Shown: piece after piece, positions 1-64,000 of the stretch
Layout: the number at the start of each line of letters is the position of its first letter
Numbering within the stretch: the first letter of the stretch is position 1
Source of the DNA: Bradyrhizobium cosmicum
GTDB lineage: Bacteria > Pseudomonadota > Alphaproteobacteria > Rhizobiales > Xanthobacteraceae
Length of the DNA: 64,000 nt
Assembly (NCBI RefSeq): GCF_007290395.2
Contig: NZ_CP041656.2
Location: 868,001 to 932,000 of the forward strand
Direction: 5' to 3'
Translations under genes and position numbers: made by a program
Notes under the pieces: model-generated
The model's input: only the letters and a program-made list of their open reading frames with translations
Told to the model about the DNA's origin: nothing
Databases searched by the model: none

Positions 1-662
1 TCGCCCGCGACGGCTTCGCCGAGGCGGTGAATTTTCTCGCGCTCGTCACCGGTTCGCTCGGCAAGATCGCGCTCGACATCATGATCATGGCCTCCACCGA
101 GTTCGCCGAACTCTACGAGCCCTTCGTCAAGGGCCGGGGTGCGTCCTCAACCATGCCGCAGAAGCGCAACCCGATCTCCTCGGAGTTGATGCTCGCAGCA
201 AGCAAGGCGGTGCGCCAGCACGCCGGCCTGATGCTGGATGCCATGGTGCAGGATTTCGAGCGCGCGACGGGGCCCTGGCACGCCGAATGGATGGCGATCC
301 CCGAAAGCTTCGTGCTCTCCGCAGGCGCGCTGCACCAGGCGAAGTTCGCGCTCGCCGGCCTCATCGTGGACGAAGCGAAGATGAACGACAATCTCGGCAT
401 CAGCCGCGGCCTGATCGTGGCCGAGGCGGTCATGATGGGGCTCGCGCCCCAGATCGGGCGGCAGGAGGCGCATGACGTCGTCTATGACGCCTGCCGGCTC
501 GCCAACGAGAAAGGTCTGACGCTGGCGGACGCGCTCTCGTCCGATTCCCGCGTTTCGACCCGCATCGACCGCGCCACGATCGATGCGCTGACTTCACCGA
601 AAAATTACCTCGGCCTTGCGCCCGCCATGGTCGATCGGGTGCTGAAATCGGCAACGCGTTGA
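1..662 (+). CDS. Class II fumarase/aspartase superfamily lyase (PcaB-like), 3' part
   Basis: The reading frame is open from the first base, so the gene begins outside the window; the visible GTG at 27 is probably an internal valine. About 219 C-terminal residues are present. They contain the superfamily signature as A-S-S-T-M-P-Q-K-R-N-P, the loop that closes over the substrate carboxylates. The usual first glycine of that signature is alanine here. Family members catalyse beta-eliminations that release fumarate, or the related 3-carboxy-muconate cycloisomerisation of the protocatechuate pathway. The signature resembles PcaB and adenylosuccinate lyase relatives, but without the N-terminus and the upstream neighbours I cannot choose the substrate. 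It ends 112 bases before the M29 peptidase on the same strand. Confidence 0.8.
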   Translation, partial: ARDGFAEAVNFLALVTGSLGKIALDIMIMASTEFAELYEPFVKGRGASSTMPQKRNPISSELMLAASKAVRQHAGLMLDAMVQDFERATGPWHAEWMAIPESFVLSAGALHQAKFALAGLIVDEAKMNDNLGISRGLIVAEAVMMGLAPQIGRQEAHDVVYDACRLANEKGLTLADALSSDSRVSTRIDRATIDALTSPKNYLGLAPAMVDRVLKSATR

Positions 663-774
663 AAACCAAAATGGGTGAAATTGCGTATCTTTCACGTTTC
701 GCAAGGTGCTCGCGCACTTGTGTCTCGGGATGCTAGACTTAGATTGAACGGACAATTTCGGCAGAGGATTCCGC

Positions 775-2031
775 ATGACTGACCACCGCAATTCCGCCAC
801 TCCCATTGACCCCGTGAAACTCGACCGGCTGGCCGAGGTGGCGGTGAAGGTGGGCTTGGGCTTGCGGCCGGGACAGGATCTGCTTTTGACGGCGCCTGCG
901 ATCGCGCTGCCGCTGGTGCGACGGATCGCCGTTCACGCCTACAAGGCCGGCGCCGGCATCGTGACGCCCATCCTGTCGGATGAAGAGATGACGCTGGCGC
1001 GCTATCGCCACGGCCACGACGACAGCTTTGATCGGGCCGCCAACTGGCTCTACGAGGGCATGGCGAAAGCGTTCTCGAATAATACCGCGCGGCTTGCGAT
1101 CGTCGGCGACAATCCGATGCTGCTGTCGGGTGAAGATGCTTCCAAGGTCGCGCGCGCCAGCAAGGCAAATTCCATCGCCTATCAACCGGCGTTGGAAAAG
1201 ATTGTCAATTTCGACACCAACTGGAACATCATCGCCTATCCGAGCTCAGCGTGGGCCAAGCTGGTGTTTCCCAACGATCAGGAAGAGATCGCGATCGGCA
1301 AGCTCGCGGACGCGATCTTCGCCGCGTCCCGCGTTGATCGCGAGGACGCCACGGCCAATTGGGCAAGTCACAATGCGGTGCTGCGCGAGCGCACCAACTG
1401 GCTCAACGGCCAGCGTTTCCGCGCGCTGCAGTACTCGGGCCCGGGGACCGACCTCACTATCGGGCTCGCCGACGGCCATGAATGGGAAGGCGGAGCCTCG
1501 CTGTCCAAGAACGGTATCAGCTGCAACGCCAACATCCCGACCGAAGAGGTCTTCACCACGCCGCATTGCCGGCGCGTCTACGGACATGTCGTGAGTTCGA
1601 AGCCGCTGTCCTACCAGGGCACGCTGATCGACAACATCGCGGTGCGCTTCGAGGACGGCAGGATCGTCGAAGCCAAGGCCTCGCGCGGCGCGGAGGTGCT
1701 GAACAAGGTGCTCGATACCGACGAGGGCGCGCGGCGGCTCGGCGAAGTGGCGCTGGTGCCGCATTCCTCGCCGATCTCGCAGAGCGGGCTGTTGTTCTAC
1801 AACACGCTGTTCGACGAGAACGCGGCCTCGCACATTGCGCTCGGTCAGTGCTATTCGAAGTGCTTCGTCAACGGCGCCCAGCTGACCCCGCAACAGATCG
1901 CGGCCCAAGGCGGCAACCAGAGCCTGATCCATATCGACTGGATGATCGGCTCGTCCGAGACCGACATCGACGGCATTCTGGCCGACGGCAGCAAGGTGCC
2001 GGTGTTCCGCAAGGGCGAGTGGGCGAAGTAA
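775..2031 (+). CDS. M29 family metallo-aminopeptidase
   Basis: The 418-residue product has the full length of the AmpS/AmpT/PepS family, cytoplasmic dimetal enzymes that remove N-terminal amino acids from peptides. Candidate metal ligands sit in conserved contexts: Glu257/Glu258 in NIPTEEVFTTPH, Glu324 in RLGEVAL, His353 in ASHIALG, and His386 with Asp388 in HIDWMIG. No signal peptide is visible. The ATG at 775 follows AGAGGA at a suitable distance. It may be expressed alone or with the preceding lyase. The space after its stop holds a long palindrome shared with the convergent gene. The family call is firm; the natural peptide substrate is unknown. Confidence 0.9.
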   Translation: MTDHRNSATPIDPVKLDRLAEVAVKVGLGLRPGQDLLLTAPAIALPLVRRIAVHAYKAGAGIVTPILSDEEMTLARYRHGHDDSFDRAANWLYEGMAKAFSNNTARLAIVGDNPMLLSGEDASKVARASKANSIAYQPALEKIVNFDTNWNIIAYPSSAWAKLVFPNDQEEIAIGKLADAIFAASRVDREDATANWASHNAVLRERTNWLNGQRFRALQYSGPGTDLTIGLADGHEWEGGASLSKNGISCNANIPTEEVFTTPHCRRVYGHVVSSKPLSYQGTLIDNIAVRFEDGRIVEAKASRGAEVLNKVLDTDEGARRLGEVALVPHSSPISQSGLLFYNTLFDENAASHIALGQCYSKCFVNGAQLTPQQIAAQGGNQSLIHIDWMIGSSETDIDGILADGSKVPVFRKGEWAK

Positions 2032-2041
2032 CGCTGCTGCT

Positions 2042-2122
2042 CGTCATGCCCGGGCTTGACCCGGGCATCCATGGTCTTTGTGCCGCCAGGCGTGGATGGC
2101 CGGGACAAGCCCGGCCATGACG
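2042..2122. repeat. Long palindromic element, family C copy 1
   Basis: Arms of about 30 bases (CGTCATGCCCGGGCTTG at the left end; its complement with small changes at the right end) flank a short centre. A second copy lies at 60798-60886. The element fills the gap between the convergent M29 peptidase and the SUKH-like gene, 10 bases after the peptidase stop. It could fold as a bidirectional terminator-like hairpin in RNA. Confidence 0.85.
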
Positions 2123-2153
2123 ATCCGGGACAGTTCAGGCTCGAGCACCCCTC

Positions 2154-2714
2154 TCACGCCGCTGCGTTGCGCAGCATCGGATTGCTGTCGACGCTGAAGC
2201 GGTTGAACAGCGTCGTGAACGGGCAACCGTCGGTCGCCCGCACGATGGCGTCGGACGCGGCGACCGCCTCGTAAAGCGCACGGACGGGATCGTCCGCCTC
2301 CGGCAGGTCGAGACCCCTGCGGATTTCCTCGCGGGCCTCGTTGACCTCGTCCTCGTCGTCGAGTGTGGCCTCCAGCGCACTCGCGGCGCGACGCATTTCC
2401 TCGAGATCACCGCCGGCGGAGAATTTGAGGATATCCAGCCAGTACGGGCGGGCTGCGACCAGCTGAACGAATGCCTCGAACGTATTGGCGATAATTCCTG
2501 CGCGGCCTTCCGATGAGACGTAGAGCACATTCTGCGACGGCAGCAGCACGAACGCGCCTCCGGCGCCGTCACCGCCGATCTGCCGGGGGCTCTCGACACC
2601 GTCGATGGTGAACCAGGGCTCGTCGTCCGGCGCGAACGAGACGTCGAGGCTGCCGAGCCAAGCAATGACCTCGCTGTTGGTTGTCAGAACCTCTGGAGTG
2701 AGGGGCATCGGCAT
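2154..2714 (-). CDS. Hypothetical protein, possibly SUKH (SMI1/KNR4)-like
   Basis: This acidic 186-residue protein has no signal peptide or membrane segment. Its middle part (IGGDGAGGAFVLLP, then a short strand, then IIANTFEAFVQLVAARPYW) resembles the core of SUKH/SMI1-KNR4 proteins, which have a strand pair followed by a helix carrying SFEEFL-like residues. Many bacterial SUKH proteins are toxin-immunity proteins, but no toxin gene is next to it. The ATG at 2714 is preferred because AAGGAG lies five bases upstream; a TTG six codons earlier has no such site. It is divergent from the cupin gene. The family link is by eye and weak; the gene itself looks real. Confidence 0.7.
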   Translation of the reverse strand: MPMPLTPEVLTTNSEVIAWLGSLDVSFAPDDEPWFTIDGVESPRQIGGDGAGGAFVLLPSQNVLYVSSEGRAGIIANTFEAFVQLVAARPYWLDILKFSAGGDLEEMRRAASALEATLDDEDEVNEAREEIRRGLDLPEADDPVRALYEAVAASDAIVRATDGCPFTTLFNRFSVDSNPMLRNAAA

Positions 2715-2944
2715 GGCTCCTTCGACGGTCAATTTCGCGCACTTTGTCGCACCCCGGAAAAGATGGGTTCATGTGCGCGAATTTGCAGGCAAATCCCGAC
2801 GTTAACCGTTTCGCATCTGCAACTTGCGGCTGATTGTCGGGGCCTGCGTAAGAAAGAATTAAAAACCGGCTACTAGCGTTCCAACATCTTTCGAACAACC
2901 GGGCCGAGACCCGGTCAGTCATATTATATTTCCTGGGGAAGTAG

Positions 2945-3400
2945 ATGTCGCGCGCATTGATTGAAATCGGTAGCTGCAATGTGGACCTGGAACTGCGGCC
3001 GATCGAGCCGTCCTGGATCATCGAGGGCAACCCGGTATCGCGCTCGCACATCCTGTCCACCAGCGATGACGGCACCGCCTCGACCATCATCTGGCAGTGC
3101 ACCGAGGGTCGCTTCAACTGGTATTACGACATCGACGAGACGATCATGATCATGGAAGGATCGATCGTGCTCGAGAGCGACGGCATGCCGCCGAAGCGCT
3201 ACGGACCCGGCGACGTCATTTTCTTCCGCGACGGCGCGCATGCCAAATGGCATGTCGAAGGCCACGTCAAGAAGATCGCTTTCTGCCGCAAGACCAATCC
3301 CGTCGTGATCGGCTTCATGATCCGCGTCGTCAACAGGCTCAAGCGGATGTTTGTCTCCACCGGCGAGCGCCGCCCGGCCTCGCTGCTTGGCGCGGGCTAG
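2945..3400 (+). CDS. Small cupin-domain protein
   Basis: The 151-residue protein carries one cupin barrel of the DUF861 or ureidoglycine-aminohydrolase type. Motif 1 is around YDIDETIMIMEGSIVL (residues 61-76) and motif 2 around PGDVIFFRDGAHAKWHV (88-104). The tail (about 118-137) is unusual: a hydrophobic then basic stretch (VVIGFMIRVVNRLKRMF) that could lie on a membrane. GGGGAAG precedes the ATG. The leader contains a small hairpin, ACCGGG then CCGAGA then CCCGGT (2898-2915). It is divergent from the SUKH-like gene and convergent with the amidohydrolase. The substrate is unknown; single-domain cupins may be enzymes or small-molecule sensors. Confidence 0.8.
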   Translation: MSRALIEIGSCNVDLELRPIEPSWIIEGNPVSRSHILSTSDDGTASTIIWQCTEGRFNWYYDIDETIMIMEGSIVLESDGMPPKRYGPGDVIFFRDGAHAKWHVEGHVKKIAFCRKTNPVVIGFMIRVVNRLKRMFVSTGERRPASLLGAG

Positions 3401-3445
3401 TCAGTTTTCAGGTTTCAAGGACGCTTCCCAGCGGCTACGACGGAG

Positions 3446-3473
3446 AGGGGGCGGGATCAACATCCCGGCCCCT
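3446..3473. terminator. Hairpin between convergent genes
   Basis: Twelve-base arms (AGGGGGCGGGAT and ATCCCGGCCCCT, one mismatch) flank a CAAC loop, 46 bases after the cupin stop and 44 bases before the amidohydrolase stop on the other strand. The right arm is followed by CTTCTCGTC, with little thymine, so it may act as a bidirectional transcription barrier or a 3' end protector. Confidence 0.55.
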
Positions 3474-3516
3474 CTTCTCGTCATGACGGCCAGCCTTGTT
3501 ACGACATCAAGTCCTG

Positions 3517-4569
3517 TCACGATGGCAAGTCGAGCCGGTAGACATCGATCGCGGTCTTCGAGAACAGCGCGGCCTTCTCGGCTTCGCTCAAGGGCGCGGC
3601 GATACGCTTGAAGGCGTTGAAGATCACCTGGTAGCTGCACTGGCCCTTGTCCGGCGGAAAATTGCTTTCGAACATCGCGCGTCCCGGCCCGAAGGCCTCG
3701 ATGCAGGTCTCGATATAGGGCCGCCACGCGGCGGCAAGCTCTTCCGATGACGGCGGCGTCTTGCGCAAATGAAAGTCGTAGCCGAGCAGGCACATCGCGA
3801 GCCCGCCGAGCTTGACCACGACGTTCTCGCATTTCGCGATCTCCTGGATCGACGCGCGCCACTGCGGAAACACCTCGTCGCGCCGCCCTGCAAAGCGGCC
3901 GATTCCGGCCGGGCCGCCGCAATGGTCGAGCACGATTTTGGTGTCAGGGAAGTCGCGCGCGAGCTCGGTCAGCTCGCCGATCTGTGGATGGAACAGCCAG
4001 GCATCGAAGCTGAGATTCAGCGGCGCAAGGCAGGCAAAGCCCTTGCGGAAGGTCGGATCCTGCAACAGTCCCCTTGGCCGGTTCGCATACATGCCGGCGA
4101 CGGCAGGGTCTTCGTCCCAGGCCGAGGAATGCCTGATGCCGCGGAAGCGGCCATTGCCCGCCGCGATCTCCGCCTCCAGCACCGGCCTGGCGGCGTCGCC
4201 CAGCAGCAGATTGGCGTGGCTGACGATGCCGTCGCAGATCGCGGCCGAGCCGTAACCGCCGCTCGCGCTCATCGCGGCAACGCCGTTGGCGAACTCGACC
4301 TCGCCGACGGGCCGGAATGCCTCGGGGCCGTGCGCGCGGTACATCGAGCGGCAGTCGACATAGACGGTAGCGATGATGTTGTGGCCGGAGGCGATGTCGG
4401 CCGCCATCTCCTCGATCAGGTAGCGGTGCCCGCGATTCCAGAGATGGTGATGGGGATCGACGATCCGCCGTGCGGGATCGATGATCTCCTCCTGATGTTG
4501 CGCGAGCCAATCCTCGCGCGGCTCGACGAATAGCCCGCTGGTGTTGGCAGGCAGACCGCTTGCAACCAT
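3517..4569 (-). CDS. Amidohydrolase family protein (PF04909, TIM barrel)
   Basis: A 350-residue metal-dependent hydrolase of the 2-pyrone-4,6-dicarboxylate lactonase type. The N-terminal metal motif D-P-H-H-H-L-W is near residue 40, VLDHCGG marks a mid-barrel metal-site strand, and FESNFPPDK is the equivalent of the late barrel aspartate/asparagine motif. Relatives open lactones or hydrolyse amides in aromatic and sugar-acid catabolism; the substrate here is not visible. I start at the ATG at 4569 because GAGGGAG lies nine bases upstream; an ATG at 4587, inside that site, would add six residues. It is cytoplasmic by sequence and followed upstream by a palindromic element. Confidence 0.85.
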   Translation of the reverse strand: MVASGLPANTSGLFVEPREDWLAQHQEEIIDPARRIVDPHHHLWNRGHRYLIEEMAADIASGHNIIATVYVDCRSMYRAHGPEAFRPVGEVEFANGVAAMSASGGYGSAAICDGIVSHANLLLGDAARPVLEAEIAAGNGRFRGIRHSSAWDEDPAVAGMYANRPRGLLQDPTFRKGFACLAPLNLSFDAWLFHPQIGELTELARDFPDTKIVLDHCGGPAGIGRFAGRRDEVFPQWRASIQEIAKCENVVVKLGGLAMCLLGYDFHLRKTPPSSEELAAAWRPYIETCIEAFGPGRAMFESNFPPDKGQCSYQVIFNAFKRIAAPLSEAEKAALFSKTAIDVYRLDLPS

Positions 4570-4730
4570 CGGCGTTTGCTCCCTCATGTTTTTTGTGCCG
4601 GGAGCCTAGCACCTCATTCACGCGCGCAGCAGCGCGCATTGCGCAACCGCATCCATCATCGCGAGCACAGCGGCGCTGCTACCAGCATGGACTCGGTTTG
4701 GCTCGATTGCCACCACACGGAAGGTGCGCT

Positions 4731-4848
4731 CCCTCTCCCGCTTGCGGGGGAGGGCTGGGGTGGGGGTGCCTCTCGCAGAGAGATTCCCAGCGTGGAGAGA
4801 GCCCCCACCCGCGCCTTCGGCGCGACCTCCCCCGCAAGCGGGAGAGGT
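4731..4848. repeat. Long palindromic element, family B copy 1
   Basis: Inverted arms of about 22 bases (CCTCTCCCGCTTGCGGGGG at the left, its complement at the right) surround a centre that itself contains GGGGTGGGGG. It occupies the space between the start of the amidohydrolase gene and the end of the DUF1579-like gene, both on the minus strand. Related sequences are at 31579-31680 and 37311-37349. Confidence 0.85.
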
Positions 4849-4876
4849 TGCGAGCCCGGAGCCGGCAGGATCGATC

Positions 4877-5398
4877 TTAGATATTCCGTCGCTTCGCTCT
4901 CACGCCGACCACGAGCCGCCATTCCATTGCGGCGGCAGGCTTGACCTCGCCGAGCCAGTGGAAGGAATCCTCGGTGATTTCCGTAAAGCTCCAGCGCGTG
5001 AGGTCGCCGGCCTCGGTGGTGCCCTCCTGCACGATGTCCTCGCCGTGCGGGCGGCCGATCTGCTGGCGGAACACACTGCGGCCCGGATCGAACCAGGAAA
5101 TCCGCCACGCGGAAGTGGTGGGATCGTAGACCCGGAGCGTCGTGCCGTACCAATTGCCCGCGATTGGAAAGGCGGGACTGCCCGCGGGCCGAGGAATGAT
5201 CCAGACGTCCTGCACGGCGCGGCCCTCCAGCACCCAGCCGAAATGGATTTCGCCGGGCGCGGTGTGCTTCGTTCCGTCCGCTCCATGGGCCGTGATTTCA
5301 GCGTCCCAGTCGCCGACGAAGCGGCCATAGAGCTGCAGCGCCGCTGCGTGTTCGGGGTTCGGTCCGTCCGCGTGCAGCAATCTCGCAAAGTCGGTCAT
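4877..5398 (-). CDS. DUF1579-like lipocalin-type protein
   Basis: The 173-residue protein reads like the DUF1579/lipocalin-like group: an N-terminal GRFVGDWDAEI strand, then alternating strands such as GEIHFGWVLEGRAVQDVWIIP and a late RWSFTEITEDSFHWLGE. These small beta-barrels are of unknown function and may bind small hydrophobic molecules. There is no signal peptide. The ATG at 5398 is supported by AGGAG six bases upstream; an earlier ATG would add ten residues with no binding site. It lies 65 bases downstream of the exported metallo-beta-lactamase-fold gene on the same strand and could be co-transcribed with it. Confidence 0.7.
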   Translation of the reverse strand: MTDFARLLHADGPNPEHAAALQLYGRFVGDWDAEITAHGADGTKHTAPGEIHFGWVLEGRAVQDVWIIPRPAGSPAFPIAGNWYGTTLRVYDPTTSAWRISWFDPGRSVFRQQIGRPHGEDIVQEGTTEAGDLTRWSFTEITEDSFHWLGEVKPAAAMEWRLVVGVRAKRRNI

Positions 5399-5463
5399 GT
5401 CGATCTCCTGTTGCAAGGAGATGAGCACACGCAGGCCGCAAGCGACTTGGAGAAAATTGCGCG

Positions 5464-6276
5464 TCAGACGCCGTCGAGGACGATCATCGTCGGCGTGGTC
5501 GGCAGCGCATCGCGCGACATCCGGAAGGAACGCTCGCTGCGGCGATCGATCTCGAACTGCTGGCCGATGCCGCGCAGGAAATCGTCGAGCGGGGTCGCGA
5601 AGCGGTGCATCGGCAGCACCACGGACGCACGCAGCCGTTTGGTGATCTCGGCGACGCCTCCCAGCGACATGGTGTAGGTGCCGTCGATCGGCACCATCAC
5701 GATGTCGAGCCGCCCGATCTGGGCGAAGTGGCTGTCGTCGAGCTTGTGGTGGAGATGGCCGAGATGACCGATGCAGAGGCCCGCAACTTCGAAGATGAAG
5801 ATCGAATTGCCGTCGCGGATCATGTCGGCGCCGGCATCGTCGCCGAAATAGCGGCGGATATCGGTGGTGACGTTACGGACGAAGGTGTCGCCGATGCGTT
5901 CCGACACGATGGCCGGCTTGCCGTCCTCGCTCCAGCCATGCAGCACATGCGGAATGCGCTTGTCGGGAAACAGCGTGTAGTGGGTGCTGTGCGCGCGGTT
6001 CATCGTGGCGACATCGGGCAGCCGGCCGAACTGATAGGCGCCGCTATAGTCGGTGGCGATGCGCAGGCCGCCGGGCGTGTCGATGTAATAGGTGGAATGG
6101 CCGGCATAGGTGATCTGGACCTCGGCCGCGGCTGCCGCCTGACGGAACGCCACCGGCATGACGCGAGGCGCTGCGTTGGCCATCGCCAGGCATTCGCTGC
6201 GCTGGGGCTGCTGGGCGAGAGCAGACGAGAGGTGCGCGCCGAACAGCACCAGAGCCGCCCAAACTATTCGCCACAT
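5464..6276 (-). CDS. Exported metallo-beta-lactamase-fold protein (UlaG-like)
   Basis: A 270-residue protein with a cleavable-looking signal peptide (residues 1-21, ending SSALA before QQ). It then has the N-terminal strand TYAGHSTYYIDTPGG typical of the UlaG/RomA branch of the metallo-beta-lactamase fold. Later motifs are GHLGHLHH, VMVPIDGTYTMS and VLPMHRFATP, matching the order of that branch. The usual H-x-H-x-D-H zinc motif is degenerate (R-A-H-S-T-H), so the metal site may be altered or built mainly from the later histidines. It should act in the periplasm. Its substrate is unknown. The gene is followed on the same strand by the DUF1579-like gene. Confidence 0.75.
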   Translation of the reverse strand: MWRIVWAALVLFGAHLSSALAQQPQRSECLAMANAAPRVMPVAFRQAAAAAEVQITYAGHSTYYIDTPGGLRIATDYSGAYQFGRLPDVATMNRAHSTHYTLFPDKRIPHVLHGWSEDGKPAIVSERIGDTFVRNVTTDIRRYFGDDAGADMIRDGNSIFIFEVAGLCIGHLGHLHHKLDDSHFAQIGRLDIVMVPIDGTYTMSLGGVAEITKRLRASVVLPMHRFATPLDDFLRGIGQQFEIDRRSERSFRMSRDALPTTPTMIVLDGV

Positions 6277-6372
6277 GAAACCGTCCCCAATGACGCCCTG
6301 GGGAAAGTCTAGCGTGCAATGCAGCGCGTGGCCAATAGGGCGTGATCAGCAGCGCGTCAGTGTCGCAGCCCT

Positions 6373-7899
6373 TTAATCGTGCTTTGGACTGAACTTCCAG
6401 GTGATGGCGACGAGACCGGCGGTAATCAGGCCGCTGATGAGGCCGGCCAGCGGCAACGCGAGCAGCAGGGCGGCACTGGCGGCCCAGCCGATCGAGGAGA
6501 AGGCCTCGGCAAAGGTCGCGAGCCGCGACGAGGTCTGGCGGCGGCGGAATTGGCTGCGCCGGGCCTGCACCCGGAACCAAAGCTGGATCGCGGTCGCGGA
6601 GGCCGCGCTGATGATGACGGCAGCGGCGCTGACGGCGGCCTGGAATGGCGAGGCGAATGCCAGGGCGGCAATCAGCGGGCAGAAGATCACGGCGATCGCG
6701 ATCAGCACCACTTCGATCTTGGCGCGGATGACGCTGGACGGTGTCAGCGGCGCGGTTGCGACCAGGTCGGGCGCGTCTTCGCCTGAGATCGTCAGCCAGG
6801 CGAGGCCACCGGCGAGTTGTCCCGCCGCCATGACGATAACGGGCGTGATCAAGGTCACCGCCGCGGAGCTGTCGGCGAAGCTGCGCCACAGCAGCAGCGC
6901 CGGCGGCACCAGATAAAGTAGCTGCATCAGGGTTTGCGAGACCAGCCAGGGATCGCGCCACAGCAGCGAAAATTCCTTGCGCCGCAGCGCTTGTTGCCGC
7001 GATCCGCTCCGGAACGGGCGTTGCTTGGCCCGCTTGCTGCCGGACCTGCCGTAGGCGGCCGCATCGATCGCGGTGTCGGCGAAGCGGCCCGAGAACATCG
7101 CCATGACGCTTCCGAGCAGCACGAGCCCGAGCGCCAGAAGCAGCAACAGCGCCTCGGTGTCGCCCAAGGCCGCCCGCGCCGGCCACCACCAGATGCTGTC
7201 GACATCAGGAGCGTGTTCGGCAAAGGTGCCTGATGTCAGGATGGTGATGCGCGACAGCGTGCCATAGGACATAATCGCGGCGACCTGCAGCGCAATCACG
7301 AAGCCGGCGCCGATGATCGCGGCGAGGATCTGGGCCACGAAGCGCGTCCGCGCCGGGCCGATCAGGCGGAACATCAGGATGGTGACGGCGATCGCGACCG
7401 CCGCGGCCGACAGGCCCATGGCGACGACGACGCCGAACGCCGCAAGCCAGCGCGCGCCGCCGCCGAACACGAGCGCGTCGATGAAAGGTGTCGAGAACAG
7501 CAGCGCCAGCACCGTGACGGTGAGTGCGATCGCGGCGATGCGCACCGAGAACAGATTGGTGAGCCGCGCCGGCGAGGACATGATGAGGTCGAGATCGGCG
7601 CGGGCGTAAAACACCCGCGTCACCGATTCGATCGCCTGCGACAGCATCAGCGTCCAAGCCAAGAATATCGTCGCCGTGATCACGATCAGCGAGGATTTGT
7701 CGAGCGGCAGCTGCAGGTCGGCGAAGCGGCCGATCACGGCCCAGGCCGGCAGATGCAGCAGGGCTGCGAAGCACACCAGGCCGATCACGGCAGCACGCGT
7801 CCGCTTGCGCCGGCCGCCGGTCATCATCGCGAACCATTCGCGCCAGGCGAGACGCAACTCGTGGCGCGCAAACCAGGAGAGCGCGGTCGCCGAGCTCAT
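6373..7899 (-). CDS. ABC-2 type exporter permease
   Basis: This 508-residue protein is strongly hydrophobic, with about a dozen membrane segments in two halves separated by a basic cytoplasmic stretch (GRSGSKRAKQRPFRSGSRQQ, residues about 285-305). Its ATG overlaps the stop of the ATPase gene in ATGA, so the two are translationally coupled. Length and topology fit the large permeases of ABC-2 exporters in which one polypeptide supplies the membrane part. The cargo is unknown; related systems export drugs, lipids or peptides. A reading frame continuing upstream of the ATG only runs antiparallel through the ATPase gene and is not the start. Confidence 0.85.
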   Translation of the reverse strand: MSSATALSWFARHELRLAWREWFAMMTGGRRKRTRAAVIGLVCFAALLHLPAWAVIGRFADLQLPLDKSSLIVITATIFLAWTLMLSQAIESVTRVFYARADLDLIMSSPARLTNLFSVRIAAIALTVTVLALLFSTPFIDALVFGGGARWLAAFGVVVAMGLSAAAVAIAVTILMFRLIGPARTRFVAQILAAIIGAGFVIALQVAAIMSYGTLSRITILTSGTFAEHAPDVDSIWWWPARAALGDTEALLLLLALGLVLLGSVMAMFSGRFADTAIDAAAYGRSGSKRAKQRPFRSGSRQQALRRKEFSLLWRDPWLVSQTLMQLLYLVPPALLLWRSFADSSAAVTLITPVIVMAAGQLAGGLAWLTISGEDAPDLVATAPLTPSSVIRAKIEVVLIAIAVIFCPLIAALAFASPFQAAVSAAAVIISAASATAIQLWFRVQARRSQFRRRQTSSRLATFAEAFSSIGWAASAALLLALPLAGLISGLITAGLVAITWKFSPKHD

Positions 7900-8684
7900 G
7901 CGGCTTCCTGGAGCGTCACCAGCGCGATGAAGAGATCTTCCAGGCTGGTGTCGGCATGGCCGTTCTGCTGGCGCAATTCGGTGAGTGTTCCTTCGGCGAC
8001 CAGACGGCCCGAGGCGATCACGCCGATGCGGTCGGCCATGCGTTCGGCAACTTCGAGAATATGCGTCGTCATGATGATGGTGCAGCCCGCCTGGACGCGC
8101 TCGCTCAGCAGGCCCTTCACGTGACGGGCAGAGACCGCATCGAGTCCGGTCAGCGGCTCGTCGAGAATGATCAGGCGAGGGCCGTGCACCAGCGCGCCGG
8201 CGAGAGCGACCTTCTGGCGCATGCCCTTGGAGAAGCCCTCGCAGCGTTCGTGCCGGTGCGGATGGAGCCCGAGCGAGCCGAGCAGCTCCTGCGCGACCGG
8301 TTCCGAGATCGATGGCGCGATGCCCCAGAGGCCGGCGACGAATTCCAGATATTCGAGCGGCGTGAGCTTGTCGTAGATCATCGGCTCGTCGGAGACCCAC
8401 GCCATCACCTGCTTGGCGGCGACCGGATTTGCGAGCGCATCGATGCCGAAGATCGAGACCGCGCCGGCATCGGGCCTGAGCAGGCCTGCAACCATGCGTA
8501 AAGTGGTGGTCTTGCCGGCCCCGTTGGGGCCGACCAGCGCGTAGAATTCTCCGGCGTGAATGGTGAGATCGAGGCTATCGACCGCCAAACGGTCAAAACG
8601 CTTCGTTAACCCTCGGACTTCGAGCGCCGAGTTGTCCGGCTTCATGTCGGCCACACCTTGCGGTTTTGCATCGCTCGCGACCAT
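7896..8684 (-). CDS. ABC-2 type exporter ATP-binding protein
   Basis: A single nucleotide-binding domain with Walker A GPNGAGKTT, the C-loop in the variant form FSKGMRQK, and Walker B LIILDEP followed by the H-loop TTHILE. The short N-terminal recognition sequence and the DrrA/CcmA-like C-loop fit an exporter. The start is uncertain: the ATG at 8684 (262 residues) is used here, an ATG at 8645 with AAGG nine bases upstream is equally plausible, and an ATG at 8735 abuts AAGGAGG with no spacer. It is coupled to the permease downstream and divergent from the liv operon. Confidence 0.85.
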   Translation of the reverse strand: MVASDAKPQGVADMKPDNSALEVRGLTKRFDRLAVDSLDLTIHAGEFYALVGPNGAGKTTTLRMVAGLLRPDAGAVSIFGIDALANPVAAKQVMAWVSDEPMIYDKLTPLEYLEFVAGLWGIAPSISEPVAQELLGSLGLHPHRHERCEGFSKGMRQKVALAGALVHGPRLIILDEPLTGLDAVSARHVKGLLSERVQAGCTIIMTTHILEVAERMADRIGVIASGRLVAEGTLTELRQQNGHADTSLEDLFIALVTLQEAA

Positions 8685-8920
8685 GCCCTGAAGATGTTTC
8701 GGCACCGTGAATCGTGCCGCTGCAAATTCCACCATCCTCCTTGGACTAAAGGCAAGTCGCCCTAACAAGTCACCGTTTGTTGACAGCGCGTGGCGGTTCA
8801 GGCTGAATTGCGCCGGGACAAATGGAGCTAACGCGGCGAAACGACTGCGTAGCGACTGGACACAAGATGCGGCAAGGCGGTCACGAAGAACCGCTGGTTG
8901 CATCGGGAGGATGCGCGGCA

Positions 8921-9796
8921 ATGCTGGATTTCGTTCAGCAGCTGGTCAGCGGAGTTGCGCTCGGCTGCGTTTACGGCCTGATCGCGCTCGGCTTCGTGCT
9001 CGTCTACAAGGCCACCGAGGTCGTCAATTTCGCCCAGGGCGATCTGATGATGCTGGGCGGCTTCTTCGCCTTCACCTTCATCGGCATGATGGGCCTGAAC
9101 TACTGGATCGGCTTTGCCGGTGCTGTGGCGGCGATGGCGCTGTTCGGCATGCTGGCGGAGCGCGTGGTGGTGCGGCCGATCCTCGGCTATCCGCAGTTCT
9201 CCATCATCATGGCGACCATCGGGCTCGGCTACTTCCTGCGCTCGATCGCCGGCATGATCTGGGGCACCGACGATCTCAAGATCGAGACGCCGTTCAGCCA
9301 GGGCGTGCTGCGCATCGGCTCGCTGGTGCTGGCCTACGACAAGCTCTCGGTGATCGCGGCGACGATGATCCTGTGCACATTGCTCTGGCTGTTCTTCAAC
9401 AAGACCACGCTCGGAACCGCGATGCGCGCCAGTTCCGAGAACATGCTGGCGGCCTATTACATGGGGATTCCGGTCAAGCGGGTGGTGTCGATCGTCTGGG
9501 CAATCAGCGCGGCGGTGGCGACCTGCGCCGGCGTGCTGCTGGCGCCGATTACCTTCATCCACTCGAATGTGGGCCTCGTGCTCGGCCTGAAGGCGTTTCC
9601 GGCGGCGGTGCTCGGCGGCTTCGGCTCGATCCCCGGTGCGGTCGTCGGCGGGGTCTTGATCGGCGTGATCGAGAGCATGGCCGGCTTTTATCTCGCCGAG
9701 GGCTGGAAGGATGTCGCGCCCTATATCGTGCTGCTCGCCGTGCTCTTGCTCAAGCCCGAGGGCCTGTTCGGCCTTCACGTCCGCAAGAAGGTCTGA
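8921..9796 (+). CDS. livH: Branched-chain amino acid-type ABC permease, LivH family
   Basis: A 291-residue inner-membrane protein with about eight hydrophobic segments. It has the family hallmarks GLIALGFVLVYKATEVVNFAQGD near the N-terminus and AAVLGGFGSIPGAVVGG near the C-terminus. It forms the first half of the membrane pore with LivM. GGGAGG lies about ten bases before the ATG; other in-frame starts upstream lack support. It is the first gene of a livH-livM-livG-livF-acyl-CoA ligase-binding protein run on the plus strand, six bases before livM. The symbol is used at family level: the ligase in the operon suggests that the substrate is a carboxylic acid, not an amino acid. Confidence 0.9.
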   Translation: MLDFVQQLVSGVALGCVYGLIALGFVLVYKATEVVNFAQGDLMMLGGFFAFTFIGMMGLNYWIGFAGAVAAMALFGMLAERVVVRPILGYPQFSIIMATIGLGYFLRSIAGMIWGTDDLKIETPFSQGVLRIGSLVLAYDKLSVIAATMILCTLLWLFFNKTTLGTAMRASSENMLAAYYMGIPVKRVVSIVWAISAAVATCAGVLLAPITFIHSNVGLVLGLKAFPAAVLGGFGSIPGAVVGGVLIGVIESMAGFYLAEGWKDVAPYIVLLAVLLLKPEGLFGLHVRKKV

Positions 9797-9802
9797 ACCG
9801 CC

Positions 9803-10954
9803 ATGCGCTTCCTGTTCAAGACCGACTATGAGGACGACATCAGGCTGTTTCCGCATTCGGGCTACATCGTCTCCTACGGCGTCCTGCTGGCCGTGTTGCT
9901 GATCGCGCCCTACGTGCTCTCCAGCTATCTGATGAGCCAGCTCGTCTTCGTCTGCATCTACGCCACCGTCGGCGTGGCGCTGATGATCCTGACCGGCTTT
10001 ACGGGGCAGGCCTCGCTCGGCCATGCCGCGTTTCTCGCGATCGGCGCCTATACGGCGGCGTACTTGCAGAAATACAACGTGCCCTTTCCGGTCTACTTCC
10101 TCGCCGCAGGCGCCCTGACCGGCCTGATCGGTGCGATGGTCGGTTTCCCCGCGCTCCGGCTCCAGGGCATCTATCTCGTCATCGCCACCATCTCCTTCGC
10201 CTTGATCGTGGAGGAAATCCTGGCGCGCTGGGAGAGCGTCACCAACGGCAACGAGGGCATGCGGGTCAAGACGCTCTCGCTGCTCGGCGTCGCGGTGCCG
10301 CGCGACAGCCCGACCTTCTATTTCCTCTGCCTCGCCGTGCTGGTGCTGACCATCGTCGGCACGCTCAATCTGCTGCGATCGCCGACCGGCCGCGCCTTCG
10401 TCGCGATCCGCGACAGCGAGACGGCCGCGCGCAGCATGGGCGTCAATGTCGCGCTCTACAAGGTGAAGTCGTTCGCGATCTCGGCGGCGATCACCGGCTT
10501 TGCCGGCGTGTTGTTCGCGCACAAGCTCTCCTTCATCTCGCCGGAGATGTTCACGCTGCAGCTCTCGATCGAGTTCATCATCGTGATCTTGATCGGTGGC
10601 TCCTTCAGCCTGCACGGGGCGGTGCTGGGCGCGATCTTCATCGTGATGATCGACCCGTTCCTGACCTATTTGAAGGACGACATGCCCGGCATCATCGCCG
10701 GCATCGCCGCGACGTTCGGGGCAGGGGCAGCGACTGCGGGCAATATCCAGTCCAAGGTCGCGGCCTTCGCCTCGCTCAACGGCCTCAAGGGCGCGATCTA
10801 CGGCATCATCATCGTGCTGTTCGTGCTGTTCGAGCCGCTCGGGCTCTACGGCCGCTGGCTGAAGATCAAACTCTTCTTCCAGCTGTTCCCGCTGTACAAG
10901 CGCGCCACCTTCAAGCGGCAGAAGATCTACGTGAAGTCGGAGCGGAACAGATGA
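9803..10954 (+). CDS. livM: Branched-chain amino acid-type ABC permease, LivM family
   Basis: The 383-residue partner permease has an N-terminal extension ahead of the first membrane segment. It carries the family core LTGFTGQASLGHAAFLAIGAYTAAYL and a late GGSFSLHGAVLGA loop. The last 50 residues are basic and amphipathic, extending beyond the usual LivM end. It should pair with LivH in the inner membrane. Its stop overlaps the livG start in ATGA, which supports coupled translation. Confidence 0.9.
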   Translation: MRFLFKTDYEDDIRLFPHSGYIVSYGVLLAVLLIAPYVLSSYLMSQLVFVCIYATVGVALMILTGFTGQASLGHAAFLAIGAYTAAYLQKYNVPFPVYFLAAGALTGLIGAMVGFPALRLQGIYLVIATISFALIVEEILARWESVTNGNEGMRVKTLSLLGVAVPRDSPTFYFLCLAVLVLTIVGTLNLLRSPTGRAFVAIRDSETAARSMGVNVALYKVKSFAISAAITGFAGVLFAHKLSFISPEMFTLQLSIEFIIVILIGGSFSLHGAVLGAIFIVMIDPFLTYLKDDMPGIIAGIAATFGAGAATAGNIQSKVAAFASLNGLKGAIYGIIIVLFVLFEPLGLYGRWLKIKLFFQLFPLYKRATFKRQKIYVKSERNR

Positions 10955-11709
10955 GCTATTTCCGCGCCGAGAACCTGTCGCTGCATTTCGGCGGTCTCAA
11001 GGCGGTCGACGCGGTGTCGTTCGCGGTCGAGCGGGGCGAGATCCTCTCGATCATCGGTCCCAACGGCGCCGGCAAGAGCTCGATCTTCAACTTGATCTCG
11101 CGGATCTACCGGCCGACCTCGGGTCGTATCTTCTTCGAGGACCAGGACATCACGGAGCAGCCGCCCTACGACATCGCAAGGCTCGGCATCGCCCGCACCT
11201 TCCAGAACATCGAGCTGTTCGAGAATGCCACCGTGCTGTCGAACCTCCTGGTCGGCCGCCACCGGCATTCGACCACGCAGCTCTGGCAGGAGGTGCTGTT
11301 CCTGCCGAGCGTGCGCGCCAACGAGAAGGTACACCGCCGCCGCGTCGAGCAGGTGATCGAGTTCCTCGATCTCGAACCCTACCGCGACAAGCTGATCTCG
11401 GGCCTTCCCTACGGCGTTCGCAAGGTGATCGAGCTCGCGCGCGCGCTGTGCTCGGAGCCTAAACTGATCCTGCTCGACGAGCCGTCCTCCGGCCTCAATG
11501 TCGAGGAGACCAACGACATGTCGTTCTGGATCCGCGACATGAAGAGCGAGCTCGGCGTCACCGTGCTGATGGTCGAGCATGACATGTCGCTGGTGAACCG
11601 CGTCTCCGATCGCGTCATTGCGCTGAACTACGGCCGGGTGCTGGCGATGGGCTCGCCCGCCGAGGTCCAGCAGCACCCCGACGTCGTCGCCGCGTATCTG
11701 GGAGCCTGA
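10951..11709 (+). CDS. livG: ABC transporter ATP-binding protein, LivG family
   Basis: A 252-residue ATPase with Walker A GPNGAGKSS, the LivG-type region RTFQNIELFENATV after the Q-loop, Walker B LILLDEP and the C-terminal tail ending VVAAYLGA that marks LivG proteins. The C-loop is LPYGVRK in place of the common LSYGQQR, an unusual but position-preserving variant. It powers uptake together with LivF. The start overlaps the end of livM, and livF follows after three bases. Confidence 0.9.
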   Translation: MSYFRAENLSLHFGGLKAVDAVSFAVERGEILSIIGPNGAGKSSIFNLISRIYRPTSGRIFFEDQDITEQPPYDIARLGIARTFQNIELFENATVLSNLLVGRHRHSTTQLWQEVLFLPSVRANEKVHRRRVEQVIEFLDLEPYRDKLISGLPYGVRKVIELARALCSEPKLILLDEPSSGLNVEETNDMSFWIRDMKSELGVTVLMVEHDMSLVNRVSDRVIALNYGRVLAMGSPAEVQQHPDVVAAYLGA

Positions 11710-11712
11710 GGC

Positions 11713-12501
11713 ATGGACGCCGCCGTGACGCCGGACATCATCCTGAAACTCTCCAACATCGAGAGCTATTACGGGCCGATCATGGCGATCCGCGGCATTT
11801 CGCTGGAGGTGCCGCGCGGCCGCATCGTCACGCTGCTCGGCGCCAACGGGGCCGGCAAGACCACGGTGCTGAAGACCATCTCCGGCATTCTCGATCCGCA
11901 GAAGGGCTCGATCGAGTTCATGGGCAAGCCGATCCAGCGCATGGAGGCGGACCGCATCGTGCGCCTCGGCCTCAGCCATGTGCCCGAGGGACGCGAGGTG
12001 TTTCCGTTCCTCTCGGTGCGGGAGAACCTGATGATGGGGGCCTACCCGCGCAAGGACCGTGACGGCGTCGCGGAGGATCTGGAGCGCGTCTACGGCTATT
12101 TCCCGCGGCTGCGGGAGCGCATCAACCAACCGGCCGGCCAGCTCTCCGGCGGTGAGCAGCAGATGCTCGCGATCGGCCGCGCGCTGATGAACCGGCCGAC
12201 GCTGCTGCTGCTCGACGAACCCTCGCTCGGCCTGTCGCCGCTGCTGGTGAAGGAGATCTTCACGATCATCCGCCGCGTCAACGAGGAGCAGGGCATGTCG
12301 ATCCTGCTGGTCGAGCAGAATGCCAAGGTGGCGCTGGAGACGGCGCATTACGGCTATGTGCTCGAGATCGGACGCGTCGTGATGAACGACGCCTGCGACC
12401 GCTTGATGCATTCCCAGGACATCCAGGAATTCTACCTTGGCGCCAGGGAAGAGGGCGCGCGCGGCGAGCGGCGCTGGAAAAAGAAGAAGACGTGGCGCTA
12501 G
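11713..12501 (+). CDS. livF: ABC transporter ATP-binding protein, LivF family
   Basis: The 262-residue second ATPase has Walker A GANGAGKTT, C-loop LSGGEQQ, Walker B LLLLDEP and the LivF-specific GLSHVPEGREVFPFLSVREN stretch. The C-terminus ends in a basic tail (RRWKKKKTWR) longer than usual. It completes the transporter core. About 110 bases separate it from the acyl-CoA ligase on the same strand, with no palindromic element or clear terminator between them. Confidence 0.9.
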   Translation: MDAAVTPDIILKLSNIESYYGPIMAIRGISLEVPRGRIVTLLGANGAGKTTVLKTISGILDPQKGSIEFMGKPIQRMEADRIVRLGLSHVPEGREVFPFLSVRENLMMGAYPRKDRDGVAEDLERVYGYFPRLRERINQPAGQLSGGEQQMLAIGRALMNRPTLLLLDEPSLGLSPLLVKEIFTIIRRVNEEQGMSILLVEQNAKVALETAHYGYVLEIGRVVMNDACDRLMHSQDIQEFYLGAREEGARGERRWKKKKTWR

Positions 12502-12613
12502 CGGAATACGTGGTGTTGAAGAGGAAGTGGCGTTAAATGAACCAACCCATCCGCTAACATAGACCGCCGGCAAGGCAGGCAGCGGAGGGGAAAGCGACAA
12601 GGAGGGAATGCGC

Positions 12614-14452
12614 ATGGCCCGACGGGCGGTGCTGACGGTCGCTGATACGATCGCGAAGAGCTTTCTGCGCGCCGCGGAGACGCGGGGCGACAGGCCGGCC
12701 ATTCGCGAAAAGAAATTCGGAATCTGGCAGCCGACGAGCTGGCGCGAATGGCTGGAGACCTCGAAGGAGATCGCCTACGCACTTCATGCGACAGGCTTCA
12801 AGCCCGGCGAGGTCGCCTCCATCGTTGCCAACGCCGTGCCGGAATGGGTTCATGCCGATATGGGCATCTTGTGTGCCGGCGGCGTCTCCTCCGGAATCTA
12901 TCCGACCGATGCATCGTCCCAGGTCGAATATCTCGTCAACGATTCCCGGACGACGATAATCTTCGCCGAGGACGAGGAGCAGCTCGACAAGATCCTCGCC
13001 TGCCGCGCGCGTTGTCCTTCCTTGCACAAGATCATCGTGTTCGACATGGAGGGTCTCAGCGGCTTCTCCGACGACATGGTGATGTCGCTCGACGAGTTTC
13101 GCGCGCTCGGCCGCAATCACATGGTCGGCCGCGAAGCACTGTGGCAGGAGATGATCGACAGCCGCGGCGCAGAAGACCTTGCCATTCTCGTCTACACTTC
13201 GGGCACGACAGGCCCGCCCAAGGGCGCGATGCACGCCAACCGCAGCGTCACGCACCAGATGCGCCATGCCAACGACTTCATCCCGGCGCAGGAGGACGAA
13301 GACCGGCTGATCTTCCTGCCACTCTGCCACGTCGCCGAACGCATCGGCGGTTATTACATCTCGGTCGCGCTCGGCTCGGTGATGAACTTCGCCGAGAGCC
13401 CGGAGACCGTGCCGGACAATCTGCGCGAGGTGCAGCCGACCATCTTCCTCGCAGTGCCGCGCATCTGGGAAAAATTCTACTCCGCCATCACCATCGCGCT
13501 GCGGGACGCAACGCCGCTCCAGCAATGGGTCTACCGCCGCGCCATCGCGATCGGCTACCGCATGGTCGATTGCCGGATCGAGGGCAGGGCACCGCCGCTG
13601 TCGCTGCGCATCGCTAATGGCATCGCCTACCGGATCGCCTTCCGCAACATCCGCCGCATGATCGGGCTCGACCGCTGCCGCATCGCCTTCACCGGCGCGG
13701 CGCCGATCGCACCGGAGCTGATCCGCTGGTATCTCGCGCTTGGCATCGATGTCCACGAAGTCTACGGCCAGACCGAGAATTGCGGCGTCGCGACCATGAT
13801 GCCTGCGGAGCGGATCAAGCTCGGCTCGGTCGGCACCGCTGTGCCGTGGGGCGAGGTCGCGCTGTCGCCCGATGGGGAGATCCTGATCAAGGGCGACTTC
13901 CTGTTCATGGGCTATCTGAACCAGCCGGAGAAGACCGCCGAAACCATCGACCATCGCGGCTGGCTGCACACCGGCGACGTCGGCACCATCGACAACGAGG
14001 GCTTCGTCCGCATCACCGACCGGATGAAGGACATCATCATCACCTCCGGTGGCAAGAATATCACCCCGTCCGAGATCGAGAACCAGTTGAAGTTCTCGCC
14101 CTACATTTCGGACGCCGTGGTGATCGGCGACCAGCGGCCCTATCTGACCTGCCTCGTGATGATCGACCAGGAGAACGTCGAGAAGTACGCCCAGGACCAC
14201 GACATCCCCTTCACCAATTACGCCAGCCTGTGCCGGGCAACCGAGATCCAGCACCTGATCTGGCGCGAGATCGAAGGCGTCAACGGCAATTTCGCCCGCG
14301 TCGAGACCATCAAGCGGTTCTACCTGATCGAGCGGCAGCTCACTCCGGAGGACGAGGAACTGACGCCGACCATGAAGCTGAAGCGCGGTTTCGTGAACAA
14401 GCGCTACGCCGCCGAGATCGACGCGATGTATCGCGAGCGCGCGGTGGCGTGA
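12614..14452 (+). CDS. Long-chain-type acyl-CoA ligase (AMP-forming)
   Basis: About 612 residues of an ANL-superfamily adenylating enzyme. The P-loop YTSGTTGPPKGA is at about residue 194, the A5 motif YGQTEN lies mid-chain, the hinge region is HTGDVGTIDNEGFVRITDRMKD, and ITSGGKNI follows. It makes an acyl-CoA from a free acid, ATP and CoA in the cytoplasm. The ATG at 12614 has AAGGAGG eight bases upstream; an ATG two codons earlier sits too close to it. Placement between the transporter genes and the binding-protein gene suggests that it activates the imported acid, as in fatty or aromatic acid uptake. Chain length and substrate cannot be read from the sequence. Confidence 0.9.
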   Translation: MARRAVLTVADTIAKSFLRAAETRGDRPAIREKKFGIWQPTSWREWLETSKEIAYALHATGFKPGEVASIVANAVPEWVHADMGILCAGGVSSGIYPTDASSQVEYLVNDSRTTIIFAEDEEQLDKILACRARCPSLHKIIVFDMEGLSGFSDDMVMSLDEFRALGRNHMVGREALWQEMIDSRGAEDLAILVYTSGTTGPPKGAMHANRSVTHQMRHANDFIPAQEDEDRLIFLPLCHVAERIGGYYISVALGSVMNFAESPETVPDNLREVQPTIFLAVPRIWEKFYSAITIALRDATPLQQWVYRRAIAIGYRMVDCRIEGRAPPLSLRIANGIAYRIAFRNIRRMIGLDRCRIAFTGAAPIAPELIRWYLALGIDVHEVYGQTENCGVATMMPAERIKLGSVGTAVPWGEVALSPDGEILIKGDFLFMGYLNQPEKTAETIDHRGWLHTGDVGTIDNEGFVRITDRMKDIIITSGGKNITPSEIENQLKFSPYISDAVVIGDQRPYLTCLVMIDQENVEKYAQDHDIPFTNYASLCRATEIQHLIWREIEGVNGNFARVETIKRFYLIERQLTPEDEELTPTMKLKRGFVNKRYAAEIDAMYRERAVA

Positions 14453-14531
14453 CTCATCTCGTTTGAAAAGAGCGAAGGAGCGATGGCCCCCGCCCTTCGC
14501 ACGATACGGGCCCCAAGGAGAGGAGACGTCA

Positions 14532-15731
14532 ATGTCGAGATCGTTCAACGCGTTCGGCCTTGCTATCGGCGCCGTGGCGCTCAGCTGTCTGCCGGCCACA
14601 GCGCAAACCAAGGTCACCAATGAGGGCATCTCGGCCACCGAGATCGTCATCGGCACCCATCAGGACCTGTCGGGTCCGATCAAGGGCTGGGGCGTGCCGG
14701 TGTCGAACGGCATGAAGATGGCGGTCGAGGAGATCAACGCCGCCGGCGGCGTCCAGGGGCGCAAGATCAGGCTGGTGGTCGAGGACAGCGGCTATGATCC
14801 GAAAAAGGCCGTGCTGGCGTCGCAGAAGCTGATCGAGCGCGACAAGATCTTCGCGATGGTGGGACCGATGGGCTCCCCGACCGTGCTCGCCGCGCAGGAT
14901 ATCCTGCTCGATGCCGGCGTGCTTCAGCTCTTCCCGCTGACCGCGGCCGAATTCACCTTCAAGTTCGATCCCGCCAAGCCGCAGGAGCGGCTGAAGTTCA
15001 ACAATCTGCTGCCTTACGTCGAGAGCACGCGGGCCGCGCTGAAATACATGATGGAGTGGAAGAACTTCAAGAAGCCGTGCATCATGCATCAGGACGACGA
15101 GTACGGCAAAAACGTGCTCGACGGCTTCAACCAGCAGCTCGGCGCCATGAAGGTGCAGCCGGCCTCGGTCACGAGCTACAAGCGCGGTGCCTCAGATTTC
15201 AGCGCACAGGTCGCCAAGATGAAGTCCGACGGCTGCGATCTCGTGGTGCTCGGCGCCGTGCTTCGCGAACCCATCGGCGCGATGACGGAAGCCAGGAAGC
15301 TCGGCTGGGACGTCACCTTCCTCGGCGCGACGCCGACCAACGTGATGGAGGTGCCGATGCTCGGCAAGGAAGCCGTCGAGGGCCTCTACGCGGCGTCCGG
15401 ATTCGAGATTCCCTATGAGGACACCGCCAAGGGCAAGGTGAAGGACTGGCTGGTCAACTACAAGAAGATGTTCGGTACCGACGCCAACACGCAGGCCATC
15501 ATCGGCTACAACGCGGTGATGACGTTTGCGTTCTACGCGGACAAGGCGGGCAAGGATCTGACGGGGCAGAAGATGCTCGATTCACTCGAGTCGGGCGACA
15601 AATTCCTCGACATCTTCAACTCGCCGCCGACCAAGTTCTCCAATACCGACCACCTCGCCAACACCATCACCCAGGTGCAGCAGGTCAAAGGCGGCCGCTG
15701 GGTGCTGGTGAAGGACAATCTGATGTTTTGA
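14532..15731 (+). CDS. Periplasmic binding protein for the liv-type transporter
   Basis: A 399-residue protein with a signal peptide (cleavage after about residue 25, PATA then QT). It is a type I periplasmic binding fold of the LivJ/AmiC kind, starting TEIVIGTHQDLSGP and containing NGMKMAVEEINAAGGVQGR and IGYNAVMTF. It captures the ligand and delivers it to LivHM. AGGAG lies six bases before the ATG. As the last gene of the operon it ends at a long palindrome shared with the convergent LprI-like gene. Being last is unusual, since the binding protein often leads such operons. Confidence 0.9.
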   Translation: MSRSFNAFGLAIGAVALSCLPATAQTKVTNEGISATEIVIGTHQDLSGPIKGWGVPVSNGMKMAVEEINAAGGVQGRKIRLVVEDSGYDPKKAVLASQKLIERDKIFAMVGPMGSPTVLAAQDILLDAGVLQLFPLTAAEFTFKFDPAKPQERLKFNNLLPYVESTRAALKYMMEWKNFKKPCIMHQDDEYGKNVLDGFNQQLGAMKVQPASVTSYKRGASDFSAQVAKMKSDGCDLVVLGAVLREPIGAMTEARKLGWDVTFLGATPTNVMEVPMLGKEAVEGLYAASGFEIPYEDTAKGKVKDWLVNYKKMFGTDANTQAIIGYNAVMTFAFYADKAGKDLTGQKMLDSLESGDKFLDIFNSPPTKFSNTDHLANTITQVQQVKGGRWVLVKDNLMF

Positions 15732-15735
15732 TGGC

Positions 15736-15898
15736 TTACCCTCCCCTGGAGGGGGAGGGTCGATCGTGCGAAGCGCGAGCGGGGTGGGGTGATCTCTCAA
15801 CACGGGCAGTGCTCGATGTGGAGAGACTGTCACCCCACCCCGCTACGCATTCCGCTTCGCTACATGCATAGCGACCTTCCCCCTCCAGGGGAGGGTAA
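15736..15898. repeat. Long palindromic element, family A copy 1
   Basis: The ends are near-perfect 27-base inverted repeats beginning TTACCCTCCCCTGGAGGGGG. The centre contains GCGGGGTGGGGTGATCTCTC and its approximate complement CACCCCACCCCG, so the whole 163 bases can form one long interrupted hairpin. It starts 4 bases after the binding-protein stop and ends 4 bases before the LprI-like stop on the other strand. Other copies are at 46560-46723 and 59063-59223. Confidence 0.9.
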
Positions 15899-15902
15899 GA
15901 GT

Positions 15903-17018
15903 CTACGACCCCCCGCCCGCCGTGCCCGAATTCACCGGCGCCAGCTCGTCTTCCCGGCAGCGCCAGCCGTCGGCGGCTTTCACGAACGCAAAGGTCCGCT
16001 GGATCCTGAGGCGGCGCGTGACGTTGAAGGCGTCTCCCGAGCGCTCCCTGCCGCCGATGCCCGGCTGCGGAAGTCCGGTCCTCGGGTCCCAGCAGGTGCC
16101 GGTGCAGGTGGACGCAATCTTGCTGCACGTCGTGAAGGGCGCCAGCACGACCATCTCGATCTCGCCGGTCACCTGCGCCTCCTGGTCGGAGACCTGGCTG
16201 TCGAGCGCATAGACGCGGTTGATGCGGAGGAAATTGCCGCAGGAATTGGCGGCGTGAATCCGCGCGGCGCAGAAGTCGACGGCGTCGGTGTCGGGGATGC
16301 GGGCGGCGACCTGCCGGCCGAACACTTTCTTCGGATCGCCCTTGGCGGCGGCGATGTCGTTGGCCTTGCGCTTGAGATAGTCGGCAAGACACTCCTCCGC
16401 CGATTCGAGCTCGGCAAGCGGAACGTTCTCCTTGCCGACCAGATTGCACTTGCGATCGCGCTCCCGCGTCCACCTTCCGTACTCGGCGAAGGCAAAGCGA
16501 GCCGCGGTCGGGTCCAGCTTGCCGATCAGGCCGAGCACCTGGCCATTGAGCTCGGTTTCCGCAACCGCCAGCGACGGGTCCGCGCAGATCACCGCGCCCG
16601 CCGCGGTGTTGGCCGCCAGACAGTCGAAATCCGGATCGCGCAGGATCGCGGCGCGCTCCTCGGTGACCTTGAGCAGGCACGCCTTGACCCGCTCGACATC
16701 GTCGGCGCGGATCGCGGTCTGGCCGATGATGCCGCAGCCGAGATTGCGCTGGCGGATCCAGATCGCATTTTCCTCGATTCCAGGCAGGCGGTCGGGCAGG
16801 CGGGCCAGCCGTGCCTCGATCGCGGTGCTGAGCTTGTCGGCGGCGGCGGTCAGTTCGGCGTCGCCGCAGAACAGTTGATTGCCGGGGTCGCGGATCTGCT
16901 GGCAGTTGTTCCTGGCGAACAGCGGCAGCTTGTCGGCGATGGAGCGGTCGGATTGCGCGAAGCCTGGTGCCCCGGACAACGCCAGCAGCGCAAGCACAGT
17001 CAGCACGATGAACCGCAT
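15903..17018 (-). CDS. Exported LprI-like protein with two cysteine-rich repeats
   Basis: A 371-residue protein with a signal peptide (about residues 1-21, ending GAPGFA). Two LprI/DUF1311-type modules follow, each with the pattern C-x(n)-C then a helix ending W-x-R-x(n)-C and a further C (about residues 39-120 and 130-225). A third C-terminal domain has several more cysteines, including TCTGTCWDP. LprI-type domains were named for a lysozyme inhibitor, but most members are uncharacterised. Paired cysteines suggest disulfides in the periplasm. It lies 90 bases downstream of the LapG-like protease gene on the same strand, so the two may be expressed together. Confidence 0.75.
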   Translation of the reverse strand: MRFIVLTVLALLALSGAPGFAQSDRSIADKLPLFARNNCQQIRDPGNQLFCGDAELTAAADKLSTAIEARLARLPDRLPGIEENAIWIRQRNLGCGIIGQTAIRADDVERVKACLLKVTEERAAILRDPDFDCLAANTAAGAVICADPSLAVAETELNGQVLGLIGKLDPTAARFAFAEYGRWTRERDRKCNLVGKENVPLAELESAEECLADYLKRKANDIAAAKGDPKKVFGRQVAARIPDTDAVDFCAARIHAANSCGNFLRINRVYALDSQVSDQEAQVTGEIEMVVLAPFTTCSKIASTCTGTCWDPRTGLPQPGIGGRERSGDAFNVTRRLRIQRTFAFVKAADGWRCREDELAPVNSGTAGGGS

Positions 17019-17108
17019 TCCAGTCGCCCCCGCATCGAAGGCGCCATGCTAGCGTTCCGGCCCCCGCGGTGGAATGGCCTTGTGGCGGGTGTGAGGGCTA
17101 GAAGAAAC

Positions 17109-17840
17109 CTAACGTGCCTCGGCGGTCGCCATCGACATCCGCACGGGCTCGTCGACATATTTCATCACGGCCGACTGGTAGAGCACGAACAGCGGCTGAT
17201 AGGTCTGTGCGGCCTCGTCCTCGACCATCGCCATGCGGCGGTTGTCGAGCATCAGCCAGTGGCCGTCGAGCTTTGCGGCGGCGACCGCGTGCTCTTCGCT
17301 GGCCCTGACGTCGCGGACCACGACGATGCGGAGGTCCTCGGCCGCGACGCCCGCGAGCCGCAGTGCGGCCAGCTTGGCGATGGCGTAGTCTTCGCAGTCG
17401 CCGGCGCCTCGCGCAAAGGTCGCAAGCGGCGAGCTCCAGATATCGTCGGTGCCGTCATTGGCGGCCCGGATGGCAAGGTTGACGGCGCGGTTGGTCTCGC
17501 CCAGCCGCGCGCGGCCGTCGCGGCTGCGGGCCTGGTCGACGATGGCGAGCAGCTTCAGCGCCGCGGGCGAAGCGCAATTGTCCCGGTCGCCGTCGCAGAG
17601 TGCCAGCTGCACCATGTCGTCGTCGAGCTTGTGCGTCAGCGCGAGCCATTTCTGCTGCAGGCCGCCTGCGGAGATGGCGAAGGCGAACACGCCGAACGGC
17701 TCGGCCGATTTGCGCACGAGCAGGCCTGCCCCCGGCGACAGCAGCGTGCCGGCGCGAAGCTCGGCGGCCGATCCGAACAGGATCACTCCGCACAGCACCA
17801 GGATTGCGCGCCAGGCGCGCGAGCGAGCAGCGGTCTCCAT
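17109..17840 (-). CDS. LapG-like periplasmic cysteine protease (BTLCP family)
   Basis: A 243-residue transglutaminase-like cysteine protease with a signal peptide or N-terminal membrane segment (residues 10-30). The catalytic triad is visible as Cys149 in GDCEDYAIAK, His184 in EEHAVAA and Asp199 in MLDNR. Asp148 and Glu150 beside the cysteine match the calcium ligands known in LapG. LapG cuts the N-terminus of large type I secreted adhesins and so controls biofilm release. This gene is divergent from the 2349-residue adhesin-like gene, which makes that protein its likely partner. No LapD-like receptor is in the window. AAGGGG precedes the ATG. Fold and catalytic residues are clear; the target is inference. 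Confidence 0.85.
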   Translation of the reverse strand: METAARSRAWRAILVLCGVILFGSAAELRAGTLLSPGAGLLVRKSAEPFGVFAFAISAGGLQQKWLALTHKLDDDMVQLALCDGDRDNCASPAALKLLAIVDQARSRDGRARLGETNRAVNLAIRAANDGTDDIWSSPLATFARGAGDCEDYAIAKLAALRLAGVAAEDLRIVVVRDVRASEEHAVAAAKLDGHWLMLDNRRMAMVEDEAAQTYQPLFVLYQSAVMKYVDEPVRMSMATAEAR

Positions 17841-18459
17841 CTGACATCCCCTTCCGGCTTCGCCTGGTCCTTCTTTGACCTCGACGTGCCGGGCTTTGTT
17901 GCTTTCGCGGAGATAGTGCGAGGCGGGCCGTTTTGTTCTGCTTAACGCGCCCGGCAGGGGGCCCAAAACCGCGGGACAGGCTGAAACGGGCCTGCCCAAA
18001 TTGCGTAAAATTTTACGATTCGTCGGCTAGGAGGTCCCGGCTGCCGTGAAATGGAGCCGATTGCAGGCGCAGGTTGTGGGGGGCCTGATTCTGCGCCTTA
18101 TGGCTAACAGCCCGCTATTTCACGGGTTCTGTTAGTTGGGTCACAGATTTTGCTCCGTATTTGCCGCAGGATGTCGCGAGGCACCACGAACAAAAGATGA
18201 CGCAAGTATCTTCTGTTGAAGCTGTGTCGCTTATTACTTTGCATAACTGGGAATGGGCGAAATTTTGCCAGATTCAACCTTAGCTTACTTGAAATACTAC
18301 TTCAGTGCCTCTGTGCACCTGCCGCCATGTGGGGGCTCCCACGGCCAAGTGACGCGAAATCACACAAGCAATAGATGGTTTCGCTAAGGACTTGGTAATG
18401 CTATGCAAGCTTAGGCGGTCGATACTTACTTAGATTTTAACCCTTTTTACGGTGCCCGG
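17841..18459. promoter_or_regulatory. Long AT-richer space between LapG-like and giant adhesin genes
   Basis: About 620 bases with no convincing gene, visibly richer in A and T than its surroundings. It should carry both divergent promoters. It contains a perfect 14-base palindrome, CGTAAAATTTTACG, at 18004-18017, and a small hairpin GTGGG-GGCT-CCCAC at 18329-18342. No clear sigma-54 or CRP site survives inspection. Its size suggests complex regulation, or an untranslated leader on the giant gene. Confidence 0.5.
18004..18017. promoter_or_regulatory. Perfect 14-base palindrome, operator candidate
   Basis: CGTAAAATTTTACG is self-complementary over all 14 bases and lies 164 bases upstream of the LapG-like start and about 440 bases upstream of the giant gene. 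I do not recognise a regulator for it. The AT-rich core would suit a dimeric repressor or a nucleoid-type protein. Confidence 0.4.
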
Positions 18460-21400
18460 TTGAATTACGCTGGCAAATTTGACGCCGCGATTTCCTTGGA
18501 CGGCCAGGGTTTCCGCTCGCCCGCTGATGGCCAGGTCGATTCCTTTACCGCCAAAGCGCACGGTCACGTGCCTGATGGCGCATTCGTTGTTCCTGACCCG
18601 AACCTGATCTTCAACGGGGAGTTCAAGCGCGCAGGTCTCGACCTCGTGCTGTCCCACGACGGTCACGAGTTCGTCGTTCACGATTATTTCAGGGGCGACA
18701 AGCGCGCGGCGATCGCCTCGCCCGATGGCGCCCACCTCACCGGCGACATCGTCAATGCGCTCACCGGCCACGTGCAATATGCGCAGGCCGCAGGCGGCAT
18801 CGCCGCGGCCCAAATCATCGGCCACGTCACCAAGCTGTCCGGCAGCGCGACCGCGGTCCGCAACGGCGTCGCGGTCATCCTGAACAATGGTGACAACGTC
18901 GAGAAGGGCGACGTCGTCTCGACTGGCGGCGACTCGACGCTCGGCATCACCTTCATCGACGGCACCGTGTTCGGCCTGTCCTCCAATGCACGGATGGTGC
19001 TGAACGAGATGGTCTACGACCCCAACGGGTCGAGCAATTCCTCGCTGCTCAGCCTGGTGGCGGGCACCATCACCTTCGTCGCCGGCGAGACCGCCAAGCA
19101 CGGCGACATGAAGATCGACACGCCGGTCGCCACCATGGGCATCCGCGGCACGGCGGTGCTGACCCAGATCAACTTCGTCGTTCCCGCCGGTGGCGGCGAT
19201 CCGCAGCCGCAGGCGAGCTTCCAGGTGCTGGTCGAGCCGAACGGCACGACGGGCTCCTACATCCTCTTCGACAAGGTCACGCTGCTGCCGATCGCGACGG
19301 TCAACCAGGCCGGCCAGATGATCCAGATCAGCGGCGGCAACGTCTCGATCACCAATGCGCTGATGTCGCCGGACATTCAGAAGCTGATCAGCGATGTGTT
19401 CACGCTGAAGTTTACCGACAACAACACCAACACCAAGCTGACCACGAACTTCACCGACACGATCACGCCGACCAGCGACGGTCTGATGTTCAAGACCGCG
19501 GGCGGCTACAGCGCGACCGCGGTCTTTACCAACACCACTCAGCAGGGGACGGACCCTGGCCACAATCCGTCGACCAGCAACCGTATTCCCGGGCCGCCGC
19601 AGGCGCGCAGCCTCGATGCCAACGGCAATGTGAGGTCGGCGTTCGCACTGACCGAGCGCGCCGACACGACTGGCGACACCACGCATTCGGACACGGTCTC
19701 CGGCCGGATCACCTTCGTCGATCAAAACCTTGGCGACAGGCCGACCGTGAGCGTGAACCTCGCGGGCGCGCCGAACTACGTCTACAAGAGCGCCGGCCAG
19801 CAGGACGTCACCGGCTCGCTCACCGATCTGCAGAAGCAGGACATTGCGGCGACGCAGATCCAGATCGCCGTCGCTGCGGACGGTGGCAACGCCAACAACG
19901 GCTCGGCGGTCTGGACCTACACGATCCCCGACCACGTCTTCGACTTCCTCGCGGCCGGCGAAACCCTGACGCTGACCTACATGGTCCGCGTCGACAACAA
20001 TTTCTCGGTCAACCCCGAAGCCACTTTCATCCCGATCACCATCACGATCACGGGGACCAACGACAAGCCGGTGATCACCACCAGCGTGCCGGTCATCACC
20101 TTCGAAGGTGGCACCAGTATTCCGGGTGGCCCGCTCACCAGCGATGTGCCGACATCGGGGACGCTGAACTTCGACGACGTCGATCTCACCGACAAGCATA
20201 CCGTGTCGGTGGCGCTGACCAGCGCGACCCTGCCCGATGGCACCGTTCCGCCGGGCCCGCTCGCGGCGTTCCAGAGCGCGATGTCGGTTGCGATCGCGGC
20301 GGGCGCCGACAGCACCGGAGACGGCACCGGCACCATCAACTGGTCGCTGGCCAATCTGCCGGTCTATCTCGCCGACTTCATTCCGGAAGGCGCGGTGCTG
20401 ACGCTGGTCTACACTGTGACGCTCACGGATTCGCAAGGCGCGACCTCGCAGCAGACCATCACCGTCACGATCACGGGCACCGACGCGCCTGCAGTGGTGT
20501 GGATAGCGACCGATAAGCCCGGCGTTCCCTCCGGCGGGTTCTGGAAGGATGCGGGCAACTGGGCGACCGGTACGGTCCCGACCATCAATGACGACGTCAT
20601 CGTCATCACCGATCAGCTGCGCGGCCTGACGCCGTCCTATCCGGCGACGATCGACGCGGCCGCCTATGCGAAGTCGCTGACGATGAACGATTTCGGTGGT
20701 CCGCCGCCGAAGGTGATCGTCCAGGCCTCGCTGACGATCGCGGGCGCGCTCAACATGGGCGCCGATTCGATCCTCAACGTCGCTGCCACCGGGACGATGT
20801 CGGTTGGCGGCAAGGCCGAAATCCTCGACACGAGCGTGCTCACCAATGCGGGCTATGTGACGCTCGCCGGCGGAGGCGATTTCGCTGCGGGTACCGCGAT
20901 CACCAATTCCGGCACGATCGAGCTTTCCGGCGGTACGCTGAAGACGCTGGCCACGATTCACAATGCCGGCGGCACGCTGAAGGCCGATGCCGGTACGACG
21001 CTGATCGTCGATACCGGGACGATCGACGGCGGCACCGTCACCATTCTGGGCACGCTCGAGCTCGACGGCACCAGCTTGGTCAAGAACGGCACGTTGAACA
21101 ATTCCGGCACGGTCAACGTCAAGGGCACGGTCGAGTTCGCCCACGAGACCGTCTCCAACACCGCGACCGGTTTGATCGAGGTGTTGGCAAACGGCTGGCT
21201 GACGATCCACCAGGGCTCCAGCGTCACCAATTCCGGCCAGATCACGGTCGATGCCAGCGGCAGGCTCACCGTCAACGGCGCGACCATCGGCGGAGCGGGC
21301 GCGGTGATCGACACCGGCGATGGTGGCGATGACGAGGGAGGTCCCGTCCTCAACGCCGCGTTTTACGTCGCCGCAGGCGCGATCACCAATAATGGCGAGA

Positions 21401-24400
21401 TCGATCTGACCGGCGCGGCCGTCCTGAGCGGCGGCACCCTGAACAACAACGCGATCTTCAAGGCGAGCGGTGCGGGCAACGCGCTGAGCGACGAGACTGT
21501 CACCAATGCCGGCACCATAGAAGTGCTTGCCGGTGGCGCGCTCGCGATCAATCAGGGCTCGATAGTCGATAATTCGAACGGCAACGTCGTTGTCGATGAT
21601 GGCGCCGTGCTCACGCTCAACGGCGCCACGATAAGCGGCGGCGCGATCAACAATTACAGCCTTCTAGGTGGCGCCATCGACGTCACCGGCAACAGCACGA
21701 TCGACGGCGATGCGACGCTGACCAAGGGCACCGTCACGGTCGAGAGCGGCGTCACGCTGACGCTCGACGACGTGACCGTGGCGGGAGCCACGATCACCAA
21801 TCGTGGCACGGTCAAGGTCGATGCGGGCAAGGAGCTGACGCTGGCAGGCTCGATCCTGACCGGCGGCACGCTCACTCTTGCCGGCACGCTGGAATCGACC
21901 GGCACGAGCGCGATCCACAGCGCCGACCTCGACAATACCGGAACGATCTCCGTCACCAGCGGTACGCTGACGATCGATCTCCATGCGCTCACCAATCACA
22001 ACCTGATCGAGGCTGTGACGGGCGGCACGCTGAAGCTGACGACAGCGACCGTCACCAACACCGGCGGAATGATCTCGGTCGACGGGACCTCGAAGCTCTA
22101 TCTGACCGACGTTACGATCAACGGCGGCAGCCTGACCAATGCCGGCAATCTCTACAGCACCGGCCTCAACACGGTCACGGGCAGCGTCACCAACACCGGC
22201 GGCACCATCGAGGTTCAGAACGGCACGCTCAACCTCGCCGGCGGCATCGAGGGCGCCGGCAAGGTGATCGTCGACGACGACGCGACGCTGGAGTTTTCGA
22301 ACGCGACCGGCTCGATCCACATCGTCAATTCCGGCTCGATCGTGAGTTCCGGAAGCGGCGCGGCGATCCACATCGAGCAGGCGGCGGGTTCGGTGATCGA
22401 TAATGACGGCACCATCGGGTCGGCCCTTGTGGATCCGGCCTCCGGGACCGACGCGATCGTCGCGAACGGTGGGCACGTCACGATCACCAACACCGGCGAC
22501 ATCAACGGCAATATCTCGGTCGCAAGCGCCACGTTCAACAACAACGCGGGCGGCACCTGGACCGTATCCGGCACCAGCGTGTTCGGTAACGCGTCCACCA
22601 TCGTCAATCATGGCGATATCAACCTGCATGGCGCGTCGATCTCCGGCACCGGGCTGACCATCGAGAATGACAGCCACATCAACAGCTACGGTACGGCGAC
22701 GATCACCGGCGCGATCACCAATACCGGCACCATCGAGATCCATGACGGCGAGCTGACGCTGTTCGGCTCGCTGTCGGGTGCGGGCTCGGTCACCGTCGAT
22801 GTCGGCGCGCACCTGATCCTCGAAGGCACGGTGGCGCAAACGATCCACCTCGACGGTGATGGCGCAGGACTTCAGATTGATACGGACACGTTCGGCGGCT
22901 CGATCGCGGACCTGTCCGTGAACGACACGATCGAACTGTCGACGATCAAGTGGGGCACCGGCACCAGCGCCGTCTACGTGCCAAATGCCGGCGACCCCGC
23001 GAGCGGCGGCGTGCTCACGGTCACCGGCGACGATGGCAAGACCATCGAGCTGACCCTCGTCGGCGATTATCGCAACGCGCACTTCGCGGGCAGCGACGAT
23101 GGCGGCCACACGCTGATCACGATGCATGCGAACGACGATGCGCCGTCGTTCGACGTGGCCCATGCATCGCTGACCGCCAGCTTCTCCGAGCGCGAGAACA
23201 CCACCGGCTCCGGCGATTCGGACCCGGTGCCTGCCGCGACCGGCTCGATCGGCTTCACCGACATCGACCTGACCGACCGTCCGACCGCGGCGATCACGCA
23301 CCAGACCACGACATGGCTGGATGCCGACCACAGCACGCCGCTGACGCTGACAACCGGTCAGGCGTCGGCGCTCGAGCAGGCGCTGTCGATCCTTGGCAGC
23401 GGCAAGAACAACGGTACGGTCGGATGGAGTTATTCGATCGTCGACAACGCGCTCGATTTCCTCGGCGAGGGCCAGACCGCGACGGTCGTCTCCACCATCA
23501 CGCTCACTGACGATTACGGCAAGGCTGCCACCGCCGACGTCACCATCACGATCGCCGGCAAGAACGACGCGCCGACGCTGGCGTCCGTGACCAAGGGCGG
23601 GCTGGTGGACACGGCCGCGAACGACAGTTTCACGGATATCGAAGGGACACTGGCCGGGACCGACGTCGACAGCGGCGAGACGGCGACGCTGAAATATGCC
23701 GTGCTCGACGCGACGAACCATGAGGCGATGACAGTCACGGGTCAGTACGGCTCGCTGACGGTCTGCGAAGACGGCAGCTACAAATACGTTCCGAATGCCG
23801 CCGCGATCAACGCGCTCTCGCAAGGCAACTATACGGACACTTTCACGGTCCAGACCAAGGACGCCCAGGGCGCCGTCGGCACGGCGTCGTTCAAGGTGAA
23901 CGTCACCGGCGCCAACGATGCGCCGACCGTCACGGCCGCAAGTGGCGATAGCGCCGGCGCCACCGTCAGCGAGACCAATGCCGGCGTGGACAAGACCGGC
24001 ACGCTGACCGTGTCCGATCTCGACACCAGCGATCACGTCGGCGTGGCGGTCGACCACGTCACCGTCACACTCGACGGTCATTTGCAGGCCGACGGCGGCA
24101 TCGGTGGTTTGACGGGAACGAATCTGCTCAGCTATTTCACCGTCCCGTCCGGTGACATCCTGAACGGCACGGCCGACCACGCCCAGTTCGGCTGGGAATT
24201 CAATTCGGGCAGCCAGACCTTCGACTTCCTCGCCGCCGGCCAGACGCTGACGCTGGAATATGCGATCGTGCCTGATGATGGACACGCGGCGACCGGCACC
24301 GGCAATGGTGTCGTCACCATCACCATCAACGGGACCAACGACGCGCCGGTTCTCGACAACACGTCGCTGGCCTCGGTCGTCGGGAATGACAGTAATCCGG

Positions 24401-25509
24401 ACGGCGCGACGATCAGCAGCCTGTTCACCGACAAGTTCCATGACGCCGACGCCAGCTCGAGCTTCCAGGCCATCGCGGTGACGTCCGATGCCGCCTCGGC
24501 GGCGCAGGGCATCTGGCAATACGAGGTAGCCGGGACCGATCAGTGGGTCACGATCGGAGCGGTCAGCGATGCCAATGCGCTGGTGCTCAGCACCGACACG
24601 CTGCTCCGGTTCGTTCCGGCCGACGGCTTTGCCGGCGTACCGGGCTCGCTGGGCGTCCATGCGCTCGACGACACTTATACCGGCGGCATCACCAATGCGG
24701 CCTCAGCGGCGACGACCGACATCACGGGCGGCACCGGCGGCACCACGCCGATCTCGGAGCTCACCATCATCGACACGCAAGTAATCGCGCCCGAGAATCC
24801 GCGGCCGAGCGGCCCTGTCATCAACACCGACAGCTTCCACGTCTCGCATTTCAGCGAGGGCAGCGTCACCGACGTCATTACCGATCTCGTGGTCACCGAC
24901 GCCGATGCGGGCGCGGCGACCGATGCCTTCAATGTCGAGGTGTCGACATCGCATCCTGATACAAGCAGCGTCGGTGTTTATCCGACGTCCGGTACGCTCG
25001 AGCAGATCAACACCGGCCTCGGGGACGGTTACGGCATCTCCTACGAGCCGACCGGCGCCGATCCGGAAGCCCAGTCGCCGGCGATCGATCGGATCACGGT
25101 GAAGGTGACCGACACCACAACGAACCTGTCCGACACCGTGAACTTCATCTTCGTCGAGGGCGCCAACAGCCAGGACATCACCCTTGAGGGTACCGGCGGC
25201 AAGGACGTCATCTTCGCGACCGAGTCGAGCGACACGCTGACCGGCGGTGCCGCCAAGGACCAGTTCGTGTTCGGGCCGGCGGCGTCGCAGGACACCATCC
25301 AGCACACCGTCAACGATTTCGAGTTCGGCCTCGACAAGATCGATCTGCGGGAGTTCGGCGGCATCAGCTCCGTGAACGATCTTGCCCCGACCTCGCAGGA
25401 CGGCGGTACACTGCTCACGCTCGACAACCACGAGACGATCCTGCTCAAGGGTGTCGCCCTCGGCAATCTCAGCACCACCGATTTCATCTTCGGGACCCAC
25501 GTCGCATAA
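18460..25509 (+). CDS. Giant FecR/VCBS-repeat protein with type I secretion C-terminus (adhesin-like)
   Basis: 2349 residues, lacking a Sec signal. Order of parts by my count: a distinct N-terminal region (1-120); a FecR-like domain (about 121-235, with RNGVAVILNNGDNVEKGD and VATMGIRGTAVL); two VCBS/cadherin-like repeats (about 400-680, each closing with an ITITGTND-type strand); about 850 residues of short beta-helix-like units built on TITNxGTIEV (about 690-1550); three more VCBS repeats to about 1967; two further beta domains; and a serralysin/VC_A0849-like C-terminus (GGAAKDQFVFGP, then DFEFGLDKIDLREF). This fits a type I secreted surface adhesin. The only start I can place is the TTG at 18460, without a good ribosome site; the frame is closed upstream by TAG at 18412. 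The first methionine codon is near residue 178, so initiation needs checking. Confidence 0.85.
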   Translation: MNYAGKFDAAISLDGQGFRSPADGQVDSFTAKAHGHVPDGAFVVPDPNLIFNGEFKRAGLDLVLSHDGHEFVVHDYFRGDKRAAIASPDGAHLTGDIVNALTGHVQYAQAAGGIAAAQIIGHVTKLSGSATAVRNGVAVILNNGDNVEKGDVVSTGGDSTLGITFIDGTVFGLSSNARMVLNEMVYDPNGSSNSSLLSLVAGTITFVAGETAKHGDMKIDTPVATMGIRGTAVLTQINFVVPAGGGDPQPQASFQVLVEPNGTTGSYILFDKVTLLPIATVNQAGQMIQISGGNVSITNALMSPDIQKLISDVFTLKFTDNNTNTKLTTNFTDTITPTSDGLMFKTAGGYSATAVFTNTTQQGTDPGHNPSTSNRIPGPPQARSLDANGNVRSAFALTERADTTGDTTHSDTVSGRITFVDQNLGDRPTVSVNLAGAPNYVYKSAGQQDVTGSLTDLQKQDIAATQIQIAVAADGGNANNGSAVWTYTIPDHVFDFLAAGETLTLTYMVRVDNNFSVNPEATFIPITITITGTNDKPVITTSVPVITFEGGTSIPGGPLTSDVPTSGTLNFDDVDLTDKHTVSVALTSATLPDGTVPPGPLAAFQSAMSVAIAAGADSTGDGTGTINWSLANLPVYLADFIPEGAVLTLVYTVTLTDSQGATSQQTITVTITGTDAPAVVWIATDKPGVPSGGFWKDAGNWATGTVPTINDDVIVITDQLRGLTPSYPATIDAAAYAKSLTMNDFGGPPPKVIVQASLTIAGALNMGADSILNVAATGTMSVGGKAEILDTSVLTNAGYVTLAGGGDFAAGTAITNSGTIELSGGTLKTLATIHNAGGTLKADAGTTLIVDTGTIDGGTVTILGTLELDGTSLVKNGTLNNSGTVNVKGTVEFAHETVSNTATGLIEVLANGWLTIHQGSSVTNSGQITVDASGRLTVNGATIGGAGAVIDTGDGGDDEGGPVLNAAFYVAAGAITNNGEIDLTGAAVLSGGTLNNNAIFKASGAGNALSDETVTNAGTIEVLAGGALAINQGSIVDNSNGNVVVDDGAVLTLNGATISGGAINNYSLLGGAIDVTGNSTIDGDATLTKGTVTVESGVTLTLDDVTVAGATITNRGTVKVDAGKELTLAGSILTGGTLTLAGTLESTGTSAIHSADLDNTGTISVTSGTLTIDLHALTNHNLIEAVTGGTLKLTTATVTNTGGMISVDGTSKLYLTDVTINGGSLTNAGNLYSTGLNTVTGSVTNTGGTIEVQNGTLNLAGGIEGAGKVIVDDDATLEFSNATGSIHIVNSGSIVSSGSGAAIHIEQAAGSVIDNDGTIGSALVDPASGTDAIVANGGHVTITNTGDINGNISVASATFNNNAGGTWTVSGTSVFGNASTIVNHGDINLHGASISGTGLTIENDSHINSYGTATITGAITNTGTIEIHDGELTLFGSLSGAGSVTVDVGAHLILEGTVAQTIHLDGDGAGLQIDTDTFGGSIADLSVNDTIELSTIKWGTGTSAVYVPNAGDPASGGVLTVTGDDGKTIELTLVGDYRNAHFAGSDDGGHTLITMHANDDAPSFDVAHASLTASFSERENTTGSGDSDPVPAATGSIGFTDIDLTDRPTAAITHQTTTWLDADHSTPLTLTTGQASALEQALSILGSGKNNGTVGWSYSIVDNALDFLGEGQTATVVSTITLTDDYGKAATADVTITIAGKNDAPTLASVTKGGLVDTAANDSFTDIEGTLAGTDVDSGETATLKYAVLDATNHEAMTVTGQYGSLTVCEDGSYKYVPNAAAINALSQGNYTDTFTVQTKDAQGAVGTASFKVNVTGANDAPTVTAASGDSAGATVSETNAGVDKTGTLTVSDLDTSDHVGVAVDHVTVTLDGHLQADGGIGGLTGTNLLSYFTVPSGDILNGTADHAQFGWEFNSGSQTFDFLAAGQTLTLEYAIVPDDGHAATGTGNGVVTITINGTNDAPVLDNTSLASVVGNDSNPDGATISSLFTDKFHDADASSSFQAIAVTSDAASAAQGIWQYEVAGTDQWVTIGAVSDANALVLSTDTLLRFVPADGFAGVPGSLGVHALDDTYTGGITNAASAATTDITGGTGGTTPISELTIIDTQVIAPENPRPSGPVINTDSFHVSHFSEGSVTDVITDLVVTDADAGAATDAFNVEVSTSHPDTSSVGVYPTSGTLEQINTGLGDGYGISYEPTGADPEAQSPAIDRITVKVTDTTTNLSDTVNFIFVEGANSQDITLEGTGGKDVIFATESSDTLTGGAAKDQFVFGPAASQDTIQHTVNDFEFGLDKIDLREFGGISSVNDLAPTSQDGGTLLTLDNHETILLKGVALGNLSTTDFIFGTHVA

Positions 25510-25658
25510 CGATGCGCCGGAAGGTCCTCGCGACCCGCCGCCCGGCCCGGCCGCGGCAAAAAATCCGTCATCCTCCGCCAGCAAAGAATAGAAAATCGCC
25601 CACAGACGCTCCATGATCGGCGCACCCGGCGTGATGCGAGGCAGGACATCCGACTGAT

Positions 25659-27890
25659 ATGAAACGTCTAAAGATCCTGCGGCGGTGGTTTGCGCGGAAG
25701 CTCGGCTTCGCCCGCGTGATGTGTCTTGCGCTGCTGGTGCTGTTTGCCGGCGCGCGGCTGTGGGATCCGCCGCCGATCCAGGAATTGCGACTGCGCACCT
25801 TCGACATGTTTCAGCTGATCGATCCGCGCCACAAGGCTGCACGGCCGGTCACCATCGTCGATATCGACGACAAGAGTCTCGCCAAGCTCGGCCAGTGGCC
25901 GTGGCCGCGGACGCGGATCGCCGATCTGATCCAGAACCTCACCAACAACGGCGCGGTGGTGATCGGATTCGACGTGGTGTTCTCGGAAGCGGACCGGCTC
26001 AACCCCGATCTGGTCGCGAGCCAGATGCGCGATCTCGACGATGCCACCCGCGCCAAGCTGCGCGAGTTGCCGAGCAACGACCAGATCCTCGCCGATGCGA
26101 TCAAGCGTTCGCGCGTAGTGCTGGGCGAGACCGGGCAGCGGGCGATCGCGACCGAGATCGACAAGTCGCTCCCCTTCACCGGCGTCGCGACCGTCGGGGA
26201 GGAGGGCGCCGAACGCTTCCTGTTCGAATTCCCGGGCCTGCTGCGCAACGTGCCCGCGATCGAGAAGGTCGCGGCCGGCCGCGGCCTGTTCACCATCAGG
26301 ACCGAGCGTGACGGCCTGATCCGCCGCGTGCCGATGGTGATGCGCGCCCAGGGCAACATCATGCCCTCGCTCAGCCTGGAGATCCTGCGTGTCGTCACGG
26401 GAACACCGACGCTGCTGGTGCGGACCGACAAGACCGGCGTTCGCGCGGTTCGCCTCAAGGGCGCGGAGATTCCGACCGACAAGAATGGCCAGCTCTGGGT
26501 GCATTACGCGCGCCAGGACCCTTCGATCTATGTGTCCGCCGCCGACGTGCTCGACAACACCGTGCCGCCCGGCAAGATCGCCGGCAAGCTGATCCTGGTC
26601 GGCACCTCCGCGGTCGGACTGAACGACATCAAGACCACGCCGGTGTCCTCGACCATGCCGGGCGTCGAGATCCACGCCCAGGTGCTCGAAAGCGTGCTGA
26701 GCGGCGCGATCATCTCGCAGCCGAACTACGCGCTCGGCGTCGAATTGCTCGCGGCGCTGTTCATCGGCCTTCTCGTCATCATCTTCACGCCGAACCTCGG
26801 GCCCGTGCGGCTGGTGCTCGCGGGTGCGACCTTCGCCGCGATCCTGATCGGTGTGTCCTGGTTCTTCTACGCGCAGTACCGCTATCTGATCGACTTCACC
26901 TATCCGCTGCTCTCGACCACGGCGATCTATCTGACGCTGATCTTCGCCAGCTTCGTGCGCGAGCAGCGCCAGCGCGTGCAGATCCGCGGCATGTTCGCGC
27001 AATACATGTCGCCGGTGCTGGTCGAGCAGCTGGCGCAGTCTCCGGAAAAGCTCGTGCTCGGCGGCGAGGAGCGCGTGATGACGATCATGTTCTCCGACGT
27101 GCGCGGCTTCACCACGATCTCGGAGACCTACAAGCACGATCCCCAGGGGCTGATCGCGCTGATGAACCGGTTCCTGACGCCGCTCACGGACGTGATCATC
27201 GATCAGAAGGGCTACATCGACAAATACATGGGCGACGCCATCATGGCGTTCTGGAACGCGCCGCTCGACGATGCCGAGCACGAGGTCAACGCCTGCGAGG
27301 CCGCGATCCAGATGCTGGAGCGGATCGACGCCGTCAACAAGGAGCGCGAGCAGGAGGCCGCCGACGGCGGCCACGTCTACATCCCGCTCAACGTCGGCAT
27401 CGGCCTCAACACCGGCATCGGCGTGGTCGGCAACATGGGCTCCGACCTGAAGAAGAACTATTCGGTGCTCGGCGACAGCGTCAATCTCGCGTCGCGTCTC
27501 GAAGGACAGTCGAAGGAGTACGGCTTCCCGATCATCGTGGGCTCCCGGACCGCGCTCGCGGCCAAGGACAAGTTCGCCATCCTCGAGCTCGACTTCATCA
27601 TGGTCAAGGGCAAGACCGAGCCGGAGGTGATCTATGCCATCGCCGGCCGCGACGACGTGATGCAGTCGGCAGCGTTCCAGCGCCTGCGCAACATCACCAT
27701 CGAGATGCTCGGCTGCTACCGCGGCCGCGACTGGCAGGGCGCGCTCGACGCCATCGAACGCGGCCGCCGCAGCGAGGATGCCGACACGCTGGAAAAACTG
27801 TTCAAGCTCTACGAGATCCGCATCAGGGATTTCCAGGTCAACCCGCCGGCGGAAGGCTGGACCGGGGCGTATGCGCTGCTGACGAAGTAG
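25659..27890 (+). CDS. CHASE2-domain adenylate/guanylate cyclase (class III)
   Basis: A 743-residue membrane protein. A first membrane segment (about 18-34) leads into an extracytoplasmic CHASE2 sensor (about 40-350, with VTIVDIDDKSLAKLGQWPWPR and TTPVSSTMPGVEIHAQVLES). Three or so membrane segments follow (about 365-440), then a cytoplasmic cyclase domain. Metal-binding aspartates are Asp480 in FSDVRGFT and Asp526 in YMGDAIMAF; GDSVNLASRLEG is also intact, so it should be active. It makes cAMP or cGMP in response to an outside signal. It starts 149 bases after the giant FecR-domain gene on the same strand. CHASE2 and FecR domains are recurrent genome partners, which suggests a functional link. 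Confidence 0.9.
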   Translation: MKRLKILRRWFARKLGFARVMCLALLVLFAGARLWDPPPIQELRLRTFDMFQLIDPRHKAARPVTIVDIDDKSLAKLGQWPWPRTRIADLIQNLTNNGAVVIGFDVVFSEADRLNPDLVASQMRDLDDATRAKLRELPSNDQILADAIKRSRVVLGETGQRAIATEIDKSLPFTGVATVGEEGAERFLFEFPGLLRNVPAIEKVAAGRGLFTIRTERDGLIRRVPMVMRAQGNIMPSLSLEILRVVTGTPTLLVRTDKTGVRAVRLKGAEIPTDKNGQLWVHYARQDPSIYVSAADVLDNTVPPGKIAGKLILVGTSAVGLNDIKTTPVSSTMPGVEIHAQVLESVLSGAIISQPNYALGVELLAALFIGLLVIIFTPNLGPVRLVLAGATFAAILIGVSWFFYAQYRYLIDFTYPLLSTTAIYLTLIFASFVREQRQRVQIRGMFAQYMSPVLVEQLAQSPEKLVLGGEERVMTIMFSDVRGFTTISETYKHDPQGLIALMNRFLTPLTDVIIDQKGYIDKYMGDAIMAFWNAPLDDAEHEVNACEAAIQMLERIDAVNKEREQEAADGGHVYIPLNVGIGLNTGIGVVGNMGSDLKKNYSVLGDSVNLASRLEGQSKEYGFPIIVGSRTALAAKDKFAILELDFIMVKGKTEPEVIYAIAGRDDVMQSAAFQRLRNITIEMLGCYRGRDWQGALDAIERGRRSEDADTLEKLFKLYEIRIRDFQVNPPAEGWTGAYALLTK

Positions 27891-27930
27891 GGCTCGGGCG
27901 AGGAGCCTCCGCTGGCGCTACAACAATGGT

Positions 27931-28065
27931 GTCGTCCCCGCGAAGGCGGGGACCCATAACCCCAGGGAGCGGTTATAGCGCGAGCTGGCAACTCCGAATC
28001 TTCGCAAACCGCTCCCTGGGGTTATGGATCCCGGGTTCGCGACTACGTCGCGCTCCCGGGACGAC
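27931..28065. repeat. Long palindromic element, family E
   Basis: An outer repeat (GTCGTCCCCGCG at the left, CGGGACGAC at the right) encloses a perfect 19-base inner inverted repeat, ATAACCCCAGGGAGCGGTT at 27956-27974 and its complement at 28007-28025. It fills the gap between the convergent cyclase and binding-protein genes. Confidence 0.85.
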
Positions 28066-28094
28066 AGTGGTGCTTGACGCGGCAGCTCGTCCCC

Positions 28095-29690
28095 TCACTC
28101 CACCCCGATCGTCGTCAGGTCCTGGAACCAGTGCTGGGCCTGCACGAACTGCTTGATCTTCGGCGACAGCGCATGCGGGTTGGTGTCGTGCACGACCCAC
28201 ACCAGCGCGGCGTTGTCGACGATCAGCGCGTGCGCCTGGGCCAGCAATTCGTCCTGCTTGGTGGCATCGAAGGTCTGCTTGGCCTCGTCGATCAGCGCGT
28301 CGACCTTCGGGTTCTTGTAGCCGCCCCAGTTGACGCCGACCGGCGCGATCTGTCCGGAATGGAAGAAGCGAACGATGGCGTAGAGCGGGTCCGAGGTGAC
28401 GTAGGCGATGTTGTTGGCGGTGATGCCGGCGTTCATCTCGTCGGCCGCGCCCTTGCGCCAATGCGTATAGAGCGTCTCGAGCTCGACCACCTTGAAGTCG
28501 ATGTCGATGCCGATCTCCTTGAAGCTCTGCTGCAGGAATTCGTTCATCGGCAGCGACAGCATCTGGCCGGTGCCGCCCTGCGCGATGATGAAGGTGGTCT
28601 TCAGCGGCTTGGCCTTGGAGTAGCCGGCCTCTTCGACCAGCTTCTTGGCGGCGGCGAGATCATACTTGATGTCGAAGGTCGGCTTGCCGAACCACGGGCT
28701 CGACGGGTCGACCTGGCCCTTGGCGGGTTTTGCGAGGCCATTCATCAGCCCGACGACCTCATCGCGGTTGATTGCGAGGTTCAGCGCCTTGCGCAGCCGG
28801 ATATCGGTCCAGGGCGAACCGGGGAGCACGCTGAGATGATAATTCCAGACGTGCGGCGTGACGTTGTCGACCAGCTTCATGCCGGCGGCCTTGAGCTGCG
28901 GCACGGCGTCCGGCGCCGGCGTCTCGATCAGGTCCACCTGTCCGGCGAGCAGCGCGTTGGTGCGCGTCAGCGCTTCCGGCATCGGCACCAGCACGAGCTT
29001 GTCGACCTTGGGAATGCGCTTCTTGTTCCAGTAGTCCGGGTTCTTCGTCAGCTCGGCGAGCTCGCGCGGCACCAGCTTGGTCAGCTTGAACGGGCCGGTG
29101 CCGGAGGGCTGGCTGGCGAACTTGTCCCAGTCCTTGCCGAGCTTCTCGTATTGAGTCGGGCTCGACACCAGGAACCACAGCATCTGATAGGGAAAGAAGG
29201 AGTCGACCGTCTTGGTGGTGATCTCCACCGTGGAATCGTCGATCTTGGCGTAGCTCGCGACCGACGGAAGCCGCGTCTTCACCTGTGCGCTCTGCCGCTT
29301 GTCGAATTGCGGGGCCTTGTCGTTGAGCACCTTGTCCAGATTCCAGATCACCGCGTCGGCGTTGAAGTCGCTGCCGTCGTGAAACTTCACGCCCTGGCGC
29401 AACGTGAAGCGCCATTTGGTCTTGTCCTTGTCGTCCACCTTCCATTCGGTGGCGAGCCCAGGCACCAGCTTGCCCGGGCGGTCGGCGACGTCCATCTCCC
29501 ATGCCACCAGCGGATCGTAGATCGTGTAGGCCGTGAACTGATAGGCGCCGGCGCCGCGATCGGGCTGGCCGGTCGTCAGCGGAATGTCCGCCATCGAGAT
29601 GCCGTAGCGCACCACCGTTTCGGCGCGCGCCGAGATTGCGGAAACCGCCAGCGCAAGCACGGCGAGACAAGTCGATAGTCGGGTACGCAT
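28095..29690 (-). CDS. Peptide-type ABC binding protein (SBP_bac_5), divergent copy
   Basis: A 531-residue family 5 periplasmic binding protein with a signal peptide (residues 1-23, SARA then ET). Typical motifs are LVPGLATEWKVDD, GVKFHDGSDFNADAVIWNLDKV and RLRKALNLAINRDEVVG. Such proteins bind peptides, nickel, opines or other small amides for Dpp/Opp transporters. It has no transporter genes of its own and probably feeds the one encoded divergently, whose own binding protein is clearly paralogous. A sigma-54 promoter lies about 36 bases upstream of the ATG. The ATG at 29690 sits right after the promoter-proximal leader with GGAG 11 bases away. Confidence 0.9.
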   Translation of the reverse strand: MRTRLSTCLAVLALAVSAISARAETVVRYGISMADIPLTTGQPDRGAGAYQFTAYTIYDPLVAWEMDVADRPGKLVPGLATEWKVDDKDKTKWRFTLRQGVKFHDGSDFNADAVIWNLDKVLNDKAPQFDKRQSAQVKTRLPSVASYAKIDDSTVEITTKTVDSFFPYQMLWFLVSSPTQYEKLGKDWDKFASQPSGTGPFKLTKLVPRELAELTKNPDYWNKKRIPKVDKLVLVPMPEALTRTNALLAGQVDLIETPAPDAVPQLKAAGMKLVDNVTPHVWNYHLSVLPGSPWTDIRLRKALNLAINRDEVVGLMNGLAKPAKGQVDPSSPWFGKPTFDIKYDLAAAKKLVEEAGYSKAKPLKTTFIIAQGGTGQMLSLPMNEFLQQSFKEIGIDIDFKVVELETLYTHWRKGAADEMNAGITANNIAYVTSDPLYAIVRFFHSGQIAPVGVNWGGYKNPKVDALIDEAKQTFDATKQDELLAQAHALIVDNAALVWVVHDTNPHALSPKIKQFVQAQHWFQDLTTIGVE

Positions 29691-29736
29691 GGCCCAGGGC
29701 TCCAAGAGTGAATTGGGGAGAAGTCAGGGCCAAACC

Positions 29737-29753
29737 TGCAATCTTGATGCCAG
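29737..29753 (-). promoter_or_regulatory. Sigma-54 promoter for the divergent binding-protein gene
   Basis: On the minus strand the sequence reads CTGGCATCAAGATTGCA, matching YTGGCACGRNNNTTGCW at all but two fixed positions, with the required ten-base spacing between GG and GC. Transcription would start near 29726, about 36 bases before the ATG. Confidence 0.7.
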
Positions 29754-29771
29754 AATAGGCAGCGCCGCAGC

Positions 29772-29779
29772 TTTGCACC
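29772..29779. promoter_or_regulatory. NtrC-type half site between two sigma-54 promoters
   Basis: TTTGCACC matches one arm of the NtrC consensus (TGCACC-N5-GGTGCA). The second arm is poor, so this is only a candidate activator site. Its place between the two divergent promoters, about 85 bases from the plus-strand start point, is right for an enhancer-binding protein. Confidence 0.3.
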
Positions 29780-29834
29780 TCGGCAATCACAAAGACTTGT
29801 CGTCGCAGGGGGAATTTGCAGAAAAAGTTTCTCT

Positions 29835-29851
29835 TTGGCATAGCCATTGCA
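29835..29851 (+). promoter_or_regulatory. Sigma-54 promoter for the peptide/amide transport operon
   Basis: TTGGCATAGCCATTGCA matches the RpoN consensus YTGGCACGRNNNTTGCW at all but two fixed positions, with correct GG to GC spacing. Transcription would start near 29863, giving a leader of about 38 bases before the ATG at 29901. Confidence 0.75.
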
Positions 29852-29900
29852 TACGTTTGCATCAAAATTAATCATCGTAAGCCGGAAAAGGATTGAGGCG

Positions 29901-31559
29901 ATGCTTATCAAGACGACCACACGCGCGGCGCTGATTGCGGCGCTGGCTCTGACGACGGCGGCCGCATGGCCGCACGTGGCCAGTGCCGAGACCGTGCTGC
30001 GCATCGGCATGACCGCTGCCGATATTCCGCGCACGCTGGGCCAGCCTGATCAGGGGTTTGAAGGCAACCGCTTCACCGGCCTCACCATGTATGACGCGCT
30101 CACCGGCTGGGACCTCTCGTCCGCGGACAAGCCCAGCGTGGTCATTCCCGGCCTCGCCACCGAGTGGAAGGTCGACGATGCCGACAAGACCAAATGGATC
30201 TTCAAGCTGCGCCCCGGCGTCACCTTCCATGACGGCTCGCCGTTCAATGCCGACGCCGTGGTGTGGAACGTCGACAAGGTGCTGAAGCAGGACGCGCCGC
30301 AGTTCGACGCCAGCCAGGTCGGCGTCACTGCGTCGCGCATGCCGACGCTGGCCTCCGCCAAGAAGATCGACGACATGACGGTCGAACTCACCACCAAGGA
30401 GCCCGACAGCTTCCTGCCGATCAACCTCACCAATTTGTTCATGGCCAGCCCGGCGAAGTGGCAGCACTTCTATGAGAAGGCCGAGGGCGCCGACGCCAAG
30501 GCGAAGTCGCAGGCCGCCTGGACCGCGTTCGCCAAGGACGCCGCCGGCACCGGCCCGTGGAAGATGGCGAGCTTCACGCCGCGCGAACGGCTCGAGCTGG
30601 TCAAGAACGCGAGCTATTGGGACAAGGCGCGCGTGCCCAAGGTCGACAAGATGGTGCTGGTGCCAATGCCGGAAGCGAACGCCCGCACCGCGGCGCTGCT
30701 CTCCGGTCAGGTCGATTGGGTCGAGGCGCCGGCGCCCGACGCGCTGCCCGAGCTCAAGCAGCGCGGCTTCAAACTCTACGCCAACGAGCAACCGCACGTC
30801 TGGCCGTGGCAGTTTTCACGCGTCGAAGGCTCGCCCTGGAACGACATCCGCGTGCGCAAGGCCGCGAACCTCTGCGTCGATCGCGAAGGTCTGAGGGACG
30901 GCCTGCTCGCCGGCCTGATGGTGCCGGCGACCGGCACCTTCGAGCCCGGCCATCCCTGGCGCGGCAAGCCGACCTTCCAGATCAAGTATGACAAGGCGGC
31001 CGCCCAGAAGCTGATGCAGGAGGCCGGCTTCGGTCCGAACAAGAAGCTGACGGTGAAGGTGCAGACCTCCGCCTCCGGCTCGGGCCAGATGCAGCCGCTG
31101 CCGATGAACGAATATCTCCAGCAGGCACTCGCCGAGTGTTATTTCGACGTGAAGCTCGACGTCATCGAGTGGAACACGCTGTTCACCAACTGGCGCCGCG
31201 GCGCCAAGGACCCCAGCGCCAACGGCTCGAACGCGACCAACGTCACCTATGCGGCGATGGACCCGTTCTTCGCGCTGGTGCGCTTCCTGCAATCGAGCAT
31301 GGCGCCGCCGGTCTCGAACAATTGGGGCTTCATCAACGATCCCAAGTTCGACGAACTGGTGAAGAAGGCACGTCAGACCTTCGATCCCGCCGCACGTGAC
31401 GCCGCGCTGGCCGAGCTGCACGCGGCTTCCGTCGACGACGCCGCCTTCCTCTACGTCGCCCACGACGTCGGCCCCCGCGCCATGAGCCCGAAGGTGACGG
31501 GCGTCGTGCAGCCGAAGAGCTGGTTCATCGACTTCTCGCTGGTGTCGATCACGCCGTGA
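29901..31559 (+). CDS. Peptide-type ABC binding protein (SBP_bac_5), first gene of operon
   Basis: A 552-residue family 5 periplasmic binding protein with a signal peptide (residues 1-29, VASA then ET). It shares long stretches of motif order with the divergent copy (VIPGLATEWKVDDADKTKW, VTFHDGSPFNADAVVWNVDKVL, MVLVPMPEANAR, PLPMNEYLQQ), so the two are paralogs. The ATG follows AAAGGATTGAGGCG. It heads a run that includes two permeases, two ATPases, an AtzG-like protein and an amidase, and it is preceded by a sigma-54 promoter. The ligand is probably a peptide or amide; this is inferred from the operon. Confidence 0.9.
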   Translation: MLIKTTTRAALIAALALTTAAAWPHVASAETVLRIGMTAADIPRTLGQPDQGFEGNRFTGLTMYDALTGWDLSSADKPSVVIPGLATEWKVDDADKTKWIFKLRPGVTFHDGSPFNADAVVWNVDKVLKQDAPQFDASQVGVTASRMPTLASAKKIDDMTVELTTKEPDSFLPINLTNLFMASPAKWQHFYEKAEGADAKAKSQAAWTAFAKDAAGTGPWKMASFTPRERLELVKNASYWDKARVPKVDKMVLVPMPEANARTAALLSGQVDWVEAPAPDALPELKQRGFKLYANEQPHVWPWQFSRVEGSPWNDIRVRKAANLCVDREGLRDGLLAGLMVPATGTFEPGHPWRGKPTFQIKYDKAAAQKLMQEAGFGPNKKLTVKVQTSASGSGQMQPLPMNEYLQQALAECYFDVKLDVIEWNTLFTNWRRGAKDPSANGSNATNVTYAAMDPFFALVRFLQSSMAPPVSNNWGFINDPKFDELVKKARQTFDPAARDAALAELHAASVDDAAFLYVAHDVGPRAMSPKVTGVVQPKSWFIDFSLVSITP

Positions 31560-31578
31560 GGCGAGCACGCTGGTAGGG

Positions 31579-31680
31579 CTCCCCTCCCCCTTGCGGGGAG
31601 GGGTTGGGGAAGGGGGTTCACACGGGCGGTCCCTGTGTGGCTACCCCTCTCCCTAGCCCTCCCCCGCAAGGGGGGAGGGA
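31579..31680. repeat. Long palindromic element, family B copy 2
   Basis: Arms CTCCCCTCCCCCTTGCGGGG at the left and CCCCCGCAAGGGGGGAGGG at the right flank a centre with GGGTTGGGGAAGGGGG and its complement. It lies between the binding-protein stop and the first permease on the same strand, so it sits inside the putative operon, where it may stabilise the upstream message or limit read-through. Confidence 0.8.
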
Positions 31681-31749
31681 ACCCTCGCATCGCGTGTCCC
31701 TTACTGTAGCCCGCGCACGTCACCGTGCGACATCACGTTAGGTCAATCA

Positions 31750-32703
31750 GTGCTCGCCTATATCGCCAGACGCATCGTCTACGTCATCCCGATCGTCATC
31801 AGCGTGGCGCTGGTGTGCTTTCTGCTCGTGCACATCACGCCGGGCGATCCGCTCGTCGCGGTGCTCCCCGCGGATGCCTCGCAGGAGCTCGCGGCGCAGC
31901 TGCGCGCCGCCTATGGTTTCGACCGTCCGCTGCCGGTGCAGTTCGGGCTGTGGCTGCTCCGCGCGCTGCACGGCGATCTCGGCAATTCCATCGCCACCGG
32001 CCGTCCCGTGCTCGCCGAGGTCATGCGCGCGGTCGCCAACACCGTCACGCTGGCGATTGCGGCCGCCATCATCGGCTTTACCATGGGCATCCTGCTTGGC
32101 CTGATCGCCGGCTATTTCCGCGAGACCTGGGTCGACAAGGTCGCGACGTCCTTTGCCATCGCCGGCGTCTCCGTGCCGCATTACTGGCTCGGCATGGTGC
32201 TCGTCATCATCTTCTCGGTGCAGCTCAACTGGCTGCCCGCGGTCGGCGCCGGGCCGAACGGCTCCAACTCCTGGGCCTGGGACTGGGCGCATCTGAAATA
32301 TCTGGTGCTGCCGGCGATCACGACCTCGGTGATCCCGATGGGCATCGTCACCCGCACCGTGCGCGCGCTGACCGGTGATATCCTCTCGCAGGATTTCGTC
32401 GAGGCCTTGCGCGCAAAAGGCCTGCACGAGACCGGCGTGTTCCGCCACGTCATCAAGAACGCCGCGCCCACCGCGCTCGCAGTGATGGGGCTTCAGCTCG
32501 GCTACATGCTCGGCGGCTCGATCCTGATCGAGACCGTGTTCTCCTGGCCGGGCTCCGGCTTCCTGCTCAACTCGGCGATCTTCCAGCGCGACCTGCCGCT
32601 GCTGCAGGGCACGATCCTGATCCTGGCGCTGTTCTTCGTCTTCCTCAATCTGCTGGTCGACATCGCGCAAGCCGCGATCGATCCGCGCATCAAGCGGGGC
32701 TAG
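31750..32703 (+). CDS. Dpp/Opp-type ABC permease, DppB family
   Basis: A 317-residue inner-membrane permease with six membrane segments. It has the DppB-type N-terminus (LAYIARRIVYVIPIVISVAL), the early pattern TPGDPL, a conserved REALRAKG-like loop written EALRAKGLHETGVFRHV, and the C-terminal ETVFSWPGSGFLL. It pairs with the next gene to form the pore. The start codon is GTG. Only three bases separate it from the next gene. It is separated from its binding-protein gene by a palindromic element. Confidence 0.9.
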   Translation: MLAYIARRIVYVIPIVISVALVCFLLVHITPGDPLVAVLPADASQELAAQLRAAYGFDRPLPVQFGLWLLRALHGDLGNSIATGRPVLAEVMRAVANTVTLAIAAAIIGFTMGILLGLIAGYFRETWVDKVATSFAIAGVSVPHYWLGMVLVIIFSVQLNWLPAVGAGPNGSNSWAWDWAHLKYLVLPAITTSVIPMGIVTRTVRALTGDILSQDFVEALRAKGLHETGVFRHVIKNAAPTALAVMGLQLGYMLGGSILIETVFSWPGSGFLLNSAIFQRDLPLLQGTILILALFFVFLNLLVDIAQAAIDPRIKRG

Positions 32704-32706
32704 CCG

Positions 32707-33609
32707 ATGAGCGAGCTTCCGTTGTCAGCCACCGCCGACGCCGCGCTCCAGGCCGCGCCCGCGACCAAGGCGCGCGGCTATTGGGCGACCGTCGGCCGCC
32801 GCATCCGGCGTGACAAGGTCAGCATGGCCTGCGCGCTGGTGCTGCTGCTGATCTTCCTCTCCGCGATCCTTGCGCCGTGGCTCGGGCTCGAAGATCCCTA
32901 CAAGGGCTCGATGATCCGCCGCCTCCGCCACATCGGCACCGTGGGTTATCCGCTCGGCACCGACGAGCTCGGCCGCGACATGCTGGCGCGGCTGATCTAT
33001 GGCGGGCGGCTGTCGCTGGTCATCGGCATCCTGCCTGTCATCCTCGCCTTCTGCATCGGCACGTCGCTCGGCCTTGTCGCCGGTTATGTCGGCGGCAAGC
33101 TCAACACCGCGATCATGCGCACGATCGACGTGTTCTACGCCTTCCCGTCCGTGCTGCTGGCGATCGCGATCTCCGGAGCGCTGGGGGCCGGTATTCTCAA
33201 CTCGATCGTGTCGCTGACCGTCGTGTTCGTGCCGCAGATCACCCGCGTTGCCGAAAGCGTCACCACCGGCGTGCGCAACATGGACTTCGTCGAGGCCGCG
33301 CGCGCCTCCGGCGCGGGGCCCTTCACCATCATGCGCGTGCACATCCTCGGCAACGTGCTGGGCTCGATCTTCGTCTATGCCACCAGCCTGATCTCGGTCT
33401 CGATGATCCTGGCCGCCGGTCTTTCCTTCCTCGGTCTCGGCACCAAGCCGCCGGAACCGGAATGGGGACTGATGCTCAACACGTTGCGGACCGCGATCTA
33501 CGTCAATCCGTGGGTCGCCGCGCTTCCGGGCGCGATGATCTTCGCGGTCTCGATCTGCTTCAATTTGCTCTCGGACGGCCTGCGCAGCGCCATGGACATC
33601 AGGAACTAG
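32707..33609 (+). CDS. Dpp/Opp-type ABC permease, DppC family
   Basis: A 300-residue permease. It has the family N-terminal oligopeptide-transport segment, the motif PLGTDELGRDMLARLIYGGRLSL, the EAA loop FVEAARASGAGPFTIMRVHILGN and the late SFLGLGTKPPEPEWGLML. Six membrane segments are evident after a cytoplasmic lead of about 35 residues. It forms the membrane channel with the preceding permease. It follows that gene by three bases and precedes the ATPase gene by three, as expected for one transcript. Confidence 0.9.
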   Translation: MSELPLSATADAALQAAPATKARGYWATVGRRIRRDKVSMACALVLLLIFLSAILAPWLGLEDPYKGSMIRRLRHIGTVGYPLGTDELGRDMLARLIYGGRLSLVIGILPVILAFCIGTSLGLVAGYVGGKLNTAIMRTIDVFYAFPSVLLAIAISGALGAGILNSIVSLTVVFVPQITRVAESVTTGVRNMDFVEAARASGAGPFTIMRVHILGNVLGSIFVYATSLISVSMILAAGLSFLGLGTKPPEPEWGLMLNTLRTAIYVNPWVAALPGAMIFAVSICFNLLSDGLRSAMDIRN

Positions 33610-33612
33610 GCC

Positions 33613-34674
33613 ATGAGCGAAACCAACACTCCCGTCGCCATGCTGGAGCCGATCGAGGACCTTGGCGGCGCGGCGCAGCCGCTGCTTCAGGTCAACGGCC
33701 TGACCAAGCATTTCCCGGTTCGCGGCGGGCTGTTCGCCGCCAAGCGCACCGTGCGCGCCGTCGACAACGTCTCCTTCTCCGTCGCCAAGGGCGAGACGGT
33801 CGGCATCGTCGGCGAGTCCGGCTGCGGCAAGTCGACCACCGCACGTCTCCTGATGCATCTGATGCCGCGCGATACCGGCGACATCATCTATGACGGCATG
33901 ACCGTCGGGCAGTCGCTGAGCTTGCGTGAACTTCGCCGCGGCATGCAGATGGTGTTTCAGGACTCTTACGCCTCGCTCAATCCGCGCCTGACGATCGAGG
34001 AGTCCATCGCCTTCGGCCCGAAAGTGCACGGCATGGCGGACGGCACGGCCCGGGCACTGGCGCGCGAGCTGCTCGGCAAGGTCGGCCTGGTCCCTGCAAA
34101 CTTCGCCAACCGCTATCCGCACGAGATCTCCGGTGGCCAGCGCCAGCGCGTCAACATCGCGCGTGCGCTCGCGCTGTCGCCGAGGCTGGTGATCCTCGAT
34201 GAAGCCGTTTCCGCGCTCGACAAATCCGTCGAGGCGCAGGTGCTCAACCTGCTCGCCGATCTCAAGCGCGAATTCGGCCTGACCTATCTCTTCATCAGCC
34301 ACGACCTCAACGTCGTCCGCTACATCTCGGACCGCGTGCTGGTGATGTATCTCGGCGAGGTCGTCGAGCTCGGCCCGGTCGACCAAGTCTGGGACAGTCC
34401 CGCGCATCCCTACACGCGCGCGCTGCTCGCGGCGATGCCGTCCTCCGACCCGGATCGCCGCACCGAGAAGCCGCCGATATCGGGCGATCCGCCCAACCCG
34501 ATCGATCCGCCGCCGGGCTGCCGCTTCCACACCCGCTGCGCATTTGCGGAGCCGCTCTGCGCAAATGCCGCACCAAAGCTCACGGCCGTCGATACAATGG
34601 GCCACGAGGCGGCGTGCTACATGGCGATCCCGGGTTCAGGCCATAGCCGCGCGCCCGCAAAGGAAACCGCATGA
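33613..34674 (+). CDS. Dpp/Opp-type ABC ATPase, DppF family
   Basis: A 353-residue ATPase with Walker [11 protein letters not shown]-loop ISGGQRQRV and Walker [13 protein letters not shown]. The C-terminal oligopeptide/HPY domain has a cysteine pattern ([14 protein letters not shown]) of the kind linked to an iron-sulfur site in dipeptide importers. It works with the second ATPase encoded at the end of the operon. The stop overlaps the start of the AtzG-like gene in ATGA, so the accessory genes were inserted between the two ATPase genes while keeping tight coupling. Confidence 0.9.
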
Positions 34675-34868
34675 CGAGACCGACACCCAAAGAGATCAAG
34701 CCGATCGCGCAAGTCGCCGGCGTCCCCGTCGATGACGAGATCGCAACGCGTATCTCCAATTCGATCGGACCGGCCTTCGAGGGTTTTGAAGCCATCGCCG
34801 GCACGTTGCCGTTCGACCTCGAGCCCGCGCTCTATCCGATCGCGCAGACGCTGAAGGTGTCGAAATGA
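34671..34868 (+). CDS. AtzG-like small amidase subunit (DUF4089)
   Basis: A 65-residue helical protein with the DUF4089 pattern: an N-terminal VAGVPVDDEIATRI segment and a C-terminal LPFDLEPALYPIAQTLK. AtzG forms a GatC-like complex with the amidase AtzE in cyanuric acid breakdown, wrapping around it and supporting its stability. Here the gene overlaps both the upstream ATPase and the downstream amidase by four bases (ATGA each time), which fits a stoichiometric complex with that amidase. Confidence 0.8.
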   Translation: MTRPTPKEIKPIAQVAGVPVDDEIATRISNSIGPAFEGFEAIAGTLPFDLEPALYPIAQTLKVSK

Positions 34869-36280
34869 GCACTGAGCCTGCATTGATGACGCTCACCGAG
34901 GTCGCGCGTGCGATCGCGATGAAGCAGGTGTCCTCGCATGAGGCGACGCGCGCGCTGCTGCATCGCATCGCGCAGTGGCAGCCGCATCTCAACGCCTTCA
35001 TGTCGATCGAAGCGGAGGCTGCATTGAAGGCGGCCGAGGCCGCCGACGCCGAGCTCGCCAAGGGCAAGGTGCGCGGTCCGCTGCATGGCGTACCGCTGGC
35101 GCACAAGGACATGTATTACGATGCCGGCAAGGTCTCGACCTGCGGCTCGCTGATCCGCCGCGATTTCGTGCCGACCGTGACGTCGACCGCCCTGCAGCGG
35201 CTGAAGGACGCTGGCCAGGTTCGCCTCGGTACGCTGCACCTGGCCGAATTCGCCTACGGCCCGACCGGGCACAACGCCCATTACGGTCCGGTGCGCAATC
35301 CCTGGAATGTCGCGCACATCACCGGCGGCTCGTCGTCCGGTTCCGGCTCGTCGGTCGCCGCGCGCCTGACGTTTGCCGCGCTTGGCTCGGACACTGGCGG
35401 CTCGATCCGCATGCCCGCGCATTTCTGCGGCGTCACGGGCCTGAAGACCACCGTCGGCCGCGTCAGCCGCGCCGGCGCGATGCCGCTGTCGCAATCGCTC
35501 GACACCGTCGGCCCGCTCGCGCGAACCGCGGAGGATTGCGCGTTGCTGCTGGCCTTGATGGCGGGTCTCGATCCCGCAGATTCGACCACCAGCCACGAGC
35601 CGCTGTCGGACTATGTCGCGGCGACCAAGGGCTCGCTGAAGGGTCTCAAGATCGGCGTGCCCACGTCGTTCTATGTCGACGATCTCGACAGCGAGGTCGC
35701 GCGCGTGCTCGACGAGACCATCGCGGTGCTCAAGCGCGAAGGCGCCGACATCGTCAAGGTCGAGCTGCCGGACCAGCGGCAATTGTCGTCGGCAAGCCAG
35801 CTCGTGCTCGCGGCGGAAGCTGCCGCCTTCCACAAGCGCTGGATGATCGAGCGTCCGCAGGATTACGGCCCGCAGGTCTTGATGCGGCTTCAGAACGGTC
35901 TCGCCGTTCCCGCCATCACCTATCTCGAAGCGATGCGCTGGCGCGGTCCGGCCCTCGCGGCTCACAATGCAGCCACAGCCGGCGTCGACGCGATCATCGC
36001 GCCGGCCTCGCCGGTACCGGCACCGACCATCGAGGAGAGCGACGTCGGCGGCGGACCGAGCGCGCCGGCCATGGTGCAGCGCCTGACGCTGTTCACCCGT
36101 CCGGTGAACTATCTCGGCCTGCCGTCGCTCACTGTTCCCTCCGGCTTCACCAAGAGCGGCCTGCCGGTCGGCATGCAGCTGATCGGCCGCTCCTTCGACG
36201 AGGCGACCCTGCTCACCATCGGCGCGGCGTTCCAGCGCGTCACCGACTATCACGACCGGATACCCAAGCTGCCGTCATGA
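34865..36280 (+). CDS. Amidase signature enzyme, AtzE/GatA-like
   Basis: A 471-residue amidase with the Ser-cisSer-Lys centre visible: Lys81 in LAHKDMYYD, the serine cluster 156-158 in ITGGSSSGSGSS, and Ser180 in GSDTGGSIRMPA. No signal peptide is seen, so it should act in the cytoplasm on an imported amide, releasing ammonia or an amine. The gene overlaps its AtzG-like partner upstream and the second ATPase downstream, each by ATGA. AtzE-type function on 1-carboxybiuret is one possibility; the exact substrate is not readable. Confidence 0.85.
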   Translation: MSTEPALMTLTEVARAIAMKQVSSHEATRALLHRIAQWQPHLNAFMSIEAEAALKAAEAADAELAKGKVRGPLHGVPLAHKDMYYDAGKVSTCGSLIRRDFVPTVTSTALQRLKDAGQVRLGTLHLAEFAYGPTGHNAHYGPVRNPWNVAHITGGSSSGSGSSVAARLTFAALGSDTGGSIRMPAHFCGVTGLKTTVGRVSRAGAMPLSQSLDTVGPLARTAEDCALLLALMAGLDPADSTTSHEPLSDYVAATKGSLKGLKIGVPTSFYVDDLDSEVARVLDETIAVLKREGADIVKVELPDQRQLSSASQLVLAAEAAAFHKRWMIERPQDYGPQVLMRLQNGLAVPAITYLEAMRWRGPALAAHNAATAGVDAIIAPASPVPAPTIEESDVGGGPSAPAMVQRLTLFTRPVNYLGLPSLTVPSGFTKSGLPVGMQLIGRSFDEATLLTIGAAFQRVTDYHDRIPKLPS

Positions 36281-37260
36281 CAAAGCTCGTCGACATCTCG
36301 GGTCTCAACATCCGCTTCACCGGCGAGCGCACGGTCTATGCCGTGAACGATCTCAGTCTCTCGCTAGGTGACGGAGAGGTGCTGGGCCTGCTCGGTGAGT
36401 CCGGTTCGGGCAAGAGCGTGACATTGCGTGCGCTGATGCGGCTATTGCCGAAGAAGCGCACGCAGATCACGGGCAAGGTCAACGTCATGGGCCGCGACGT
36501 GCTGGCCATGAATGACGAGGAACTCTCGTCGTTCCGCGGCCAGACCGTGTCGATGATCTTTCAGGAGCCCGCGCTCGCGCTCGATCCGGTCTACACCATC
36601 GGCGCGCAGATCGCCGAGAGCGTCGTGCGCCACGAAGGCAAGTCGCAAGCCGAGGGCAGGGCGCGTGCGCTCGAAATGCTCGAGGTCGTGCGCATCCCCT
36701 CGGCCAAGCGGCGTCTCGACGCCTACCCGCACGAAATGTCCGGCGGCATGCGCCAGCGTGCGATGATCGCGCTGGCGCTGGCCTGCCGGCCCAAGATCCT
36801 GCTCGCGGACGAGCCGACCACGGCGCTCGATGCCACCGTGCAGATCCAGATATTGCTGCTCTTGCGCGAACTTCAGCGCGAGTTCGGCATGTCCGTCATC
36901 TTCGTCACCCACGACATCGGCGTTGCCATCGAGATCTGCGACCGCGTCGCGGTGATGTATGCCGGCCAGATCGTGGAGCAGGGCACGCTGCGCGACATCG
37001 TCCGCAGCCCGGTGCATCCCTACGCCAGGGGCCTGCTCGCCTCGACCATCCACGGCGCCAAGCGGGGGCAGCGCCTCGAAACCATCCCCGGCACCCCGCC
37101 CTCGCTGGCGGAGAAGCCGAACAGCTGCTCCTTCGCGCCCCGCTGCAAGCTTGCCGAGCCGCGCTGCCTGGAGCAGCTGCCTCCCAATGTGGAGGTCGGA
37201 CCGGGCCGGGCGGCAAGGTGTGTGCTGGCGGAGCCGGTGGCGGCGCTGTCGGGCACGTAA
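36277..37260 (+). CDS. Dpp/Opp-type ABC ATPase, DppD family
   Basis: A 327-residue ATPase with Walker [11 protein letters not shown]-loop MSGGMRQRA, Walker [13 protein letters not shown] and the C-terminal oligopeptide/HPY domain with cysteines in [15 protein letters not shown]. The ATG overlaps the amidase stop. The frame stays open far upstream through the amidase gene, but that part is out-of-frame translation of the amidase and not an N-terminal extension. With the DppF-like ATPase it powers the transporter. It is the last gene of the operon. Confidence 0.9.
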
Positions 37261-37310
37261 GGGATCTGGCGTCACAGATCTGGCGTCGCCATAGCCTTGT
37301 GCACACTGCG

Positions 37311-37349
37311 CTCCCTCCCCCCTTGTGGGGGAGGGCAGGGGAGAGGGGT
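37311..37349. repeat. Short palindromic element, family B half copy
   Basis: CTCCCTCCCCCCTTGTGGGG is followed by GAGGGCAGGGGAGAGGGG, resembling one end of the family B elements. It sits 50 bases after the last ATPase stop. Just before it, GATCTGGCGTC is directly repeated (37263-37273 and 37277-37287). Confidence 0.6.
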
Positions 37350-37604
37350 AGCCCCAGGCGAGCTCTGAGTTCGTGGGCCCCCCTCACTTCGTAACCGCGT
37401 GGCTCTTCAGAATCCGTCCACGACAACATCGACTTGTCACACTTCACCGCACAGCAACGGCCGAACCCGTTTCTACTGTGCATGGGGTTGTTTTCGACAT
37501 TTATGTTTCCGCAAGCGCAACCAGCCGGTGGGGAACCGCATTCACACCCCATTCATTCCGGTTCCCGTTCCATGCGGGGCATTCACCCCAGAGGGACGTC
37601 ACTT
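37350..37604. promoter_or_regulatory. Upstream region of glsB-type gene with a possible EcfG promoter
   Basis: The 344 bases between the ATPase and the small membrane protein hold the half palindrome and then this stretch, in which I see no gene. GGAAC at 37532-37536 is followed after 17 bases by CATT at 37554-37557, one base from the EcfG general-stress pattern GGAAC-N17-CGTT. A start point would then lie about 40 bases before the ATG. Confidence 0.35.
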
Positions 37605-37874
37605 ATGTACATTTCCAACGAAGGCCTGCTCGTCATCCTGTTCGTCGGCCTGGTCGCCGGCTGGCTGGCCGGCAAGATCGTGCGGGGCGCCGGGTTCGGG
37701 CTCATCGGCGACATCGTCATCGGCATCTGCGGCGCGCTGGTCGCGAGCCTGTTGTTTCCAAGACTTGGCATTCGCATCGGCACGGGCCTGGTGTCCGAGA
37801 TCGTCTATTCCGCGATCGGCGCGGTCATCCTGCTGCTGGTCGTGAGGCTGGTGCGCGGCGGCGGCCGGCTCTAG
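37605..37874 (+). CDS. GlsB/YeaQ/YmgE family small membrane protein
   Basis: An 89-residue, very hydrophobic, glycine-rich protein with three membrane segments and the family pattern GWLAGKIVRGAGFGLIGDIVIGICGA. Members are called transglycosylase-associated by old annotation; their function is not settled, and many are stress-induced. The ATG at 37605 has GAGGGA about eight bases upstream; the longer open frame upstream has no ribosome site and does not resemble the family. A strong hairpin follows the stop. Confidence 0.85.
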   Translation: MYISNEGLLVILFVGLVAGWLAGKIVRGAGFGLIGDIVIGICGALVASLLFPRLGIRIGTGLVSEIVYSAIGAVILLLVVRLVRGGGRL

Positions 37875-37902
37875 CAGCTGTTTCGGTTCAATCGGAACTT
37901 TC

Positions 37903-37926
37903 GCCTCTCCCCGGCTGGGGAGAGGC
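37903..37926 (+). terminator. Hairpin after the GlsB-type gene
   Basis: Perfect ten-base arms GCCTCTCCCC and GGGGAGAGGC flank a GGCT loop, 28 bases after the stop. No thymine run follows directly, so it may be a weak terminator or an RNA 3' end protector. Confidence 0.55.
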
Positions 37927-38014
37927 CGCGATGTCTGCTATAAAAAGCCGCAAAGACTGTGAAATACCGGACTTGCGTGCGGGGCCGACAGGGGGTGATG
38001 TGACCCAACAGGGT

Positions 38015-38067
38015 CCCGGATTAAATCGGCTGCGCGCGGCGCAGCGGGAAGACGATGTTAATCCGGG
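38015..38067 (+). promoter_or_regulatory. Nested inverted repeats upstream of the type I exporter gene
   Basis: Outer arms CCCGGATTAA (38015-38024) and TTAATCCGGG (38058-38067) enclose an inner perfect stem GCTGCGC-GCG-GCGCAGC (38029-38045). If transcribed, this would form a branched structure about 65 bases before the exporter start; if not, the outer arms could be an operator. Confidence 0.45.
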
Positions 38068-38133
38068 TCGCTTACCCCTGAACTGCCTGTGAAATCGGGG
38101 GCTCCGGCCCCTCACCTGAAAGAGATCAGACTG

Positions 38134-39876
38134 ATGGCAGCCGTACCTGGCGTCCGCCGTTCAGAGCTCGGTGACGCCTTGCGCGCCTGTCGCACGGCGT
38201 TCATCGGCGTCGGCTTGATGAGCTGCATGATCAACCTGCTGTATCTGACCGGGTCGATCTTCATGCTGGAGGTCTACGACCGGGTGCTGCCGAGCCGCAG
38301 CGTTCCGACCCTGATCGGCCTGATCGTCCTCGCCAGCTTCCTCTACATGGCGCAGGGCGTGCTCGACATGATCCGCAACCGGATCCTGGGGCGGATCGGC
38401 ACCGCGCTCGATGAAGCCCTCAACAAGCGCGTGTTCGACACCATCGTGCGGCTGCCGCTGCTGGTCGGCAACCGCAACGAGGGGCTGCAGCCGTTGCGCG
38501 ACCTCGACAATGTCCGCTCCTTCCTCGGCAGCATGGGGCCGAGCGCGTTCTTCGACCTGCCCTGGCTGCCGCTCTATCTCGCCATCTGCTTCGCCTTCCA
38601 CGTCATGATCGGCGTCACCGCCCTGGTCGGCGCCATCATTCTGGTCGGGCTGACGCTGGTCACCGAGTTCATGTCCCGCCAGCCGGCGCGTGACGCGATG
38701 GGTCTCGCGGCCCAGCGCAACGACATCGCCCAGTCCAGCCGCCGCAATGCCGAAGTCATGGTGTCGATGGGCATGACCGGCCGGATGAACCAGCGCTGGA
38801 GCGAGGCCAACGAAAAATATCTCGACGGCAATCAGCGTGCGAGCGACGTCGCCGGCGGTCTCGGCGCGGTCGCCAAGGTGTTGCGCATGATGCTGCAATC
38901 GGCGGTGCTCGCGGTCGGTGCCTATCTCGTCATCCACCAGGAGGCGACCGCCGGCATCATCATCGCCGGCTCGATCCTCTCGGCCCGCGCGCTGGCGCCG
39001 GTCGATCTCGCCATCGCGCACTGGAAGTCCTTTGCCGCGGCCCGCCAGAGCTGGCATCGCCTCACGCGCCTTTTGGAGCAGATGCCGGCGCAGACGATGC
39101 CGACCCAGTTGCAGGCGCCCACCAGCCGCCTCTCGGTCGAGGGCATCGCCATGGTGCCGCCGGGCGACCAGCGCCTCATCGTGCAGGACGTCACCTTCGC
39201 GCTCGCCGCCGGCAACGGCCTCGGCGTGATCGGGCCGAGCGGCTCCGGCAAATCCTCGCTGATCCGGGCCCTCGTCGGCGTCTGGCATCCGGTCCGCGGC
39301 AAGGTGCGGCTCGACGGCGCGGCGCTCGACCAATGGTCAAGCGACATGCTCGGCCGCCACATCGGTTATCTGCCGCAGGACGTCGAATTGTTCGGCGGCA
39401 CCATCGCGCAGAACATCAGCCGGTTCGACCCCGCGGCCACCTCCGACGGCATCATTGCCGCGGCCAAGGAGGCTGGCGTGCACGAGATGATCATCAAGAT
39501 GCGTGAGGGCTACAACACGCAGGTCGGCGAGCAGGGCACCGCGCTCTCCGCAGGCCAGGCCCAGCGCGTGGCGCTGGCGCGTGCCCTCTACGGCAATCCG
39601 TTCCTGATCGTGCTCGACGAGCCAAATTCCAATCTCGACACCGAAGGCGACGAGGCGCTGACCCGCGCGATCCGCGGCGCACGCGACCGCGGCGCCATCG
39701 TCATCGTCGTGGCGCACCGGCCGATCGGCGTCGAGGCGGTCGACCAGATCCTGGTGCTGCGCGACGGGCGCATGCAGGCCTTCGGACCGAAGGAGCAGGT
39801 GCTCGCCCAGGTGCTGCAGCCGCGCGTGACGCCGCCGGCACCGATCAAGATCGTCAGCGAAGGCGGCAAGTCATGA
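38134..39876 (+). CDS. Type I secretion ABC transporter (PrtD/HasD family)
   Basis: A 580-residue fused permease-ATPase. The membrane part contains the family-specific LLYLTGSIFMLEVYDRVLPSRSVPTL. The ATPase part has Walker A GPSGSGKSS, Q-loop IGYLPQDVELFGG, C-loop LSAGQAQRV and Walker B LIVLDEP. There is no C39 peptidase domain, so its cargo should carry an uncleaved C-terminal signal, as in the giant FecR/VCBS protein about 13 kb upstream. ATG at 38134 is preferred; a GTG 15 codons earlier is possible. It overlaps the HlyD-type gene by four bases. An outer-membrane TolC partner is not in the window. Confidence 0.9.
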   Translation: MAAVPGVRRSELGDALRACRTAFIGVGLMSCMINLLYLTGSIFMLEVYDRVLPSRSVPTLIGLIVLASFLYMAQGVLDMIRNRILGRIGTALDEALNKRVFDTIVRLPLLVGNRNEGLQPLRDLDNVRSFLGSMGPSAFFDLPWLPLYLAICFAFHVMIGVTALVGAIILVGLTLVTEFMSRQPARDAMGLAAQRNDIAQSSRRNAEVMVSMGMTGRMNQRWSEANEKYLDGNQRASDVAGGLGAVAKVLRMMLQSAVLAVGAYLVIHQEATAGIIIAGSILSARALAPVDLAIAHWKSFAAARQSWHRLTRLLEQMPAQTMPTQLQAPTSRLSVEGIAMVPPGDQRLIVQDVTFALAAGNGLGVIGPSGSGKSSLIRALVGVWHPVRGKVRLDGAALDQWSSDMLGRHIGYLPQDVELFGGTIAQNISRFDPAATSDGIIAAAKEAGVHEMIIKMREGYNTQVGEQGTALSAGQAQRVALARALYGNPFLIVLDEPNSNLDTEGDEALTRAIRGARDRGAIVIVVAHRPIGVEAVDQILVLRDGRMQAFGPKEQVLAQVLQPRVTPPAPIKIVSEGGKS

Positions 39877-41207
39877 GCACGATGACGATCGGCGGGACAA
39901 AACCCGCCACGAAGCGGACCGTGCGGGACTCGATCCGGTTTCACCTGATGCTCGGGCTCGGGATCGTCCTGGTCCTCGTGGTCGGCCTCGGCGGCTGGGC
40001 ATCGACCGTGCAGATCTCCGGCGCGCTGATCGCGCCGGGCCAGATCGTGGTCGAATCCAACGTCAAGAAAGTGCAGCACCCGACCGGCGGCGTGGTCGGC
40101 GAGGTGCGCGCCCGCGACGGCGACGTGGTCAAGGCCGGCGACGTCGTGGTGCGGCTGGACGACACCGTCACCAAGGCGAACCTCGCGATCGTCACCAAGA
40201 ATCTCGATGCCGCGCAGGCGCGCGCCGCACGGCTCCAGGCCGAGCAGCGCGGAATCGACACGATCGATTTCCCGCAATTGCTGCTCGATCGCGGCAACGA
40301 TCCCGACGTCAAGGCGCTGCTCTCCGCTGAAACGAAACTGTTCGACGTCCGCGTCAACGGCCGCGCCGGCCAGAAGGCGCAGCTGCGCGAACGCATCCAG
40401 CAGCTCAACGAGGAGATTGCGGGTCTGTCCGCGCAGGAGAAGGCCAAGGACAAGGAAATCTCGCTGGTGCAGCAGGAGCTGGTCGGCGTGCGTGATCTCT
40501 ATGAGAAGCATCTGGTGCAGATCTCGCGGCTGACCACGCTGGAGCGCGACAGCGCCCGCCTCAACGGCGAGCGCGCGCAATACATCGCCTCGCGGGCGCA
40601 GGCCAAGGGCAAGATCACCGAGACCGAGCTCCAGATCATCCAGGTCGACAAGGATATGGTCAGCGAGGTCTCCAAGGATCTGCGCGAGACCAACGACAAG
40701 ATCGGCGAGATGATCGAGCGCAAGGTTGCCGCCGAGGACCAGCTTCGCCGCGTCGACATCCGCGCGCCGCAGGACGGCATGGTGCTGCAATCGACCGTTC
40801 ATACCGTCGGAGGCGTCGTCACCGCCGGCGACGCCCTCATGCTGATCGTGCCGCAGGCCGACGATCTCCAGGTCGAGGCCAAGGTCAATCCGGTCGACAT
40901 CGACAAGCTCCAGATCGGCCAGAAAACGTTGCTGCGCCTGTCCGCCTTCAATCAGCGCACCACGCCCGAGCTCAATGGTGTCGTCAGCCGTGTCTCGCCC
41001 GACGTCACCACCGACCAGCGCACCGGCCAGAGCTACTACACCATCCGCGTCTCGCTGCCGGCCGACGAGATCGCCCGCCTCGGCGACTCCAGGATGATCC
41101 CCGGCATGCCCGTGGAAGCCTTCGTTCAGACCGGCGACCGCACCATGCTGTCCTATCTGATGAAGCCCCTGCACGACCAACTGATGCGGGCGTTCCGGGA
41201 GAAGTGA
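39873..41207 (+). CDS. Type I secretion membrane fusion protein (HlyD/PrtE family)
   Basis: A 444-residue periplasmic adaptor. A single N-terminal membrane anchor is at about residues 25-45. It is followed by a lipoyl-like half (VKKVQHPTGGVVGEVRARDGDVVKAGD), a long coiled-coil region (about 110-290), the second lipoyl half (VDIRAPQDGMVLQSTVHTVGGVV) and a C-terminal beta-barrel. It links the inner-membrane exporter to an outer-membrane TolC. Its start overlaps the exporter stop in ATGA. A compact palindrome lies just after its stop. Confidence 0.9.
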   Translation: MSTMTIGGTKPATKRTVRDSIRFHLMLGLGIVLVLVVGLGGWASTVQISGALIAPGQIVVESNVKKVQHPTGGVVGEVRARDGDVVKAGDVVVRLDDTVTKANLAIVTKNLDAAQARAARLQAEQRGIDTIDFPQLLLDRGNDPDVKALLSAETKLFDVRVNGRAGQKAQLRERIQQLNEEIAGLSAQEKAKDKEISLVQQELVGVRDLYEKHLVQISRLTTLERDSARLNGERAQYIASRAQAKGKITETELQIIQVDKDMVSEVSKDLRETNDKIGEMIERKVAAEDQLRRVDIRAPQDGMVLQSTVHTVGGVVTAGDALMLIVPQADDLQVEAKVNPVDIDKLQIGQKTLLRLSAFNQRTTPELNGVVSRVSPDVTTDQRTGQSYYTIRVSLPADEIARLGDSRMIPGMPVEAFVQTGDRTMLSYLMKPLHDQLMRAFREK

Positions 41208-41223
41208 CGCGCGAAAGCGCGGC

Positions 41224-41255
41224 ATCCCGGAGCGCGCTTAGCGCGCATCCGGGAT
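41224..41255 (+). terminator. Compact palindrome after the HlyD-type gene
   Basis: ATCCCGGAGCGCGCT and AGCGCGCATCCGGGAT pair over nearly their whole length around a very short centre, 17 bases after the stop. It resembles a frequent intergenic palindrome type and could end or protect the transcript. Confidence 0.5.
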
Positions 41256-41276
41256 CTCGTGCGGCAATACCGGTCT

Positions 41277-41365
41277 CGTAGGGTGGTTAGGCGAAGCCGT
41301 AACCCACCACTTCAATGCCGGCTGAAGCAGAAGTGGTGGGTTACGCTGCGCTAACCCACCCTACG
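41277..41365. repeat. Long palindromic element, family G
   Basis: Arms CGTAGGGTGGTTAGGCGAAG (left) and its imperfect complement ending AACCCACCCTACG (right) with inner arms AACCCACCACTTC and GAAGTGGTGGGTT. It lies between the HlyD-type gene and the AMP nucleosidase gene on the same strand. Confidence 0.8.
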
Positions 41366-41422
41366 CTACCTCGTTCTTTGCTATAGTTCGACTCGAGCCC
41401 CAAGCAATCCGGCAATCGAACC

Positions 41423-42892
41423 ATGCAATCCCCACCTTCCATCGCCACCAAATCCTTCACCGACGCCGGTCCGGCCGTCGCCCGGCTCGAAGAGATCTAC
41501 GAGCGCAACACGAAGTTCCTGCGTGACAGGTTCGAGGCTTATGTCAGCGGCGAAGCGATCACCGCCCGGGTGCGGGCCTATTATCCCTTCGTGCGCATTA
41601 CCACCGCGACGCATGCGCGGCTGGACTCGCGCCTCGCTTACGGCTTCGTCGCCGGCCCCGGCGTGCACGAGACCAGCGTGACGCGGCCGGATCTGTTTCG
41701 TACCTACCTGACCGAGCAGATCGGCCTCCTGATCCAGAACCACGGTGTGCCCGTCGAGATCGGCGAATCCGCCGAGCCGATCCCGATCCACTTCGCCTAT
41801 CGCCGCGACATCAACATCGAGGCCGCCCTCACCACCAGCGAGAATTCGCCCGTGGCGCGATCGCTGCGCGACGCCTTCGACGTGCCTGATCTGGCCACCA
41901 TGGACGATTCCATCGCCGACGGCACTTTCGAGCTTCAGCCCGGCGCGCCCGAGCCGCTGTCGCTGTTTCGCGCCGCCCGCGTCGATTATTCGCTGCGCCG
42001 GCTCTATCACTACACCGGTACCGACCCCGAGCATTTCCAGAACTTTGTCATTTTCACCAACTACCAGTTCTACGTCGATGCCTTTGCGCAACTCTGCCAG
42101 CAGCGGCTTCAGTCCGGCGAGGCCGGCCTCGAAGCCTTCGTTGCGCCCGGTAATGTCATCATGCGCAGTGGCGGGGCGACCAGCGGGACGGCGCCCGCGC
42201 GCGTGCCTCAGATGCCGGCCTTCCATCTTATCGCGCCGGGCTACCGCGGCATCACCCTGATCAATATCGGCACCGGTCCGTCCAATGCGCGCAATGTCAC
42301 CGACCACGTCGCCGTGCTGCGCCCGCATGCCTGGCTGATGCTCGGCCATTGCGCCGGCCTGCGCAACACGCAGCGGCTCGGCGACTACGTCCTCGCCCAC
42401 GGCTATGTCCGCGAGGACCATGTGCTCGATCGTGAGTTGCCGCTTTGGGTGCCGATCCCGGCACTGGCCGAAATGCAGGTCGCGCTCGAAGAGGCGGTCG
42501 AGGATGTCACCGGGCTCGAAGGCTTCGAGCTCAAGCGCCTGATGCGCACAGGCACGGTGGCGAGCGTCGACAACCGCAATTGGGAAATTTCCGGCCCCGA
42601 GGTGATCCGCCGCCTGTCGCAGTCGCGTGCCGTCGCGCTCGACATGGAATCGGCCGCGATCGCTGCCAACGGCTATCGCTTCCGCGTTCCCTACGGCACG
42701 CTGCTCTGCGTCTCCGACAAGCCGCTGCACGGCGAGATCAAGCTCGCCGGCATGGCCAGCGAATTCTACCGCCGCCGTGTCGGCCAGCATCTCGAAATCG
42801 GCCTGAAGGCGCTGGAGCGGCTCAAGCAGCAGGAGTCCGAGCGGCTGCATTCGCGAAAGCTCCGCAGTTTCGCCGAAGTCGCGTTCCAGTAG
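41423..42892 (+). CDS. amn: AMP nucleosidase
   Basis: A 489-residue enzyme with the two-domain layout of Amn. The N-terminal AMP-binding domain (about 1-190) contains RVRAYYPFVRI and RPDLFRTYL. The C-terminal nucleoside-phosphorylase-like domain contains IGTGPSNARNVTDHVAVLRP, GHCAGLRNTQRLGDYVLAHGY and the purine-site ALDMESAAIAANGY. It hydrolyses AMP to adenine and ribose 5-phosphate in the cytoplasm and so helps set adenylate levels. It is followed after 79 bases by a DUF1488 gene on the same strand. Confidence 0.93.
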   Translation: MQSPPSIATKSFTDAGPAVARLEEIYERNTKFLRDRFEAYVSGEAITARVRAYYPFVRITTATHARLDSRLAYGFVAGPGVHETSVTRPDLFRTYLTEQIGLLIQNHGVPVEIGESAEPIPIHFAYRRDINIEAALTTSENSPVARSLRDAFDVPDLATMDDSIADGTFELQPGAPEPLSLFRAARVDYSLRRLYHYTGTDPEHFQNFVIFTNYQFYVDAFAQLCQQRLQSGEAGLEAFVAPGNVIMRSGGATSGTAPARVPQMPAFHLIAPGYRGITLINIGTGPSNARNVTDHVAVLRPHAWLMLGHCAGLRNTQRLGDYVLAHGYVREDHVLDRELPLWVPIPALAEMQVALEEAVEDVTGLEGFELKRLMRTGTVASVDNRNWEISGPEVIRRLSQSRAVALDMESAAIAANGYRFRVPYGTLLCVSDKPLHGEIKLAGMASEFYRRRVGQHLEIGLKALERLKQQESERLHSRKLRSFAEVAFQ

Positions 42893-42971
42893 AGCGCTTC
42901 AACCTCTTTGCGGCTGACAAGCCCGGCAATCCCAAGCATTGTCGGCGCGGGGGCCGACCGGACCGCTTTCC

Positions 42972-43247
42972 ATGCCGCTGATGCGTGACAAGATCATTGG
43001 CCATGATCTCGAACGGCTCGCCTTTCGCTTCACCATGCTGAGCGAGGGCGACATCGTGCAGTGCCAGATCAGCGACGCCGCGATGGACGAGCTCGCGGGC
43101 ATGCAGGGCACCGAAAGCAGCGCGCGCCAGGCGCAATTCTTGTCCCTGCGTGAGACCATCGAGCGGATCGCGTCGGATATCTATGACGAGGCGCCGCGGG
43201 TGCACGGCTATGTGGTGCGGATTTTCATGCGGCATTTGGGAAGGTGA
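42972..43247 (+). CDS. DUF1488 family small protein
   Basis: A 91-residue protein with the DUF1488 layout: an N-terminal strand pair (LERLAFRFTMLSEGDIVQCQIS), then helices, then a C-terminal VVRIFMRHLG. Function is unknown; members are small cytoplasmic proteins common in alphaproteobacteria. The ATG at 42972 is chosen; an ATG three codons on is also possible, and no strong ribosome site is seen. It is convergent with the PncC gene, with only 47 bases between the stops. Confidence 0.75.
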   Translation: MPLMRDKIIGHDLERLAFRFTMLSEGDIVQCQISDAAMDELAGMQGTESSARQAQFLSLRETIERIASDIYDEAPRVHGYVVRIFMRHLGR

Positions 43248-43294
43248 CGAGTGCGCCATATTCCGCCGTCATCGTCCGCGAGCCGCCGAGCAGC

Positions 43295-43777
43295 TCACCC
43301 CTCCAACTTCCTCAGCAACAACTTCAGCGCCGTCGCCGCAAACACCTGCATGTTGCCAAGCCGGTCGCCACTCCCTGTCTCCAGCGTGATTACCTCCGCC
43401 GCGGGGCCGGACACCGCCATGCAGCTATGGCCGGCAGCGTCGCCGTAGCGGTTGCCGGTGGGGCCGGCGGCGCCGGTTTCGGACAGGCCCCAGTCGGTGC
43501 TGAAGCGGCTGCGCATCTGGTCGGCCAGCAGTCTGGCGTAGGGCTCGGAGGATGAGCGAAAGCCCTTCATTCCTTCGTCCGAAATATCCATTAGCACGCG
43601 CCTGGCATCGCGGGTGTAGACCACGGCGCCGCCGAGGTAATAGGCGGAGGCGCCGGGGACCGCGAGCAGGCTCGCCGAGATCAGGCCGCCGGTGGAGGAT
43701 TCGGCCACCGCAATGGTCTGTTTGCGCGCGATCAGTTGGGCCGCGACCTGTTCCGCAATGCCGACGAGCTCTTTCAT
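43295..43777 (-). CDS. pncC: Nicotinamide-nucleotide amidase (CinA C-terminal domain)
   Basis: A 160-residue stand-alone CinA C-terminal domain. Signature stretches are AVAESSTGGLISASLLAVPGAS, the VVYTRDARR strand, and GAAGPTGNRYGD. These proteins deamidate nicotinamide mononucleotide in NAD salvage. The length fits a PncC without the N-terminal pyrophosphatase domain. The catalytic serine should be in AESSTGG. It is divergent from the amidohydrolase operon. Confidence 0.88.
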   Translation of the reverse strand: MKELVGIAEQVAAQLIARKQTIAVAESSTGGLISASLLAVPGASAYYLGGAVVYTRDARRVLMDISDEGMKGFRSSSEPYARLLADQMRSRFSTDWGLSETGAAGPTGNRYGDAAGHSCMAVSGPAAEVITLETGSGDRLGNMQVFAATALKLLLRKLEG

Positions 43778-43945
43778 CCCTTGATCCTCTCATTCCTCGC
43801 AACCGAGCTGCGCCTTCCTAGCATATGCCAGTCGCCCTGGCCGAGTTGCGGACGACGGGCAGGCCTGCTTGAATGGCAGGCGAAAGACGGCGCGGTGAAG
43901 CGCTGCGCAACGTAACGTCACGAGGAAACGCAACAAGGAGACGTG

Positions 43946-45031
43946 ATGGCGTCCCTGATCGCCGGCGGGGTGGATTGCGACGTGCATCCGGCCGTGCCGC
44001 ATCTGACCAGCCTGCTGCCGTATCTGAACGACTATTGGCGCGATCAGGTGACGACGCGCGGCATGGTCGACCTCGTCTCGCAATCCTATCCCGAGCATTC
44101 GCCGATCACGGCGCGGCCCGACTGGCGGCCCGAGAGCGGCAAGCCGGGCGAGAGGCTGGAGGACATGCAGCGTCATGTGCTCGATCCCTTCCAGCTCGAG
44201 CTCGCCATCTGCAATCCGCTCTATGGCGTGCAGATGGTGTTTTCGGAAGATTTGCAGGCCGCCTTCTGCCGCGCGCTGAACGAGTGGCTCGCAAAGGAAT
44301 GGCTCGATCGCGATCCGCGGCTGCGCGGCTCGATCGTCATTCCCACACAAAGCGTCGAAAAGGCGGTCGCCGAGATCGAGCGCTGCGCGCAGGACAGGCG
44401 CTTCGTGCAGGTCTTGATGCTGGTGATGGGCGACACGCTGCTCGGCAAGCGCGCGCTGTGGCCGATTTACGAGGCTGCCGAACGGCTGGGCCTGCCGGTC
44501 GGCATCCACGCCGGTTCCGCCTATCACAATCCGCCGACTGCTGTGGGGTGGGGGTCCTACCACATCGAGGATTATGTCGGTCAGGCCCAGGCGTTCCAGG
44601 CCCAGCTCACCAGCCTGATCGTCGAGGGCGTGTTCGCCAAATATCCTGGGCTGAAGATGGTGATGCTGGAATCCGGCGTGTCCTGGATTTCCCCCTATCT
44701 CTGGCGGCTGCACAAGTTCTGGCGCGGGGTGCGGATGGAGACGCCCTGGGTCGATCGCGCGCCGCTGGAAATTGTGCGCAGCAACATCCGCTTCTCGTTA
44801 CAGCCATTTGATGCGCCTCCGGAGGCCGAGACATTAATTCGCCTGTTTGATCATATGCAGTCGGACGAATTGGTCCTATTCTCCACGGACTATCCGCACT
44901 GGCAGTTCGACGGCCAGGACGCGCTGCCCGAAGGTCTGTCTCCCGATCTCGTGCGCAAGATCATGATCGATAATCCGCATGCGACCTATCCCCGCCTGAA
45001 AGAACTCCCTCCCAAGGAGGCAAGGCCATGA
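43946..45031 (+). CDS. Amidohydrolase family protein, first of tandem pair
   Basis: A 361-residue TIM-barrel metal-dependent hydrolase of the ACMSD/PF04909 branch. The first metal motif is CDVHP near the N-terminus, the barrel histidine is in PVGIHAGSAYHN and the late aspartate in LFSTDYPHW. Relatives decarboxylate or hydrolyse aromatic ring-cleavage products. The ATG at 43946 has AAGGAG five bases upstream. Its stop overlaps the start of the paralogous next gene in ATGA. The two proteins match along much of their C-terminal halves, so they may form a heteromer or act in sequence. Confidence 0.85.
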   Translation: MASLIAGGVDCDVHPAVPHLTSLLPYLNDYWRDQVTTRGMVDLVSQSYPEHSPITARPDWRPESGKPGERLEDMQRHVLDPFQLELAICNPLYGVQMVFSEDLQAAFCRALNEWLAKEWLDRDPRLRGSIVIPTQSVEKAVAEIERCAQDRRFVQVLMLVMGDTLLGKRALWPIYEAAERLGLPVGIHAGSAYHNPPTAVGWGSYHIEDYVGQAQAFQAQLTSLIVEGVFAKYPGLKMVMLESGVSWISPYLWRLHKFWRGVRMETPWVDRAPLEIVRSNIRFSLQPFDAPPEAETLIRLFDHMQSDELVLFSTDYPHWQFDGQDALPEGLSPDLVRKIMIDNPHATYPRLKELPPKEARP

Positions 45032-46137
45032 ACATCCAGTTCCGCGAACAAACGGATTCCGTCGCTCCCCTCACCGTGAAGACCGCGATCGCGGACTGCG
45101 ACATCCATCCGGCGCGAGCGACCCGTACCGAGCTCTATCCCTACCTCGCCAAGCGCTGGCAGCATCATCTCGAAGTCTACGGCGTCCATGCCTATCAGGG
45201 CATGATGGAAGGCCCGCCTTATCCAAAGGCACAGCCCAACGCCTCGCGCCGCGATGCCTATCCGCCGGAGGGAGGCCCGCAGGGCTCTTCGCTCTCCTTC
45301 ATGCAGAAGCAGCTACTCGATCCCAACAATGTGCAGCTGGGCGTTCTCAATCCGCTCAACACCGGGCAGGGCATCCGCAACCACGAGCTCTCGGCTGCGC
45401 TGTGCTCGGCGATCAACGATTGGCAGATCGACAAATGGACCAGCAAGGACAAGCGGCTGAAGGCGTCCATCGTCGTCGGCAATGAGGACGGTCTGTCCGC
45501 CGCCGCCGAGATCCGCGAGCGTGCCGGCGACAGGAATTTCGTCCAGGTGCTGCTGCTTAGCCGCAATGTCGAGCCGCTCGGCCAGCGCCGCTACTGGCCG
45601 ATCTATCAGGCCGCGGAGGAGGCGGGCCTGCCGGTCGGCGTCCACGCCTTCGGCTTCGGCGGCAACCCGATCACGCCGTCAGGCTGGCCGTCCTATTACA
45701 TCGAGGAGATGGTGGGACATTCGCAATGCCAGCAATCGGCGCTGGCAAGCCTTGTCCTGGAAGGCGTGTTCGAGCGCTTCCCGAAACTGAAGATGGTGAT
45801 GATCGAGGCCGGCTTCGGCTGGGCGCCGTCACTGGCCTGGCGGCTTGACAAGGTCTGGCAGCGGCTGCGTAGCGAGGTGCCGCATGTGAAGCGTCCGCCG
45901 TCGGAATACATCCGCGAGCAGGTCTGGTGGACCACACAGCCGATGGAAGATCCGGAGCGGCGCGAGGATCTGTTCGACGTCATCAAGTGGATCGGCTGGG
46001 ACCGCCTGCTGTTCGCGACCGACTATCCGCATTGGGATTACGACGAGCCCTCGCGCGTGTTACCCGCTGGCGTTAGTGAGGCCAATCGCGAGGCGTTCTA
46101 TCTCGGCAATGCGAAGAAGCTCTACGGAATTGCTTGA
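45028..46137 (+). CDS. Amidohydrolase family protein, second of tandem pair
   Basis: A 369-residue paralog of the preceding gene product, with metal motifs DCDIHP, PVGVHAFGFG and LFATDYPHWDYD intact. Shared stretches include SYxIEEMVGHSQ-type and LKMVMIEAGFGW segments. Both copies keep their metal ligands, so neither looks like a dead duplicate. The ATG overlaps the previous stop and its own TGA overlaps the Rieske start by one base, which suggests strict co-translation of the three proteins. Confidence 0.85.
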   Translation: MNIQFREQTDSVAPLTVKTAIADCDIHPARATRTELYPYLAKRWQHHLEVYGVHAYQGMMEGPPYPKAQPNASRRDAYPPEGGPQGSSLSFMQKQLLDPNNVQLGVLNPLNTGQGIRNHELSAALCSAINDWQIDKWTSKDKRLKASIVVGNEDGLSAAAEIRERAGDRNFVQVLLLSRNVEPLGQRRYWPIYQAAEEAGLPVGVHAFGFGGNPITPSGWPSYYIEEMVGHSQCQQSALASLVLEGVFERFPKLKMVMIEAGFGWAPSLAWRLDKVWQRLRSEVPHVKRPPSEYIREQVWWTTQPMEDPERREDLFDVIKWIGWDRLLFATDYPHWDYDEPSRVLPAGVSEANREAFYLGNAKKLYGIA

Positions 46138-46550
46138 TGGCGCGTCATGTCATTGCGCCGGTGGATGAGCTTCCGCCCGGCACGCGAAAATTCCTGGAGA
46201 TCGACGGGCGTCCGATCGCGGTCTTCAACATCAAGGGCGAATATTTCGGATTGATGAACCGCTGCCCGCATCAGGGCGCGGCGCTGTGCGAGGGCCCGTT
46301 GATCGGGCTCGCGCAGTCGAGCGAGCCCGGCGAGATCGAATACACGAAGCTCGGCGAGATCATCCGCTGCCCTTGGCACGGCTGGGAGTTCGACATCCGC
46401 ACCGGCCAGTCCTACTGCGATCCCCGCCGCTTCCGCGTCAAGGCGTATCCGGCGCATGTCGAGCCCGGCGCGAGCGTGGTGAAGGGGCCGTATGTCGCGG
46501 AAACGATCCCCGTGAAGGTCGAGAGCGACTACGTGGTGGTGGAGTTGTAG
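46137..46550 (+). CDS. Rieske [2Fe-2S] ferredoxin-like protein
   Basis: A 137-residue protein with one Rieske domain: Cys43 and His45 in NRCPHQGAALCEG and Cys78 and His81 in IRCPWHGWEFD. These ligand the cluster. An insertion of about 15 residues between the pairs (LIGLAQSSEPGEIEYTK) is longer than in many small Rieske ferredoxins. No oxygenase is beside it, so it may donate electrons to an oxygenase elsewhere or to one of the upstream enzymes' pathway partners. The ATG shares its first base with the upstream TGA. Confidence 0.88.
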   Translation: MARHVIAPVDELPPGTRKFLEIDGRPIAVFNIKGEYFGLMNRCPHQGAALCEGPLIGLAQSSEPGEIEYTKLGEIIRCPWHGWEFDIRTGQSYCDPRRFRVKAYPAHVEPGASVVKGPYVAETIPVKVESDYVVVEL

Positions 46551-46559
46551 GCGGTGCCC

Positions 46560-46723
46560 TTCACCCTCCCCTGGAGGGGGAGGGTCGATCGCGCGCAGCG
46601 CGAGCGGGGTGGGGTGATCTCTCCCCACGGGCAGCGTTCGACGCGGAGGGACCTTCACCCCACCCCGTCTCACATTTTCGCTGCGCTCAATGTGAGCCGA
46701 CCCCCCCTCCAGGGGAGGGTGAA
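46560..46723. repeat. Long palindromic element, family A copy 2
   Basis: The same ends (TTCACCCTCCCCTGGAGGGGG type) and the same centre (GCGGGGTGGGGTGATCTCTC) as the copies at 15736-15898 and 59063-59223. It lies between the convergent Rieske and MHS transporter genes. Confidence 0.9.
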
Positions 46724-46747
46724 AGTCGGCGGCGATCGAAGTGACCA

Positions 46748-48073
46748 TCAATGCCCCGCGACCGGCTCCGCCGCCGTATCATACGTGGTCACCGCCCTGC
46801 CGCCGCCGCGATATACGACCAGCGCGGCGATGATGCCGAGTGCCGCCGCGAACATCAGCCAGAGACCGGGCGCGGCCTTGTTGCCGGTGTAGTCGATCAG
46901 CAGGGTCGAGGCGAACGGCGTGAAGGTGCCGAACAGCGCGGCGGCGAGCGCGAAGGCCAGCGAGAAGCAGGTCGTGCGCACATGCGCCGGTACGATCTCG
47001 ACGAGAGCGCCGAGCATGGTGCCGCTGTAGACGCCGAAATAGAACGAGAACATCATCTCGACCGCGAGCAGCTTGCCGAAGGTCGGCGCGGCCACCAGCC
47101 AGCTGAGCGCGGGGTAGGCGGTGAGCAGCGCCAGGGTGGCGATGCCGACCAGCACCGGCTTGCGGCCGATACGGTCGGACAGCGCGCCACCGACCGGGTT
47201 CCAGAAGAAGTTGGTGACGGCGACGAGCAACGTCACCAGCAGTGCATCCTGCGACGACAACTTCAGCACGGTCTTGCCGAAGGTCGGCGTGTACACGGTG
47301 ACGAAGTAGAACGTCGTCGTGGTCAGGATCGCAATCATCATGCCGAGCAGCACGATGCGCCAGTTGGCGAGCGCGGAGGCGAACACTTCGTTCGCGCTCG
47401 GGTGCTTCTTCATGGCGAGGAAGGCCGGCGTTTCCTCCAGCGTGCGCCGCAGGAAGAAGATCAGGGGAATGATCATGCAGCCAACGAAGAACGGAATGCG
47501 CCAGCCCCATGCGGCCACGGTATCGGCCGGCATCACCTCGGAGAGGAGGAAGCCGAGGATCGAGGCGACGAAGATCGCGACCTGCTGGCTCGACGACTGG
47601 AACGAGGTGTAGAAGCCGCGATTGCCGGGCGTCGAGATTTCGGCGAGATACACCGACACGCCGCCGAGCTCGACGCCGGCGGAGAAGCCTTGCAGCAAGC
47701 GGCCGATCAGCACGATGATCGGCGCCGCAATGCCGATGGTGGCATAGCTCGGGCAGAACGCGATGACGACGGTGCCGATGGCCATGATGCCGAGCGTGAC
47801 GATCAGGCCCTGGCGGCGTCCGATGCGATCGATATAGGCGCCGAGCACGATCGCGCCGACCGGCCGCATCAGGGCGCCGAGCCAGAACACGCCGAATGTG
47901 TTGAGCAGCGACGCCGTCTCGTTGGTGGAGGGGAAGAACGCCTTGCCGATGGCCGCGGCGTAGAAGCCGAACAGGAAGAAGTCGAACTGCTCGAGGAAAT
48001 TGCCCGAGGTGGCGCGCAGGATCGCGCCGATGCGCGACTTGATTTCGGGCGGATTGGTTGCTGGTCCAGCCAT
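46748..48073 (-). CDS. MHS family MFS transporter (organic acid/H+ symporter)
   Basis: A 441-residue protein with about 12 membrane segments. It has the MHS-type N-terminus ([25 protein letters not shown]) and the two loop motifs [11 protein letters not shown] and [11 protein letters not shown]. Close families move citrate, alpha-ketoglutarate, shikimate or proline with protons. The ATG at 48073 has AGGGAG eight bases upstream. It lies 139 bases downstream of a LysR regulator on the same strand, so that regulator may control it. Substrate unknown. Confidence 0.88.
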
Positions 48074-48212
48074 GGCATGACTCCCTGAAGACGTGGCCGG
48101 ACCGGAACTCGTTTCACGGCAAGGCGACAGATCGATGCTGCGACAATCTGTCACCTGTCTCGCGCCGAGCGGGGGTAAGTCAACCCATTTTGCTGGCGAA
48201 GCTGATGATTTT

Positions 48213-49112
48213 TCAGGCTTTATTCTGCGTTGCAGCAATCATCCAGGTGCGGAACGCGGCCAGCTTCGGCGCTTCGCGGCGGCCCTCCGGCGCAACCAGG
48301 TAGAAGCCGGCATCGGCCGGCAGCGCGATCTTGAAGGGCACCACGAGCCGGCCCTTGGCGATGTCGTCCTGGACGTAGGAGGTCCGGCCCATCGCCACGC
48401 CGATGCCGTCGATCGCGGCCTGGATGGTCATGAAGATCATGTCGAAGGTGATGCCGGGCTGCCTTGCGATATCGACCGGCAGTCCCGCTGCGGTCAGCCA
48501 CAGTCGCCAGTCGTCGCTGTTGGCGTTGGAGGTGTGCAGCAGCGGATGGCCGCGGAGATCCTCGGGCTTGCGCAGCGGCTTGTCGCCGCGCAGCAGCGAC
48601 GGGCTGCACACCGGAAACAGCTCGTCGGCCATCAGCCAGTCGGCACGCAGGCCCGGCCACTGGCCGCGGCCATAGCGGATCGCGGCATCGACATTGTCGC
48701 GCTGGAAATCGACCAGGCTGGTCGACGTGGTGATGCGGACGTCGATGCCGGGATGTTGCTCCTGGAAATCGGTCAGCCGCGGCAGCAGCCATTTTGCCGC
48801 GAGCGAGGCCAGCGTCGAGACCGTCAGCACCTTGTCGTCGTCCTTGCGCAGCAGCCGGTCGGTGGCGAGGCGGAGGTCGTTGAAGGCGGCGCGGACGCCC
48901 GGCAGATAGTCGCGCGCCTCCGGCGTCAACGTCAGCGCGCGGTTCTGCCGGATGAAAAGACGGATGCCCAGCTCTTCCTCGAGCCTGCGGATCTGATGGC
49001 TGATCGCGGTCTGCGTCACGTTCAGCTCGCTTGCGGCCAGCGTGAAGCTGAGATGGCGCGCGGCAGCCTCGAACGCCCGCAATCCGTTCAGCGAGGGCAA
49101 TCTGGCAGTCAT
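48213..49112 (-). CDS. LysR family regulator, GcvA-like
   Basis: A 299-residue regulator with an N-terminal winged helix-turn-helix ([39 protein letters not shown]) and a C-terminal type 2 periplasmic-binding-like effector domain. The N-terminus [16 protein letters not shown] is typical of the GcvA branch. It probably controls the MHS transporter downstream or the divergent DUF1127 gene. The effector is unknown. Confidence 0.9.
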
Positions 49113-49222
49113 CTGGCAGCAGCATGCATGACGTTATTTCATGCGAATAGGTACAAATTGTCGTTTGTCGCAGTGCACTCGAAGGCAGATATTAGCGTGG
49201 AAGTTAGCTCAAGGAGCTGAAT

Positions 49223-49426
49223 ATGTCTACTTTAACCCAGAATTCAATGACAAATCATCATGCGTCTGGACTGCTCACTCAAATCGGGGAGACCCTGCAT
49301 GTCTGGCACGAGCGCTATCGCACCCGGCGTGAACTGACCCACTGGACGGCCCGCGATCTCCATGACGTCGGCCTGTCCTGGAGCGACATTGCCTACGAGG
49401 CTGACAAACCCTTCTGGCGGGCCTGA
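49223..49426 (+). CDS. DUF1127 small protein
   Basis: A 67-residue protein with the DUF1127 pattern in its second half: a basic helix WHERYRTRRELTHW and then ARDLHDVGLSWSDIAYEADKPFWR. Such proteins are highly abundant small regulators or RNA-linked proteins in alphaproteobacteria and affect phosphate and carbon metabolism in some species. AAGGAG lies seven bases before the ATG, and a strong hairpin with a thymine-rich tail follows the stop. The gene is divergent from the LysR gene. Confidence 0.85.
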   Translation: MSTLTQNSMTNHHASGLLTQIGETLHVWHERYRTRRELTHWTARDLHDVGLSWSDIAYEADKPFWRA

Positions 49427-49437
49427 CTGGCCGCCAG

Positions 49438-49468
49438 GCCGGCGCCGCCCGACTGTGGGGGCGCCGGC
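49438..49468 (+). terminator. Rho-independent terminator of the DUF1127 gene
   Basis: Nine-base arms GCCGGCGCC and GGCGCCGGC with three further inner pairs and a GACTGT loop, followed by GGTTCCTTTTCCTC. It begins 12 bases after the stop. Confidence 0.75.
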
Positions 49469-49495
49469 GGTTCCTTTTCCTCTTGGGCACGTGTC

Positions 49496-50119
49496 ATGAG
49501 CACTCTCCGCCTCGAAGACCTGAAGCAATATTCGGACACGCTGCGCACCCGGCACGGCGAGGCGCTCAACGTCCGTTTCGTCGAGCCGCGCGACACCGAA
49601 GAGCTTCAGCATTATTTCCGCTCGCTCACGACGCGGTCCCGCTACAACCGCTTCTTCGGCGCGATTAGCGAACTGCCAAAGGGCCTGCTGAGTGAATTCC
49701 TCGATGTCGGCGGGCGCGAACGTTTTACTGTGGTCGCGACCAAGTTGGTCGACGGCTTTGAGACCATCGTCGCCGAAGCGCGCTATGCCTTCCATGCCGA
49801 GACCGCGACGCTGGAGTTCGGCCTGTCCGTCGACGACCGCTGGCAGGGCCACGGCATTGCCACCGCGCTCATGAAGAATCTGGAATGCCGCGCCGCCGCG
49901 CTCGGCGCCGAGCACCTGTTCGGCGACACGCTGCGCGCCAACGACATCATGATCTCGCTCGCGCGCAAATCCGGCTTCACCTTCGTCAATCATCCCGATG
50001 ACTGGAAGCTGGTGCGCTTCGACAAGGAAATCAGCGTCGCGCCGAAAGACATTCCCTGCGCGAGCTGGCGCCTCGCCGCGCTTTCCCGTCAGGCCGAAAG
50101 CCCCTCAGCCTCGGCTTGA
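49496..50119 (+). CDS. GNAT family N-acetyltransferase
   Basis: A 207-residue protein with a GNAT core: an N-terminal NVRFVEPRDTEEL strand-helix, the FGLSVDDRWQGHGIATALM acetyl-CoA loop (Q117-GHGIA) and a late LARKSGFTFV. It transfers an acetyl group to an unknown amine or protein. The N-terminal 20 residues and the C-terminal 25 lie outside the fold. No strong ribosome site precedes the ATG. It lies 69 bases after the DUF1127 stop, beyond a terminator. Confidence 0.85.
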   Translation: MSTLRLEDLKQYSDTLRTRHGEALNVRFVEPRDTEELQHYFRSLTTRSRYNRFFGAISELPKGLLSEFLDVGGRERFTVVATKLVDGFETIVAEARYAFHAETATLEFGLSVDDRWQGHGIATALMKNLECRAAALGAEHLFGDTLRANDIMISLARKSGFTFVNHPDDWKLVRFDKEISVAPKDIPCASWRLAALSRQAESPSASA

Positions 50120-50175
50120 CGCTACTGCGAGCCCGGCCTGGTCATCCAGCGCCGGGCATTTTTTGCGCTCAAACC

Positions 50176-50335
50176 CCGTCATCCTGAGGTGCGAGACGCG
50201 TGGAGCAACGCGCCGCGCGGGGAGCCTCGAAGGATGAACGGCCCCGCTGATTCCCCGGCATTCGCATCCCGGCAGCCACAGCCGGGCTGTCGCCCTTCGA
50301 GGGCCGCTGAAGAAGCGGCCACCTCAGGGTGACGG
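50176..50335. repeat. Long palindromic element, family F
   Basis: End arms CCGTCATCCTGAGGT and ACCTCAGGGTGACGG with a second inner pair around GGGAGCCTCGAAGG and CCCTTCGAGGG. It lies between the convergent GNAT and enoyl-CoA hydratase genes. Confidence 0.85.
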
Positions 50336-50353
50336 CAGCGATTGGCGAATGCA

Positions 50354-51184
50354 CTACTTCCCCGTGAACACCGCTTTCCGCTTCTCGATGAACGCCTGCA
50401 CCGCCTCCTTGTGATCGGCCGTCGTCGTCAAACGGATCAGCCGCTCGGCCTCGTGGTCACGCGCGGTTTCGAAATCGAACAGCAGGGCTTCGTCGAGATT
50501 GTCCTTCATGTAGCGCAGCGCAAGGCGCGGGCCTTCGGCGAGCGACTTTGCCAGGGCGAAAGCCTCGGCCTGCAATTTGTCGTCGGGCACGACGCGGTTG
50601 ACGAGGCCGATGGCTTCGGCCCGCGCGGCATCGACGCGATCGCCGGTGAACAGCAGCTCGCGTGCACGCGCGGTGCCGACGAGGCGCGTCAACAGCCAGG
50701 CGATGCCGTAGTCGCCGGAGAGCGCGATGCGCGCGTAGCCGGTGGCGACGAAGGCCGATTGCGCGGCGATGCGGATGTCGCAGGCCATCGCGATGGCAAG
50801 CCCGGCGCCGACCGCTGGGCCTGGCAGGGCGGCGATGGTCGGCTTGCGCACTGCGACCAGCGCGCCGGTCAGCAACCGCTGCCGCTCCTGGAGATCTGCG
50901 ACCTTGTCGTCAAAGGACATCTCGAGCTTAGCCTTGTCGCGATGTGCGCCCATGCCTTTGACGTTGCCGCCGGCGCAGAACGCTTCGCCCGCGCCGGTGA
51001 GCAAGAGCGCGCCGACATCCGGGCTTTCCCCGCAGGTCCGGATCATCGTGCGCAACGCCGGCGTCAGCGTGTCCGACAGCGAGTTGCGCGCCTCCGGCCG
51101 GTTCAACGTGATCACCGCGACACGGTCGCGGATGACGCAGAGCAGTTCGCTGGTGCCGGTGTCGATGGTGGTGTCCGTGGTCAT
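50354..51184 (-). CDS. Enoyl-CoA hydratase/isomerase family protein
   Basis: A 276-residue crotonase-fold enzyme. Oxyanion-hole segments are AFCAGGNVKGM (about 69-78) and LPGPAVGAGLAIAMACD (121-137). At the position of the second catalytic acid the sequence has SGDYGIAWLL (Asp159), as in isomerase-like or specialised members, in place of the glutamate of classic hydratases. It acts on a CoA thioester in the cytoplasm. It is part of a group of fatty-acid-like genes with the SDR and the acyl-CoA dehydrogenase next door. Confidence 0.85.
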   Translation of the reverse strand: MTTDTTIDTGTSELLCVIRDRVAVITLNRPEARNSLSDTLTPALRTMIRTCGESPDVGALLLTGAGEAFCAGGNVKGMGAHRDKAKLEMSFDDKVADLQERQRLLTGALVAVRKPTIAALPGPAVGAGLAIAMACDIRIAAQSAFVATGYARIALSGDYGIAWLLTRLVGTARARELLFTGDRVDAARAEAIGLVNRVVPDDKLQAEAFALAKSLAEGPRLALRYMKDNLDEALLFDFETARDHEAERLIRLTTTADHKEAVQAFIEKRKAVFTGK

Positions 51185-51200
51185 TGTCGCTCCCTTTCTT

Positions 51201-51280
51201 CGTCATTGCGAGCGCAGCGAAGCAATCCAGTCTGGTTCCGCGGAAATAGTCTGGATTGCTTCGCTGCGCTCGCAATGACG
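51201..51280. repeat. Long palindromic element, family D copy 1
   Basis: Near-perfect arms CGTCATTGCGAGCGCAGCGA and its complement, with inner arms AAGCAATCCAG and CTGGATTGCTT. It lies between the hydratase start and the SDR stop on the minus strand. A second copy is at 55190-55276. Confidence 0.9.
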
Positions 51281-51314
51281 GCTGTTGTGACGTTATTTCC
51301 TCGAACTACGGTCC

Positions 51315-52016
51315 TCAGAACTTCTCCACCCAGGGCCGCAACTCGAGCTCCCAGCTCCAGGCACTGCGCGGCTGCTGTAGCACGTTCCAATAGCTCTCAG
51401 CGATCGCATCGGGATCGAGCATCGAATCCGGCTTGTCCGGTGCTTCCGCGCGCGTCGCGCTCTTGATGCCGCCGTCGATGACGAAATGCGCGACATGGAT
51501 GCCTTGCGGCGACAATTCGCGCGCCAGGCTCTGCGCGAGGCCTCGCAGCGCGAACTTGCCCATCGCGAAGGATGCGGATTGCGCGTAGCCCTTGACGCTG
51601 GCCGAAGCGCCGGTGAACAGGATCGCGCCATGCTTGTTCGGCAGCATGCGTTTTGCGGCCTGCTGCGCCACCACGAAGCCGCCATAGGCGCTGATCGCGA
51701 TCGCTTGCGCTACATCAGCCGGAACGAGATCGACGAACGGCCCGCGGGCGCGGCCGCTGGCGTTGTAGACGACGAGATCGGGCGTGCCGATCTCGCGCTC
51801 GACCAGGCCGAACAGGCGCTCGACCTCCTCCGGTTCGGTGGCGTTGCAGGCATAGGCCTTGGCGCCGGTTTCGCTGCACAGCGCGCCGAGCTTTTCGATC
51901 TTGCGCGCGGCCAGCGCGACGCGGATGCCCTGGGCGGACAGAAGCCGCGCCAGCGAGGCGCTCAGGCCTTCGCCGGCGCCGACGATGAGTGCGATCTTGT
52001 ATTTCGGATGGTCCAT
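51315..52016 (-). CDS. Atypical short-chain dehydrogenase/reductase
   Basis: A 233-residue Rossmann protein. The nucleotide motif is VGAGEGLSASLA (about 12-23), a variant of the classical TGxxxGxG. YNASGRA stands at the NAG position. In the active-site stretch GASASVKGYAQSASFAMGK the catalytic Y-x3-K reads F150-A-M-G-K154, so the usual tyrosine is phenylalanine while serine and lysine remain. It may use another residue, such as Tyr144, or may not be a normal oxidoreductase. It is divergent from the acyl-CoA dehydrogenase gene. Confidence 0.8.
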   Translation of the reverse strand: MDHPKYKIALIVGAGEGLSASLARLLSAQGIRVALAARKIEKLGALCSETGAKAYACNATEPEEVERLFGLVEREIGTPDLVVYNASGRARGPFVDLVPADVAQAIAISAYGGFVVAQQAAKRMLPNKHGAILFTGASASVKGYAQSASFAMGKFALRGLAQSLARELSPQGIHVAHFVIDGGIKSATRAEAPDKPDSMLDPDAIAESYWNVLQQPRSAWSWELELRPWVEKF

Positions 52017-52258
52017 GACGTGGTCCCTCGAGGATCAGGAGCCGCTGATCTATGCATGGCGCGTGCGAACAGCCAGCAGGGGTATCGGGAGGATGATCAC
52101 ATTCCGCAGAGCGAATTGCCCCCTCGCGGCGATCATGCCTCTCTGACAATTTGCGGCTTTATCCAATCTGTCGGCTGGAGCATGATCGACATCATCCCAA
52201 GCGGCAAGCGCTAAACAGCGTCAAATGGCGGCGGGACGCGGAAACCAAGAGGACGATC

Positions 52259-54043
52259 ATGCACAAGCCGGTCACAGCGCAGCCAAACAATGTCGCGGCG
52301 GCACCATCCGGCCTGCTGGCGCCCGACACATCGGGCATGAATTTCTACCGCGCCGATCAGGCGCTGACGGATCTGCTGCGGATCCATCTGCCGGAGACAT
52401 TATTCCGTCACATCGAGCCGCATCTCGATCGCCTCGGCGAGCTCGCCGGTGGCCATCTTGACGAATGCGCGCGGCTCGCCGACCGGCACACGCCTGTGCT
52501 GCACCAGCGCGACAAGTTCGGCCGCGACGTGCAGTGGATCGAATATCACCCGGCCTATCGCGAGCTGGAGAACGCCGCGTTCGGCGAGTTCGGCATCCAC
52601 GCGCTCTCGATCCGCAAGGGCATCATGGGCTGGCCGGACAAATACCCCGTGGTGGCCAAACACGCCTTCACCTTCCTGTTCAACCAGACCGAATTCGGCA
52701 TGGGCTGCCCGATCAACGTCACCGACGGCTGCGCAAAACTGCTGGCGAATTTCGGCAGCGAGGCGCTGAAGGCAAAATATCTGGACGGACTGACCTCGAC
52801 CGACATGAGCAAGCTGACGCAGGGCGGCCAGTTCATGACCGAGAAGGAAGGCGGCTCCGACGTCGGCACGCTGACTACGACGGCCGTACAGGAAGGCGAC
52901 CATTGGCGCTTGTACGGTGAAAAATGGTTCTGCTCGAATGCTGATGCGAAGGTCGTGATGCTGCTGGCGCGGCCCGAGGGCGCCGGCCCCGGCACACGCG
53001 GTGTCGGCCTGTTCCTGATGCCGCGCTTTCTCGACGACGGCTCGCAGAACCACTACCGTATCGTGCGCCTCAAGGACAAGCTCGGCACCCGCTCGATGGC
53101 GTCAGGCGAGATCAAGCTCGAAGGCGCGATCGCTTACGCCGTCGGCAAGCTCGACCGCGGCTTCGTGCAGATGGCGGAGATGGTGAACTCGTCGCGGCTC
53201 TCCAATGGCGTCAAGTCGACGGCGCTGATGCGCCGCGCCTATCACGACGCGATGACGGTGGCGAAGAACCGCGTGGTGTTCGGCAGCCGCATCATCGATC
53301 TGCCGCTTGGCCGAAGGCAGATGCTGAAGATCATGCTCCCGGTCGAGCAGGCGCTGTCGATGAGTTTTCTCACCGCCGATGCGCTCGACCGCGCCGAGGC
53401 GGGCAGTCAGGACGCAGCCGCGCTGCTGCGCATCCTGACCCCGACCCTGAAATTCCGGGCCACGCGCGATGCGCGAAAAGTCTGCGGTGATGCGCTCGAG
53501 ATGCGTGGCGGCATCGGCTATATCGAGGAATTCGCGACGCCCCGCCTGTTGCGCGATGCGCATCTCGGCTCGGTCTGGGAAGGCACCGGCAACATCGTCG
53601 CGATCGACGCGCTCCGGCGCGCGGTCGGCCGCCACGGCGCCGAATCCGCGCTGTCGGCCGATCTGCATGCCCGCCTCGATGACAGTGCCTCCGTGCCGCA
53701 GGCCTGGCGCGACAATCTGCGCGGCCTCGTCGATCGCGCCGTCGGTTTTGCCCGCGAGGTCGCCGCAAAACCCGAGAATGAAGCCGATGCGCGGCGCGCG
53801 ACCAGCGTGCTCTATCATGTCGCAAGCGCGGTTGCGCTCGCCTGGGAAGCGCATCGCATCCACGAGAGGCGCGGCGATGCGCGCCGGTTGCTGCTGTCGC
53901 GCCTGGTGATCGATCATCGCGTCTCTCCGAGCGATCCGTTCCGGCTCACGGAAAATGCCGCGCAGGCGAAGATCGCCGACCTGCTGCTCGGCGAGCGCGA
54001 TGCCAGCATGAGCGAGGTTGGCGAACTGGTTCTGGCAGCGTAG
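52259..54043 (+). CDS. Acyl-CoA dehydrogenase, AidB-like
   Basis: A 594-residue flavoprotein, longer than ordinary acyl-CoA dehydrogenases (about 380). It has an AidB-like N-terminal region (NFYRADQALTDLLRIHLPE) and FAD motifs FMTEKEGGSDVGTLTTTA, GEKWFCSN and MRGGIGYIEEF. The C-terminal extension after WEGTGNIVAID is about 120 residues of helices. AidB proteins are linked to alkylation defence, and many relatives have unknown substrates. AGAGGA precedes the ATG. It is followed by the zinc alcohol dehydrogenase gene after 44 bases. Confidence 0.85.
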   Translation: MHKPVTAQPNNVAAAPSGLLAPDTSGMNFYRADQALTDLLRIHLPETLFRHIEPHLDRLGELAGGHLDECARLADRHTPVLHQRDKFGRDVQWIEYHPAYRELENAAFGEFGIHALSIRKGIMGWPDKYPVVAKHAFTFLFNQTEFGMGCPINVTDGCAKLLANFGSEALKAKYLDGLTSTDMSKLTQGGQFMTEKEGGSDVGTLTTTAVQEGDHWRLYGEKWFCSNADAKVVMLLARPEGAGPGTRGVGLFLMPRFLDDGSQNHYRIVRLKDKLGTRSMASGEIKLEGAIAYAVGKLDRGFVQMAEMVNSSRLSNGVKSTALMRRAYHDAMTVAKNRVVFGSRIIDLPLGRRQMLKIMLPVEQALSMSFLTADALDRAEAGSQDAAALLRILTPTLKFRATRDARKVCGDALEMRGGIGYIEEFATPRLLRDAHLGSVWEGTGNIVAIDALRRAVGRHGAESALSADLHARLDDSASVPQAWRDNLRGLVDRAVGFAREVAAKPENEADARRATSVLYHVASAVALAWEAHRIHERRGDARRLLLSRLVIDHRVSPSDPFRLTENAAQAKIADLLLGERDASMSEVGELVLAA

Positions 54044-54087
54044 GCTGCGCTCGCGTTCAAACCAAAAAAAGCGACAGGGAGTGCTCG

Positions 54088-55176
54088 ATGAAGGCCGCCG
54101 TCCTCTATGAAGTCAACAAGCCGCTGGTCATCGAGGATGTCAGCCTGCCGAAGCCCGGCCCGCGCGAGGTCCTGATCCGCACGACGGTCGCCGGCCTCTG
54201 CCACTCCGATCTGCATTTCATGGAAGGGCTTTATCCGCATCCGCTGCCCGCGGTGCTCGGGCACGAATCCGCCGGCGTCGTCGAGCAGGTCGGCTCCGAC
54301 GTCACCTATGTGAAGCCGGGCGACCACGTCGTCACTTGCCTCTCCGTGTTCTGCGGCACCTGCGACAATTGCACCACCGGCCGCACCGTGCTCTGCACCG
54401 ACACCACGGTAAAACTTTTGCCGGGCGTCTCCAACCGGATGCAATGGTCGAGGCCCGAGAAGCTGCACCAGTTTCTCAACCTTTCGTCCTTCGCCGAGCA
54501 GATGCTGGTGCACGAGAACGCCATCGTCAAGATCCGCAAGGAAATGCCGCTCGATCTCGCCGCGCTGATCGGCTGCGGCGTCATCACCGGCTACGGTGCT
54601 GTCGTGAACACCGCGAAGGTGACGGCCGGGGAAACCGTGGCGGTGATCGGCTGCGGCGGCGTGGGCATGGCCGCGATCAACGGCGCTCAGATCGCGGGCG
54701 CCGGACGCATCATCGCCATCGACACCAACCCGGCAAAGCTCCAGCTCGCCACCAAGCTGGGCGCCACCGACATCATCAATCCTGCCGATGGCGACGTGGT
54801 CAAGCAGGTGCGCGACCTCACCAATGGCGGTGTGCATCATTCCTTCGAGGTGCTCGGCCGCAAGGAAACCGCCGAGCAAGCCTTCGGCATGCTCGCATCG
54901 GGCGGCACCGCCACCATCGTCGGCATGATCCCGTTCGGCCAGAAGATCGAGCTGTACGGCTTTGATTTCCTGCGCGAGCGCAGGATTCAGGGCTCGTCGA
55001 TGGGCTCGAACCATTTCCGTGTCGACATGCCGAGGCTGGTGGATTTCTACCTGCGCGGACGGCTGCACCTGGAAGACTGGATCTCGGCCAAGCTGAAGCT
55101 CAGCGAGATCAACGAGGGCTTTGCCAACATGAAGGCAGGCAAGACGCTGCGCAGCGTGATCGTGTTCGATAGCTGA
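54088..55176 (+). CDS. Zinc-dependent alcohol dehydrogenase (MDR)
   Basis: A 362-residue medium-chain dehydrogenase. Catalytic zinc ligands are Cys38 (GLCHSD) and His59-Glu60 (LGHESAG). The structural zinc site has Cys89, Cys92, Cys95 and Cys103 (FCGTCDNC to VLC). The coenzyme loop is IGCGGVGMAAING. It oxidises an alcohol or a glutathione-like adduct with NAD. GGGAG precedes the ATG by about eight bases. Likely one operon with the acyl-CoA dehydrogenase upstream. Confidence 0.9.
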   Translation: MKAAVLYEVNKPLVIEDVSLPKPGPREVLIRTTVAGLCHSDLHFMEGLYPHPLPAVLGHESAGVVEQVGSDVTYVKPGDHVVTCLSVFCGTCDNCTTGRTVLCTDTTVKLLPGVSNRMQWSRPEKLHQFLNLSSFAEQMLVHENAIVKIRKEMPLDLAALIGCGVITGYGAVVNTAKVTAGETVAVIGCGGVGMAAINGAQIAGAGRIIAIDTNPAKLQLATKLGATDIINPADGDVVKQVRDLTNGGVHHSFEVLGRKETAEQAFGMLASGGTATIVGMIPFGQKIELYGFDFLRERRIQGSSMGSNHFRVDMPRLVDFYLRGRLHLEDWISAKLKLSEINEGFANMKAGKTLRSVIVFDS

Positions 55177-55189
55177 ACGCTATTTACTC

Positions 55190-55276
55190 CGTTATTGCGA
55201 GGAGCCCTTGCGACGAAGCAATCCAGACTGTCTCTGCGGACACATTCCTGGATTGCTTCGCTTCGCTCGCAATGAC
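55190..55276. repeat. Long palindromic element, family D copy 2
   Basis: Matches the copy at 51201-51280 with an altered left end (CGTTATTGCGAGGAGCCC) and a good right end (GCTTCGCTCGCAATGACG). It lies between the convergent alcohol dehydrogenase and amidase genes. Confidence 0.85.
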
Positions 55277-55281
55277 GAACG

Positions 55282-56754
55282 TTAATCGTCGAACATCTTC
55301 GGCGGCACGAACCCGCCGAATTCGCGTTCGATCAGCTCGGCAAGCTTGAGCGGCGTGCGGTCTTCCAGCCATGGGCCGACGATCTGCACGCCGATGGGCA
55401 GTCCATCCGGAGCAAAGCCCGTGGGGATCGCGGTCGAGGGCAGGCCGGGCAGCGTGGCGATGCCGGGCCAGGCGAGCTGGTCGGAGTAGACGTGCGGCTT
55501 GCCGTCGATCATGATCCGGCGCTTTTCCTGCTCCGGCGAATGGTCGTGCGGATAGGCCGCAATCGGCATCACCGGGCAGATCACGGCGTCGAATGTCTTG
55601 AACAGCTCGCGCCATTGCGCGCGCAGCCGCGTGCGTCCGCCATTCGCCATCTGCCAGTCGCGATGGCTGAGCGCGATGCCGCGCAGCCGCTCGGCGGCGA
55701 GGCTGGTGTCGCCTTCCGGCAGCGCCTCGGCCGCCTTCTTCGCGCCGGCGTAGACGTCCGGCGGGAAGCCCGCCCCGAGGAACGACATCAGCATCCGCAT
55801 ATACAGCCGCGAGGAGGCCGCGAAATCCGGCAGCAGCGGACTGCTGCGCTCGATCTTCACGCCGACCCTGGCAAGGTTGTCGGCGAGCGTGTTGATGGTG
55901 CCGCGTACCGCGGTGTCGGTCGGCATCACCGGATCTGTATCGATGACCAGAACGCGGAAATCCTTGAATGCCGTGTGTCGTGCAGCCGGCAGTTCGAGCC
56001 GGTACGCCAGGCCTGCATCGATCGGATCCGGCCCGGCCATCACGTCGAGCACCAGCGACAGGTCGGCGGCGCTGCGCGCCATCGGACCGATCACCGAGAG
56101 GTCGCGCTCGAACGGCAAGGGCGGCAACGGCGGTGGGGTGTGGCCGCGCATCGCGGCGAGGTTGAAGGTTGGCTTGTGGGCGTAGACGCCGCAATGGAAA
56201 GCCGGCACGCGCAACGAGCCGCCGATGTCCGAGCCGATCGACAGTGGTCCATAGCCCGCCGCGAGCGCGGCCGAGGAGCCGCCGGAGGATCCGCCGGGCG
56301 TCCGGCCGAGATCGTAGGGGTTGTTGGTGGTGCCGTAGATGTCGTTGTAGCTCTGCCAGTCCCCGAGCCCGAGCGGCACGTTGGTCTTGCCGACAACGAC
56401 GGTGCCGGCGTCCTTCACCCGCGTCACCGGCAGCGCGTCTTCCTTGGCAATGAAATCCTTCTGCGCGGGAATGCCCCAGGTGGTCGGCAGGCCCGCGATG
56501 TTGTAGGATTCCTTCACCGTCATGGGCAGGCCGAGCAGCGGCTTTGTTTCGCCGCGCGCCAGCGCCGCGTCCGCCGCGCGTGCGGCGTCAAGCGCACGAT
56601 CGAAATCCCGCACGCAGATCGCGTTGATCTTGCCGTCGTGCCGTTCGATGCGGTCGATCGCATCCTGGGTGAGCTCGACCGATGAGACCTTCTTCGCGGT
56701 CAACGCGGCCGACAGCTCGACCGCGCTCTTGAAACTCCATTCCGACTTGGCCAC
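55282..56754 (-). CDS. Amidase signature family protein
   Basis: A 490-residue amidase with Lys81 (MTVKESYNI), cis-serine Ser156 (GGSSGGSSAALA) and nucleophile Ser180 (GSDIGGSLRVPA), all intact. No signal peptide is seen. Start is GTG at 56754, supported by AGGAG six bases upstream. Unlike the amidase at 34.9 kb it has no AtzG-like partner. The substrate is unknown; these enzymes hydrolyse many aryl and alkyl amides. Confidence 0.88.
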   Translation of the reverse strand: MAKSEWSFKSAVELSAALTAKKVSSVELTQDAIDRIERHDGKINAICVRDFDRALDAARAADAALARGETKPLLGLPMTVKESYNIAGLPTTWGIPAQKDFIAKEDALPVTRVKDAGTVVVGKTNVPLGLGDWQSYNDIYGTTNNPYDLGRTPGGSSGGSSAALAAGYGPLSIGSDIGGSLRVPAFHCGVYAHKPTFNLAAMRGHTPPPLPPLPFERDLSVIGPMARSAADLSLVLDVMAGPDPIDAGLAYRLELPAARHTAFKDFRVLVIDTDPVMPTDTAVRGTINTLADNLARVGVKIERSSPLLPDFAASSRLYMRMLMSFLGAGFPPDVYAGAKKAAEALPEGDTSLAAERLRGIALSHRDWQMANGGRTRLRAQWRELFKTFDAVICPVMPIAAYPHDHSPEQEKRRIMIDGKPHVYSDQLAWPGIATLPGLPSTAIPTGFAPDGLPIGVQIVGPWLEDRTPLKLAELIEREFGGFVPPKMFDD

Positions 56755-56850
56755 GACATGCTCCTGCGTTTCACTGACGAGATGATGCGCAGTTTGGCCG
56801 AACGTCGCAACCGCCGTTTGACGGGGATTGCCATGCAGGACGCTGAACGC

Positions 56851-57822
56851 CTACGCCGCCCCGATCAATATCCCCACCGCCAGCACGATGGCGCCGCCGA
56901 GCACGATCTGGAATACGGCCTGGAGGAACGGCGTGTCCATGTAGCGCGCGCGGATGAAGGCGATCGCCCACAATTCGAAGAACACGACGACACCGGCGAT
57001 CGCGGTCGCGATCCAGAACGCATTGGCCCAGCTGTCAGGCACGAGATAGGGCAGGGTGTGGCCGAGGCCGCCGAGCGTCGTCATCGCTCCGCAGGTGAGG
57101 CCGCGCAGCCAGGGCGAGCCGCGGCCGGTCAGCGAACCGTCGTCCGAGAGCGCTTCCGCAAAGCCCATGCTGATGCCGGCACCGATCGAGGCGGCGAGGC
57201 CCACGAGGAAGGTCTGCCAGTTCTGGTGGGTGGCGAAGGCCGCCGCAAATAGCGGCGCGAGCGTCGAGACCGAGCCGTCCATCAGGCCGGCGAGACCCGG
57301 CTGCACATATTGCAGCACGAACATGCGGCGGTTGGTGCGATCCTCTTCCGCGCGAACGTCGGGGCTCAGAATCTGGTCCGTCAGCTTTGCGGCCATTTCC
57401 TCGTGGCCTTTTTCGGCCTCGGCGAGATCGCCGAGCAAACGGCGAACGCCGACGTCCTGCGCCTGGTCGGCCGCCTTGACGTAAAAGCGCTCGGCCTGCA
57501 TTTCCATGGTCTCGACCTCCCTGCGGATGGTCTCGAGCGACAGGTTCTTGGTGAGCCAGACCGGGCGACGGCGAAGGAACCCCTTGACGTCCTCGCGGCG
57601 GATGGGGGGCAGATGCGGACCGAAGCGCTGCTCGTAGGTTTCCAGCAGCATGTGGCGATGCCCGCGTTCTTCCTCCGCCATCTGCTCGAAGACTTTCGCG
57701 GAATCCGGGTACCGCTCCCTCAGATCCTCGGCGAAGGTCGTGTAGATGCGGCTGTCTTCCTCCTCGGAGGAAATCGCGACCGCAAGCACCTCGCGCTCGG
57801 TCAGATCGGCAAAATTCTTCAC
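56851..57822 (-). CDS. mbfA: Membrane-bound ferritin/iron exporter MbfA
   Basis: A 323-residue fusion of an N-terminal ferritin-like (erythrin) di-iron domain and a C-terminal VIT1/CCC1-type membrane domain. The ferritin part has the motif SSEEED, then EEERGHRH and later EAEKGHEEM. The membrane part has [19 protein letters not shown] and about five segments. MbfA exports iron and protects rhizobia from iron and peroxide stress; it is repressed by Irr when iron is low. Start is GTG at 57822 with AGGG upstream, matching family starts at [11 protein letters not shown]. An iron-control palindrome lies 19 bases upstream. Confidence 0.93.
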
Positions 57823-57840
57823 AACGGCCCTGCTTGTCGA

Positions 57841-57859
57841 GTTTAGAACTATTCTAAAC
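57841..57859 (-). promoter_or_regulatory. Iron-control element (Irr operator) upstream of mbfA
   Basis: GTTTAGAACTATTCTAAAC is a perfect inverted repeat, eight bases on each side of CTA. It has the TTTAGAA-N3-TTCTAAA form of the Irr-bound iron-control element. It lies 19 bases before the GTG start of mbfA, placed to block the promoter. No other gene is divergent from it, so mbfA is its target. Confidence 0.85.
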
Positions 57860-57889
57860 CATATAGGGCGGCCCGGTTCCCCGGTCAAA

Positions 57890-59038
57890 TCAGGCTTTGC
57901 CGGCTTTCGACAGGAAGTCGAGCAGCAGCCGGCTCACCTCGGCCGGCTGCTCCTGCTGCACCCAATGGCCGGCGCCGTCGACCAGATGGCAGCCGAGCAT
58001 TTTGGTGCAGGCGCTCGTCTGCATCGCCTCCAGCACGCCGGGGCGCTGATAGATGCCCCAATCCTGTCCGCCCGAGATGAAGCAGGACGGCACGTCGATG
58101 CTGCGGCCGGAGAACAGTTGCAGCTCGCTGTTGAACGCACCCGACGTGCCGCAGCGATACCATTGCAGGCCGCCCTGGAATCCGGTGCGGCCATATTCGG
58201 CGCTGTAATACGCCAGCTCGCTGTCCGGCAGCCATCGATTGGTGGCAATCGCCGCCGGCGACGGCATCTCCTTCGCGACCGTCTCGGCCATGGTCTCGCC
58301 GGCGTCCATCACGTAATAGGTCGGCAGCTTCGCCAGTTCGTCCGCCGACCACGACTTCAGCGGCGTGGGCTTGTTGTCGATCCAGTCCGCGCTCTTGTGA
58401 TGATAATAGGCGCGCAGGAAATCATGCACGCCCTGTGGCGCGTGCTGCATGTCGGCATTCGCCGTACGTGTCGAATAGTACCATTGATAGTGGATGCGCG
58501 GACGCGGCAGCGCGGCGAGCTCGCGATGCACGGGATCGTCGGCGGGAGCCTGCGCCGGTGCATCGACGGTGTTGAACGGCAGCGGTGGCGGCCCGCCGAA
58601 CGGCGCGCTCATCATCGTCACCGAACGGAACACGTCGGGCCGGATCAGCGCGCACCAGGCCGCGACCGGGCTGCCGAAATCATGTCCGGCGAGGTCGACC
58701 TGCTTGTAACCAAACGCCGATACAAGCCCGAGCGCATCGCGCACCAGATTGAACAGACGGAACGGCGCGAGGTCGCCGTCGTAATCCGCACTCCATCCGG
58801 TGGTGCGGCCATAGCCGCGCTGGTCCGGCGCGATCACGTGATAGCCGGCGGCCGCAAGCGCCGGCATCACCTTGCGCCAGGAGAAGGCAAGCTCCGGAAA
58901 GCCGTGCAGCAGCAGGATGCACCGCCGCCCTCTGGTTTCGAAGCCGGCTTCGAGCACATGCATGCGCAAGCCGTTGATGCCGTCGACATAACGCGAGCGG
59001 ATGCCGGCGAGGAGAGGGATGTCGGGGAGTGCGGTCAT
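57890..59038 (-). CDS. Epoxide hydrolase-like alpha/beta hydrolase
   Basis: A 382-residue alpha/beta hydrolase. The oxyanion motif is [10 protein letters not shown], the nucleophile Asp120 is in [10 protein letters not shown], and the C-terminal base histidine is in GAGHWVQQE. An aspartate nucleophile with HGFPE points to epoxide hydrolase or haloalkane-type chemistry and away from esterases. A long cap inserts between residues 140 and 290. It is followed on the same strand by mbfA after 67 bases, but the iron-control element suggests that mbfA is transcribed separately. Confidence 0.87.
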
Positions 59039-59062
59039 CGTTTCCTCCGTGAGGGCCGTTTC

Positions 59063-59223
59063 TTACCCTCCCCTGGAGGGGGAGGGTCGATCGCGCGCAG
59101 CGCGAGCGGGGTGGGGTGATCTCTCAACACGGGCAGTGTTCGTCGCGGAAAGACCTTCACCCCACCTCGGTTCGCATTCCGCTCCGCTGCATGCGAACCG
59201 ATCCTCCCCCTCCAGGGGAGGAT
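59063..59223. repeat. Long palindromic element, family A copy 3
   Basis: The third copy of the element seen at 15736-15898 and 46560-46723, with the same TTACCCTCCCCTGGAGGGGG left end and TCCCCCTCCAGGGGAGGA right end. It lies between the start of the epoxide hydrolase gene and the end of the metallo-beta-lactamase-fold gene on the minus strand. Confidence 0.9.
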
Positions 59224-59251
59224 GGGACTTCGCGGAACGAGCAGCGCTGGA

Positions 59252-60121
59252 TCACACCGCCGCGCAGACGAACCCGCTGCCCTTGCGCCCGATCTTCCCC
59301 ACCGATGGCGAGGGGAAATGCGCGGTGCAGCACAGCGTGTCGGTGTCGCAATAGCGCTCCAGGAAGCTGCGGCGCGTAGTCGCTGCCGCGGCTGGATCGA
59401 CGTCGAACTTCACCGACATCTCCGGATAGAGCGCCTGGATCGGCGAGTGCATCAGATCGCCTGAGAAAACGGCGTCGTCCTTGCCGCGACCAAAGGTGAA
59501 TGCGACGTGGCCGGGCGTATGGCCCGGCGTCGGCAGGATGCGAACGTGATCGCCGATCTGATGGTCGTTGCCGACCACCTCGTGGCGCCTGGCCTCGACC
59601 ACCGGCAGCACGCTATCTACGAAGGGCGGCACGGCCGCCTTCGCATTCTGCTCGGTCCAGTAGTCGAACTCGTGCTTGCCGAACACATAGCGCGCCTTCG
59701 GAAAGGTCGGCACCCAGCGGCCGTTCTCCAGCCGCGTGTTCCAGCCGACGTGATCGACGTGGAGATGCGTGCACATCACGAAATCGATGTCGTCAGGCGA
59801 GAACCCGGCAGCGTTGAGCCCACGCAAGTACGTGTCGTCGGTCTTCATGTTCCATTTCGGCCGCTGCGGCCGCGGTTTGTCGTTGCCGATGCAGCTATCG
59901 ACCAGAATGGTGTGGTGCGGGGTCCTGATCACGTAGGACTGGAAACACAGGATCAGCGTGTCCTGCTCGTCCAAGGCTTTCGCCTGCCGCATCCATGCGC
60001 GGTTCTCGGCCAGCACCTCCGGCGTCAAACCCGGCAACATCTCCAGCGCCGGCAGGAAGGTGGTCTCCTGCTCGATGATGCGATGGATGGTAAGGTCACC
60101 GACCGAGAACTTCAAACTCAT
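59252..60121 (-). CDS. Metallo-beta-lactamase-fold hydrolase, paralog 1
   Basis: A 289-residue MBL-fold enzyme with the zinc motif THLHVDH (His119, His121, Asp123, His124), the GHTPGHV strand and a late aspartate in FSGDLMHSP. Related enzymes are lactonases or thioesterases. There is no signal peptide. The stretch CTHLHVDHVGWN and WVPTFPKARYVFG is shared with the product of the gene at 62.0-62.8 kb, so the two are paralogs. Lies just downstream of the GST gene on the same strand. Confidence 0.87.
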   Translation of the reverse strand: MSLKFSVGDLTIHRIIEQETTFLPALEMLPGLTPEVLAENRAWMRQAKALDEQDTLILCFQSYVIRTPHHTILVDSCIGNDKPRPQRPKWNMKTDDTYLRGLNAAGFSPDDIDFVMCTHLHVDHVGWNTRLENGRWVPTFPKARYVFGKHEFDYWTEQNAKAAVPPFVDSVLPVVEARRHEVVGNDHQIGDHVRILPTPGHTPGHVAFTFGRGKDDAVFSGDLMHSPIQALYPEMSVKFDVDPAAAATTRRSFLERYCDTDTLCCTAHFPSPSVGKIGRKGSGFVCAAV

Positions 60122-60140
60122 GAGAACTCCCGCTATTCGA

Positions 60141-60752
60141 TTATGCGGCCGGCGGCACCGAGATCTTCACGGAGGGCCGCTCCAGCATCTTCTGGTGGAA
60201 GGCATCGAGCTTCGGATAGGCCTTGCGCCAGCCGCAATCGGCGAAGCGGAAGTCGGCATAGCCGAGCACGCAGACGAGGCCGATCTGCGAGATGTCGAAC
60301 GGGCCGTTCAGAACATCAGGCATGTTCTCGAAGTGCGCCATGCCGGCCCAGGCCCGGTTCCAATGGTCGTCCGACCACGCCTGCCATTGCAGGCCCTGCG
60401 GGCGTACCATCTTCTCGTAGCGGCACAGCAGCATGGAATCCAGCATGCCGTTGATCAGGGAGTGGTTGGTCTTGGCCTTCCAGCGCCGCGGACCGTAGTC
60501 CGGGATCAGGCTGCCGCCGGCCATCTCGTTGAGATATTCGACGATGACATAGGAATCCAGGATGACGTCGCCGTCGTTGGTGATCAGCACCGGCAGCTTC
60601 TTCAGCGGCGTGATGCGCGAATAATCCTCGTTGGCCGTGCCCGGCGCCACAGTTGCCGGCGTGAGTTCGATCTTTTCGATCAGCCCAAGCTCGATCGCGG
60701 CGATGCGCACCTTGCGGGCGAAGGGCGAGGCGGCGGAGAAGGAGAGTTTCAT
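60141..60752 (-). CDS. Glutathione S-transferase family protein
   Basis: A 203-residue GST. The N-terminal thioredoxin-like domain begins MKLSFSAASPFARKVR, where serine in SPFARK is the expected glutathione-activating position. It has the cis-proline stretch KLPVLITNDG and the glutathione-contact DSYVIVEYL. The C-terminal helical domain follows. It may conjugate or isomerise a compound in the same pathway as its hydrolase neighbours. The ATG at 60752 is preceded by AGGA nine bases away. Confidence 0.87.
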   Translation of the reverse strand: MKLSFSAASPFARKVRIAAIELGLIEKIELTPATVAPGTANEDYSRITPLKKLPVLITNDGDVILDSYVIVEYLNEMAGGSLIPDYGPRRWKAKTNHSLINGMLDSMLLCRYEKMVRPQGLQWQAWSDDHWNRAWAGMAHFENMPDVLNGPFDISQIGLVCVLGYADFRFADCGWRKAYPKLDAFHQKMLERPSVKISVPPAA

Positions 60753-60797
60753 AGGGACGATTCCTGCTGTCAGTTTTGCGCGAACGGTGTCTCCTCG

Positions 60798-60886
60798 GTC
60801 ATGGCCGGGCTTGACCCGGCCATCCACCCGCCTCCGCGAGGTTAGACTGTGAGACGTGGATGCCCGGGACAAGCCCGGGCACGACG
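60798..60886. repeat. Long palindromic element, family C copy 2
   Basis: GTCATGGCCGGGCTTGACCC at the left and GGGACAAGCCCGGGCACGAC at the right, as in the copy at 2042-2122. It lies between the GST start and the stop of the fumarylacetoacetate hydrolase-family gene. Confidence 0.85.
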
Positions 60887-60915
60887 GCAGTGGGTGTGTT
60901 GGAGCGCGCCAAAGC

Positions 60916-61758
60916 TTACGCCGCGACGATTTCCTGGCGCTGCTCGCCGAGGCCCTCGATGCCGAGCGTGATGACGTCGCCGACATTGAGGAAGGTCGGC
61001 GGCTTCATGCCGAGGCCGACGCCGGGCGGGGTGCCGGTGGTGATGATGTCGCCGGGCAGCAGCGTCATGAACTGCGAGACATAGGAGATGCACTTGGCCA
61101 TGGAGAAGATCATGGTCTGGGTCGAGCCGGTCTGGCGGCGCTGGCCGTTGACGTCGAGCCACATCGACAGGTTCTGCACGTCCTTGATCTCGTCCTTGGT
61201 GGCGAGCCACGGCCCGACCGGACCGAACGTGTCGTGCGACTTGCCCTTGGTCCACTGGCCCAGGCGCTCGGTCTGGAAGTTGCGCTCGGAGACGTCGTTG
61301 CAGACGCAGTAGCCGGCGACGTAGTTCAGCGCATCGGCTTCCGAGACGTATTTGGCGCGGGTGCCGATGATGGCGGCGATCTCGACTTCCCAGTCGAGCT
61401 TGGTCGATCCGCGCGGCTTCTCGACCGCGTCGTTCGGGCCGGACAGCGACGTGTTGGCCTTCAGGAAGATGATCGGCTCGGTCGGGATCGCCGCGCCGGT
61501 TTCCTTGGCATGGTCGCTGTAGTTGAGGCCAATGGCGACGAATTTCGAGATGCCGGTCACGGGCGCGCCGAACCGCGGCTTGCCGGAGACGGCGGGCAGC
61601 GAGGCGGGATCAAGGGCCGCCAGCTTCTTCAGCGACTCCGGCGAATAGGCCTCACCGGTGAGATCCTTCAGATGCGCCGACAGGTCGCGCAACTGGCCGG
61701 ATTTGTCGATCAGGCCGGGCTTTTCCGCACCCTTTTCGCCGTAACGAACAAGCTTCAT
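60916..61758 (-). CDS. Fumarylacetoacetate hydrolase family protein
   Basis: A 280-residue enzyme. Family core: FVAIGLNYSDHAKETG, then KLDWEVEIAAIIG with metal ligands Glu124 and Glu126, the later CNDVSERN with Asp155, then KGKSHDTFGPVGPWL and GDIITTGTPPGVG. Members hydrolyse C-C bonds or decarboxylate acylpyruvates. The ATG at 61758 has GGGAG eight bases upstream; earlier in-frame ATGs lie in the palindromic spacer. Probably acts on a ring-cleavage or sugar-acid product with the GST and MBL-fold neighbours. Confidence 0.9.
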   Translation of the reverse strand: MKLVRYGEKGAEKPGLIDKSGQLRDLSAHLKDLTGEAYSPESLKKLAALDPASLPAVSGKPRFGAPVTGISKFVAIGLNYSDHAKETGAAIPTEPIIFLKANTSLSGPNDAVEKPRGSTKLDWEVEIAAIIGTRAKYVSEADALNYVAGYCVCNDVSERNFQTERLGQWTKGKSHDTFGPVGPWLATKDEIKDVQNLSMWLDVNGQRRQTGSTQTMIFSMAKCISYVSQFMTLLPGDIITTGTPPGVGLGMKPPTFLNVGDVITLGIEGLGEQRQEIVAA

Positions 61759-61875
61759 TCTCGTTTCTCCCTGGAGATGGACCGATCGGTTAAATAGCTT
61801 CATGGAACAGGGCGGCGGGAAATTCAACCGCTCAAAACGGGGCGCATTGCAGGCTTCTGGATTCGGGAGGTGCCG

Positions 61876-61996
61876 TCGTGTCCCGGACGCGGTGCAGCGT
61901 GCAACGCTGCTCCGCAGATCCGGGACCCAGAATGCCACAAGCATGGGCCCGGGCTCAGCAGCGCATCACTTCGTGCTGCGCAGCGTCCGGGGCACG
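61876..61996. repeat. Long palindromic element, family I
   Basis: Arms CGTGTCCCGGACGC and GCGTCCGGGGCACG (one mismatch) with a second inner pairing around GATCCGGGACC and GGGCCCGGGCTC. It lies between the fumarylacetoacetate hydrolase-family start and the second MBL-fold stop, on the minus strand. Confidence 0.75.
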
Positions 61997-62000
61997 AGAC

Positions 62001-62849
62001 CTAGCTCAGCGCCACAAACTTGAACGCGTCCCCATCCCGCTTGATATGCCCCGCCGAAAAATGCCCGCCGATCACCAATGTCGGCGTATCGGCAAACCGA
62101 CCGAACAGCTCACGGCGAGTCCTGGCCGATTGCGTCTGGTCGGAATCCGCCGTCGAGGACCAGCCGAGATGCTTCATCTGGCAGGGATGATGGGCGACGT
62201 CGCCGGTCAGCAATCCCTGCTCTCCGTCCGACTGGATCAGGATGCTCATATGGCCGGGGCTATGGCCGGGGGTCGGGATCATGCTGATGTCGTCGGACAG
62301 ACGGTGATCGCTCGGAATCAAATCGGCCCGGCCGGCATCCACGATCGGTTTCACGGAATCTGCAAACACCGCCTGCTTGTCCGGCTCGGTCGAATGGTCG
62401 CGCCAATGCTCGTATTCGGTCCTGCCGAAGACATAGCGCGCCTTCGGAAAGGTCGGCACCCATTTGCCGTCCACGAGCTTCGTATTCCAGCCGACATGGT
62501 CGACGTGAAGATGGGTGCACAGCACGGTGTCGATACTGTCGGGAGCAAAGCCCGCCGCAATCATGGTCTCCAGGAACGGGGTGGTGCGGCTATTCCAGGT
62601 CGGGACGTTGCGGCCCTGCTTGTCGTTGCCGAGGCCGGTGTCGACCACGATGCGCTGGCTCGGCGTCTCCACCACCAGCGAATGGATCGACATCTTCAGG
62701 CGGCCTTCTTCCGTCGCAAAGTGCGGAATCAGCCAGGGCAGCTTCTGGATTTCCTCGTTGCTCGCCAGCGGCAGGATAAAGCGGGTCGAGCCGACGGTCT
62801 CCAGCTCCACAATCTTGGTGATTTTGACCTTGCCGACCTTCCACTGCAT
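62001..62849 (-). CDS. Metallo-beta-lactamase-fold hydrolase, paralog 2
   Basis: A 282-residue MBL-fold enzyme with THLHVDH (His113, His115, Asp117, His118), PTPGHSPGHMS and LLTGDVAHHP, and a final IGGHFSAGHI histidine. It shares the stretches CTHLHVDHVGWN and PTFPKARYVFG with the paralog at 59.3-60.1 kb. Start is probably the ATG at 62849 with GGGGA upstream; an ATG five codons earlier (62864) is possible. Divergent from the DUF3775 gene. Confidence 0.86.
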   Translation of the reverse strand: MQWKVGKVKITKIVELETVGSTRFILPLASNEEIQKLPWLIPHFATEEGRLKMSIHSLVVETPSQRIVVDTGLGNDKQGRNVPTWNSRTTPFLETMIAAGFAPDSIDTVLCTHLHVDHVGWNTKLVDGKWVPTFPKARYVFGRTEYEHWRDHSTEPDKQAVFADSVKPIVDAGRADLIPSDHRLSDDISMIPTPGHSPGHMSILIQSDGEQGLLTGDVAHHPCQMKHLGWSSTADSDQTQSARTRRELFGRFADTPTLVIGGHFSAGHIKRDGDAFKFVALS

Positions 62850-62975
62850 GCGGTGTGTCCCCATGTTCTCATTTTGACGCCGAAAGATGCGCACTTTCCG
62901 TTGCGCAGCGCAATGGATCATCTGTCGTGATCCTGCGTTATCGAGGGAACCCATCGAGATCCAAAGGGGGAGCAG

Positions 62976-63407
62976 ATGCCAGAGCTTTCGATTTCCACCG
63001 AGAAGGTCGCCTTCATCATCGAAAAGGCGCGCGAATTCGACGTCAAGGAAGCCGCCTCCGATCCGGATTCGGGCTCCAATCCCGCGGACGATGGCGAGAC
63101 CGACGTGCTGGAGGACACCGCGTCCGATCCGGTCGCCGGTGAGCTTTCGGGCTTCATCCTGGCGATGAACGAGGACGAGCAACTCGACCTCGTGACGCTG
63201 ATGTGGCTCGGTCGCGGCGACGGCACGGTGGAGGAGTGGGACGATTTGCGCACCCGCGCCATCGAGGCGCGCGCCGAATACAAGAAGCCCAGGCATGAGG
63301 CGGTGCAGTACCTGCTGGGCGAGCCGATGCTCGGCGATCTCCTGGCCGACGGCATGGACGAGCTCGGCATCGACTGGACCGACGAGCGGACCACGCCGGT
63401 TGCGTAG
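62976..63407 (+). CDS. DUF3775 family protein
   Basis: A 143-residue acidic protein with the DUF3775 layout: an N-terminal ISTEKVAFIIEKAREFDVKE helix, an aspartate-rich linker (residues about 28-52), then LSGFILAMNEDEQLDLVTLMWLGRGD and the helical C-terminus. Function is unknown; members are widespread in alphaproteobacteria. AAAGGGGGAG precedes the ATG. It is convergent with the quinone oxidoreductase gene, with only three bases between stop codons. Confidence 0.85.
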   Translation: MPELSISTEKVAFIIEKAREFDVKEAASDPDSGSNPADDGETDVLEDTASDPVAGELSGFILAMNEDEQLDLVTLMWLGRGDGTVEEWDDLRTRAIEARAEYKKPRHEAVQYLLGEPMLGDLLADGMDELGIDWTDERTTPVA

Positions 63408-63410
63408 TCC

Positions 63411-64000
63411 TCACCGCGCGCAGTCAACGATCACGGTGCCGAGCTTGTCGCCTTTCTCGACGGCCAGGTGCGCCTGTGCCGTGTCCGACAGTGCGAACTG
63501 CGCCGCGACATTGTGAAGCCGCGGCCCCGCCGCCAGCCATTTCCAGATGTCGGCCTGCGCCGCGGCAAGCAGCGCGGGCGGTAATGCGAACAGCACCAGC
63601 GCGCGCAGTGTAATGCATTTCTCCATCAGCTCGCGCATCGGCACCGTTGGTGTGCGGTTGCCGTTGGTGGCGTAGACCGCGATGGTGGAATTCATCGCCA
63701 TCAGCTTCAATGTGGTTGCGATGTTGCCACCGAAATCGACGTCGACGACATGGTCGACGCCGCGTCCGCCGGTGAAGGCCATCGCCTTGGCGACGACGTC
63801 GTCATCCCTGTAGTTGACGACGAGATCGGCGCCCGCGCGGCGCGCCTGTTCGCCCTTCATCGCCGAGCTGACGGTCGCGATCACCTGTGCGCCGCCCCAT
63901 TTGGCGAACTGCACGGCGTAGTGGCCAACCGCGCCGGCACCGCCGGTGACGAGCACGGTCTTGCCGACGATCGGGCCGTCCGCAAACAGCGAGCACCACG
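63411..64000 (-). CDS. NADPH:quinone oxidoreductase-like MDR protein, C-terminal part
   Basis: The frame continues to the end of the window, so the N-terminus is missing; about 195 residues are present. They contain the coenzyme-binding stretch VLVTGGAGAVGHYAVQFAKWGGAQVIAT, then NYRDDDVVAKAMAFTGGRGVDHVVDV and the late AVEKGDKLGTVIVDC. It is a zinc-independent medium-chain reductase of the QOR type that reduces quinones or enones. No catalytic zinc ligand can be judged without the N-terminus. Confidence 0.85.
   Translation of the reverse strand, partial: WCSLFADGPIVGKTVLVTGGAGAVGHYAVQFAKWGGAQVIATVSSAMKGEQARRAGADLVVNYRDDDVVAKAMAFTGGRGVDHVVDVDFGGNIATTLKLMAMNSTIAVYATNGNRTPTVPMRELMEKCITLRALVLFALPPALLAAAQADIWKWLAAGPRLHNVAAQFALSDTAQAHLAVEKGDKLGTVIVDCAR

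Follow-up and report, generated by a model that had tools for sequence, protein, structure and literature searches.

Gene content of the locus

The window (the whole 64,000-nucleotide stretch of Bradyrhizobium cosmicum DNA analysed here) contained three adjacent genes, encoding a LapG-like BTLCP cysteine protease (17109..17840, minus strand; 243 aa), a giant, probably type I-secreted protein (18460..25509, plus strand; 2349 aa, TTG start) and a CHASE2 class III nucleotide cyclase (25659..27890, plus strand; 743 aa). All three were recovered as real open reading frames at the positions given in the original prediction, and their layout was also as predicted, with the giant gene divergent from the protease gene across an intergenic region of 619 bases (17841..18459) and the cyclase gene starting 149 bases past the giant stop codon. 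Two neighbouring frames were left out of the module: an LprI-domain gene (15903-17018), found close to the protease across many Bradyrhizobium loci, because it had no match in the Tardiphaga/Afipia loci, and a 239-aa, Arg/His-rich ORF without family match (37373-38092), ahead of the ABC transporter gene described below.

In the family profile search, the protease matched Peptidase_C93 with 53.9 bits (cut-off 27). Its frame was listed from a TTG at 17999; the ATG at 17840 is the better start and gives 243 aa, the homologues being 228-253 aa long among the 120 listed. The protein possessed an N-terminal signal or anchor segment, with one hydrophobic segment at residues 9-31. The predicted intact Cys149-His184-Asp199 triad and DCE calcium residues were borne out, as C149, H184, D199, D148 and E150 (numbered from ATG 17840) were identical in all 81 aligned rows (three of the window's own protease and 78 relatives from L004-L083, including a more distant group; the partial L064 and L069 and the two other BTLCPs encoded by the genome were left out). 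The protease did not pass the LapG equivalog model NF045674 (57.1 bits, cut-off 320); against PDB sequences, both of its matches above noise were LapG proteins.

Predicted retention domain and probable secretion of the giant protein

The N-terminus of the giant protein was conserved (60% mean column identity across 39 sequences), and its first 300 residues could be aligned family-wide, whereas the middle was variable and the remainder of the giants differed in length and match. Frames uncut by a contig end ranged from 1270 aa upward, and cut ones exceeded 3190 aa. From its start, the window's giant possessed a conserved prefix domain without family match (residues about 46-105; 18595..18774, plus strand), a linker motif A108-Q109-A110 (18781..18789, plus strand) whose Q was invariant in 39/39 sequences, a FecR/RIN-type retention domain (residues 118-233; 18811..19158, plus strand) and, 3' of the FecR region, a predicted helix (residues 304-318; 19369..19413, plus strand). 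The family profile search placed the FecR match at residues 151-233 and also detected VCBS repeats. By sequence, the FecR part matched 5ix9, the "cell surface anchoring domain" from the ice adhesin of Marinomonas (E 1.1e-5), and its model superposed on that structure with a TMt of 0.82 and an rmsd of 2.2 over 71 columns, within a predicted N-terminal structure of low overall confidence (pLDDT 52). Sequence and model together support an N-terminal retention domain like those of LapA and the Marinomonas adhesin.

The LapG cleavage-site consensus [T/A/P]AAG (PMC13090378, as far as its available part describes it) was searched in the first 450 residues of the 39 N-termini and was rejected as a conserved site, with strict matches in five of them (at 19, 114, 114, 334 and 351) and none in the window's giant. 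This leaves two candidate sites, the AQA linker ahead of the FecR domain and the stretch just beyond helix 304-318, whose position resembles that of the LapG targeting helix. An AQA-type linker also occurred in FecR giants with no protease match in the stretches covered, of 10.9 kb (L116) and 19 kb (L118).

The predicted type I secretion C-terminus stood in part. The window's giant passed no family model for it, and a single RTX-like motif (GGAAKD) was found; the C-terminus nevertheless appeared T1SS-like, as a Tardiphaga homologue matched Peptidase_M10_C (21.1 bits, cut-off 20.7), related giants carried RTX repeats and type I secretion genes lay nearby. A Kyte-Doolittle scan detected neither a hydrophobic signal nor a transmembrane segment in the giant, which is probably type I-secreted.

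The secretion genes, absent from the earlier reading of this DNA, occupied 38089-41207. They encoded an ABC transporter (38089..39876, plus strand) matching the PrtD model with 732.4 bits (cut-off 510) and falling below the LssB cut-off (361 vs 693), and a periplasmic adaptor of the HlyD family (39873..41207, plus strand; TIGR01843, 398.3 bits, cut-off 209). No TolC-type domain was found among the window ORFs scanned. An orthologue of the ABC transporter was present in 10/10 genomes tested, 10.0-14.0 kb past the cyclase in seven Bradyrhizobium and between giant and cyclase in three Tardiphaga/Afipia. The adaptor, too, had its orthologues between giant and cyclase in Tardiphaga and Afipia.

LapB is an LssB-type ABC transporter, and PrtD-type pumps export freely secreted proteins. 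The type of the pump is thus consistent with a giant that is secreted freely, its FecR domain being vestigial or structural and the gene order an old secretion island without regulatory link. This appears improbable, given that the N-terminal 300 residues are retained family-wide next to a variable remainder, and that the fold matched by the FecR part is a surface anchoring domain.

Conservation of the gene order

The claim that the three genes form one locus was confirmed by their conservation: among the 80 top-ranking relatives, out of 577 confirmed, 51 possessed all three in the same divergent order. Nine further relatives had protease and giant, the available sequence ending in or just past the giant in eight of them, and protease and giant were divergent neighbours in 60 of the 80. 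The proposed check of whether the order extends beyond close strains gave a positive answer, as it was kept in Bradyrhizobium, Tardiphaga, Rhodopseudomonas and Afipia. A rearranged module was found in another alphaproteobacterial family (L113, genome G063), where a FecR-RTX giant was divergent from a CHASE2 cyclase and a co-oriented BTLCP frame lay 35 bases past the cyclase frame.

Several loci departed from this pattern. At L047 the giant was present with no cyclase match within 1.3 kb past it. Genome G056 (L114, L123) encoded T1SS, BTLCP and giant together, with an interrupted CHASE2 frame; it was rejected as an example of a FecR-less giant because the giant, a frame of at least 3591 aa running to the contig end, was cut in the first stretch (L114) and its N-terminus lay beyond that end. 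L033 initially resembled a locus that had naturally lost its giant while retaining protease and cyclase, which would have implied a giant-independent function; a C-terminal giant remnant (residues 2241-2347, E 1e-4) between the two genes, on a MAG contig, marks it as only a damaged or misassembled locus. L119 and L121, which had FecR and CHASE2, were not counted as T1SS giants because their starts, judged by eye, resembled Sec signals, and L117 and L120 were left out as frames without clean N-termini.

The CHASE2 cyclase and its pairing with FecR domains

The cyclase combined a CHASE2 domain (residues 26-372; 209.9 bits) and a Guanylate_cyc domain (residues 474-656; 73.5 bits) in one membrane protein with transmembrane segments near residues 11-35 and 355-405. 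Its top PDB matches were adenylate cyclases, the Lys of its DKYMGD motif aligned with a Lys of CyaB and a Ser occupied the second specificity position; taking these two as the nucleotide-specificity residues, the enzyme resembles adenylate cyclases more than guanylate cyclases in sequence, and this membrane sensor cyclase probably makes cyclic AMP. To our knowledge, the ligands of CHASE2 sensor domains are mostly unknown.

Across the class, at least 41 of 137 CHASE2 matches, a few of which are pieces of one gene, lay within 3 kb of a FecR match, in 29 of 57 genomes and with 0.81 expected; the counts are lower bounds because the FecR matches compared were the 150 listed of 179. In the window's genome, three of the four CHASE2 genes adjoined a FecR gene, and the locus itself holds such a pair. 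BTLCP and CHASE2 occurred within 10 kb of each other in only 3 of 115 genomes of the class, this genome among them, so that most FecR-CHASE2 pairs have no BTLCP nearby. As these pairs are widespread without a neighbouring protease, a link of the cyclase with the FecR domain is more probable than one with the protease.

FecR-CHASE2 pairs are already published for other groups. In Campylobacterota, a CHASE2 adenylate cyclase likewise adjoins a FecR-domain envelope protein and one pathway was proposed for them (PMC9239204); in the available part of that report the FecR protein is an outer-membrane protein accompanied by a phosphodiesterase and a TPR protein, whereas the window has FecR as the anchor domain within a giant, together with a linked BTLCP protease. 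The BiofilmReg operon of Burkholderia contaminans similarly places a LysM-FecR protein beside a CHASE2 sensor, with a link to biofilm, but it signals through a histidine kinase and a response regulator, and the operon as described in the accessible text has no adhesin or protease (PMC5192318).

The locus could accordingly serve two separate functions: FecR and CHASE2 would form a signalling pair in which the giant's FecR is a mere ligand or transducer, and the neighbouring BTLCP would act on some other periplasmic target, for example polysaccharide export. Besides the commonness of such pairs without BTLCP, the missing canonical LapG site and the presence of two further BTLCPs in the genome favour it, as does Caulobacter HvyA, which is also a periplasmic, alphaproteobacterial BTLCP with Cys-His-Asp and, in the portion of its description available, governs capsulation rather than an adhesin from a gene within a capsule export locus (PMC4241560). 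This reading is a possible but less probable one: the divergent pairing of protease and giant in 60/80 relatives, the different arrangement at L113 that again places a protease beside a cyclase and a FecR giant, and the restriction of above-noise PDB matches to LapG proteins all speak for a link. BTLCPs were also commoner in genomes with a FecR frame of at least 900 aa (13/19 vs 20/96; Fisher p = 9e-5), in a comparison among the FecR matches listed that ignores phylogeny, genome size and the secretion type of the FecR frames.

Search for a LapD-type receptor

The original statement that no LapD lies in the window is right as judged by PF16448 (LapD_MoxY_N), and the same is true of the entire genome, whose sole match to this family was a HAMP histidine kinase. 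No GGDEF or EAL domain was found among the 20 window ORFs scanned. These results, together with a CHASE2 cyclase as the usual neighbour, weigh against a near-ordinary Lap system in which an unrecognised c-di-GMP receptor elsewhere controls the protease and the cyclase regulates only expression through cAMP. Such a system is unlikely, although the locus does possess a Lap-like protease, anchor and pump, a FecR gene of this genome adjoins that of a CHASE2-PAS-GGDEF-EAL protein, and LapD-like receptors may have unrelated periplasmic domains, DvhD being an example in the part of PMC13090378 available.

Proposed mechanism

The interpretation favoured here, with a probability of about 0.5, sees the locus as a Lap-like module that retains and releases an adhesin, with the FecR anchor coupled to a CHASE2 adenylate cyclase in the place occupied by LapD in Lap systems. 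The PrtD/HlyD pump would export the giant with its C-terminus leading, and the prefix and FecR/RIN domain, as the last part, would remain in the periplasm and keep the giant lodged in the outer-membrane channel. The periplasmic BTLCP protease would then cut between the anchor and the remainder and free the adhesin. The inner-membrane cyclase, its sensor facing the periplasm, may contact the FecR anchor or the cleaved stub, read its presence or state and adjust cAMP, so that the signal would run outside-in where that of LapD runs inside-out.

A broader version is more tentative: CHASE2 domains may generally read periplasmic FecR-fold domains, here the giant's anchor, so that the cell would count its surface adhesins, or check on them, from the outside in via cAMP, with the protease both releasing the adhesin and resetting the signal. 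If true, this would be an adhesin-status sensor, LapD in reverse. Published LapG-type release of giant adhesins is, in the accounts available in part, coupled to c-di-GMP by LapD or a similar receptor; a rhizobial version that lacks LapD and has a cAMP sensor would link two second-messenger fields, offer FecR-fold anchors as a candidate class of CHASE2 ligands, open adhesin-status sensing to experiments in plant-associated bacteria that are easy to handle and hint at a role for giant FecR proteins in Alphaproteobacteria.

Relation to known systems

Like the Lap system (LapA-LapG-LapD) of Pseudomonas fluorescens and the Dvh system of Desulfovibrio, the locus combines a giant adhesin-like protein with a Marinomonas-type retention domain at its N-terminus, a predicted periplasmic BTLCP protease with conserved Cys-His-Asp and a linked T1SS. 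It differs in having a CHASE2 cyclase and no LapD found, a PrtD-type rather than an LssB-type ABC transporter, an extra prefix domain ahead of the retention domain, no conserved [T/A/P]AAG and a protease far under the LapG model cut-off.

On the signalling side, a precedent for the favoured interpretation is found in Sinorhizobium meliloti, whose CHASE2 cyclases CyaD1, CyaD2 and CyaK increase cAMP when a signal is perceived via the outer-membrane protein NsrA (PMC13001267, PMC5498481). Their partner is a beta-barrel, unlike the FecR anchor of the window, and the available parts of these reports describe no T1SS adhesin or protease with them. CyaD1 without its CHASE2 domain was reported there to produce cAMP constitutively.

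Proposed working of the locus

Overall, the three genes most likely work as a Lap-like system: the giant FecR/VCBS protein (2349 aa; 18460-25509, plus strand) would be an adhesin retained at the cell, the LapG-like cysteine protease (BTLCP; 17109-17840, minus strand) would free the retained adhesin, and the CHASE2 cyclase (25659-27890, plus strand) would be linked to the FecR anchor of the giant. The cyclase product is probably cAMP, as the closest solved relatives of this enzyme are adenylate cyclases. The CHASE2 region (25659-26858; model mf516cd23f9d8) was modeled with good confidence (pLDDT 86.7) and had no convincing PDB match, which is not proof of a new fold. The CHASE2-FecR link gives a stronger statistical signal than the protease link, which is strong in loci related to the window's module and thin elsewhere.

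According to the accessible text of the publications concerned, outer-membrane-to-CHASE2 signalling has a precedent in S. meliloti (PMC13001267), CyaD1 is constitutive once CHASE2 is removed (PMC5498481), genes for a CHASE2 adenylate cyclase and a FecR-domain outer-membrane protein occur together in clusters in Campylobacterota (PMC9239204), and FecR shares an operon with a CHASE2 kinase in Burkholderia (PMC5192318). That text of the CHASE2-FecR accounts describes no type I secretion (T1SS) adhesin with a BTLCP. The FecR-CHASE2 pair itself is therefore already known; its combination with an adhesin anchor, a PrtD pump and a LapG-like protease appears to be new to the literature searched (most subscription journals lying outside it), where CHASE2, adenylate cyclase and adhesin were not found together.

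Protease and giant protein

ORF and domain checks confirmed as real the three genes named in the original prediction, in a single-contig genome of 7.27 Mb whose closest matches in the genome scan were Bradyrhizobium. The best protease start was the ATG at 17840, giving a product of 243 aa with a single, N-terminal hydrophobic segment. The residues C149, H184, D199 and D148/E150, reported earlier as intact, were identical in the window's protease and 78 relatives (81 aligned rows, of which three were the protease of the window itself). Its above-noise PDB sequence matches were two LapG proteins, one from P. fluorescens (4u65; E 6e-11) and one from Legionella (4fgo; E 2e-8), with no others. It missed the LapG equivalog cut-off widely, and was the weakest-scoring of the three BTLCPs encoded in the genome. 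An LprI-domain gene (15903-17018) follows the protease and is its neighbour in many Bradyrhizobium loci; the Tardiphaga and Afipia loci gave no match to it.

Residues 1-330 of the giant showed 60% mean column identity across 39 aligned sequences, and comprised a prefix domain matching no family (residues about 46-105), a short linker (A108-Q109-A110) with an invariant Gln, and a FecR domain. Downstream of this N-terminus the frames diverge in extent, with total lengths from 1270 to over 3190 aa when those shortened by contig ends are left out. The FecR part (residues 118-197) matched the cell surface anchoring domain of the ice adhesin from Marinomonas (5ix9; phmmer, E 1.1e-5). The AlphaFold model of the N-terminus was weak overall (pLDDT 52), and 5ix9 was its only PDB structure match at E ≤ 0.001 (TMt 0.82, rmsd 2.2, 71 columns), FecR-like anti-sigma regulators being among the weak matches ranked below it. 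A helix predicted at residues 304-318, C-terminal to the FecR part, is placed like the targeting helix of LapG substrates, which comes after the retention domain in the accessible text of PMC13090378. The [T/A/P]AAG motif of LapG substrates was not conserved, being present in 5 of the 39 N-termini and absent from the window's giant.

Type I secretion genes

Tardiphaga, Rhodopseudomonas and Afipia loci (L057-L059, L061-L063, L070) carried an ABC transporter and HlyD adaptor between giant and cyclase (domains checked in L058). Searched against the window's own genome, the Tardiphaga ABC matched best a type I secretion ABC at 38089-39876 (plus strand; 77% identity, 970 bits vs 210 bits for the next best), directly followed by an HlyD adaptor (39873-41207, plus strand) passing the type I HlyD cut-off. 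This T1SS pair (38089-41207) had been overlooked in the original prediction. The ABC scored above the PrtD cut-off and did not reach that of the LssB model. Its orthologue was present in all ten genomes searched. In seven Bradyrhizobium it lies past the cyclase on the giant's strand, at a distance of 10.0-10.4 kb in six and of 14.0 kb in BTAi1; the remaining three have it between giant and cyclase. The T1SS lies inside the module in Tardiphaga and Afipia; in the window it is set apart by oligopeptide-transport genes. The interval between cyclase and T1SS (28095-36280) encodes two SBP_bac_5 binding proteins, oligopeptide permeases with an ATPase, and an amidase. Next after the T1SS genes, in the same orientation, comes an AMP nucleosidase-type gene (41423-42892), which may have a link to cAMP turnover.

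Conservation of the gene order

Among the best 80 of 577 protease relatives from the genome scan, 51 had the divergent giant and the cyclase with the protease, and the proposed single locus is in this respect conserved. Nine had the giant and no cyclase match; in eight of these the sequence stops inside the giant or no more than about 250 bases past it. The ninth, the MAG locus L047, had no cyclase match in the 1.3 kb past the giant (L047:1-1291), where other frames lie; it is a true miss that counts against the module reading, the cyclase being missing or moved. One MAG locus (L033) had the cyclase without the giant's N-terminus, and the match to the giant between protease and cyclase was limited to a C-terminal remnant (L033:9688-10029).

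The other 19 had neither giant nor cyclase. Two stop close to the protease (L021, L050), two are rearranged (L071 and L072, the latter retaining cyclase, HlyD and ABC), and 15 form a more distant protease group (L065-L068, L073-L083; 41-49% identity), in which 13 adjoin another ABC-HlyD pair. The sole ABC tested there (L066) was of LssB type (909 bits), and that locus contained a frame exceeding 3200 aa, truncated where the locus ends. Bradyrhizobium and relatives therefore also carry a more Lap-like BTLCP locus, from which the window's module is distinct.

FecR-CHASE2 pairing across the class

In 115 alphaproteobacterial genomes drawn evenly across the class, CHASE2 was above cut-off in 57 (137 matches) and BTLCP was found in 33, with 179 FecR matches in total. 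At least 41 of the CHASE2 matches, in at least 29 of the 57 genomes, had a FecR match no more than 3 kb away, vs 0.8 expected under uniform placement.

BTLCP and CHASE2 lay at most 10 kb apart in three of the 115 genomes: the window's, G063 and G056. G063, from another family of the class, carried a 1724-aa FecR-RTX giant divergent from a CHASE2 cyclase (L113); a BTLCP frame lay on the cyclase's strand, 35 bases past the cyclase frame, and two TolC-type frames came after the giant. FecR-RTX giants were also divergent from CHASE2 cyclases in L116 and L118, with no protease match within the stretch examined. G056 (contig C7; L114, L123) had a BTLCP and an RTX giant close to a T1SS pair and to a cyclase whose CHASE2 frame is interrupted; the giant spans at least 3591 aa and its N-terminus lies past the contig end, so absence of FecR there cannot be claimed. 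With G056 withdrawn from the items against the module reading and L047 added to them, confidence in the readings was unchanged.

In the window's genome, three of four CHASE2 genes had a FecR neighbour. At G000:C1:2307256-2309209 (L086, L092, L108), a FecR-domain gene immediately precedes a CHASE2-PAS-GGDEF-EAL gene, which gives this genome a c-di-GMP counterpart to its FecR-CHASE2 pair. A small FecR protein is encoded beside a second CHASE2 cyclase at G000:C1:2789380-2790840 (L087, L091, L109).
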